Shown in pieces: positions 1-37,020 of a stretch of DNA of 37,020 nt. Position 1 is the first letter of the stretch. Each line of letters begins with the position of its first letter. The position numbers and the translations under genes are program-made. The stretch comes from Pseudomonadota bacterium. GTDB taxonomy: Bacteria; Pseudomonadota; Gammaproteobacteria; Steroidobacterales; Steroidobacteraceae. The stretch is taken from the NCBI GenBank assembly GCA_025357635.1, contig JANXOV010000135.1:1-37020 (forward strand). Direction: 5' to 3'. The notes beneath the pieces are model-generated. The model saw only the letters and a list, made by a program, of their open reading frames with translations. It was not told where the DNA came from and ran no database searches.

Positions 1-289
1 TGTTGATCAGCACGTGCAGCTTGGGTTCGCGCTCGGCGATGGCCTTGACCACGGTGGCCACGCCGTCAGAGGTGGCCAGGTCGCTGGCGATGGTGAAGAT
101 CTCCCCCTGGGGAGCGAGCCTGGCTCTCGCGGTCTCGAGCGAGTCCGCCTTGCGTCCGGTTATGTACACTCGCGCGCCGGCCGCCACGAAGGCACCGGCG
201 AGCATGAAGCCGATGCCGCCGGAACCGCCGGTGATCAGCACCCGCTTACCGGCGACCGAATAGAGCTTTTCCAGGGTTTCACGCTGCAT
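1..289 (-). CDS. SDR family oxidoreductase, N-terminal part (runs off window)
   Basis: Reading leftward from an ATG at 289 gives 96 codons before the window edge, so only the N-terminal third of a short-chain dehydrogenase is present. A beta-strand followed by the nucleotide-binding motif TGGSGGIG lies at about residues 20-27. It is followed by a second strand ending in TGRK and by a DLA segment typical of the second cofactor contact. The Ser-Tyr-Lys catalytic part lies outside the window. The gene is divergent from the acyl-CoA mutase at 405 and shares a 115-bp promoter region with it, so the two are probably co-regulated. The exact substrate is unknown; oxidation of a hydroxyacyl-CoA or an alcohol would suit the neighbourhood, but that is inference. 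Confidence 0.85.
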   Translation of the reverse strand, partial: MQRETLEKLYSVAGKRVLITGGSGGIGFMLAGAFVAAGARVYITGRKADSLETARARLAPQGEIFTIASDLATSDGVATVVKAIAEREPKLHVLIN

Positions 290-333
290 GCAAACTCCAC
301 GATTCGCACAATAAAACTGATGGTAGATTTTTA

Positions 334-348
334 ATACTATTAGTATAC
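334..348. promoter_or_regulatory. Palindromic operator candidate in SDR/mutase divergent promoter
   Basis: Positions 334-346 form a perfect 13-bp palindrome, ATACTA-T-TAGTAT, in an AT-rich patch of otherwise GC-rich DNA. TATACT at 344-349 could be a -10 box for the rightward mutase gene. The 14-mer at 335-348 matches 11 of 14 bases of the sequence at 4645-4658, in the other divergent promoter of this locus. This fits a local repressor site, probably for the TetR gene at 6360, but binding is inferred. Confidence 0.45.
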
Positions 349-404
349 TTCGTTGAAACCCGATACGCGAACGCAACACTCGCGACGCGCCACTTCAAGG
401 AACC

Positions 405-2042
405 ATGGACAGCCATTTCAAGGCTCCCCCGGCTTACACCACGCGCTCGGGCATTCCCGTGAAAGCCAGCTATGGCCCGGACGATGTGCCGGCTGAGCAT
501 CGCGCGATCATGGGTATTCTGCCGGGGCAGGCGCCTTACCACCGTGGCTGCTTTGCGCAGGGCTACCGCACCAAGTCGTGGCGCATCTTCCAGCTGTCCG
601 GCTTCGGCAAACCGGAAGACGAAAACGAGCGCATCAAGTTCCTGCTCAAGAACGGCGAGACCGGCTTCATCATGGAGCACGACCGCAACACCGCCGATCA
701 CCTGTACAACGTCGATCACCCCGACGTGGTGGCGCGGCGCGAGGACGTTGGGCTCACCGGCGCGGTCATGCAAAGCGTGCGCGACACGCATATCTGTCTG
801 GATGGCATTCCTATCGAGAGCACCTACGGTCATGCCGGTGGCGGCGTGGTGCAGCACGGCCCCTTCGCGCTGGCAGCCTACTGGACGGTCGCGAGGCGCC
901 GTGGTCTGGATCTGTCGCAATTGCCCGGCACCGGCCAGAGTGACTTCTTCCTCACGTACCTGGGTTGCGTCACCAAGCAGCAAGTGCCCACCGCGGCGGG
1001 GCTGCGCTTGAACGCCGACATCATCGAATTCTGCGGCGAGCACCTGCCCAAGTGGGTGCCGGTGTCGATCGCGGCCTACAACGGCGGTGATACGGGTCTG
1101 AATGCGTATCAGGAGTTGGGCGCGCTCATCGCCAACGCCATCGAATACCTTGATGAGATCAAGCGCCGCGGCCGCATGGATGTGAAGGCGGCGGCGTCGC
1201 GCTGCGGCGGCGTGAATTTCCGCACCACGCTGGATATTTTCGAAGACGCGAGCAAACTTCGCGCCGCGCGCAAGATGTGGCACCGGCTGCTGACCGAACG
1301 CTACGGGGTCACCGATGAGCGCGCCTTGCGCATGCGCATTCACGTCGTCACCTCCGGTTCGATGATGACCTACCAGCAGCCCTTCAACAACATCGTGCGC
1401 GGCACCTTGATGGCGCTGACCGCGGTGCTTGGCGGCGTGCAATCGATGGGCGTGTCCGGCTATGACGAGGCGCTGTCGGTGCCGAGCGAGCATGCGCATC
1501 AGATGTCATTGCGCATCCAGCAGGTGCTGCAGCACGAGACCAATCTGTGCGCTGTGGCTGATCCGCTCGGTGGTTCCTACTACGTTGAATCGCTCACCGC
1601 GGAACTTGAAAAGCGCGCCTGGGAGTTTGTCGAGTTGATCCAGCAGCAGGGCGGATTCCTCGCTTCGCTGGATTCGGGCTGGATGCACGCGCGTGCGCGC
1701 GACAATCAGTCCGCCGACTTCAAGGCCGAGGCCGAGGGCACGAAAGTGGTGGTGGGCGTCACCCATTATCGCGACGATGCCTCTCCCTTTTTGGTCGACG
1801 GCTTTCCCGGCGTCAATGATGCCTACGATGTGGCCAAGGAACGGCTCGATGCCGTGCGGCGCGAACGGCATGAAACGGGAGCCGCCCACGCGCTCAAGGA
1901 ATTGGAAGCCAGTTGCCGCGATCCGCAGAAGAACATCATGCCCTTCATGATGAACGCGTTGGATGCCGACGTGACCTTGGGCGAGATCGGCGACTTGTAC
2001 CGGCAGGTGTGGGGCGACTGGCAGACCCCGGAACTCGTCTAG
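405..2042 (+). CDS. B12-dependent acyl-CoA mutase, large (catalytic) subunit, unusual active site
   Basis: This 545-residue protein belongs to the methylmalonyl-CoA mutase large-subunit family, in the short form (about 550-565 aa) that lacks the fused B12 domain, as in isobutyryl-CoA and 2-hydroxyisobutyryl-CoA mutases. Family landmarks include GFGKPEDEN (66-74), YDEALSVPSEHAHQM and the DPLGGSYYVE block. The enzyme should rearrange the carbon skeleton of an acyl-CoA by adenosylcobalamin radical chemistry in the cytoplasm. By eye, specificity positions differ from known types. Leu64 lies where MCM has Tyr89 and HCM Ile90. Glu91 lies at the HCM Asp117 position. Cys188 replaces the carboxylate-binding Arg207 of MCM. 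Asn226 replaces His244. The family is clear; the substrate is not, and methylmalonyl-CoA looks unlikely. The B12 subunit follows at once. Confidence 0.9.
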   Translation: MDSHFKAPPAYTTRSGIPVKASYGPDDVPAEHRAIMGILPGQAPYHRGCFAQGYRTKSWRIFQLSGFGKPEDENERIKFLLKNGETGFIMEHDRNTADHLYNVDHPDVVARREDVGLTGAVMQSVRDTHICLDGIPIESTYGHAGGGVVQHGPFALAAYWTVARRRGLDLSQLPGTGQSDFFLTYLGCVTKQQVPTAAGLRLNADIIEFCGEHLPKWVPVSIAAYNGGDTGLNAYQELGALIANAIEYLDEIKRRGRMDVKAAASRCGGVNFRTTLDIFEDASKLRAARKMWHRLLTERYGVTDERALRMRIHVVTSGSMMTYQQPFNNIVRGTLMALTAVLGGVQSMGVSGYDEALSVPSEHAHQMSLRIQQVLQHETNLCAVADPLGGSYYVESLTAELEKRAWEFVELIQQQGGFLASLDSGWMHARARDNQSADFKAEAEGTKVVVGVTHYRDDASPFLVDGFPGVNDAYDVAKERLDAVRRERHETGAAHALKELEASCRDPQKNIMPFMMNALDADVTLGEIGDLYRQVWGDWQTPELV

Positions 2043-2441
2043 ATGAGCGCACCCGCCCGCCGCATCCTGTTGGTCAAGACTGCGCTGGATGGCCATTGGC
2101 GCGGGCTGTCGGTGGTGGCGCGCGCGCTGCGCGATGCCGGCTTTCACGTCATCATGGGCGGCATGATCACCGGGCCTGAGATTGTGCGCGCGGCCATCGA
2201 CGAAGACGTGGACCTGGTGGGACTCAACGTGGGCGGCCACGCGGCCGTGGTGGAGCGGATCATCGCAGAGCTGCGCGCGGCCCGACCGGAACTGCCAATT
2301 TTCGCAGGCGGCGTGCTGCCGCCCTCGACCTGCCGGCGATTGGCTGAGCTTGGGGTGGAGACCTATCCGCCGGGTTCTTCGCTTGAGCAGATCGTCGAGG
2401 CGGCGCAGCGCCTGACCGGCGTGGAAGCAGGAAAAGCCTAG
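2043..2441 (+). CDS. Acyl-CoA mutase small subunit, cobalamin-binding
   Basis: This 132-residue protein is a free-standing B12-binding domain that pairs with the large subunit just upstream; its ATG directly follows the upstream stop codon. The base-off/His-on signature DxHxxG is present as DGHWRG at residues 16-21, so His18 should be the lower cobalt ligand. The GG motif near the C-terminus is present (FAGGVLP). The second signature, normally SxL, reads NVG within GLNVGGH, which is atypical. Length matches free-standing mutase B subunits (about 130-140 aa). The stop codon overlaps that of the convergent meaB gene. Confidence 0.92.
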   Translation: MSAPARRILLVKTALDGHWRGLSVVARALRDAGFHVIMGGMITGPEIVRAAIDEDVDLVGLNVGGHAAVVERIIAELRAARPELPIFAGGVLPPSTCRRLAELGVETYPPGSSLEQIVEAAQRLTGVEAGKA

Positions 2442-3415
2442 TCTTTGAGCGCTTGCGCGAGCAGCTGCGCTGCGGCTTCGTGCAGCGATTCATCACCGCT
2501 CGCCAGTCGCCCCAGCATCGCGGCGAATTCCGGCGAGGCGCTGAACCTCTCCATCCGCTGATTCACCGCCTGCTGCGCAAGCCCCCGCAGCGCCAGCACC
2601 AGGAATCGTTTGCGCCGCTCGAGCAGCAGGTTGGAGGATTCCTGAAAGCGCCGGTGCGTGCCGATGGCCTGCCACAGCTCAGCGATTCCCCGGCCTTGAT
2701 TGGCGATGGTGTCGATGATGAGGGGCGTCCACCGCGCGGGTTTGGACTGCCCGATGAGCCGCTCCAGATCGCCGCGCGTCTGGGCGGCGCCGTCACGGTC
2801 GCATTTGTTGATGACGAAAATGTCGGCCACTTCCATCAGGCCCGCTTTGACCGATTGCACCTCATCGCCCCAGCCGGGGTTCAACACGACCACTGTGGTG
2901 GCGGCCGCTTCGACGATGTCGAGTTCAGTCTGTCCGACGCCGACGGTTTCCACCACGATCCAGGGCCAGCCGGCCGCATCGAGTGCGCGGATGGCCAGGG
3001 GGGTGATCACCGAGAGTCCGCCACCGTGCGCATCGGCGCTCATCGAACGCACGAATACTCGGTCATCCGCCGCCGCGGCTTCCATGCGCAATCGATCACC
3101 GAGGATCGCGCCGTGGGTCAGGGGAGAAACCGGGTCCAGCGCCAGCACGGCGACGCGCTGATTCTGGGCCAGGGCAGTGCTGAGCAAGCCGCCAACCAGG
3201 GTGGATTTGCCGGCGCCGGGCGCACCGGTGATGCCGACCGTGTAGGCACGCCCTCCATGCGGAGCCAGCAGCGCGTCGAATTCACGCGCCGCCTGCGCAT
3301 CGCGTTCCAGACGCGTGACCACGCGCGCCAGTGCTGCACGGTCGCCGTTCAGCAGCCGCGCCGTCAGCGCTGCGGCATCGGCGGCGTGTGCCCTTGCGCT
3401 CGTCGTCTCGTTCAA
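2438..3415 (-). CDS. meaB: MeaB/ArgK-type GTPase, mutase chaperone
   Basis: G-protein chaperones of this type gate cofactor loading and protect B12 acyl-CoA mutases. The Walker A motif GAPGAGKST has its lysine at about residue 70. ETVGVGQTE (switch/G3 region) and NKCD (G4) follow in order. I chose the TTG at 3415, which overlaps the upstream TGA as TTGA and gives 325 aa, the usual family length, beginning near the conserved LLNGDRAALARVVTRLE helix. An upstream ATG at 3481 would give 347 aa but sits 67 bp inside the dehydrogenase gene. The gene is translationally coupled to that dehydrogenase and converges on the mutase subunits. This is a dedicated copy next to its client, as in known 2-hydroxyisobutyryl-CoA mutase loci. 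Confidence 0.9.
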   Translation of the reverse strand: MNETTSARAHAADAAALTARLLNGDRAALARVVTRLERDAQAAREFDALLAPHGGRAYTVGITGAPGAGKSTLVGGLLSTALAQNQRVAVLALDPVSPLTHGAILGDRLRMEAAAADDRVFVRSMSADAHGGGLSVITPLAIRALDAAGWPWIVVETVGVGQTELDIVEAAATTVVVLNPGWGDEVQSVKAGLMEVADIFVINKCDRDGAAQTRGDLERLIGQSKPARWTPLIIDTIANQGRGIAELWQAIGTHRRFQESSNLLLERRKRFLVLALRGLAQQAVNQRMERFSASPEFAAMLGRLASGDESLHEAAAQLLAQALKD

Positions 3416-4584
3416 AGCGCCTTGCGCAGCATGTCGATCAGCGCATCGCTGTTGGGGATCGGCCGCGGGTTGGTGCCGCACCAGATGTCCTGATAAATGT
3501 AGCCCGACAGCGCCTTGAGATCTTTTTCGCCCACGTTCACTTCACGCAGACTGCGCGGCATTCCCAGTTCGCGGATGATGCGGTCTGCCAACTCCGGCGC
3601 CGGCACGTTGGGCTGGCCGAATGCCAGACTGATCAGCTTCTGCCGGTGGCCGTTCACGCTTTGGTTGTATTCCAATGCGAACGGCGCCATCACGCAGGAG
3701 GTGTAGCCGTGCGGCACGTCGAAGGAGCCGCCGAGCGCGTGACCGGTCGCATGGCTGATGCCCATCGGCAATCCGGACACGATGGCCACCATGGAACACC
3801 ACGCGCCCATCTGACATTTTTGCCGCGCATCCAGATCCTGGCTGTTCTTCTTCACCGCGGTGAGGCCTTCGGACAACAGGCGGATGCCGTTGATGGCCAT
3901 GCCGTCCCAGTAGTCGTTCGAAGCCAGCGAGCCAAGTGTTTCGAAGCAATGATCCAGAGAACGCACTCCGGTGGACATCCAGATCCATTCCGGCGTGTGT
4001 ACGGTGACCGCGGGGTCGAGAATGACAGCGCGTGGAACCATGCGCGGATGCACATAGCCCTGCTTGACGTTGACGACCTTGTCGGTGGAGCCGGACAGGG
4101 CGTTGAACTCGCCGCCCGACAAGGTGGTCGGAATCAGCACCACCGGAATGTCCGGACCCTCGAAGGCCGGCAGAGTGACCGTGTGATCGGCGTTGACGAC
4201 CATGTGGTAGGCCTCCATCGCCTGTGTCGTGAACAGCTTATGTTTCAGCGACACGGCCAGAATCTTGGTGCAGTCCGATACCGACCCGCCGCCCAGCGAC
4301 ACCAGCAGGTCGGGCGAGACTTTGGCGGCGGCGATGGCCGCGGCGACCACGTCCTCGCGCGGTACGTGCGGGCGCACGCTGTCGTAGATGCCCACCAGTT
4401 TGCTGCCCAGGGCCGCTTCGATCTTGCGCACTTCGTCGGTCTTGTGGCGCAGCGTGTTGCTGCACACCAGGAATACGCGTTTTGCGCCAAGCCGCGCGGT
4501 CTCTTCCGCCAGGGACTGTGCAGCGGGCCTGCCGCTGTAAACCTGTTCAAGCGCCGTCATTCCGATGGTGGTCTGGTACATCAC
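3412..4584 (-). CDS. Iron-type alcohol dehydrogenase / maleylacetate reductase-like protein
   Basis: This 390-residue protein has the group III (iron-containing) dehydrogenase fold. The NAD(P) loop GGGSVSDCTK lies near residue 100, and the C-terminal metal-site segment reads SHATGHALGG and DVPHG. Length fits the family (350-390 aa). The first metal ligand, an Asp in TGxDxLxH of FucO-type enzymes, is Arg208 here (TGVRSLDH), while the following His212 is kept. The GGSFDVPH wording resembles maleylacetate reductases, which work without metal. It could therefore be a metal-free reductase of a keto or aldehyde group. It is the first gene of a leftward pair with meaB and is divergent from the acyl-CoA synthetase. 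Confidence 0.85.
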   Translation of the reverse strand: MMYQTTIGMTALEQVYSGRPAAQSLAEETARLGAKRVFLVCSNTLRHKTDEVRKIEAALGSKLVGIYDSVRPHVPREDVVAAAIAAAKVSPDLLVSLGGGSVSDCTKILAVSLKHKLFTTQAMEAYHMVVNADHTVTLPAFEGPDIPVVLIPTTLSGGEFNALSGSTDKVVNVKQGYVHPRMVPRAVILDPAVTVHTPEWIWMSTGVRSLDHCFETLGSLASNDYWDGMAINGIRLLSEGLTAVKKNSQDLDARQKCQMGAWCSMVAIVSGLPMGISHATGHALGGSFDVPHGYTSCVMAPFALEYNQSVNGHRQKLISLAFGQPNVPAPELADRIIRELGMPRSLREVNVGEKDLKALSGYIYQDIWCGTNPRPIPNSDALIDMLRKAL

Positions 4585-4631
4585 GCGCTCCGCTGTCTAA
4601 AGGGTTTTATCGATGCGATCTGTGGCCGAAG

Positions 4632-4660
4632 ATTGTACTGACATTACCAATAGTGTACAA
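4632..4660 (-). promoter_or_regulatory. Leftward sigma70-like promoter for dehydrogenase-meaB
   Basis: On the minus strand a TTGTAC -35 box (4660-4655) is separated by exactly 17 bp from a TACAAT -10 box (4637-4632). The candidate overlaps the rightward promoter at 4638-4665 and encloses the shared 14-bp motif at 4645-4658, so one repressor could block both. Spacing and box matches are good, but the call is from sequence only. Confidence 0.5.
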
Positions 4661-4665
4661 ATAAT
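4638..4665 (+). promoter_or_regulatory. Rightward sigma70-like promoter for acyl-CoA synthetase operon
   Basis: CTGACA (4638-4643) and AATAAT (4660-4665) are separated by 16 bp and each match consensus at five of six positions. An alternative reading is TTGTAC (4633-4638), 17 bp, TACAAA (4656-4661). The repeated motif at 4645-4658 lies in the spacer, the classical place for repressor binding. Confidence 0.5.
4645..4658. promoter_or_regulatory. Second copy of the putative local operator motif
   Basis: The 14-mer TACCAATAGTGTAC matches 11 of 14 bases of the motif at 335-348. It lies in the spacer of both divergent promoters. Flanking ATTACCAA repeats (4643-4650 and 4664-4671) and an inverted TGGTAA at 4693-4698 may extend the site. 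The TetR protein encoded at 6360 is the natural candidate binder. Confidence 0.4.
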
Positions 4666-4722
4666 TACCAACGGGAAACCTGTTTGGATGGCTGGTAATC
4701 AACTGCGGATGCGAGGGGAGTT

Positions 4723-6363
4723 GTGAGCATAACAAAAGCACCGGCGCCTGCGGGACATGCGGACCCACGCGTGCCTGCGCGCGCGGTTTGCGTGGTGCGC
4801 TACCTGCTGGACCGGTGGGCGCAGGAACGAGGCGATCAGGTCTACGCCATCTTCGAAGGCGGTGAGCGTTTGACCTACCGCCAGATCCGAGCGCGTGTCA
4901 TCGGGGTCGCGGCCGGACTTGCGCGGTTGGGCGTCAAGCAGGGCGATCACGTCTTCTGCTGGCAGGGCAACACGATGCAGATGCTGCTCACCTTTTACGC
5001 CATCAACTATCTCGGCGCGGTATATGTGCCGGTGAACACGGCGTATCGCGGCGGCGTGCTCGAGCATGTCATCGCCAATTCCGATGCGCAGGTGGGCATC
5101 GTGCACGTCGACCTGCTGGCGCGTCTGAAGGGCGTTAAGCTGGCTGCCTTGAAGCAACTGGTTGCCGTGGGCGGCGATGTGCCTGCCGACTCGCCGCTGC
5201 CATGTGTGGCATTTTCCGCGCTGACGGGCGCTGAAGCGGATCTGCCGCCGTTGAAGCGGCCCATCGAGCCCTGGGACACGCAGTCCATCATCTACACCTC
5301 CGGCACGACCGGGCCCTCCAAGGGTGTGCTGTCCTCGTATCTGCACATGTATACGAATCCCGGACCCGAATCCTGGCACTTCATCACCGGCGAGGACCGC
5401 TTCCTCATCAACATGCCGATGTTTCACATCGGCGGCATGGGTTTGTCGTTCGCCATGCTGGCGCGCGGCGGTTCGATGGTGGTGCCGGAGCGCTTCTCCA
5501 CCGATCAGTTCTGGCCGATGGTGCGGCAGTACGAGGTCACGGCCGTGTTCCTGCTGGGCGTGATGGCGACCTTCCTGCTGAAGGCGCCACCGGGTCCGCA
5601 GGACCGGGATCATCGCGTCAAGAAATGTTTCATCGTGCCGCTGTCGGCCGGGTCCGCGGAGTTTCATGAGCGATTCGGCGTTGACGTGTACACTATTTTC
5701 AACATGACCGAGATTTCCTCGCCCATCGTCTCCGAGCCCAATCCGACGGTGCGCGGCACCTGCGGCAAGGTGCGCAAGGGCGTTGAGGTGCGGCTGGTTG
5801 ATGAGAACGATTGCGAAGTGGCGCTGGGCGAGGTGGGCGAGATGCTGGTGCGCACCGATCGGCCCTGGTCCATGAACTCCGGCTACTACAAGGCGCCCGA
5901 GGCCACCGCGCGCGCCTGGCGCAACGGCTGGTTCCACACGGGCGATGCCTTCCGGCAGGACGCAGACGGATTTTTCTTTTTCGTCGACCGGATGAAGGAT
6001 GCCATCCGGCGCCGCGGCGAGAACATCTCCTCCTTCGAAGTGGAGGCGGAGATTCTTGCGCATCCGGACGTGCGCGAGGCCGCGGCCATCGCCGTGCCCA
6101 GCGAATTGGAAGAGGACGAGGTCATGGTGGTGGTGGCGCCGGCCCCGGGGCGCCGCATCGATCCGCAGCAGCTGCTCGAATTCCTGCGCGACCGTCTGGC
6201 CTTTTTCATGATTCCGCGCTACATCCGCGTGCTCGAGGAATTGCCGAAGACGCCCTCGGCCAAGGTGCTGAAGACCGAGCTGCGCACTCAGGGCATCACG
6301 GCCGACACCTGGGATCGCGAGAAAGCCGGCATACAAATCAAGCGCGACCGCATCGGCCGATGA
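4723..6363 (+). CDS. AMP-forming acyl-CoA synthetase
   Basis: This 546-residue ANL-superfamily enzyme should activate a carboxylic acid with ATP and CoA through an acyl-adenylate. The adenylation motif YTSGTTGPSKG lies at residues 191-201. The GWFHTGD motif and the hinge segment DRMKDAIRRRGENIS follow. The C-terminal catalytic lysine is predicted at residue 514 within KTPSAKVLK. The start is a GTG behind a GAGGGGAG ribosome-binding site. The sequence resembles CaiC-like ligases for polar or branched acids, but the substrate cannot be read directly. It heads an operon with the TetR and SDR genes and probably supplies the acyl-CoA handled by the mutase. It overlaps the TetR start by 4 bp. Confidence 0.93.
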   Translation: MSITKAPAPAGHADPRVPARAVCVVRYLLDRWAQERGDQVYAIFEGGERLTYRQIRARVIGVAAGLARLGVKQGDHVFCWQGNTMQMLLTFYAINYLGAVYVPVNTAYRGGVLEHVIANSDAQVGIVHVDLLARLKGVKLAALKQLVAVGGDVPADSPLPCVAFSALTGAEADLPPLKRPIEPWDTQSIIYTSGTTGPSKGVLSSYLHMYTNPGPESWHFITGEDRFLINMPMFHIGGMGLSFAMLARGGSMVVPERFSTDQFWPMVRQYEVTAVFLLGVMATFLLKAPPGPQDRDHRVKKCFIVPLSAGSAEFHERFGVDVYTIFNMTEISSPIVSEPNPTVRGTCGKVRKGVEVRLVDENDCEVALGEVGEMLVRTDRPWSMNSGYYKAPEATARAWRNGWFHTGDAFRQDADGFFFFVDRMKDAIRRRGENISSFEVEAEILAHPDVREAAAIAVPSELEEDEVMVVVAPAPGRRIDPQQLLEFLRDRLAFFMIPRYIRVLEELPKTPSAKVLKTELRTQGITADTWDREKAGIQIKRDRIGR

Positions 6364-7007
6364 GCATGGCGATCAAACCCACCGAGCTTAAGACCCAGGT
6401 GCAGGAATTCAAGCGCCAGCGCATTCTTGAAGAAGCGCGCGAGCTGTTCTTTGCGCACGGCTATGAGGCGACCACGCTGGATGCCATCGCCGATGGTCTG
6501 AAGGTGACCAAGCCGTTTCTGTATTCCTACTACAAGAACAAGAGCGAGATTCTCAACGCGATTTGTGAAGTGGGCATCCGCACCTCGTTGCAGGCGCTGG
6601 ATGAGTCCCTCGCAAGCTCCCTGGCGCCGCGTGAAAAGCTCAAGCTCATCGTCGAGCAGGTCACGGCCATCGTCGTCAAGAATCAGAAATACATCGTGGT
6701 GTACGAGCGCGAAGAGAAAAACCTCGAACGCAAGAAGTCCAAACACCTCATGGATCTGCGGCGTGAATTCGGCGTGCGCCTGGCGAAATTGCTCGAGGAG
6801 GGCACGAAGGCCGGGGAGTTCGACGTGGCGGATCCGCTGCTGACGGCGGTCTCCATCGGCGGACTCATCACCTGGGTCGCATCCTGGTACCGGCCCATGG
6901 GCCATTGGTCGCCGACCGACATCATTCTTCACATGCTGCAAAACGTGGAGCGCATGGTCGGCGCCAATGTGCGTGGGGCTCAGATGCGCACGCAGGGCGC
7001 CGGATGA
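6360..7007 (+). CDS. TetR/AcrR family transcriptional regulator
   Basis: This 215-residue protein has an N-terminal helix-turn-helix: RILEEARELFFAHGYEATTL, then the recognition region KVTKPFLYSYYKNKSEIL, at about residues 20-65. A ligand domain of about 145 residues follows and ends in a WVASWYRPMGHW segment of the kind seen in acyl-CoA-responsive regulators. The start is the ATG overlapping the synthetase stop codon (ATGA). Coupling to the synthetase and SDR genes suggests autoregulation and control of the two divergent promoters of this locus by an acyl-CoA intermediate. The ligand is unknown. Confidence 0.92.
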   Translation: MSMAIKPTELKTQVQEFKRQRILEEARELFFAHGYEATTLDAIADGLKVTKPFLYSYYKNKSEILNAICEVGIRTSLQALDESLASSLAPREKLKLIVEQVTAIVVKNQKYIVVYEREEKNLERKKSKHLMDLRREFGVRLAKLLEEGTKAGEFDVADPLLTAVSIGGLITWVASWYRPMGHWSPTDIILHMLQNVERMVGANVRGAQMRTQGAG

Positions 7008-7828
7008 GCGTTGACGTGTTCCGCGCGGACGTGCTCAAGGGCAAAGTCGCTATCATCACCGGCGGCAGTTCGGGCATCAACAAAGCCATCGCAATGCGCT
7101 ATGCCGCGCTGGGTGCGCGCGTCGTGATTGTCGCGCGCGATCAAGCCAAACTGGAGCAGGCGGCCGGCGAGCTCAATGCCGCGTACGCCGGCAGCTGCTT
7201 TGCAGTGTCGGCCGACGTGCGCGACGGCGCGGCCATGGATGCGGCCGCGGCCTCCGGTGCGCAGCACTTCGGACGCTACGACATCGTCGTTGCCGGCGCC
7301 GCCGGTAATTTTCTCGGACCTGCGGAGAAATTGTCCTCCAACGCATTCGCCGCGGTGGTGGACATCGACCTGAAGGGAACCTTCCACACGTTCCGCGCCT
7401 GCCACGCGCTTCTGAACCCGCGTGCGCATCTGATTGCGATATCGGCGCCGCAAGCCACGGTGCCAATGGCACTGCAGGCACATGCCTGCGCCGCCAAGGC
7501 GGGCGTCGAGGCGCTGGTGCGTACGCTGGCCATCGAATGGGGCGGACTCGAAGGCGCCCGCGTCAATGCGCTGTCGCCCGGGCTCGTCGCCGGGACGGTG
7601 GGCGCGGCGATATTCTGCAAGGCATCCGGTGAAGCGGCGCTGGTCGGCGCGCAACCGGTACCGCGGCTGGCCACGCTTCGCGAAGTGGCGGACGCGGCCG
7701 TCTTCCTCGCCTGTCCGCTGTCTGACTATATGACCGGGCATACCCTGGCGCTCGATGGGGGGCTGACGCTGGTGAATGCGTCGGGCGCCGCCATCGCCGC
7801 CGCGGCTCGCATCGCGCTGCAGCGCTGA
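7004..7828 (+). CDS. SDR family, 2,4-dienoyl-CoA reductase-like
   Basis: This 274-residue SDR starts at the ATG overlapping the TetR stop (ATGA). It has the cofactor motif TGGSSGIN; GIN in place of GIG is common in bacterial dienoyl-CoA reductase relatives. The segment AAGNFLGPAEKLSSNAF is nearly diagnostic of peroxisomal-type 2,4-dienoyl-CoA reductases (DECR2), as is the ALQAHACAAKA active-site region. That region keeps the lysine but lacks the classical YxxxK tyrosine. The C-terminal SDYMTGHTLALDGG segment closes the Rossmann fold. The expected role is reduction of an unsaturated acyl-CoA with NADPH in the cytoplasm, downstream of the synthetase/mutase steps. A 3-hydroxyacyl-CoA dehydrogenase role is an alternative. 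Confidence 0.88.
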   Translation: MSVDVFRADVLKGKVAIITGGSSGINKAIAMRYAALGARVVIVARDQAKLEQAAGELNAAYAGSCFAVSADVRDGAAMDAAAASGAQHFGRYDIVVAGAAGNFLGPAEKLSSNAFAAVVDIDLKGTFHTFRACHALLNPRAHLIAISAPQATVPMALQAHACAAKAGVEALVRTLAIEWGGLEGARVNALSPGLVAGTVGAAIFCKASGEAALVGAQPVPRLATLREVADAAVFLACPLSDYMTGHTLALDGGLTLVNASGAAIAAAARIALQR

Positions 7829-7842
7829 TCGGCGCGACTGAG

Positions 7843-7881
7843 CGCATCGCCGCACGCCCGATGCGGCCGCAACGACCGCAT
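7843..7881 (+). terminator. Pair of mutually exclusive hairpins after the SDR gene (weak terminator?)
   Basis: Two stems compete for the middle segment. CGCATCG (7843-7849) pairs with CGATGCG (7859-7865), and ATGCGG (7861-7866) pairs with CCGCAT (7876-7881). No proper T-run follows (only GATTTG), so intrinsic termination is doubtful. It could reduce read-through into the receptor gene. Confidence 0.25.
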
Positions 7882-7883
7882 GA

Positions 7884-7899
7884 TTTGTAATGATACAAA
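7884..7899. promoter_or_regulatory. Inverted repeat upstream of TonB-dependent receptor
   Basis: TTTGTA and TACAAA are perfect 6-bp arms around a 4-bp spacer, ATGA. The repeat lies about 110 bp before the receptor start. A weak promoter candidate follows: TTGCTG near 7919 and GATAAT near 7940, with a short 15-bp spacer. The site could be an operator, but the regulator is unknown. Confidence 0.35.
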
Positions 7900-8011
7900 A
7901 ATTCTTGCGAACCACTTATTGCTGTGTCACAGTTGTGGCGATAATGCTACGACGCATCCTCTTGCGTTGTCCGATAATCCAGGTCCGGTGTCTTGCGCTA
8001 GGAGAATGATG

Positions 8012-10417
8012 ATGGGGATCAAACGTAATTGCATGGCGTTGCTCGGCGTCATGGCCTCGACCGCTATTTTGCCGGTCTTCGCCGCCGACCAGCCTGCCTC
8101 CTCCAACGAGCTGGAAGTGATCACGGTGACGGCGCAAAAGCGCGCCGAGAGCGAGCAGACCGTGCCGCTGTCGATGACCACCTTCGGCGCCGTTGCGCTG
8201 GAGCAAAAGGCCATTGCCACTTTCTTCGATTACGGCACCAAGGTGCCGAATCTTGCCTTCGCGCCCACCGGCGATGGCGTCGGCACCTCGCGCACCATCT
8301 CCATCCGCGGCATCTCCGGTGACAACGTCACCGGTTTCTATGTCGACGAAACCCCGATCCCTGATTCGGTCGATCCGCGCGTGCTGGACATCGACCACAT
8401 CGAAGTGCTGCGCGGCCCGCAAGGCACTTTGTACGGCGCGCGTTCCATGGGCGGCACGGTGCGCGTCATCACCAAGCCGGCCAACCTAAGCACCTTCGAG
8501 GCCACAGTTCATGGTGGCATCGGCAAGACCGCGCAGACCGGGGACCCGAACTATACCGGCGACGCGGTCGTCAATATTCCGCTGATCACCGATCGCCTCG
8601 CGGCACGCGTATCGGGGTTTTATGACCGTCAAGCCGGGTACTTCAAGCGCAGCTTTTGCACGGATCCGGCCACCGCCGGCGTTGATGTCGCCGCAGGCCA
8701 GACCTGCCGGCCTCTGGATGCCGCCGGCGTCACCACTCTGGACAACATCGGTGAGGTCAAGTCCTACGGCGGCGCGGTAAGCCTTACCTTCAAGGTCAAT
8801 GACAATGTCACCATCACGCCACGCCTGATGCGACAGAAGACCACCTTCAATGGCTTTCCCATGGGTGATGTGCTTAGCGCCCCTGGCAATCGTATCGGCT
8901 ATGCATACGGACCGGACTACGCGGATTTCGCGCCGCTTCCCAATGCCTTGCGCCCCGGTTCGCTCACTCAGGCGCGTTGGTTCAACATTGCCGAGGGCGG
9001 GTACGATGACTGGGGCTTGTACTCCGTGGGCGTGAAGTGGAAGACGGCGTTTGGCGAATTCGTCTCATCCACGGCGTACTTCGATCGCAAGGTGGTGGAA
9101 ACCGAGGATGAGACGGATTTCGTCTGGGCCGCCATCATATCTCCGGGCTCGCCCCCTCTGCCGGGAGGGATCACCGAGATTAAGAGCTATCAGCGTTTCG
9201 TTCAGGAAATACGCTTTGCTTCTGAATTGGACGGACCATTGCAGTACGTGGTCGGAGGATTCTATTCGGATTTCCATGGGCGAGTGCCGTTCAACGCCTA
9301 CTATCCGGGAGCGACGGTTCCGGGGTTGGACAATGTGATTGGCGCTGAACTCACGCCGGGATACCCAGATTTGATTTTCGGAAGCGATGGCCATACCAAG
9401 GTGCAGGAGCCCGCGGTGTTTGGCGAACTGTCGTATGAGTTCACCAAGCAATTGAAGGTCACGGCTGGCCTGCGCTGGTACAAGGTGAAAACCAGTGCGG
9501 AAGGCTATCAACGGGGCCTGGCAGTGGGCGGAGGTCCGACCATCGTCGATGCGCCCTCTAGTTCCAGCGAGACTGGGACCAATCCCAAGGTGCAGATCGA
9601 TTACCGCATCACGCCGGACCACATGGTCTATGCCTTGGCCGCCAAGGGTTTCCGTCCGGGCGGATTGGTGCCATCGGTGCCCGCCGGCGATCCCACGCCA
9701 GGCGCTGCGCTCAATTGTCTTGAGAACCTGCAGGCGATCAATCCCAATCTTTCGTTGGACGCGACACGGCGTTTCAAGTCCGATTCGCTGTGGAATTATG
9801 AATTGGGCACCAAGACGACCTGGCTGGAGAATCGCCTGACCGTCAATGCCGCAGCGTTCTTCATCAAGTGGAAGGACATCCAGCAGCAGATCCTGCTGGG
9901 CTGCGGCTTCCAGTACCGCGCCAATGCCGGCGCCGCCGAGAGCAAGGGTGCCGAAGTCGAAGTTCGTGGCCGCGCCACCGAACGCCTGGATTTCTCCGCT
10001 GGTCTGGGCTATCAACGTGCCAAGATCACCGAAGCGAGCTTCACTTCGCCGCAGCAAGTGGGCTCGCCCGTGTACCAGGTCCCCGAGTGGACGGCCAATG
10101 CCGGCGTGAACTACGCCATGCCGATCAACGCCACCTGGAAGCTGGTCAGCGGCGTGGACTTCTCCTACATCGGCAAGAGCTTCAGCGGCAACAATAACCC
10201 CGTCGATCCGCGCGAGCGGCCCTCCTACAACCTGGTGAATGCGCGCATCGCGCTGTCACGCGGGCCGCTGGAGTTTGCCATCGTGGGCAAGAATCTCTCC
10301 GATGAGCGTGCGAACCTCGGTGACAGCCGTTCGATCGCCGCCGAGACGCCGGGACGGCCGCGATTGTTCGTCAATCAGCCGCGCACGATCGGGGTTGAGG
10401 TGCGCGCCTCGTTCTAG
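8012..10417 (+). CDS. TonB-dependent outer membrane receptor
   Basis: This 801-residue protein begins with a signal peptide ending near VFA|AD, then a TonB-box-like segment (EVITVTAQKR). The plug domain contains ISIRGISGDN and the conserved VLRGPQGTLYGARSMGGTVRV block. A long beta-barrel follows and ends in an aromatic residue (RASF). Of three ATGs in tandem (8006, 8009, 8012), the last is best spaced (7 bp) from AGGAG at 8000-8004. The protein takes up a bulky or scarce ligand across the outer membrane using TonB energy. The ligand is unknown; a siderophore, a copper chelate or an organic substrate of the downstream operon are possible. A strong terminator separates it from that operon, so it is probably transcribed on its own. 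Confidence 0.95.
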   Translation: MGIKRNCMALLGVMASTAILPVFAADQPASSNELEVITVTAQKRAESEQTVPLSMTTFGAVALEQKAIATFFDYGTKVPNLAFAPTGDGVGTSRTISIRGISGDNVTGFYVDETPIPDSVDPRVLDIDHIEVLRGPQGTLYGARSMGGTVRVITKPANLSTFEATVHGGIGKTAQTGDPNYTGDAVVNIPLITDRLAARVSGFYDRQAGYFKRSFCTDPATAGVDVAAGQTCRPLDAAGVTTLDNIGEVKSYGGAVSLTFKVNDNVTITPRLMRQKTTFNGFPMGDVLSAPGNRIGYAYGPDYADFAPLPNALRPGSLTQARWFNIAEGGYDDWGLYSVGVKWKTAFGEFVSSTAYFDRKVVETEDETDFVWAAIISPGSPPLPGGITEIKSYQRFVQEIRFASELDGPLQYVVGGFYSDFHGRVPFNAYYPGATVPGLDNVIGAELTPGYPDLIFGSDGHTKVQEPAVFGELSYEFTKQLKVTAGLRWYKVKTSAEGYQRGLAVGGGPTIVDAPSSSSETGTNPKVQIDYRITPDHMVYALAAKGFRPGGLVPSVPAGDPTPGAALNCLENLQAINPNLSLDATRRFKSDSLWNYELGTKTTWLENRLTVNAAAFFIKWKDIQQQILLGCGFQYRANAGAAESKGAEVEVRGRATERLDFSAGLGYQRAKITEASFTSPQQVGSPVYQVPEWTANAGVNYAMPINATWKLVSGVDFSYIGKSFSGNNNPVDPRERPSYNLVNARIALSRGPLEFAIVGKNLSDERANLGDSRSIAAETPGRPRLFVNQPRTIGVEVRASF

Positions 10418-10449
10418 AGGGCGGCGCCCAGCGCGGCAGTTAAAAAGAG

Positions 10450-10475
10450 CGGCGCCTTCGGGCGCCGTTTTTTTT
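10450..10475 (+). terminator. Rho-independent terminator after the receptor gene
   Basis: A 7-bp GC stem, CGGCGCC / GGCGCCG, with a TTCG tetraloop (10457-10460) is followed by eight T residues (10468-10475). It lies about 32 bp after the receptor stop codon. It is the clearest intrinsic terminator in the window. Confidence 0.92.
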
Positions 10476-10484
10476 GGAGAAAAA

Positions 10485-10513
10485 TTGACATTCTCCGCAG
10501 GCAGGCCTACGAT
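10485..10513 (+). promoter_or_regulatory. Sigma70-like promoter of the copper/quinone operon
   Basis: A perfect TTGACA -35 box (10485-10490) is followed after exactly 17 bp by TACGAT (10508-10513), a four-of-six match to the -10 box. It lies just beyond the receptor terminator and about 57 bp before the lipoprotein start codon, so it probably drives the genes from 10570 to 20812. Confidence 0.65.
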
Positions 10514-10569
10514 TTTGAAAAAGTCGATAGTGATTTGCAGATAACTCTACGTTTTTTTCGGGGCACTCC

Positions 10570-12216
10570 ATGTTCAAGAGCTCAGGCACACGCGACGTAC
10601 CCATCGCATGGGGCGTGTGCGCCGTCCTCGGCGCGATCGGGTTGAGCGGCTGCGGCAAGCAGGAACCCAAGCTCACCGGCACCGTGCTCGTGTCCATGGC
10701 CGACAACAGCTATTCGCCCTCCATCGTCCGCGTTCCGGTGGGCGGCTCGATGGTTTTCATCAACACGGGCCGTAACGATCACAATGCGATCGCGGTCGAC
10801 AAGTCCTGGTCCACCGAGAAGACCTTCGGCAACATCAAGATGCGTCCGGAGGACATGAGCGAGGTCGTGTTCTCGAAGCAGGGCGTGTATCCGTTCTATT
10901 GCTCCTTCCACGCCACGCCCGACGGCAAGGTCGGCATGGTCGGCGTGGCGGTGGTGGGCGATGTGCAATACACGCCGCCTTCGGGCGCGCGTGGCGTGCT
11001 CGCGGCGACCGACAAGGCCAGCGGCGTCACGCGGCGCGTTCCGCAGGACTACCCCACCATTCAAAACGGTGTCGATGCGGCCGATCCCGGCGATCTGGTC
11101 CTGATCGACAAGGGTGAATACACCGAGGCCGTGTTCGTCACCACGCCCAGCGTGACGCTGCGCGGCGTCGATCGCAACGCCGTGATACTCGATGGCAAGT
11201 TCGAATTGGGAACGGGCATCATGGTGGGTGGCAATGGCGTGGTCATCGAAAACATGACGGCGCGCAACTACACGCTGAACGGTTTCTTCTGGACCGGCGT
11301 GAAGGGCTTTCGCGGGTCCTACCTGACGGCCTACAACAATGGCGACTACGGCATCTATGCCTTCGGTTCCAGCGACGGATTGTTCGAACACTCCTACGCC
11401 AGCGGTTCACCGGATTCGGGGTTTTACGTCGGGCAGTGCGCGCCGTGCAAGGTGGTGCTGAACGATGTCGTCAGTGCGTACAGCGGCCTCGGATACTCCG
11501 GCACCAACTCCAGCGGCGATATGTACGTGGTGAACTCCCGCTTCGAGCATAACCGCACCGGCATCAGCACGACCACCTTCGACATCGAACTGAATCCGCC
11601 GGGGCGCGATACCACCCTCATGGGCAATCTCGTCAGCGACAGCGGTCTGGACAATGAAGCGGCCGGCTTCTATGCCACCGAGACGCTCGCTGGCAATGGC
11701 ATCGCGCTGGTGGGAACCCACAACAACCGGGTCGAGCGCAACACCGTTCTGCGCAGCCGCAACAACGGCATTCTCATCGTGCCGATTCTCGACCGACACT
11801 ACTGGCCTTCCACCGGTCACGTGGTGCGCAATAATGTGGTGCTGGGCTCCGGCCGCGCCGATCTTGCCGCCGGCGGCCTGGGTACGCGCGGCAATTGCTT
11901 TGCCGGCAATTCCTACCGCACCTCACTGCCGTGGGGATTGCAAACGCTCAACGGGTGCGAAGGGCTGCGCTTGCCCATCGCTTCGGATCTGTCCACGACC
12001 ATGACTTTCTTCGGTTCGATTGCGCAGATCCGCCTCGGTCTATTCAAGCTCAACGATTACCGCACTCGGCCCGTGCCACCGCCGCAGCCGAATATTCCGG
12101 GCGGCATCGACGCGCCGGTGGTGCCCGCAGTGAACGTGTTCGCGGCTGCGAAGCCGGACCTGGATGCGATCAAGGCGCCGTCCGAAACCCGGGTCGACCC
12201 TGCGGTCAAACCATAG
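10570..12216 (+). CDS. Lipoprotein: cupredoxin domain fused to NosD-like right-handed beta-helix
   Basis: This 548-residue protein has a lipobox (IGLSGC, Cys28), so it is likely membrane-anchored on the periplasmic side. Residues 35-135 form a plastocyanin/azurin-like domain with all type-1 copper ligands visible: His71 (in NDHNA), Cys111, His114 and Met123 (CSFH, then GKVGM). From about residue 155 (YPTIQNGVDAADPGDLVLI) to about 480 runs a PbH1-type parallel beta-helix with the Asn-rich turns seen in NosD and pectate-lyase-like proteins. A Pro-rich tail ends the protein. NosD is a periplasmic factor for copper-enzyme maturation, so the fusion suggests copper delivery or electron transfer to the operon's copper enzymes. 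Polysaccharide binding by the helix is the alternative. Confidence 0.88.
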   Translation: MFKSSGTRDVPIAWGVCAVLGAIGLSGCGKQEPKLTGTVLVSMADNSYSPSIVRVPVGGSMVFINTGRNDHNAIAVDKSWSTEKTFGNIKMRPEDMSEVVFSKQGVYPFYCSFHATPDGKVGMVGVAVVGDVQYTPPSGARGVLAATDKASGVTRRVPQDYPTIQNGVDAADPGDLVLIDKGEYTEAVFVTTPSVTLRGVDRNAVILDGKFELGTGIMVGGNGVVIENMTARNYTLNGFFWTGVKGFRGSYLTAYNNGDYGIYAFGSSDGLFEHSYASGSPDSGFYVGQCAPCKVVLNDVVSAYSGLGYSGTNSSGDMYVVNSRFEHNRTGISTTTFDIELNPPGRDTTLMGNLVSDSGLDNEAAGFYATETLAGNGIALVGTHNNRVERNTVLRSRNNGILIVPILDRHYWPSTGHVVRNNVVLGSGRADLAAGGLGTRGNCFAGNSYRTSLPWGLQTLNGCEGLRLPIASDLSTTMTFFGSIAQIRLGLFKLNDYRTRPVPPPQPNIPGGIDAPVVPAVNVFAAAKPDLDAIKAPSETRVDPAVKP

Positions 12217-12239
12217 AACTGCCGCGAAGGAACCCGACC

Positions 12240-12584
12240 ATGCCCAGCCTGTTTTCCGTTTCCTCTCCGGCCACCGCATTCCAGTGGTGGTTCGTCGTCT
12301 ATCTGTATGTGCTGCCGTTCATGCTGTATGCGAGCTGGGCGGCATTGTCTATCCTGGATCTGAACGAACAGTCGACGAAAGGCGGCTCACGGTTGCTGTG
12401 GGGCGCAGCGGTGTTGTTGCTTCCCATCGTGGGCGGCGCTGCGTACCTCCTCGCGGCTGCGCGAACGCTGCGTCCCTCGTCTCGCTACGCCATCGTGTTC
12501 GCAGGCCTCATCGTCTGGCTGATTCCGCTGGCGGTGGGCATCTGGCTTGCCGGTGGTCCGCTCGGACCCAAAGCCCTGAGTTGA
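12240..12584 (+). CDS. Small membrane protein, PLDc_N-like
   Basis: This 114-residue protein has about three hydrophobic helices: residues 15-38 (WWFVVYLYVLPFMLYASW), about 52-74, and about 82-103. The layout resembles the PLDc_N family, a short transmembrane module found free or before phospholipase D domains. It starts 23 bp after the lipoprotein gene, behind GAAGGAA. Its function is unknown; position suggests a membrane partner of the exported copper enzymes. It appears to be a paralogue of the next gene. Confidence 0.75.
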   Translation: MPSLFSVSSPATAFQWWFVVYLYVLPFMLYASWAALSILDLNEQSTKGGSRLLWGAAVLLLPIVGGAAYLLAAARTLRPSSRYAIVFAGLIVWLIPLAVGIWLAGGPLGPKALS

Positions 12585-12608
12585 TCATTTGAATTTGGAG
12601 CGCCTGTC

Positions 12609-12920
12609 ATGAACGTCACCTTGCCCAGCTATCTGCAAATGATCCTCGGACTCTACGGCTATCTGCTGCCACTGCTGCTGTATGTGGTGTGGAGTACGCT
12701 GGCCCTGTGGGATCTGGGGCGGCGTGAGGGCATTGCGGGAGGCGCCGTCTGGGGGTGGGCGTTCCTTATATTCCTCGTGCCCTTCCTCGGCGCGCTGGCC
12801 TATCTTTTTTTCGGTGGCGCAACGCTCAACTCGCGTACACGGCTGGTTGCCGTGGGCGGCGGCGCGGCGATCTATGCCTTGGTGCTGCTGGTCGGTTCGA
12901 GCATCGGCGGCATCAGCTAA
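12609..12920 (+). CDS. Small membrane protein, PLDc_N-like (tandem paralogue)
   Basis: This 103-residue protein has three predicted membrane helices (about residues 10-32, 45-68 and 77-98). It shares the pattern of the preceding protein: a LYVVWSTLALWDL segment, a polar loop, and a Leu/Pro-rich helix ending in AYLFFGG. A GGAGCG ribosome-binding site precedes the ATG. It is directly followed, with no gap, by the multicopper oxidase. The tandem pair suggests a hetero-oligomer in the inner membrane; that is inference only. Confidence 0.75.
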   Translation: MNVTLPSYLQMILGLYGYLLPLLLYVVWSTLALWDLGRREGIAGGAVWGWAFLIFLVPFLGALAYLFFGGATLNSRTRLVAVGGGAAIYALVLLVGSSIGGIS

Positions 12921-13943
12921 ATGCCGCTGCGGCGCCGCGACCTGTTTCGCTTCGGCAGTCTGGGTGGCGCGGTGGGGCTTCTTGGCGCATTGACGCTGCC
13001 CGCGCAGAAACTATTCGGTGCGAAGGAGGCGCAGAAGCTGCCGGACGCGCCGTTGGAAGCAGACTGCAGCGCCGATGCGGGCAAGGGCTTCACCGGGGTG
13101 GGCTACGTGGCGCAGTACGCGCCGCCGAACTATCTCGCCGCGGGCAGCCGGGACGCGCTGCATACCCCGCCCGCCTGGTCGCCGCGCAGCGATGAAATAC
13201 GCGCAGTCGATCTATCCGTGGTCGAAACCACGCTGGAAGTGGCGGGCGGCCAGAATATGCGCGTGTGGGCCTATGGCGGCAGCGTCCCGGGGCCCATCGT
13301 GCGCGCCACGGTGGGTCAGCGACTGCGCATCGGCATGTCCAATCATTCGGGCACTGCGCACAGCGTGCACTTTCACGGTGCGCACGATGTACTGCAGGAT
13401 GGGCTGGGCCGCGTGACGGGTAACGCCGCCGTGAGCTATGAGATCGAAGCCGGACCGGTGGGTCTGCATCCTTATCATTGCCACGTGCCGCCGTATTCAT
13501 GGCATCTGGGCAAGGGCATGTACGGCACGATGATCGTGGATCCGGTGAAGCCCCGGCCCGCGGCACATGAGTTCGTGCTGTGCCTGTGCGGCTTCGATGT
13601 GGACGGCGACGGCCGCAACGAGGTGTATGCCTGGAACGGTGTTGCAGGCTACTACGAGCGCTTCCCTTTGAAGGTGCCGGCCGGTGAACTGGTGCGCATC
13701 TATCTGCTCAACATGGTCGAGCACGACCCGATCGCCTCGTTTCATTTGCATGCGCAGACCTTCGACCTGTATCGGTCGGGGACCTCGCTGACGCCGCACG
13801 AGCACACCGACATCGTGAGTCTGGGTCCGGCGGAGCGCGCCATTCTGGAGTTTCGCCTGCCGCGGCGCGGCCGCTACATGTTCCATCCGCATCAGAGCCG
13901 CATGGCGGAGCGCGGCGCCATGGGATGGATCGTCGCCATATGA
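12921..13943 (+). CDS. Two-domain multicopper oxidase, Tat-exported
   Basis: This 340-residue protein begins with a twin-arginine signal (RRRDLFRFGS and a hydrophobic stretch). Two cupredoxin domains are visible. Domain 1 has HFH (150-152) and the block from HCH (186-188) to H195 and M200, giving a complete type-1 copper set with Cys187. Domain 2 has HLH (275-277) and HPH (322-324) but no cysteine. The pattern fits a two-domain laccase/nitrite-reductase-like oxidase with trinuclear coppers at subunit interfaces. It would oxidise a metal, phenolic compound or protein electron donor in the periplasm and reduce O2. It abuts the preceding gene and overlaps the SCO1 gene by ATGA. Confidence 0.9.
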   Translation: MPLRRRDLFRFGSLGGAVGLLGALTLPAQKLFGAKEAQKLPDAPLEADCSADAGKGFTGVGYVAQYAPPNYLAAGSRDALHTPPAWSPRSDEIRAVDLSVVETTLEVAGGQNMRVWAYGGSVPGPIVRATVGQRLRIGMSNHSGTAHSVHFHGAHDVLQDGLGRVTGNAAVSYEIEAGPVGLHPYHCHVPPYSWHLGKGMYGTMIVDPVKPRPAAHEFVLCLCGFDVDGDGRNEVYAWNGVAGYYERFPLKVPAGELVRIYLLNMVEHDPIASFHLHAQTFDLYRSGTSLTPHEHTDIVSLGPAERAILEFRLPRRGRYMFHPHQSRMAERGAMGWIVAI

Positions 13944-14476
13944 CCCATCGCGCACGCTGCCTGACGGCGGCGTTCATTCTGTGCTGCTCGGCGGCGGCTC
14001 GCACGGCGCCGGATTCCAGGCTGATCGATCAATACGGGCATCGCGTCGGCGCGCAGGAATTGAGCGGGCACTGGCTGCTGGTGTATTTCGGCTATGCCGC
14101 CTGTCCGGATATCTGTCCCACGACGTTGACCAAGATGACTGTGGTCATGAACCGGCTGGGCAGCGCCGGCGCGGCGATCACGCCGCTTTTTGTCTCTGTG
14201 GATCCCGAGCGTGACACGCCGGCGCGGCTGCGCAAGTTCGCGGCGCATTTTCATCCGCGGCTGCGCGCACTGACGGGCGACAGGGCAGCGCTGGCCGATG
14301 CCGCGCAAACCTTCGGCGTGCCCTGGAAGAGTGCCGGCGGCGGCATCGATCATGGCGTGATGCTGTATCTGGCGGCGCCGGATGGCCGGGTGGTGCGGAC
14401 CTTTCACCCCGGTCAGCCCGTCGAGGACATACTCGCAGGCATTCACGCGGAATTGATCAAGCCGACGCGCCAATGA
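13940..14476 (+). CDS. SCO1/SenC-type copper chaperone
   Basis: This 178-residue thioredoxin-fold protein has the SCO copper motif CPDIC (Cys55 and Cys59) and the distal ligand His138 (GIDHG). An N-terminal signal peptide (to about residue 25) puts it in the periplasm or on the membrane. SCO proteins deliver copper or reduce cysteines during assembly of copper enzymes, most often cytochrome oxidase. Here no oxidase subunits are nearby, so the client is probably the multicopper oxidase or the amine oxidase of the same operon. The ATG at 13940 overlaps the upstream TGA; an ATG five codons earlier is less likely. Confidence 0.92.
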   Translation: MTHRARCLTAAFILCCSAAARTAPDSRLIDQYGHRVGAQELSGHWLLVYFGYAACPDICPTTLTKMTVVMNRLGSAGAAITPLFVSVDPERDTPARLRKFAAHFHPRLRALTGDRAALADAAQTFGVPWKSAGGGIDHGVMLYLAAPDGRVVRTFHPGQPVEDILAGIHAELIKPTRQ

Positions 14477-15087
14477 TCGGCCGGCGCGAAATGCAGAAGC
14501 AGAAACGCCGCGCGGCCATGCTGCGCGCGGCGGGCCGGCTGTTCGACAAGCAAGGCTATGCCCGCACCACGTTCGAGGAAATCGCGGCGGCGGCGGGCGT
14601 CGGCGTCGCCACGGTCTATAAATATTTCAATTCCAAGCAGGGCTTGGTGATTGCACTGCTCGAGCCGGATCTGCTGCGAATCCTGTCGTCGGCGCAAAAG
14701 GTCATCGATCGGCTGCCGGCGGATCCGGCGAAGTCGATGGTTCAGCTGCTGTCCTGCTACGGCGATCTCGGCGGACACAACTGGGCGAGCCGGGAGTTGC
14801 TGCAGCTCACCGTGTTTCCGGGTCTGGGCAACGAAGGACTGCTGACCGAGTTCGTGCGCCGCGCGGAGTCGGGGACCATGCGTCAGATTTCAGAACTGCT
14901 GCGTCGGCAAAAAACGGCGGGACGGCTTCGTGCAAACCTGCCGGTGGAGGATGCCACCGCCGTCATATTCGCGCTGCTGAATCAGAACTTCGGCATGTAC
15001 ATGTTCGATCCGCAGTTGAGTTATGCGCGCATGTTCCGGCAACTGTCGCGGCGCGTACAATTGGTGTTCACAAACTGGTGCGCTTGA
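14473..15087 (+). CDS. TetR/AcrR family transcriptional regulator
   Basis: This 204-residue protein has an N-terminal HTH: RRAAMLRAAGRLFDKQGYAR, then VGVATVYKYFNSKQGLV, at about residues 12-58. The C-terminal helical ligand domain has no clear subfamily signature. It starts at the ATG overlapping the SCO1 stop (ATGA), so it is made together with the operon it probably controls. A candidate target is the promoter at 10485-10513. The ligand might be the amine, alcohol or aldehyde processed by the operon, but nothing in the sequence shows this. Confidence 0.9.
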   Translation: MIGRREMQKQKRRAAMLRAAGRLFDKQGYARTTFEEIAAAAGVGVATVYKYFNSKQGLVIALLEPDLLRILSSAQKVIDRLPADPAKSMVQLLSCYGDLGGHNWASRELLQLTVFPGLGNEGLLTEFVRRAESGTMRQISELLRRQKTAGRLRANLPVEDATAVIFALLNQNFGMYMFDPQLSYARMFRQLSRRVQLVFTNWCA

Positions 15088-15103
15088 GGCAAGGGGAACT
15101 CAT

Positions 15104-16126
15104 ATGACTATTTCTCGACGGGCATTCCTGGGCAGTGGCGGCGCTGCATTGACGGTTCCCGCGCTTGCATCCGCTGGCGGCGGCAGCGTACATCCTGTGC
15201 AGTTTGCCAACAGCGCGGTGGCCAACGGCCGCGCCGATGGCGTGAAAACCAGCGGCGCGCGCATGGTGGACATCCCCGGCGGACATCAGGTCTGGGTCAA
15301 GCAGATCGGACATGGCCCCATTGCGGTGCTGCTGCTGCATGGCGGGCCGGGCATGTCGCATTTCTACTTCGAATGTTTCGAGGAGTTTCTCCCCGTCGAT
15401 GAGTTCCGGTTTTATTACTACGATCAGTTGGGCTGCGGTTTCTCAGACAGGCCGGACGATGTAAAGCTCTGGACGGTGGATCGATACCGGGAGGAAGTTG
15501 AAGCCGTGCGGGTTGCGCTGGGATTGGAGCGGTTCATTCTGTTCGGTCATTCCTGGGGCGGCATGCTCGCCATGGAATATGCGCTGCGCTATCAGCAGCA
15601 TCTGAGCGCCCTGGTGGTGTCGAACATGACCGCCGGCGTCGCCGCCTACGTCAAGTATGCGAACGAATTGCGCGCGCAGTTACCGGCCGATGTCCAAAAG
15701 GCGATGAAAGCCTACGAGGACAAGGGCGACACCAAAGCGCCTGGCTACCAGCAGCTGATCATGGACCACCTGTACTCACGTCATCTGTGCCGCCTGAAAC
15801 CATGGCCCGAGCCATTCTCGCGCACCATGCGCTTCATGAACGCGAGCGTCTATGAAACCATGCAAGGGCCCGATGAGTTCAACATCGTCGGCAACTACAA
15901 GGATTGGGATCGCTGGAACGATCTGCATCTGATCAAGACGCAGACGCTGCTGCTGGGCGGGCGGCACGACACCATGTCGCCGCAGGACCTGCAGCGCATG
16001 AGCCGGCTGATTCCCGATGCACGTGTCGTGATCTGCGACAACGGCAGCCACATGTCCATGTACGACGATCAGCAGCATTACTTCGAGGCGCTGTTGAAAT
16101 TCCTGCGGGCGCCGCGGCGTGCGTAG
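15104..16126 (+). CDS. Alpha/beta hydrolase, proline iminopeptidase-like (S33), Tat-type signal
   Basis: This 340-residue hydrolase has the nucleophile elbow GHSWGG, the oxyanion region LLLHGGPGMSH, an Asp in GGRHDTMSP and a His in NGSHMSM, completing a Ser-Asp-His triad. The HGGPG motif is typical of proline iminopeptidases and related amidases. SRRAFLGSGGAAL at the N-terminus is a Tat-like signal, so this copy should be exported, unlike cytoplasmic S33 peptidases. AAGGGGAA precedes the ATG. It may release amines or amino acids from amides or peptides for the amine oxidase downstream. Esterase or lactonase activity is also possible. Confidence 0.9.
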   Translation: MTISRRAFLGSGGAALTVPALASAGGGSVHPVQFANSAVANGRADGVKTSGARMVDIPGGHQVWVKQIGHGPIAVLLLHGGPGMSHFYFECFEEFLPVDEFRFYYYDQLGCGFSDRPDDVKLWTVDRYREEVEAVRVALGLERFILFGHSWGGMLAMEYALRYQQHLSALVVSNMTAGVAAYVKYANELRAQLPADVQKAMKAYEDKGDTKAPGYQQLIMDHLYSRHLCRLKPWPEPFSRTMRFMNASVYETMQGPDEFNIVGNYKDWDRWNDLHLIKTQTLLLGGRHDTMSPQDLQRMSRLIPDARVVICDNGSHMSMYDDQQHYFEALLKFLRAPRRA

Positions 16127-18308
16127 ACGCTTGCGATCGTTGTTTGGCCGCGCGCTGGTTGCGATGCTGGTGGCGCCGGGTGTTGGCGTCGCAGCGGACG
16201 GCAGGCCGGCAGCGACACCGGCTCACGCAGGAGCGCTGGACCTGCGCCGCCTGCAAAACGCTTCGCAGGAGCCGGATCAATGGTTCACCGGCGGACGAGA
16301 CGCCGGCGGCACCTACTATTCACCGCTTAAACTCATCACCCCGGATAACGCGCAACGCCTGGGCTTTGCGTGGCAGTACGCGCTCGGCACGCGCCGCGGT
16401 CTGCAGTCCACGCCCATTGTCATCGACCAGGTGATGTACACCTCGGGAAACTGGGGCCGCGTTTACGCGCTCGAGGCCAGGTCAGGACGCGAACTGTGGA
16501 CCTACGACCCGAAGCCCGACACGCAATGGGGCCGCTACGCCTGCTGCGATGTCGTCAATCGCGGCGTTGCCGTGTGGAAAGGCAAGGTGTTCGTCGGCTC
16601 CACCGATGGATTTTTGCACGCGCTGGACGCGCGCACAGGAAGGCAGGTGTGGAAGAGCGACACCTTGTCGCCCGCCGACCGCGCGCATCACGTGCCCTAC
16701 ACGATCTCCGGCGCACCGCAGATCGCCGGCAATGTGGTGGTCATCGGCAACGGCGGTGCGGACTTCGGCGTGCGCGGCTACCTCAGCGCTTACGATCTGG
16801 ACACCGGCAAACCCGCGTGGCGGTTTTACACGGTGCCGCGCGACCCCAGGCAAGGAGCGCAGGACCAAGAGCATCTGATCGCCGCATCGAAGACCTGGGA
16901 TCCCGACGGCGACTGGTCATTCGGCGGTGGCGGCACCGCCTGGGATGGCATGGCCTACGATCCCAAACTGGATCTGGTCTATGTGGGCACCGGCAATGCC
17001 TCGCCCTACAGCTGGAAGGAGCGCTCGCCGCGCGGCGGCGACAATCTGTATCTGGCCTCGATTGTTGCCATTCACGCCAAGTCAGGAAAGCTTGCCTGGC
17101 ATTTTCAGGAAGTGCCTGGGGAGAACTGGGACTACACCTCCACGGCAAAAATGATTCTCGCCGATCTGACCATCGGCGGCCGGCCGCGTCAGGTGTTAAT
17201 GCATGCGCCGAAAAACGGCTTCTTTTATGTGCTGGATCGCGCCAGCGGCGAGTTTTTGAGCGGCAAGGCTTTCACCTACGTCAACTGGACCACGGGTCTG
17301 GACCCCAAGACCGGACGTCCCACGCGCAGCGCAGCGGCGGACTACACGCGCGAAGCCAGGCTCATCGTGCCGGGCATGTCCGGCGCGCATAACTGGCATC
17401 CCATGTCCTACAGTGCGCTCACGCACCTGGTGTACATTCCCGTCATCGAAGCGCCCTGGGTGTTCTTCGACACCCGGCACTCGCGCGCCGGCTTGATCGA
17501 GGGCACGTTCACGGTGAGCAGCGTGCCGCCGGAGTTCTACGATCCGGCCGGCATGCAAGGCCTGTTCGGGCCGTTGCCGGCATTGCTTGACTTGTCCAAG
17601 GGCGTTGCCGGCGCAATCAAGACCGGCGGCCGCATCCGCGCCTGGGATCCGGTGAAACAATCCGTCGTGTGGGAGCAGCCGGGCAGCGGCTTTTGGGATG
17701 GCGGCATTTTGTCCACCGCGGGCAATCTGGTGATTCGCGGCGACACGGCCGGGTTTCTCAATGTTTATCAGTCGGACACGGGCCGTTTTCTATCGCGGCT
17801 GGAGGTGGGCACCTCCATCATGGCGGCGCCGATGAGCTACGCCATCGAGGGCGAACAGTATGTCGCCGTCATGGCAGGATTCGGCGGCGGCGGCGCGGGT
17901 GTTCCGTTTGCGCCGGACTCCGCCGCCTACAAGTACGGCAACGAGGGCCGCATCATCGCTTTCAAACTGGGCGGCGGCGCCGTTCCCAAACCCGAGCCGC
18001 TGCCGGAGCAGCCCTTTGAACAACCCATCGCGCGCTTCGGGACCGCTGCGCAGAGGGCGCAGGGGGAAGTTCTTTACAATCGATTCTGTTCGCGCTGTCA
18101 TGCCATGGGACGCGGACTGCTGCCCGATCTGCGCCGGCTCACGCCGGAGAAGCATTCGATTTTTCCGGCCATCGTATTGAAAGGCGCGCTGCTGCCGCTG
18201 GGCATGGCGCGCTTCGACGATGTGCTGTCGGCGGATGATGTCACCGCGATACACGCCTACCTGGTCGATCAGGCCTGGTTGGCTTTCGAATCGCAAACCA
18301 AACACTAG
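16119..18308 (+). CDS. PQQ-dependent dehydrogenase with C-terminal cytochrome c (quinohemoprotein)
   Basis: This 729-residue protein starts with GTG and a signal peptide ending near VAA|DG. It has the eight-bladed propeller of type II alcohol dehydrogenases: the vicinal disulfide Cys142-Cys143 over PQQ, the calcium-site segment GTGNASPY, and the catalytic Asp338 (in NWDYTS). A cytochrome c domain at the end has CSRCH (657-661) and the axial Met696 (LPLGMARF). It oxidises alcohols or aldehydes in the periplasm and passes electrons through its own haem. It overlaps the preceding hydrolase gene by 8 bp and precedes the amine oxidase by 12 bp. No PQQ biosynthesis genes lie in the window. Confidence 0.95.
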   Translation: MRRRLRSLFGRALVAMLVAPGVGVAADGRPAATPAHAGALDLRRLQNASQEPDQWFTGGRDAGGTYYSPLKLITPDNAQRLGFAWQYALGTRRGLQSTPIVIDQVMYTSGNWGRVYALEARSGRELWTYDPKPDTQWGRYACCDVVNRGVAVWKGKVFVGSTDGFLHALDARTGRQVWKSDTLSPADRAHHVPYTISGAPQIAGNVVVIGNGGADFGVRGYLSAYDLDTGKPAWRFYTVPRDPRQGAQDQEHLIAASKTWDPDGDWSFGGGGTAWDGMAYDPKLDLVYVGTGNASPYSWKERSPRGGDNLYLASIVAIHAKSGKLAWHFQEVPGENWDYTSTAKMILADLTIGGRPRQVLMHAPKNGFFYVLDRASGEFLSGKAFTYVNWTTGLDPKTGRPTRSAAADYTREARLIVPGMSGAHNWHPMSYSALTHLVYIPVIEAPWVFFDTRHSRAGLIEGTFTVSSVPPEFYDPAGMQGLFGPLPALLDLSKGVAGAIKTGGRIRAWDPVKQSVVWEQPGSGFWDGGILSTAGNLVIRGDTAGFLNVYQSDTGRFLSRLEVGTSIMAAPMSYAIEGEQYVAVMAGFGGGGAGVPFAPDSAAYKYGNEGRIIAFKLGGGAVPKPEPLPEQPFEQPIARFGTAAQRAQGEVLYNRFCSRCHAMGRGLLPDLRRLTPEKHSIFPAIVLKGALLPLGMARFDDVLSADDVTAIHAYLVDQAWLAFESQTKH

Positions 18309-18320
18309 AGAGGATGATGC

Positions 18321-20285
18321 ATGAAGAGCCGTTTCCCCCTGCCGTTGACGTTGATTGCGTTGGGTCTGTCGTTGGTGGGCGCCGCCGCCGCTGCGCATCC
18401 GCTGGATGCGTTGAATGCCGATGAGTTGAACAAAACCGTGCAGGTGCTGCGCGAGGCGAAGCTCGCCGACGACTCGGGGCGTTTCGGCATCATCCGCTTG
18501 CAGGAGCCGCCGAAGGCTGAGGTGCTGGCCTGGCACGAAGGCGTGGTTCTGCATCGCCAAGCCTACGTTAATCTGCGTCAGAAGCGCCGGCTTTACCAGG
18601 GCGTCGTCGACCTGACCGATGGCAAGATCGTGCGCTGGGCGGAGATCAAGGACGAGCAGGCCAGCTTCCTGCTCGAGGAGCTTCTCGGCGCCACGGATAT
18701 CGTCAAGACCGATGCCGGATGGCGCAAGGCCATGAAGCTGCGCGGCTACACCCAGTACGAGGGCATCACCTGCAATCCGCTGGCGGCCGGCTACTTCGGC
18801 GCCAGCACGCCGCGTGCTGTGCGGCTGATGAACGTGCCGTGCTTCGATATGGGCGATCGCAGCAACAACATTTTTGCGCGACCCATCGAAGGTTTGATGG
18901 CGGTGGTGGATCTGGATACGAAGAAGGTGCTGCGGCTGATCGATCTGGGCGTCATTCCGGTCCCTGCCACCGCGCCCACGCATGACTACGCCACCATCGA
19001 CAAGTACCGGCCACAGATCAAGCCGGTTGAAATCGAGGCGCCGCAGGGCGCCAACTACACGATTTCCGGTGGTTTGATCCGCTGGGATAACTGGTCCTTC
19101 CACCTGCGCATGGACCGCCGTGTCGGCGCGGTGGTCTCGCTGGTGAAATACGATGACCGCGGCACGCAGCGCCAGGTCGCATACCAGATTTCCCCGTCGG
19201 AAATGTTCGTGCCGTACATGGACCCGTCCCCCACCTGGTCGTTCAAGTCCTACATGGACATCGGCGAGTACGGGTTCGCCGTGCTGGCCTCGCCGTTGGC
19301 GCAAGGCCGCGATTGTCCGGCGAATGCCACGTATCTGGCGGTCACGCTCAGCGACGATCGCGGCAAGCCGGTGGCCACCGAAAAGATCGTGTGCGTGTTC
19401 GAACGCGCCACCGGCGATCCGGTGTGGCGGCATTACGAGATTTTCAATCAGACGCACGAGAGCCGGCCTGAAACCGAACTCGTCGTGCGCTTCGTGCCCA
19501 CCGTCGGCAATTACGATTATCTGATCGACTACGTGTTCAATCAGAAGGGCGAGATTGCGGTGCGCATCGGCGCCACCGGCATCGACTCGGTGAAGGGCGT
19601 TCTGAGCAAGACCCTGAGCGACCCGACGGCCGCGGCGGATACGGCTTACGGCACGCTCGTGGCGCCGAACCTCGTGGCCATCAATCACGATCACTACATC
19701 AATTTCCGTCTTGATCTGGACGTGGACGGTCAGAACAACAGCTTCGTCGAAGACAAGCTCGTGCCCAGCCGCTTGCCCGCCGACAATCCCCGACGCAGTC
19801 TATGGACGGTTCACAGTGAGCGCGTCGCGCAGGAAGGGCCTGTCACGAGCGACCTGCATCGCACTTTCTGGCGCATCATCAATCCGGCGCAAGTTTCCAA
19901 GACCGGCTATCCGCGCGGGTTCGTCATCCTTCCCGGCCACGCCGATCAATCGCTGCTATCGCCGGATGATCCGCCGCAACAGCGCGCGGCGTTTTCGGCA
20001 GAGCAACTGTGGATCACGCAGTATCGCCCCGAGGAGTTGCATGCGGGCGGTGATTTCCCCAATCAAAGCAAGGGTGGCGACGGCCTGCCGGCGTACGTCG
20101 CCGACCGGCAGGACATCATCAACAAGGACCTCGTGTTCTGGTACACGGTGGGCTTTCGTCACGTGCCCCGCTCGGAGGATTGGCCCGTCATGCCCACGCT
20201 GTACTCGGGGTTCATGATTCGTCCGCAGAATTTTTTCGATCAGAGTCCGGCTATGGACGTGGCGCCGACCTTCAAGGCGCCTTGA
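18321..20285 (+). CDS. Copper amine oxidase (topaquinone), exported
   Basis: This 654-residue enzyme has a signal peptide (about 24 aa) and the family core. The topaquinone precursor is Tyr398 in the N-Y-D-Y motif (GNYDYLIDY). The catalytic base is Asp313 (YMDIGEYG). The copper ligands are His456 and His458 (NHDHYINF) and His614 (GFRHVP). Length fits bacterial enzymes (about 640-720 aa). It converts a primary amine with water and O2 to an aldehyde, ammonia and H2O2 in the periplasm. AGAGAGGATG gives a good ribosome-binding site. The adjacent PQQ dehydrogenase could oxidise the aldehyde. The precise amine is not readable from the sequence. Confidence 0.96.
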   Translation: MKSRFPLPLTLIALGLSLVGAAAAAHPLDALNADELNKTVQVLREAKLADDSGRFGIIRLQEPPKAEVLAWHEGVVLHRQAYVNLRQKRRLYQGVVDLTDGKIVRWAEIKDEQASFLLEELLGATDIVKTDAGWRKAMKLRGYTQYEGITCNPLAAGYFGASTPRAVRLMNVPCFDMGDRSNNIFARPIEGLMAVVDLDTKKVLRLIDLGVIPVPATAPTHDYATIDKYRPQIKPVEIEAPQGANYTISGGLIRWDNWSFHLRMDRRVGAVVSLVKYDDRGTQRQVAYQISPSEMFVPYMDPSPTWSFKSYMDIGEYGFAVLASPLAQGRDCPANATYLAVTLSDDRGKPVATEKIVCVFERATGDPVWRHYEIFNQTHESRPETELVVRFVPTVGNYDYLIDYVFNQKGEIAVRIGATGIDSVKGVLSKTLSDPTAAADTAYGTLVAPNLVAINHDHYINFRLDLDVDGQNNSFVEDKLVPSRLPADNPRRSLWTVHSERVAQEGPVTSDLHRTFWRIINPAQVSKTGYPRGFVILPGHADQSLLSPDDPPQQRAAFSAEQLWITQYRPEELHAGGDFPNQSKGGDGLPAYVADRQDIINKDLVFWYTVGFRHVPRSEDWPVMPTLYSGFMIRPQNFFDQSPAMDVAPTFKAP

Positions 20286-20812
20286 AGCACCAGGCTGCAC
20301 GCTGCGTCATCGCCGGGGGCGTGCTGGCCGCGGCGAGTGTCGCGGCCGGTCCACGTGATTTTGATCCGTTGCACCCACCGGCGGCTATCGGCGAAACATT
20401 GGCGCAGGTGCTGGCGCGGTGGGGCGAAGCGGCCTCGTTCGGCGCGGACTGCGGCTCGTGGCGCGGCCCGTCGGTGGACACGCTCATGCGCTGGCGCGGT
20501 GATGAACTGCGGGTGATGGCGCTGCTGCGCGGGGATCGGGTGACGGCGCTGCGCTACGAACGCCGATCCGGTCGAAGCCCGGATTTTGAGCACTGCCTGT
20601 CACAGTTGAATGCGTTTGCCGCGCAGTGGAAGGGCAGCGGAATCGATGCGGGTGATGCCAGAGAGCCGCTTTACGACGGACCGGTGCTGCGTGCAGTGCG
20701 CCCGGCGATGCGGCAAGGACTGGTCAACGGCAGCTTCGAGGCAGACTATCGCGCCAGCCGTGAGGAATGCCGCGTAGCGCTGATCGCCATTGGAGAGTCA
20801 TTGCCGCGCTGA
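20282..20812 (+). CDS. Hypothetical secreted protein, coupled to amine oxidase
   Basis: I place the start at a TTG overlapping the amine oxidase stop (TTGA). It gives 176 aa with a clear signal peptide (AARCVIAGGVLAAASVAAG). Three Cys residues lie in the mature part (in GADCGSW, EHCL and EECR). No family is recognised. The pattern of a short alpha/beta domain with W-R-G-D repeats does not point to an enzyme. Translational coupling suggests it is an accessory of the amine oxidase, perhaps for folding or cofactor maturation. It ends 6 bp from the convergent aminotransferase. Confidence 0.7.
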   Translation: MKHQAARCVIAGGVLAAASVAAGPRDFDPLHPPAAIGETLAQVLARWGEAASFGADCGSWRGPSVDTLMRWRGDELRVMALLRGDRVTALRYERRSGRSPDFEHCLSQLNAFAAQWKGSGIDAGDAREPLYDGPVLRAVRPAMRQGLVNGSFEADYRASREECRVALIAIGESLPR

Positions 20813-20818
20813 AGGCCG

Positions 20819-22171
20819 CTACCCGCGCCCGATCTCGCGCAACGCCGCGCGCACGCATTCTCCGAATATGCCGGTGATCTCGCCCAGCTGCTCCCGCGTC
20901 GTGATGTAGGGCGGCGCCAGAATCACCGCATCACCGCGAGCGCCGTCGACATTCCCGGAAATGGCGTAGCACAGCAATCCGCGGTCCACGGCCTGCTTGC
21001 CGATGCGCGCGCTGAGCTGCTGTCTGGGCTCGAACGGCGTCTTCGTCACCCGATCGGCAACGAACTCCACGCCGACAAAAAAGCCGCGGCCGCGGATGTC
21101 GCCAACCGCCTCGATGCCCTTCAACGCATCGCGCAGCAGGGATTTCAGCACATCGCCCTCGCTCTTGATCCGCGCCACCAGGTTGTCGCGCCTGATGATG
21201 CGTTGTACGGCGGCGCCGGCAGCGCAGGCGGCCGTGTGCGCGGTGAACGTATGACCGGTGAGCGGGCCGCCGTCGTGCCTGGCGAGCACATCGAGAATGA
21301 AGTTCTGGTACACGGTGGCGCCCAGCGGTATGTAGCCGCCGCCCAGGCCCTTGGCGATGGCCATGATGTCTGGCACCACGCCGTCGTGTTCGAGCGCGCG
21401 CCAGGTGCCGCAGCGTGCCGAACCGCACATGACTTCGTCGGCGATCATCAGCACGCCATGGCGGGTGCAGATATCGCGCACGCGCTGCGCGTAGCCCGGA
21501 GGTGCGGGGACCACGCCGCCGGCGGCGCCGACCACGGGTTCGAATATGAACGCTGCCACGTTGAGCGCACCCAGCCGCAAGATCTCCTCTTCCAGTTCGG
21601 CGGCGCAGTGCTCGCTCAGACGGCCGGGGTCCACGCCGAGCGGCGGGCGATAGGCATTGACCGATGACAGGAAGGAGGCATCGATGAGCGCTCCTTCGAA
21701 CGGCGCGCGGCGGCTGGCGAAATCCGACACCGACAGCGCGCCCAGCGTATTGCCGTGCCAGGAGCGGCGGCGCGAAATGAAACGGCGGCGCGATTGCTCG
21801 CCGCGCGCGGAGTGGTACTGCAGCGCAATCTTCAGCGCGGACTCCACCGCCTCTGATCCGCCGGACACGTACACGATGGAGTCCAATCCGTGACCGCACC
21901 ACTGGGCGATCTGCGCGCTCAGTTCCTCTTGCGGATCGCTGGTGAAACTGTAGCGATAGCCGTGCGCGATCTTGTCGAGCTGCGTCTTGATCGCCTCATT
22001 GACTTCGGCGTGACTGTGCCCGAGGCAGTACACGGCCGGTCCACCGGAGGCATCGATGTAGCGCTTGCCGCTGGTGTCGTAGACATAAATCCCCTGGCCG
22101 TAGGCGACGCGCGGCAGCGCGCCTTTGGTGATGAGCGCGGCAGCCCAGCTGTTGTCGTCGTCTTTTTTCAT
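20819..22171 (-). CDS. Class III (omega) aminotransferase
   Basis: This 450-residue PLP enzyme starts at the ATG overlapping the permease stop (ATGA); a longer frame upstream lies inside the permease and is rejected. The PLP lysine is Lys274 (AIAKGLGGGY), preceded by the cofactor Asp in IADEVMCGS. The wording CGTWRALEHDGVVPDIM is typical of bacterial omega-amino-acid/amine:2-oxo-acid transaminases annotated as aspartate aminotransferase family. It likely moves an omega- or beta-amino group to pyruvate or 2-oxoglutarate in the cytoplasm. It is the last gene of the leftward IclR-permease operon, and pairing with a transporter fits import and deamination of one substrate. Confidence 0.9.
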   Translation of the reverse strand: MKKDDDNSWAAALITKGALPRVAYGQGIYVYDTSGKRYIDASGGPAVYCLGHSHAEVNEAIKTQLDKIAHGYRYSFTSDPQEELSAQIAQWCGHGLDSIVYVSGGSEAVESALKIALQYHSARGEQSRRRFISRRRSWHGNTLGALSVSDFASRRAPFEGALIDASFLSSVNAYRPPLGVDPGRLSEHCAAELEEEILRLGALNVAAFIFEPVVGAAGGVVPAPPGYAQRVRDICTRHGVLMIADEVMCGSARCGTWRALEHDGVVPDIMAIAKGLGGGYIPLGATVYQNFILDVLARHDGGPLTGHTFTAHTAACAAGAAVQRIIRRDNLVARIKSEGDVLKSLLRDALKGIEAVGDIRGRGFFVGVEFVADRVTKTPFEPRQQLSARIGKQAVDRGLLCYAISGNVDGARGDAVILAPPYITTREQLGEITGIFGECVRAALREIGRG

Positions 22172-23475
22172 TGATTCACTCTGCGCATGATCCAGAACAC
22201 CGGCACGCCGGCGAGCAATAACACGAAGCCCCATTTCACCGCAGTGGCGCCCGCGCCCACGATGGCCCAGAGGGAATACAGAGCGGCGACCACCGCGACG
22301 ACCGCGATCGCGCGCGAGCCTTTGCCGGTGTTGGGCAGCTTCCCCGTCCACTGCAGCCGCAGCAGCGCCAGCGCGCACAGCACATACATGACGAGGCAGG
22401 CGGTGGTGGAGAGCAGCACCATGAAGGTGAATATGTCGACCATGGACTTGGCCGAGTTCATCAAGATCAGCGCGCTCACCAGGGAGCTTCCGAAAATCAT
22501 CGCAAACTGCGGCGTATTGCGCGCCGACAGCCGGCCAAAAATGGCGGGAAACACGCCGTTACGCGCCATGGCGCTGGGCAGCTCGCCCTGCAGCAGGATC
22601 CAGCCGTTGAGACAGCCGAAGCCACTGATGGCGGCAAACGCAGCCAACAACTGCGCGCTGCGCTCTCCCCAGAACAACCGCGCCACATCGGCGAAGGGCG
22701 CGGTGGAGGATTTCAATTGATCCGTGGGCAGCAGGATCAGCACCGCGCCGCAGGCGATGATGTAAATGATGGCGGTGACGATGGTGCCATATAGTGTCGC
22801 GCGTGGGATGGTGCGGCGCGGATCGCGCACCTTGTCCGCCGGAATGGTGGCGGACTCTATCCCCATCAGGCCCCACAGCGTCAGCGTTGCGGCCGCGGTG
22901 ACGCCGCTCACCGAGAGCGGGATGGCGGCGTTGCGCGAGAAGTCTTCCGCATGCACGTAGAACAGGGCGAACCCTGCGATGGCCAGCAGCGGCATCAGCT
23001 TCATGACGGTGGTGACGTTCTGCACCCAGCCGCTGGCCTTGGTCCCGCGGCAATTCACCAGCGTAAGCAGCCACACAATGCCCAGAGTCAGAGCGGCCGA
23101 TGCGCTGGGGGTCTTCGTCATTTGCGGGAACAGCGGTGTCAGATAGCTGATCGTGCCGGTGGCGATGGCCGCATTGCCCACCCAGATCGACACCCAGTAG
23201 CCCCAGGCCACGATGAAGGCGACGAAGGGGCCAAAGGCTTCCTGCGTATAGGCGTAAGGTCCGCCCGCGCGCGGAAAGGCCTTGCTCAAATGCGAGAAAA
23301 CAATCGCCAGCAGGATGGCGCCCGCGGCCGTGAACCCCCAGGCGATCATGCTGTTCATGCCGAATTCGGCGAGCGAGGCGGGCAGCAGGAAAATGCCGGA
23401 ACCGATCATGTTGCCCACCACCAGCGCCACGCAAGTCCAGAATCCGATCAGATGCGGTGTGGTGCTGCGATTCAC
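22168..23475 (-). CDS. APC-superfamily amino acid/amine permease
   Basis: This protein has about 12 hydrophobic helices. Its first helix carries the signature VVGNMIGSGIFLLPASLA, typical of the basic amino acid/polyamine antiporter branch of APC permeases. Conserved GPYAYTQEAFG follows in the region after helix 2. I chose the GTG at 23475, 17 bp after the IclR stop, which gives the usual short cytoplasmic N-terminus (435 aa). An ATG at 23520 would add 15 residues and overlap iclR by 29 bp. It imports (or exchanges) an amino acid or amine across the inner membrane. Co-transcription with an aminotransferase suggests that substrate is next deaminated. Confidence 0.88.
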   Translation of the reverse strand: MNRSTTPHLIGFWTCVALVVGNMIGSGIFLLPASLAEFGMNSMIAWGFTAAGAILLAIVFSHLSKAFPRAGGPYAYTQEAFGPFVAFIVAWGYWVSIWVGNAAIATGTISYLTPLFPQMTKTPSASAALTLGIVWLLTLVNCRGTKASGWVQNVTTVMKLMPLLAIAGFALFYVHAEDFSRNAAIPLSVSGVTAAATLTLWGLMGIESATIPADKVRDPRRTIPRATLYGTIVTAIIYIIACGAVLILLPTDQLKSSTAPFADVARLFWGERSAQLLAAFAAISGFGCLNGWILLQGELPSAMARNGVFPAIFGRLSARNTPQFAMIFGSSLVSALILMNSAKSMVDIFTFMVLLSTTACLVMYVLCALALLRLQWTGKLPNTGKGSRAIAVVAVVAALYSLWAIVGAGATAVKWGFVLLLAGVPVFWIMRRVNQ

Positions 23476-23491
23476 GAAACAGCGCTCATGC

Positions 23492-24352
23492 TCATGACGA
23501 TCCCAGCGGTGAACCGACATGCGCGATGATGCGCTCGATCTCGGCCTGCGCCTTGCGCAGCGCCGGCAGCATGATGCGCATGGCGACGGACTTGCTCTCG
23601 CCGTGAAACTGCATGCTCACATTCAGCGCCGCCAGCACCTCGCCGCGGCGATTGCGAACCGGCACCGCCGCTGAAAACAGACCGATCTCCAGTTCGCGCG
23701 ACACCAGCGCAAAGCCCTGGCGCCGGACCTTGAGAATTTCCGCTTTGAGTGCCTTGGGCGTGCACAGCGTGTGCGGCGTGATCGAATACAAATGAGCACG
23801 GCCCAGCCATGCATCCAGATCCGGATCCGGCAGGCCCGCGAGCAGCACGCGCCCCATGGAGGCTGCGAACGCCGGCAGCCGCGCGCCCACACCCAGTGCA
23901 ATGGTCATGATGCGGCTGACCGGAACCCGCGCCACATACACGATCTGCTCACCGTCCAGCACGGATAGGGAGCAGGATTCCTTCACCGTGCGCACCAGCT
24001 GCTCCATGGTGGGCAGCGCCAGCTCCGGCAGGCGCGAGGCTGACAGATAGCCGAAGCCCAGCTCCAGAATGCGCGGCATCAGGTGAAACTGGCGCGCGCG
24101 CGCGCCCACGTAGCCCAGGTGCTGCAGGGTGATGAGGCTGCGGCGCACGACGGCGCGCGCAAGGCCGGTGCGCGCGGCGATCTGCGCCTGGCTCAGATCC
24201 GGGTGATCCGCATCGAAGGCGCGGATCACTTCCAATCCACGCGCCAGGGACTGCACGAAATCCGGGCTGTCTTCCAGGGCAAGGAGCGGGGCGGGCAGTT
24301 GGGGCGCGGCATTTGACACGGCCTGCGAATTAGATCGTAATTGAGTGCGCAT
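23492..24352 (-). CDS. IclR family regulator, PcaR/PobR-like
   Basis: This 286-residue regulator has an N-terminal winged helix (FVQSLARGLEVIRAFDADHP, then SQAQIAARTGLARAVVRRSL) at about residues 34-90. An IclR effector domain follows (about 115-275) with the conserved SMGRVLLAGL and GEVLAALNVSMQ blocks. The FVQSLARGL opening is typical of the PcaR/PobR branch, which senses aromatic or dicarboxylic intermediates. Its ATG lies inside a 32-bp palindrome shared with the divergent aldehyde dehydrogenase promoter, pointing to autoregulation. The ATG lacks a clear ribosome-binding site; a GTG codon 11 residues later is an alternative. Confidence 0.93.
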   Translation of the reverse strand: MRTQLRSNSQAVSNAAPQLPAPLLALEDSPDFVQSLARGLEVIRAFDADHPDLSQAQIAARTGLARAVVRRSLITLQHLGYVGARARQFHLMPRILELGFGYLSASRLPELALPTMEQLVRTVKESCSLSVLDGEQIVYVARVPVSRIMTIALGVGARLPAFAASMGRVLLAGLPDPDLDAWLGRAHLYSITPHTLCTPKALKAEILKVRRQGFALVSRELEIGLFSAAVPVRNRRGEVLAALNVSMQFHGESKSVAMRIMLPALRKAQAEIERIIAHVGSPLGSS

Positions 24353-24377
24353 GTCGAATTAATGTTCGCAATGCGCA
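24346..24377. promoter_or_regulatory. 32-bp palindromic operator of the IclR divergon
   Basis: TGCGCAT (24346-24352) pairs with ATGCGCA (24371-24377), and inside these CGAA (24355-24358) pairs with TTCG (24365-24368), all around one centre. Symmetry, AT-rich core and position between divergent iclR and aldehyde dehydrogenase genes fit an IclR dimer/tetramer site. The left arm contains the predicted iclR start codon. Confidence 0.65.
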
Positions 24378-24402
24378 CAAACAACTCACGAGCCGGCACC
24401 GC

Positions 24403-25971
24403 ATGACCTTCAAACTCACTTACGCGACCATGTTTTCTCCGCCCGAGCAGATGCATGCCGCGTACGAGGCGGCGTTGCAACAGGTGCGTGCCGCACTGGG
24501 CCAGTCGCATCACTTGTTCATCGGCGGCAAAGATGTGCCCGGCGCCGCCGGCATCGGCAAGTTCAATCCGGCAAAGACCGCAGAATTGCTCGGGCGCTTC
24601 GGGCGCGCCAGCCTTGCGCAGATGAACGCCGCCGTCGCCGCGGCGAGCGCCGCGCGCGAATCGTGGCAGAACACGCCGGCGGCGCAGCGCATCGCGTTGT
24701 CGCGCAAGGTGGCCGCCCTGATCGAGGCGCGCGTGTATCACATCGCCGCCGCACTGACGCTAGAAGTGGGCAAGAACCGCATGGAGGCGCTGGGTGAGGC
24801 GCAGGAAGCGGCGGATTTTTTCACCGGGTATGCCGAGGATTTCGAACGCAACGGCGGCTATGACCGGGCGCTGCCGGATGACCCCCTGAAAGATTTTCGT
24901 TCACACAATCGCAGCGTCATGAAGCCCTATGGCGTCTGGGCGGTGATCTCGCCGTTCAACTTTCCGTTGGCGCTGGCCGGCGGCCCGGTCGCCGCGGCGC
25001 TGGTCACCGGCAACTGCGTGGTGCTCAAGGGCTCGGTGGAGACGCCGTGGGCCGGGCGGTTGCTCGCCAATTGCATTCGCGATGCCGGTTATCCGCCCGG
25101 CGTGTTCAATTATCTGGCCGGCGACGGCGCGGACGTCGGACAATCCTTGGTGCGGCATCCCGACATCGCGGGCGTGACCTTCACCGGCTCCTACGAGGTC
25201 GGCATGGGCATCCATCGTGCGCTGCTCGCCGGCGCTTACGCCAAGCCGTGCATCGCCGAGATGGGCGGCAAGAACGCTTGCATCGTCACGGCAGGCGGGG
25301 ATCTGGATCGCGCGGCCGCCGGCATTGCGCGCTCGGCCTTTGGCATGGGCGGCCAGAAATGCTCGGCACTGTCGCGTTTGTATGTGGAAGAGGCCGTGGC
25401 CGATGCGCTGATCGCGCGATTGCAGCAGCGCGCCGCCGCGCTGCGCATCGATGATCCCACCCTCCGGCAAACGGACCTGGGGCCGGTGGTGGCGGCGGTG
25501 GCGGGCAAGAAGTTCGAGGACTATTGCGCGCAGCTGCAATTGAACGGCTCGAACCTGTTGCATGGCGGGCAGCGGCTGACGCAAGGCAACTTTGCGCAAG
25601 GGCACTTCGTTACGCCGACGCTGGCCGAGGCGCCGGTGCGGCATCCGTTGTTTGCGCATGAAATGTTTCTGCCCATTTTAATGCTGGCGCGCGTGCGCGA
25701 CCTGGATCAGGCCATCGGTCTTGCCAACGACACGCCGCTGGGGTTGACGGCCGGCTGCTACGGCACGCAGGCCGAGGTCGAGCACTTCGCGCGGAAGATC
25801 GAGGCCGGCGTGATTTATCTGAACCGACCGCAGGGCGCGACCACCGGCGCATGGCCCGGCTATCAGGCGTTCGCCGGCTGGAAGGGCTCCGGTTCTACCG
25901 GCAAGGCCATCGGTTCATTTTATTACCTGCCGCAGTACCTGCGCGAGCAGTCGCAGACCGTGGTGGAGTAA
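24403..25971 (+). CDS. Aldehyde dehydrogenase, P5C/semialdehyde dehydrogenase-like
   Basis: This 522-residue NAD(P)-dependent enzyme resembles 1-pyrroline-5-carboxylate dehydrogenase. It has the VISPFNFPLA cofactor motif, the general base Glu286 in AEMGGKNA and the nucleophile Cys320 in GGQKCSALS. The closing AGVIYLNRPQGATTGAWPG segment is typical of that branch. It should oxidise a semialdehyde to the acid; glutamate or another omega-semialdehyde is plausible. No proline dehydrogenase is present, so a role after the aminotransferases is more likely than proline catabolism. It is the first gene of the rightward operon and its stop overlaps the next start by one base (TAATG). Confidence 0.92.
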   Translation: MTFKLTYATMFSPPEQMHAAYEAALQQVRAALGQSHHLFIGGKDVPGAAGIGKFNPAKTAELLGRFGRASLAQMNAAVAAASAARESWQNTPAAQRIALSRKVAALIEARVYHIAAALTLEVGKNRMEALGEAQEAADFFTGYAEDFERNGGYDRALPDDPLKDFRSHNRSVMKPYGVWAVISPFNFPLALAGGPVAAALVTGNCVVLKGSVETPWAGRLLANCIRDAGYPPGVFNYLAGDGADVGQSLVRHPDIAGVTFTGSYEVGMGIHRALLAGAYAKPCIAEMGGKNACIVTAGGDLDRAAAGIARSAFGMGGQKCSALSRLYVEEAVADALIARLQQRAAALRIDDPTLRQTDLGPVVAAVAGKKFEDYCAQLQLNGSNLLHGGQRLTQGNFAQGHFVTPTLAEAPVRHPLFAHEMFLPILMLARVRDLDQAIGLANDTPLGLTAGCYGTQAEVEHFARKIEAGVIYLNRPQGATTGAWPGYQAFAGWKGSGSTGKAIGSFYYLPQYLREQSQTVVE

Positions 25972-26783
25972 TGGGCGCGCTGCTGTCCTTGAGCGATGCG
26001 GTGCAGCGTCACGTCCATGACGGACAGCGCATCGCGCTGGAAGGATTCACACACCTGATCCCCTTCGCCGCGGCTCACGAGATCATCCGCCAGCAGCGCC
26101 GCCATCTGCATTTGATCCGCATGACCCCGGATCTGATTTACGATCAGATGATCGGCATGGGCTGCGCCGACGCGCTGACGTTTTCCTGGGGCGGCAATCC
26201 GGGCGTCGGGTCCTTGTACCGGCTGCGCGATGCCATCGAAAACGGCTGGCCGCAGCCGCTGAGCATTTCCGAGCACACGCATGCCGGCATGGCCGCTGCG
26301 TATACCGCGGGCGCCTCCGGATTGCCCTTCGGCGTATTGCGCGGTTACATCAACAACGACCTGACCGGCGTCAATCCGGACATCAAGAGCGTGCGCTGTC
26401 CTTACACCGGAGAGCAGCTGGCCACCGTGCCTGCGTTGAATCCGGATGTCAGCATCATTCACGCGCAGCAGGCGGACCGCGCGGGCAATGTGCTGCTGCG
26501 GGGAATCATCGGCGCGCAGAAGGAAGCCGCACTGGCGGCGAAGTGCCTGATCGTCACCGTGGAAGAAGTGGTCGACACGCTCGATGCTCACATGAACTCG
26601 GTGGTGCTGCCGCATTGGGTGGTTGGGGCAGTGGCCTGCGTGCCGCGCGGCGCATATCCGTCCTACGCGCAGGGCTACTACGCGCGCGACAACGGTTTTT
26701 ATCAGGACTGGGATGCCATCGGCAAGGATCGCACGCGCTTCACCGACTGGATGCGGCAGAAGGTCCTGCGGGTGGCCGCATGA
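25971..26783 (+). CDS. Family I CoA-transferase, subunit A
   Basis: This 270-residue protein matches the alpha subunit of two-subunit CoA-transferases of the glutaconate/3-oxoadipate type, with HDGQRIALEGFTHLIPFAAAH near the N-terminus and SWGGNPGVGSLYR at about residues 75-87. With subunit B it would transfer CoA from succinyl-CoA or acetyl-CoA to an organic acid. The ATG overlaps the aldehyde dehydrogenase stop, and the gene overlaps subunit B by ATGA, so all three are coupled. The acid made by the aldehyde dehydrogenase is the obvious acceptor. Confidence 0.9.
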   Translation: MGALLSLSDAVQRHVHDGQRIALEGFTHLIPFAAAHEIIRQQRRHLHLIRMTPDLIYDQMIGMGCADALTFSWGGNPGVGSLYRLRDAIENGWPQPLSISEHTHAGMAAAYTAGASGLPFGVLRGYINNDLTGVNPDIKSVRCPYTGEQLATVPALNPDVSIIHAQQADRAGNVLLRGIIGAQKEAALAAKCLIVTVEEVVDTLDAHMNSVVLPHWVVGAVACVPRGAYPSYAQGYYARDNGFYQDWDAIGKDRTRFTDWMRQKVLRVAA

Positions 26784-27538
26784 AGGACGGGCTGCCGTGG
26801 ACGCAGGATGAGATGATGACCGTGGCCGCTGCGCGTCTGCTGTGGGACGGATGCGTGTGCTTCGTGGGCATCGGCCTGCCCTCGGCGGTGGCTAATCTTG
26901 CGCGGCATCTGCATGCCCCCCACATCGTGCTGATCTATGAATCCGGCACCATCGGCGCGCGTCCCAGCGTGCTGCCGCTGTCCATTGGCGATGGCGAACT
27001 GGCGGAAACGGCCACTTCGGTCGTTTCGCTGCCGGAGATTTTTACCTACTGGCTGCAGGCGGGCCGGGTGGATGTGGGATTTCTCGGCGCCGCGCAGATC
27101 GACCGCTTTGCCAATCTCAACAGCACCGTCATCGGCGCCTACGACAAGCCGCGCACGCGGCTGCCCGGCGCGGGCGGTGCGCCGGAAATCGCCGCGCACG
27201 CACGCCAGACCTTCGTCATTTTGAAGCAATCGGCGCGCTCCTTCGTGCCGGCGCTGGATTTTTGCACCTCGGCGGGGTTTTCCGGCGGCCATGGCGAGCG
27301 CGCGCGCACCACCGCCCGCGGCGCCGGTCCGCAGGCAGTGATCACCGATTTTGGTATTCTCAAGCCGATGGCCGGTTCCGACGAATTGCAGTTGACCGGT
27401 CGATTTGAAAACGTGACCTCGCAGCAGGCGGTTCAGGCCACCGGCTGGCCGTTGCAGGTGGCCTCGAGTCTGGAAATCATTGCGGCGCCCAGCGCCGATG
27501 AACTGCGCGTCTTACGCGACATGCATGCACGCACATAG
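26780..27538 (+). CDS. Family I CoA-transferase, subunit B (catalytic)
   Basis: This 252-residue beta subunit carries the motif YESGTIG with the expected catalytic glutamate at residue 54, which forms the glutamyl-CoA thioester. It keeps the FVGIGLPSAVANLA region and the conserved PLSIGDGELAETAT block. The retained Glu argues for a true transferase rather than an IpdB-like hydrolase, where it is lost. It starts at the ATG overlapping the subunit A stop. It is related to PcaJ, GctB and IpdB; the sequence alone does not choose among acceptors such as glutarate, adipate or 3-oxoacids. Confidence 0.91.
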   Translation: MKDGLPWTQDEMMTVAAARLLWDGCVCFVGIGLPSAVANLARHLHAPHIVLIYESGTIGARPSVLPLSIGDGELAETATSVVSLPEIFTYWLQAGRVDVGFLGAAQIDRFANLNSTVIGAYDKPRTRLPGAGGAPEIAAHARQTFVILKQSARSFVPALDFCTSAGFSGGHGERARTTARGAGPQAVITDFGILKPMAGSDELQLTGRFENVTSQQAVQATGWPLQVASSLEIIAAPSADELRVLRDMHART

Positions 27539-27547
27539 AGGATCTTC

Positions 27548-28894
27548 ATGAAAAACGCACACATCAAGACTGCATTGCCCGGCCCCAAGGCGCGCGCGCT
27601 GCTGGATCGAGACGCCGAGTGTGTCTCGCCGTCCTATCCGCGCGACTATCCCTTCGTGATGTCGCATGGCAAGGGTGCGCAGGTGTGGGACGTCGACGGC
27701 AATCGCTTCCTCGACTTCGCCGCCGGCATCGCCGTGTGCAGCACCGGACATTCGCATCCGCACGTGGTGCAGGCCATCAAGGATGCCGCCGATCAGTTCC
27801 TGCACATCTCCTCGGACTACTGGCATGAGCGGCAGGTGCAATTGGCCGAGCGCATGAATGCGATCTCTCCGATGAGAGAGCCGGTGATGAGCTTCTTCGC
27901 GCAGTCGGGTACTGAAAGCGTCGAAGGGGCCTTGAAGCTGGCGCGCTATGTGACCGGACGCGGCCGCTTCATCGGATTCCTGGGCGGGTTCCACGGCCGC
28001 ACCATGGGCTCACTGGCGTTCACGTCCAGCAAATACACGCAGCAGAAGGGATTCTTTCCGGCCATGGCGGGCGTCACGCATGTGCCGTATCCGAACAACT
28101 ACCGGCCGCTGCTGGCCGGCGCCGATCAGGGTGCCGCCGTGCTGTCGTACATCGAGGACGTGCTGTTTCAAAGCAATGTGCCGGCCAGCGAAGTGGCCGG
28201 GATTCTGGTCGAGCCCATACAAGGCGAGGGCGGCTATCTGGTGCCGCCCGACGGATTCCTCGCCGGACTGCGCGCACTGTGCGACCGGCACGGCATTCTG
28301 CTCATCTTCGACGAGGTGCAGTCGGGCATCGGCCGCACCGGCAAGATGTTTGCCTGTGAGCATTGGGGCGTGGCGCCGGACATCATGACCCTGGCGAAGG
28401 GATTGGGCTCGGGGCTGCCCATCGGCCTGGTGGTCGCCAAGAAGAGCATCATGCAGAAGTGGAAGCGCGGCGCGCATGGCAACACCTACGGCGGCAATCC
28501 GCTGTGCTGTGCGGCGGCGCTCGCCACGCTTGACCTGGTGCAGAGTCAGCTGCGCGCAAATGCGGCGACGGTTGGCGACTATTTTCTGCAGGCCCTGCGC
28601 GCCCTGCAGCAGCGGCACGCCGTGATCGGCGAGGTTCGCGGCAAGGGGCTCATGATCGGCATGGAACTGGTGACCGACCGCGACACGCGCACGCCGGCCA
28701 GGCAACTGTGCGATGCACTGATCACGCGCGCCTATCACAATGGACTCATCCTGCTGTCCTGCGGGCAGAGCACCGTGCGTTTCATGCCGCCGTTGATGAT
28801 CACCACCGCCGATGTGGATGAGGCCATCGTCATGCTGGAGGCCAGTCTCGTAGAAGTCATCGCCGAGGCCAATCCGAAGCGTCAAACGGCGTGA
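27548..28894 (+). CDS. GABA-type class III aminotransferase
   Basis: This 448-residue PLP enzyme resembles 4-aminobutyrate/5-aminovalerate transaminases. It has the AQSGTESVEGALKLARY segment, the cofactor DEVQSGIGRTGKMFA and the PLP lysine Lys284 (TLAKGLGSGLPIG), followed by HGNTYGGNPLCCAAA. It converts a terminal amino group to an aldehyde, giving the substrate for the aldehyde dehydrogenase at the head of the same operon. The start lies 9 bp after the CoA-transferase gene behind AGAGGAT. This is the second transaminase of the locus, which may mean two substrates or two steps, such as both ends of a diamine. Confidence 0.92.
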   Translation: MKNAHIKTALPGPKARALLDRDAECVSPSYPRDYPFVMSHGKGAQVWDVDGNRFLDFAAGIAVCSTGHSHPHVVQAIKDAADQFLHISSDYWHERQVQLAERMNAISPMREPVMSFFAQSGTESVEGALKLARYVTGRGRFIGFLGGFHGRTMGSLAFTSSKYTQQKGFFPAMAGVTHVPYPNNYRPLLAGADQGAAVLSYIEDVLFQSNVPASEVAGILVEPIQGEGGYLVPPDGFLAGLRALCDRHGILLIFDEVQSGIGRTGKMFACEHWGVAPDIMTLAKGLGSGLPIGLVVAKKSIMQKWKRGAHGNTYGGNPLCCAAALATLDLVQSQLRANAATVGDYFLQALRALQQRHAVIGEVRGKGLMIGMELVTDRDTRTPARQLCDALITRAYHNGLILLSCGQSTVRFMPPLMITTADVDEAIVMLEASLVEVIAEANPKRQTA

Positions 28895-28941
28895 ACGCCG
28901 TTCGCATGTCAGTGGAACCACTCGGCTTGAGGAGATCGCGG

Positions 28942-31473
28942 ATGAAAATCTTTGCGGCTGCAGTATTTGTTGCCGGCTCACTTTTCTCGGTTGCCGCGCC
29001 TGCCCAGCGTTTGCCGGTGCTGCCGCAGATCAACATGCCGCATCCGTACTACTACCGCGAGATGTTCCTACCGCAGGCCACCAGCGGACCGGGCAGTCTC
29101 ACCTGGTCGCCGGATTCCAAGGAACTGATCTACTCCATGGCCGGATCCCTGTGGCGGCAGTCGGCAACGGGCGGCCCTGCACGGCAAATCACCGCGGCCG
29201 CGGCCTACGATTACCAGCCGGATTGGTCGGCTGACGGGCGCTGGGTCATCTACACCTCGTACCGCGCCGATGCCATGGAACTGTGGGTGCTGGATCTGTC
29301 CACGGGTTCCACGCATGCGCTGACCCGCAACGGCGCCGTCAACGTGGAGCCGCGATTTTCCCCGGACGGCAGGCGCATCGTGTTTGCATCGAGCGCCGAT
29401 CAGGGCCGTTTCCATTTGTTCGTCGCCGACTTCGAACAGGGCGCTCTGCAAAATCTTCAGCAGATCACGCAGGAACATCTGAGCGAGCTGCCGCGCTACT
29501 ACTACAGTCCCCATGACCACGAGATCAGTCCGGTGTGGTCGCGCGACGGCAGGGAAATCATCTATGTCACCAATCGCAACCACATTCACGGCACCGGCGG
29601 CATCTGGCGCATCGCCGCGGCGCCGGGCAGTGTGGGGCGGGAGATTCACTACGAGGAAACCAATTGGCGCGCACGTCCCGAGGTGTCGCCGGACGGTTCG
29701 CGCCTGGTGTTCAGTTCCTATGCGGGACGTTCCTGGCACAACCTGTGGATGATGCCGGCCAACGGCGGCGATGTGTTCAGCGTGGCTTTTGGCGATTGGG
29801 ATCAGACGAGCGCCCGTTGGTCGCCCGACGGCAGCCGAATCGCGTTCATTTCCAATCAGCACGGCAACACTGAAATCGGCATCGAGCAGATTCCGGGCGG
29901 CATCGTCAAGTCCCTCGCCATCACGGATCGCCACTACCTGCAGCCCACTGCACGCCTGCTCTTGAAGCTGCATGATGCCAGCGGCGCCGCGGTCGCAGCG
30001 CGCATCAGTGTGACCGACGCGGCGGGCAAGTCCTATGCGCCGGCCGATGCCTGGATGCAGGCCGATGACGGCTACGATCGCAAGCAGCGCCCCTTTGAAG
30101 CGCACTATTTCCACGCCAGCGGCGAGGCCCGCCTCGATGTCCCTGCCGGCATCGTGCACATCGATATCTTGAAGGGATTCGAGCGCGATCTGGAATCGCG
30201 CGAAGTGCGCGTGACCGCGGGACAAACGCTGGAGGTGGAATCGAATCTGAGCACGGGAGCGTGGTCGGTGCCGGATGCCGCGCGCTGGGTCAGCGGTGAT
30301 GTCCACGTGCACATGAACTACGGCGGCAACTACCGCAACACGCCTGCGCACCTGGTGCTGCAGGCGCAGGGCGAGAATCTGAGCATCGTGCAGTCGCTGA
30401 TCGTGAACAAGGAGCAGCGCTTTCCCGACATCGCCTACAACGGCGCGCATCTGGATCCGGCCTCAAAGGACGATGCGCTGGTACTGCATGGCCAGGAGTT
30501 TCACACCAGCTATTGGGGCCACCTGGGTCTGCTGGGCATCGGCGAGGGGATCATTCTGCCCGGATACGCCGGCTATCCCAACACGGCCGCCCGCAGTTTG
30601 TATCCGATGAACGCCGACGTTGCCGACATCGCGCACGCGCGCGGCGCCTTGGTGGGCTACGTGCATCCGTTTGACGATGATCCGAATCCGCTGGCGATGC
30701 CGCGGCAGCCTCTGTCCAACGAACTCCCGGTGGACGTGGCGCTGGGCAAGGTCGACTACCTGGAAATCGTCGGGTTCAGCGATCATCGCTTCACCGCCGG
30801 TGTCTGGTACAGATTGTTGAATCTGGGTTTTCGCATCCCGGCCGCCGGCGGCACGGATGCCATGGCCAACTTCGCATCGCTGCGCGGCCCGGTGGGCATG
30901 AACCGCGTGTACGTGCGCGTGCCGGCCGGTCCGCTCGATACCCGCGTTTGGCTGGATGCGCTCAAGCAGGGCCGCACCGTCGCAACCAACGGTCCGCTGC
31001 TGGGACTGACCCTGGGCGGTGCGCAGATCGGGGATGAATTGAAATTCCCGGCGGTACAGAAACAGATCGAGTTTTCCGTTCGCCTGCGCTCCATCGTCGC
31101 GGTCGATCACCTGGAACTGGTCTGCAACGGCAAGGTCGTGCGCTCCTTCATCAAGGGCAAGCCGCTCAAACAGGCCGCCATCACCGGGCGCATCGCGCTC
31201 ACCGACAGCGGCTGGTGCGTGTTGCGCGCATCGAGCGATGCGGCGCGCTATCCGGTGCTGGACAACTACGTGTATGCCACCACCAGTCCGGTGTATGTCA
31301 CCATCGGCGCGCGCGCGCCGCGCAGCGCCGAGGACGCGAAGTACTTCGCCGCGTGGATCGACCGTGTCAGCGAGACGACGCAGGCGTATCCGGACTGGAA
31401 CAGCGAGGCCGAGAAGAGCCGGGTGCTGCAGCGTCTGCAGCAGGCCAAGGACGTCTATACCGGCCTGCAATAA
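28942..31473 (+). CDS. Secreted TolB-propeller / CehA-McbA-type metallohydrolase
   Basis: I chose the ATG at 28942, 7 bp after AGGAG, because it opens a signal peptide (MKIFAAAVFVAGSLFSVAAP); an earlier GTG overlaps the aminotransferase stop. The 843-residue protein has a TolB-like beta-propeller with PD40 repeats (TWSPDSKEL, DWSADGRW, RFSPDGRR, EVSPDGSR, RWSPDGSR) at about residues 50-330. From about 450 follows a PHP-type metal-dependent hydrolase of the CehA/McbA family: HVH (His455, His457), His575 (YVHPFDDD) and Asp639 (GGTDAM). CehA is a carbaryl hydrolase, so hydrolysis of an amide, carbamate or ester outside the cytoplasm is plausible. It may release an amino substrate for the operon. 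Confidence 0.87.
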   Translation: MKIFAAAVFVAGSLFSVAAPAQRLPVLPQINMPHPYYYREMFLPQATSGPGSLTWSPDSKELIYSMAGSLWRQSATGGPARQITAAAAYDYQPDWSADGRWVIYTSYRADAMELWVLDLSTGSTHALTRNGAVNVEPRFSPDGRRIVFASSADQGRFHLFVADFEQGALQNLQQITQEHLSELPRYYYSPHDHEISPVWSRDGREIIYVTNRNHIHGTGGIWRIAAAPGSVGREIHYEETNWRARPEVSPDGSRLVFSSYAGRSWHNLWMMPANGGDVFSVAFGDWDQTSARWSPDGSRIAFISNQHGNTEIGIEQIPGGIVKSLAITDRHYLQPTARLLLKLHDASGAAVAARISVTDAAGKSYAPADAWMQADDGYDRKQRPFEAHYFHASGEARLDVPAGIVHIDILKGFERDLESREVRVTAGQTLEVESNLSTGAWSVPDAARWVSGDVHVHMNYGGNYRNTPAHLVLQAQGENLSIVQSLIVNKEQRFPDIAYNGAHLDPASKDDALVLHGQEFHTSYWGHLGLLGIGEGIILPGYAGYPNTAARSLYPMNADVADIAHARGALVGYVHPFDDDPNPLAMPRQPLSNELPVDVALGKVDYLEIVGFSDHRFTAGVWYRLLNLGFRIPAAGGTDAMANFASLRGPVGMNRVYVRVPAGPLDTRVWLDALKQGRTVATNGPLLGLTLGGAQIGDELKFPAVQKQIEFSVRLRSIVAVDHLELVCNGKVVRSFIKGKPLKQAAITGRIALTDSGWCVLRASSDAARYPVLDNYVYATTSPVYVTIGARAPRSAEDAKYFAAWIDRVSETTQAYPDWNSEAEKSRVLQRLQQAKDVYTGLQ

Positions 31474-31485
31474 GGGTGCAGCGCG

Positions 31486-31502
31486 GCCCGCCGATGGCGG
31501 GC
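31486..31502. terminator. Hairpin between convergent genes, possible bidirectional terminator
   Basis: A perfect 7-bp stem, GCCCGCC (31486-31492) with GGCGGGC (31496-31502), has a GAT loop. It lies in the 34-bp gap between the convergent hydrolase and P1 peptidase genes. No T-run follows on either strand, so intrinsic termination is uncertain. Confidence 0.4.
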
Positions 31503-31507
31503 GCGCA

Positions 31508-32758
31508 TCATTTCACAAGACGGTTGTACTTCTTCAGCAGCGTGCGCAACTGCTCATGCGGCAGGGCGATGATGCGGTGGCCGTCAGCGCCGGTCATGTC
31601 GCGCGCGGCGATCATCGCATTCACGATGGCCTCTTCGGTGGCGAAAACGGTCGCGCCGAAAATCGGGTCCATGTCATCGTTGGCGAGCATCTTCAGGTCA
31701 CGTTCGCCCTCGTTGCCGGCCGCACTGACATTGGCCGTGGAGAAGGCGATGAAGATATCGCCCGAGCCATTGCCCGACAAACTGCCGAGCCGGCCCAGTC
31801 CCAATGAAACCCGGCGCGCCAGCCGCTTCAACTGATGCGGCAGCAAGGGTGCGTCGGTGGCCACCACCACGATGATGGAGCCGCGCTCGGCAATGTCCGA
31901 GGGCATGAAGGCATAGGGTTCGGGCGCTTCGATCTCACGGCCCACGGGGATGCCCGCGATGAGCAGATTCTCGCGGCGCCCGAAATTGCATTGAACCAGC
32001 ACACCGATGCGGTAGTTGCCGTCCTTGCCCGACAGCTGCCGCGAGGAGGTGCCGATGCCGCCCTTGAAGCCATTGCAGATCATTCCCGTGCCGCCGCCGA
32101 CACTGCCTTCGGCGACGGCCCCGCCGGCCGCCGATTCCAACGCATGAATCGCATGTTCTGGCTTGACGTGGAATCCGTTCGTATCGTTGAGCCAGCCGTC
32201 CCAGGTTTCGCCCACCACGGGCAGCGACCACCAGTAGCCGGATCCGTCCGCGGAACCCTTGGCAACGCGCCATTGAATGACGGCATCGCGCACCACGCCC
32301 ACGCTGTGCGTGTTGGTGATCATCACCGGGCCTTCGAGAAAGCCGGACTCCTCGACCCAGGTCGTGCCGGTCATCTCTCCATTGCCGTTCTGCGAAAACC
32401 ACCCGGCGAAAACCGGCTTTTTCAGCGAGTCCGCGCCGCGCGGCAGGATGGCGGTGACGCCCGTGCGCACCGGACCCTTGCCCACCTGCAGTTTTCCCTC
32501 CCCGGAGATCAACGTCGTATGTCCGACGAGCACGCCGGCCACATCGGTGATCGCATTCAACGGACCGGGAATTCCGTCGAAGGGCACGCCCAGATCGCGG
32601 GCGCGAACCGGCGCATCCGCCGCGGCCGCACCACCGGCCAGAGCAGCGAGCGCCATGATGCCGCCGATGGCAATCATCGAGACGTAGTGGGAGCGTAAGG
32701 AGCGGCCGGGTTCAGCCGGGTTGCGTGGAGCGTGCGCTGCGTAGTTTGTTGGGGTCAC
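31508..32758 (-). CDS. P1 family peptidase, DmpA/BapA-like aminopeptidase, exported
   Basis: This 416-residue protein (GTG start) belongs to the self-processing DmpA/beta-aminopeptidase family (S58). The domain opens with RARDLGVPFDGIPGPLNAITDVAGVLVGHTT-type residues, and the processing region reads NGFKGGIGTSSRQ. The candidate N-terminal nucleophile after autocleavage is Ser238 or Ser239. A hydrophobic signal (IAIGGIMALAALAGGAAAA) follows a basic N-terminus; the ATG at 32677 is an alternative start giving a standard signal peptide. Relatives release N-terminal D-, L- or beta-amino acids from peptides or amides. Next to omega-amino acid genes this could feed the pathway, but it lies in a separate, convergent unit. 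Confidence 0.88.
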   Translation of the reverse strand: MTPTNYAAHAPRNPAEPGRSLRSHYVSMIAIGGIMALAALAGGAAAADAPVRARDLGVPFDGIPGPLNAITDVAGVLVGHTTLISGEGKLQVGKGPVRTGVTAILPRGADSLKKPVFAGWFSQNGNGEMTGTTWVEESGFLEGPVMITNTHSVGVVRDAVIQWRVAKGSADGSGYWWSLPVVGETWDGWLNDTNGFHVKPEHAIHALESAAGGAVAEGSVGGGTGMICNGFKGGIGTSSRQLSGKDGNYRIGVLVQCNFGRRENLLIAGIPVGREIEAPEPYAFMPSDIAERGSIIVVVATDAPLLPHQLKRLARRVSLGLGRLGSLSGNGSGDIFIAFSTANVSAAGNEGERDLKMLANDDMDPIFGATVFATEEAIVNAMIAARDMTGADGHRIIALPHEQLRTLLKKYNRLVK

Positions 32759-32864
32759 CGAGGGGCCTTATGCCTGAAGCAATCGGCGGATCATACCCGC
32801 AATGTGGCGGCGACGGCGATGCTTCGCGCCCCGCTGCGAAGCTGCGTTCGCAATGCGCACGGCT

Positions 32865-34142
32865 TCAATTGGCGCAGGCGCGCGCCACTTCCACGCGCCG
32901 GTTGCGGGCCCGGCCCTCATCGGTGGCATTGGACTCGCGCGGCTTGGTGAGTCCGAATCCTTTGGCGCTGATGCGCGCCGCGGGGACGTGATAGCGTCCG
33001 GTCAGCGCATCGCGCACGGCGGCGGCGCGGTGATTGGACAGATCCAGATTGTAGTCGGCGGAGCCGATGTTGTCGGTGTGGCCTTCGATGGTCACGTTCC
33101 AGGAGGGATTGGCGTTGAGCAACTCGCTCAGGTTTTGCAGTGTCGCCGTGGACTCTTCCAGGAGCTTGGCGCTGCCGGTGGCGAAGTAAATGCCGTGCAG
33201 TTCGGCCCGGCAGGTCTTGCCCGCCAGCCGCTCCGCCGTTGGGCTTTTGCCGATGTCGATTCCGCCCAAACGGCCGCCGTGGCCCTCGCCTTTTTGCGGC
33301 GGTGTCACGTCGATGCGCGTCACCAGCGAGTAGTTCTTGCCGAGCATCCATTTCAGCGTCAGTGCATTGGCCGGATCGTCGAGCCAATAAAACTCCACCG
33401 TGCGTTCGTTATCGGAATATTTCAGCGTGCCGCGCGCGTGCACCGCGGGCAGGGTGGTGCGCTCGCCATTGAACAGCACGGAGACCGGCACGGTGCCCGG
33501 CTCCACGCGCTTGAGCGTGCCACGGTAATAGTGCCGCTCCACCCCCAGAGCGGCCATCAGACCGCCAAGGTTGAGCGGCGCGCCGCCCGTTGCTTTTGAA
33601 ACGCTCGGCGGCACTTCGATTCCGGAGAACACTCCACCCTCGTTGATCGCCATCACGAACGGCGTCTCACCCTTGCTCTTGAGCGCCGTGAGAATCGCGG
33701 TGGAGGTTTGAATGAAGGTCTGGCCCGGAAACATGTCCGGGTCATCGCTGCCCCAGGACAGGTTGAGGCGGGTGGCGGCGGCGAGATCCTCCTTGCGCAC
33801 CGCGCGCTTGAGCGAGAGCGGCTCCTTGAGCAGATCGCTGGCTTTCTGATCGCCGGGCGCCGCAATCTTGAAGCTAAAAACGATGCGGTCAGCCGCCACC
33901 TCGGACACCGAATACAGCGTTTCGGTGTCGGCCACGGCCAGCGACCCGGTACTGCCGGCAAGGCCTGCGTGGGTGACCGACGTGATCACCAGACCCCTCT
34001 CCAGGGGGATCGCGGCGCCGGCGATGGCGGGCAATGAAAGCAACAGCAGGCCGAAACGGCGGACGAATGATGAACGAAGGAGCGCTGGTCTCAGCAGACG
34101 GTTCGCGCAAATGACACGGGTTCGATTCATTCTCCGGTTCAT
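32865..34142 (-). CDS. OmpA-family outer membrane / peptidoglycan-associated protein
   Basis: This 425-residue protein has an N-terminal signal region (FGLLLLSLPAIAGA) after a basic stretch. A domain of about 250 residues that I do not recognise comes next. The C-terminal OmpA-like peptidoglycan-binding domain spans about 310-425, with IYFATGSAKLLEES, the VTIEGHTDNIGS motif, LSNHRAAAVRDAL and the closing RNRRVEV. It probably links the cell wall to the outer membrane or to a surface complex. The middle domain has many beta-strand-like stretches. It lies in the same direction as the large lipoprotein upstream, with a gap of only 17 bp, and could form an operon with it. Confidence 0.9.
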   Translation of the reverse strand: MNRRMNRTRVICANRLLRPALLRSSFVRRFGLLLLSLPAIAGAAIPLERGLVITSVTHAGLAGSTGSLAVADTETLYSVSEVAADRIVFSFKIAAPGDQKASDLLKEPLSLKRAVRKEDLAAATRLNLSWGSDDPDMFPGQTFIQTSTAILTALKSKGETPFVMAINEGGVFSGIEVPPSVSKATGGAPLNLGGLMAALGVERHYYRGTLKRVEPGTVPVSVLFNGERTTLPAVHARGTLKYSDNERTVEFYWLDDPANALTLKWMLGKNYSLVTRIDVTPPQKGEGHGGRLGGIDIGKSPTAERLAGKTCRAELHGIYFATGSAKLLEESTATLQNLSELLNANPSWNVTIEGHTDNIGSADYNLDLSNHRAAAVRDALTGRYHVPAARISAKGFGLTKPRESNATDEGRARNRRVEVARACAN

Positions 34143-34159
34143 GGATGACGGTGACCGAT

Positions 34160-36199
34160 CTACGTCGATTCCCCCGGTTCAATCTCGCACATCTTGATGG
34201 GAGGGTTGACCCGCTTCCAGGTGTGATGTCCGACCTCCTTCTTCTGACTGAGAACGGAGCTTGCGATCGATTCAACCAACGGGATCGGGATCGGCATGAT
34301 GGTGGCGTCCACGCCCACATGCACCGACGTATCGAGCGTATAGCGCGTACATTGCGGCCCCAGCATCGTGGTGACTGACGCGCTGTTGGTCGTGGTCAGC
34401 ACGTTGACGAGATCAACAAACACCATTCCCGCGGCGCCAAAAAGACCCAGTCCCAATCCCAAGCGCGGCAGTTGAATTCCAAGAACCGTGGCCGAGACCC
34501 CGGGGCTCATGGACACCGCGTCCTCCACCTTCGGATCAGATGTTTCTACAGTTCCCGGCGTTTCAGATTTTTCGGTGTTCGCCTGCAAGCCGGTTCCGCC
34601 ATTGAAATCAAAACTGCCGGAAAAATGAATCGCCGCGTTCAGGCCCACCAAGGACAGCTTGATCAGGAAATCGGTCCCCACTTGAAACACGAATGGAATG
34701 CCGTACACGGGAACGGGGATCGTCATTTGCAGCGGAACGTGAGCAACCGGAATGCTGACCATCCCGCTACCGGGCTTCCCCAACCGGCCGACAAACTCCA
34801 GGTCAATGTGGCCGCCAATATTTTTGAACGATGCCGCTGCATTCTTAAGATTGCCGTCCTTGATGCTCATGGCGCTTGCCAGAGCCACCTGATTCAGATC
34901 CATCTTCGCCTTGAATCTCACGTCAAGATTGTCGTAAACGATATAAAACACCTGCTTGGCGATTGCTCCGGCGGCCGCAAGTCTCTTTTTTTTGATTTCC
35001 GCCTTTTCTTCTTCCTCTTGCGCTTTTTTGTATTTCTCCAACGTGGATTGGATCACCTTGGGATCAAGCTTTGCGCGTGCCTCGGCATTCAACTCATTCA
35101 AATCTTTTTGATCAAGCTTTGCCAGCGCGTCCAGCGATTGCTGGCTCAACACTCCGAGCTTTGGATCGGTTACCCGCAGGACCGGCTTATTGGGGTTCGC
35201 AAGATTCTCAAGTTCCTTCCCGATATCCATCAGTCGGTGATACTGCTCAAACATTTCTTTACGCGCTTCCCTCTGCTCTTTCACCGCCTCAAAGAATTCG
35301 GCGCGCTGGTCGCGTTTTGTTTCATTGTTCACGGCCTTGTCGGCTCCCTCCACCTCTTTGCGCGCCTGCAATTCCAGAACCAGGTGGTCCGGAAGCACGT
35401 GATAGCCCAGAGAATACTCAAAGCCGGCGATTTGTCCCGTGTAGCCGCTGCCGGTGGCGGCAACAACCCCGTAGTCATCCACCGGGGTTTGATCCTCGCC
35501 CGGCGCGCCGTCGGTTTGAGGCGGATTCCCGCCCGGAGCCGGCTCAGTTGTCATCATCACGCGACGGAACTGGGACCTGCTTTCAAGCCGGGAAGTCTTC
35601 GGCGGCGCAGCCTGTTTGAGTTGATGCGGCCGCATTCCTACAAACGAGTTCGCGAAATTGACTGATGAATCAAAAGCAATGTCCGCCTGGGTGAGCGCGT
35701 CGGGCAACGACACGGGCACCGTGCTCACCAGGGTCGAACCCCCAAGACGGCCGACACTGCTGACGCGGCGCAGAGCAATCCCCCAGATCCACAGAATCCG
35801 TCCGGGCTTGAGCTTGCTCACTACCGGTTCGCTGCTGTCGAAGGTGTACTCGCTGCCGTCTTCGCTGACGGATTGCAAGGATTTCATCGCCTCGTCGCGG
35901 CTGACTGCGACGGTGTCCGGATTCCATTGAACCTGAAACCTGGTCGGCTTCACCTCGACGACGGATTGCAGATAGGCGCGGATGGACGCTTGATCGGCTC
36001 CATCCATGAATCGCCCGGCGATGGCCAGCGTGGAGCCGGCAGGGGGGCTCGGCGAGCCTACGGTAGCGGATGGATCAGACGTCGATGTCGACGCAACAGG
36101 TTCGGGTGGAGTGGGTTTTTTGGTGCAAGCGGTTACTGCGAGAATGCCAACAACGCAGCCGATCGCCAAACCGAGCAAACGCATCTGAAAAGTGCGCAT
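34160..36199 (-). CDS. Large lipoprotein of unknown function
   Basis: I chose the ATG at 36199, 7 bp after AAGGGG, giving 679 aa; a longer frame from 36277 has no supporting ribosome-binding site. The N-terminus is a lipoprotein signal with Cys25 (LAVTAC). A Pro/Ser/Thr linker follows (about 26-60), then a domain at about 60-200. A highly charged, probably coiled-coil section lies at about 310-430 (KEQREARKEMFEQYHRL, KYKKAQEEEEKAEIKKKR). The C-terminal part is beta-rich (about 445-670). I recognise no family. Because it lies just upstream of the OmpA-domain gene on the same strand, an envelope-spanning or adhesin-like role is possible. Its DNA is less GC-rich than its neighbours around 34900-35350. 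Confidence 0.85.
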   Translation of the reverse strand: MRTFQMRLLGLAIGCVVGILAVTACTKKPTPPEPVASTSTSDPSATVGSPSPPAGSTLAIAGRFMDGADQASIRAYLQSVVEVKPTRFQVQWNPDTVAVSRDEAMKSLQSVSEDGSEYTFDSSEPVVSKLKPGRILWIWGIALRRVSSVGRLGGSTLVSTVPVSLPDALTQADIAFDSSVNFANSFVGMRPHQLKQAAPPKTSRLESRSQFRRVMMTTEPAPGGNPPQTDGAPGEDQTPVDDYGVVAATGSGYTGQIAGFEYSLGYHVLPDHLVLELQARKEVEGADKAVNNETKRDQRAEFFEAVKEQREARKEMFEQYHRLMDIGKELENLANPNKPVLRVTDPKLGVLSQQSLDALAKLDQKDLNELNAEARAKLDPKVIQSTLEKYKKAQEEEEKAEIKKKRLAAAGAIAKQVFYIVYDNLDVRFKAKMDLNQVALASAMSIKDGNLKNAAASFKNIGGHIDLEFVGRLGKPGSGMVSIPVAHVPLQMTIPVPVYGIPFVFQVGTDFLIKLSLVGLNAAIHFSGSFDFNGGTGLQANTEKSETPGTVETSDPKVEDAVSMSPGVSATVLGIQLPRLGLGLGLFGAAGMVFVDLVNVLTTTNSASVTTMLGPQCTRYTLDTSVHVGVDATIMPIPIPLVESIASSVLSQKKEVGHHTWKRVNPPIKMCEIEPGEST

Positions 36200-36322
36200 C
36201 CCGTCGCCCCTTGTTAACGCCGCGGCGTCAAACGGTCGCAAGATCCAACGCAATCGGATGCCAAGCAACCGCTTCATGACCGCACGCGCTTGACTCTATA
36301 GCATGCCTTCCGCGTTGGGAAG

Positions 36323-36349
36323 CGCTGCAAGGGTTCCTTAATTGCAGCG
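36323..36349. promoter_or_regulatory. Inverted repeat between divergent lipoprotein genes
   Basis: CGCTGCAA (36323-36330) and TTGCAGCG (36342-36349) are perfect 8-bp arms around an 11-bp AT-rich loop. The right arm contains the candidate -35 box of the rightward gene, so the site may be an operator. It lies in a 199-bp gap between divergent genes where I see nothing else except the promoter. Confidence 0.45.
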
Positions 36350-36370
36350 GCGCGCCCGTCTGCCTATGAT
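36342..36370 (+). promoter_or_regulatory. Promoter candidate for small lipoprotein gene
   Basis: TTGCAG (36342-36347) and TATGAT (36365-36370) are spaced 17 bp apart, and the ATG lies at 36399 behind GGGAGG. The -10 box matches consensus at five of six positions; the -35 match is weak. Confidence 0.5.
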
Positions 36371-36398
36371 GGGGCGGGCTTTAAGCGTGGGAGGCACT

Positions 36399-37020
36399 AT
36401 GCGTAACTTCTGGCGTCTATGTTTGATGGCATTGCTGGGATTGGCGCTGGCAGCCTGTTCCAAGCCGGGGTCTGAAGCCGGCAAGACCGCGTCCTCCGTC
36501 GCGGCGGCCGACACGCATGAAACCGTGGCTGACGACGAGGATGAGAAGCCGGAGGGCGATCCCTGCAGTGTGCTCGAGGCGAAGGAAGTGGAGGCCGTGC
36601 TGGGGCAGCCGCTGGGTACGCCGCCGTTCGTCAATGCGCCGGATGAGCGATCGCGTGAGAACGCGTGCCGCTACGTGGGCAATGATTTGCGCGAGGTGGA
36701 CGTGGAAGTCACCTGGTCGGGCGCCGCCATGATCTGGAAAATGTACGGCACGGTGCAGGGCGCGCTCAATCAGCGCATGAAGGGCATGCTGAAGCTGGCC
36801 GATGGCACCGAGCTTGCCGGTGAATGGGACGAGGCCCGCGTGCAGGGCTGCTGCACCCTCATGGCGATGCTCGCCGACCAGATCGTCGAGGTCAACGTGG
36901 CCGGGTCCAAGGCCGGCATCAAAGAGGCGGCATCGCTTGCCGATGCGGCGCTGAAGCGCATCGGTAAACCGCTGGCGGTCAAGGGCGCCGACCACACCGC
37001 CGCGGCGCAGGCGTTCTTCG
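36399..37020 (+). CDS. Small lipoprotein, partial (runs off window)
   Basis: The 207 codons present begin with a lipoprotein signal (lipobox LALAAC, Cys20). An acidic linker (about 40-52) precedes a folded domain that opens with PCSVLEAKEVEAVLGQPLG and contains a later NACRYVG segment. This Cys-flanked arrangement resembles DUF3558-like lipoproteins, but the match is only by pattern. A GCC pair (QGCCTLM) lies at about 150. The gene is divergent from the large lipoprotein. The reading frame is open to the window end, and the function is unknown. Confidence 0.85.
   Translation, partial: MRNFWRLCLMALLGLALAACSKPGSEAGKTASSVAAADTHETVADDEDEKPEGDPCSVLEAKEVEAVLGQPLGTPPFVNAPDERSRENACRYVGNDLREVDVEVTWSGAAMIWKMYGTVQGALNQRMKGMLKLADGTELAGEWDEARVQGCCTLMAMLADQIVEVNVAGSKAGIKEAASLADAALKRIGKPLAVKGADHTAAAQAFF

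Follow-up and report, generated by a model that had tools for sequence, protein, structure and literature searches.

The ten genes on the forward strand at positions 10570–20812 of the window (the whole stretch of 37,020 nucleotides that was analysed) probably form a composite, in which a conserved copper module (g0 and g1–g6) is followed by a lineage-specific tail (g7–g10). The preference for this reading rests mainly on the composite structure; the electron route from g1 to g4, which was proposed by analogy, is doubtful when taken alone. The original prediction had suggested that the ten genes could work as one pathway of amine oxidation. This was not supported by the comparison with other genomes: g7, g9 and g10 accompany the copper genes in none of eight loci, and six genomes that were searched whole all lack the amine oxidase. 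The host genome (completeness 100, contamination 0.42) comprises 4.29 Mb and is split into 182 contigs, one of which (C104) is the window. Every protein of the string appears, from its sequence, to belong in or near a known family. The features are as follows:

7880–10417, forward strand: TonB-dependent receptor, g0 (Pfam TonB_dep_Rec, 148 bits)
10450–10475, forward strand: terminator-like hairpin followed by T8 (read by eye; the scan lists this hairpin for the reverse strand only)
10485–10513, forward strand: sigma-70-like promoter TTGACA-17-TACGAT (10/12 consensus; spacing kept in other loci)
10525–10550, forward strand: candidate TetR operator (three mismatches to GTATAG-N14-CTATAC)
10570–12216, forward strand: lipoprotein with cupredoxin and beta-helix, g1 (Pfam, PDB match and conserved ligands)
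12240–12584, forward strand: small membrane protein, paralogue of g3, g2 (cross-matches with g3; homologue in 8/8 loci)
12609–12920, forward strand: small membrane protein with PLDc_N, g3 (28.6 bits, cut-off 23.3; homologue in 8/8 loci)
12921–13943, forward strand: Tat-type, type C two-domain multicopper oxidase, predicted, g4 (motifs; homologue in 8/8 loci)
13940–14476, forward strand: SCO1/SenC copper chaperone, g5 (131.7 bits, cut-off 22.8; CxxxC and distal His; 6/8 loci)
14473–15087, forward strand: TetR-family regulator, g6 (Pfam; adjacent in 4/8 loci)
15104–16126, forward strand: Tat-type alpha/beta hydrolase of the proline iminopeptidase family, g7, tail (TIGR01250, 322.2 bits, cut-off 167.65)
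16119–18308, forward strand: type II quinohaemoprotein alcohol dehydrogenase, g8, tail (TIGR03075, 543.7 bits, cut-off 480.05)
18321–20285, forward strand: topaquinone copper amine oxidase, g9, tail (Pfam, 443.6 bits, cut-off 27)
20282–20812, forward strand: small secreted protein, g10, tail (TTG start, probably overlapping the stop of g9)

The compact arrangement that had been predicted was found in the sequence, with all ten genes on the forward strand at or near the positions given earlier. Neighbouring genes overlap or are separated by no more than 24 bp. The gaps measure 23 bp (g1–g2), 24 bp (g2–g3), 0 bp (g3–g4), 16 bp (g6–g7) and 12 bp (g8–g9); g4–g5 and g5–g6 are joined by ATGA overlaps, g7–g8 by an overlap of 8 bp and g9–g10 by a TTGA overlap. 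The gene families named earlier were also right, as judged by Pfam and NCBIfam matches, and g2 was found as a frame within the open reading frame 11895–12584. For three genes the gene itself stood and its start was revised: position 13940 is better than 13925 for the SCO gene, ATG 15104 better than 15023 for the hydrolase and TTG 20282 better than 20180 for the small secreted protein, which gave no match in Pfam or NCBIfam. The earlier limits of the string also omitted the receptor gene g0, which accompanies the copper set elsewhere and is separated from g1 in the window by the hairpin and T8.

The promoter-like site TTGACA-17-TACGAT is the sole one on the forward strand within 7600–24500. A scan of both strands of this region found two sites against 3.7 expected by chance, so the score by itself proves nothing. 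Support comes instead from conservation. In four other loci (L036, L037, L038 and L040), TTGACA or TTGACG and, after 17 bases, a hexamer resembling a −10 element occupy the corresponding position 5' of g1, and it is on this basis that the prediction of one promoter ahead of the string was upheld. Given their spacing and the lack of another forward promoter-like site in this region, the ten genes may be transcribed as a single unit, and the link of the tail to the module would consist of this co-transcription only.

g1 is a lipoprotein composed of an N-terminal type 1 copper cupredoxin and a right-handed beta-helix. The beta-helix was recognised by Pfam (Beta_helix, 43.1 bits, cut-off 25.9), Cupredoxin_1 fell just below its cut-off (26.2 against 27), and the best PDB match was 5fc9 (E 2.3e-8). 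The type 1 ligands His, Cys, His and Met are kept in 9/9 full-length proteins, and a CxxC in the beta-helix in 11 of 12 proteins. A structure model of g1 (pLDDT 57.4, pTM 0.57) gave Foldseek matches to beta-helix carbohydrate enzymes and to plastocyanins, which, as the confidence of the model is low, may be taken to support the domain layout only. NosD and the TIGR03805 proteins resemble g1 in being exported beta-helix proteins near copper genes and in giving partial model matches. However, g1 stays under the cut-offs of both, and it differs in its additional N-terminal type 1 copper domain and the conserved CxxC. Identification as NosD was rejected (Pfam 22.2 against a cut-off of 23.6; TIGR04247 33.3 against 300), and the match to the TIGR03805 beta-helix family amounted to 71.4 bits under a cut-off of 141.5.

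From its sequence, g4 is a type C two-domain multicopper oxidase by the definition given in PMC13151041. Its layout is HCH..H..M in domain 1 and HPH without Cys in domain 2; the histidines of HFH, HCH, HxH and HxH are kept in 10/10 proteins, the type 1 Cys is confined to domain 1 in the same 10/10, and the axial Met is replaced by Leu in two of the ten. The best solved relatives, PDB 3gdc and 7rab, share with it two cupredoxin domains, a type 1 Cys in the first domain only and all four HxH motifs. As a NirK nitrite reductase (TIGR02376) g4 was rejected, with 70 bits against a cut-off of 296.3. The SCO protein g5 keeps its CxxxC and distal His in 7/7 proteins.

According to one alternative, the copper module serves in copper detoxification or as a laccase system, and the tail is unrelated to it. 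The closest multicopper oxidases on plasmids adjoin metal transporters, Rieske proteins and metal P-type ATPases, and a SCO protein together with a cupredoxin would suit copper handling. In the three plasmid neighbourhoods examined, metal transporters and Rieske proteins stand in place of the cupredoxin–beta-helix lipoprotein, the PLDc_N proteins and the SCO protein that lie beside g4. Against this alternative, the module is without a copper exporter, a CopB/CopC-type gene or a copper-sensing regulator, and its regulator belongs to the TetR family and is no known copper sensor. On balance, a detoxification or laccase system was considered unlikely.

The composite reading was drawn from a survey of other genomes. 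Among 98 relatives, the best match to g1 outside the host genome had an E value of 2.2e-23 and covered the beta-helix portion only, and at 1e-30 g1 was found in 2 of the 369 genomes of the class sample, namely the host itself and G216. Eight loci were obtained when 84,980 species genomes were scanned, namely L035–L040 from five Proteobacteria (G462–G466), L041 from Acidimicrobiales and L042 from Chloroflexi, and a sample of 395 genomes from the order of G463 gave four genomes, of which G767 and G620 were new. G462–G466, G216, G767 and G620 were then used as the comparison set of eight genomes.

Homologues of g2, g3 and g4 follow g1 in 8/8 loci of this set, those of g2 and g3 matching each other. 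A SCO gene comes next in six; G462 has none, and the contig of G466 ends 160 bp after g4. A TetR gene is adjacent in G463, G464, G465 and G216, in the last of these 5' of g1. TonB-dependent receptors are adjacent in six of the eight, at 64–69% identity in G462–G466 and as a distant, divergent gene in G216; G767 and G620 have none within their 20-kb loci. In L035, the receptor stop and the start of g1 are 1 bp apart. The co-occurrence that had been put forward as a check on the string thus held for one part of it only: the copper genes recur together in eight genomes, and g7 (hydrolase), g9 (amine oxidase) and g10 (small secreted protein) lie in 0/8 loci. Six of these loci extend at least 7 kb beyond the module, and those of G464 and G466 break off shortly behind it. 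A relative of g8 is adjacent in one locus, L038, on the opposite strand and behind the receptor. The same locus, from G465, carries genes of a CoA pathway directly upstream of the copper module (L038:836–9774), which we take to be of the phenylacetate type.

Pairwise identities of g1 rise with those of g2 (rho 0.93), g3 (0.85) and g4 (0.95) over 36 genome pairs and with those of g5 (0.91) over 21 pairs, with permutation p values of 0.0005–0.001; these correlations, like those below, are uncorrected for host phylogeny, and common ancestry would yield the same sign. For TetR, rho was 0.92 (p 0.03, 10 pairs), and for the receptor the correlation was weak (rho 0.59, p 0.07, 15 pairs). Two of the more distant loci bear on the partnership of g1 with its neighbours. 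In Chloroflexi (L042:9653–11494, one metagenome assembly), a frame of 613 residues combines a beta-helix and a PLDc_N-like membrane segment in one protein without a cupredoxin, which argues for g1 acting with g2 and g3. In Acidimicrobiales (L041), a full-length relative of g1 has a DUF1996 protein as its neighbour, and the 5.5-kb contig carries no other part of the module, which counts against an obligate partnership of g1 with the module.

The palindrome in the window begins 11 bases past the promoter hexamers. The consensus GTATAG-N14-CTATAC occurs before g1 without mismatch in G465 and G216 and with one mismatch in G463, G464 and G466; G216 has a second palindrome (one mismatch) between the TetR gene and the receptor. 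In a background of 237,804 bases from 14 other loci there were no sites with up to one mismatch, two with up to two and 15 with up to three. The copy in the window has three mismatches and is weak when taken alone, as sites of this quality occur 15 times in the background; the window itself holds five sites with up to three mismatches. The association is with the regulator: the site is present in 5/5 genomes with an adjacent TetR gene (the host included), and G462, G767 and G620, which have no adjacent TetR gene, have no palindrome with up to two mismatches. Among the genomes in which TetR adjacency could be judged, this association would arise by chance in 1 of 56 arrangements, as calculated by hand. 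Since these three genomes have neither the adjacent TetR gene nor the palindrome, the module is apparently regulated in more than one way. The palindrome of G216 is not placed behind the likely promoter but overlaps with it. A genome-wide search for ATAGT-N12-ACTMTA gave one exact site, the window's own, and eight sites with one mismatch, whereas the reversed control gave more (32); the M in this pattern was chosen after the site in the window had been seen, and the search is hence no unbiased test. An unbiased operator pattern gave three sites in the window against 1.8 expected.

Three of the four tail genes (g7–g9) encode enzymes of recognisable families. g9 aligns over its full length with the E. 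coli amine oxidase 1d6u, its best PDB match, and the motifs TVGNYDY, NHDH, FRHVPR and MDIGEYG align with it; these we take to contain the topaquinone (TPQ) tyrosine (NYD), the copper HxH with the third His, and the catalytic Asp. The predicted topaquinone and copper enzyme thus appears intact in its cofactor, copper and catalytic-base motifs. Because it aligns throughout with the E. coli enzyme, the substrates of g9 are probably primary amines that are aromatic or short. It resembles the TynA-type enzymes, which are its closest solved relatives, in all three motif groups. It differs from them in that it shares at most 43–44% identity with its genome and plasmid relatives, in that it scores 622.6 bits in NCBIfam PRK11504, under the cut-off of 651, and in that no aldehyde dehydrogenase is directly paired with it. 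It is the sole copper amine oxidase of the host genome.

g8 likewise bore out the predicted family of PQQ–cytochrome c dehydrogenases: it scores above the cut-off of TIGR03075 and looks intact, with the vicinal Cys pair, the catalytic Asp and the CxxCH haem site. Its best PDB match is 1kv9, and with 1kv9 and 1yiq, type II quinohaemoprotein alcohol dehydrogenases, it shares the PQQ propeller, the Cys pair, the Asp and the C-terminal haem c. A D-x-D at the metal site of quinoproteins is a lanthanide signature; g8 reads D-x-T, and D-x-D was found in seven of eight relatives from module genomes (L038, L043–L046, L049 and L050). The setting of g8 differs from that of 1kv9 and 1yiq in the supply of cofactor. 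PqqC gave no match in the host, in a search in which 5/7 genomes passed the cut-off, and the best PqqE match in the host reached 61.5 bits against a cut-off of 381.35, in a search in which no genome passed. The string is therefore not self-sufficient in PQQ, and g8 would need an imported cofactor. Import of PQQ without synthesis is described as common in PMC12124388.

Since PqqC is present in five genomes with the receptor (G462, G463, G464, G466 and G216) and absent in G465, the receptor g0 does not follow the need for PQQ. The missing PQQ genes had suggested g0 as a PQQ receptor, which was not supported by the comparison with PqqU: g0 has no full-length similarity to E. coli PqqU, the alignment being local (28% over 196 positions, E 3e-6). 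Receptors related to g0 adjoin quinoprotein genes in L038, L065 and L066, the last two being 2 of 19 listed quinoprotein places, and this adjacency is a lead only. The hydrolase g7 was matched in 3 of 369 class genomes, the host included, and the short stretches around the other two copies contained no other gene of the window.

A second alternative holds that the module is a copper-only periplasmic electron sink, in which the quinoprotein reduces g1 and g1 reduces g4, so that g8 is functionally joined to the module, with the amine oxidase as a mere passenger. The type 1 site of g1 is intact, and g4 has a nitrite-reductase-like type 1 site in its N-terminal domain. Nitrite reductases with such a site take electrons from cupredoxins. 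g8 bears a haem c domain, and relatives of it are present in five of the six module genomes searched whole, one of them adjacent in L038. However, adjacency is limited to this one locus of eight, and no relative was found in G462 at E 1e-60. Quinoproteins occur elsewhere in the five genomes in up to five copies per genome, and presence alone says little about a protein that is multicopy. An electron sink of this form therefore seems distinctly unlikely.

In the composite reading that is preferred here, TetR would bind the palindrome at the promoter until a ligand frees transcription, and the receptor g0 would import a substrate or a metal complex. The SCO protein and the unit formed by the beta-helix protein g1 and the membrane proteins g2 and g3 would load copper into periplasmic proteins. 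The blue-copper lipoprotein g1 might then pass electrons to g4, which would reduce oxygen to water. The tail would be made simultaneously from the same promoter, supplying an amide-type hydrolase (g7), a quinohaemoprotein alcohol or aldehyde dehydrogenase (g8) and an aromatic amine oxidase of the E. coli type (g9). A more speculative proposal, to which a rather low probability was given, regards g1–g5 as a copper-only periplasmic oxidase, with g1 and its two PLDc_N partners serving both as the copper-loading scaffold and as the electron donor of g4, and the whole as a plug-in oxygen-reducing end point. If this were true, lineages would attach different periplasmic dehydrogenases or oxidases to g1–g5 under a local TetR switch.

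The distribution of the amine oxidase bears on the pathway that had originally been predicted. Among 98 relatives the only copy was the window's own, and a query of 369 class genomes returned this copy and five others at 34–43% identity. The enzyme was absent from all six module genomes searched whole (G462–G466 and G216; G767 and G620 lay outside the search). Eight neighbourhoods of other amine oxidases were compared, three on plasmids and five in genome regions, one of the eight being just 3.7 kb long. None contained a copper-set gene, and in three an aldehyde dehydrogenase related to that of the window lay nearby. A shared neighbourhood of amine oxidase and cupredoxin–beta-helix gene, which the original prediction had named as a check, was thus absent from the eight module loci as well as from these eight neighbourhoods.

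On the pathway reading, all ten genes would serve a single exported route: an amine released by the hydrolase would be turned into an aldehyde by the amine oxidase and then into an acid by the quinoprotein, and the copper genes would mature the enzymes. This reading was judged quite improbable: the common string and promoter, the active-site motifs of g9, the amine-related genes downstream in the window, the CoA genes of L038 and an amidase directly behind the SCO gene in G216 speak for it, but the tail does not travel with the copper set, the amine oxidase is missing from the whole genomes searched, PqqC was not found in the host and PqqE not above its cut-off, and other amine oxidases lie near an aldehyde dehydrogenase (3/8) and never near the copper set (0/8). 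As a conserved unit this pathway was rejected by the module loci, the whole genomes and the amine oxidase neighbourhoods, and it stays a rival for the host genome.

No description of the ten-gene set was found in the open-access literature, in agreement with the original prediction, and none was found there of the five-gene copper set. Little is understood of how type C two-domain multicopper oxidases work in vivo. In the recurring set, such an oxidase is provided with a cupredoxin–beta-helix lipoprotein of its own, a pair of membrane proteins, a copper chaperone and a predicted operator, so that both its partners and its inducer become open to direct tests. More generally, a tidy operon in one genome is not necessarily one pathway, and here it was comparison that split the conserved module from the added tail.

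Downstream of the string, positions 20819–28894 carry on both strands genes of amino acid and amine catabolism, including two class III aminotransferases, a polyamine-antiporter-like permease, an IclR regulator, an aldehyde dehydrogenase and two CoA-transferase subunits. The aldehyde dehydrogenase (24403–25971) lies 4.1 kb from the amine oxidase g9, past three genes of the opposite strand. Further on, an exported protein at 28891–31473 combines a WD40-like propeller with a metallohydrolase domain of the CehA/McbA type, and a large lipoprotein-like protein that matched nothing in Pfam lies at 34160–36277, where the G+C content is lower (0.568). At the other end of the window (405–3481), a gene for a methylmalonyl-CoA mutase subunit on the forward strand adjoins a MeaB GTPase gene on the reverse strand.
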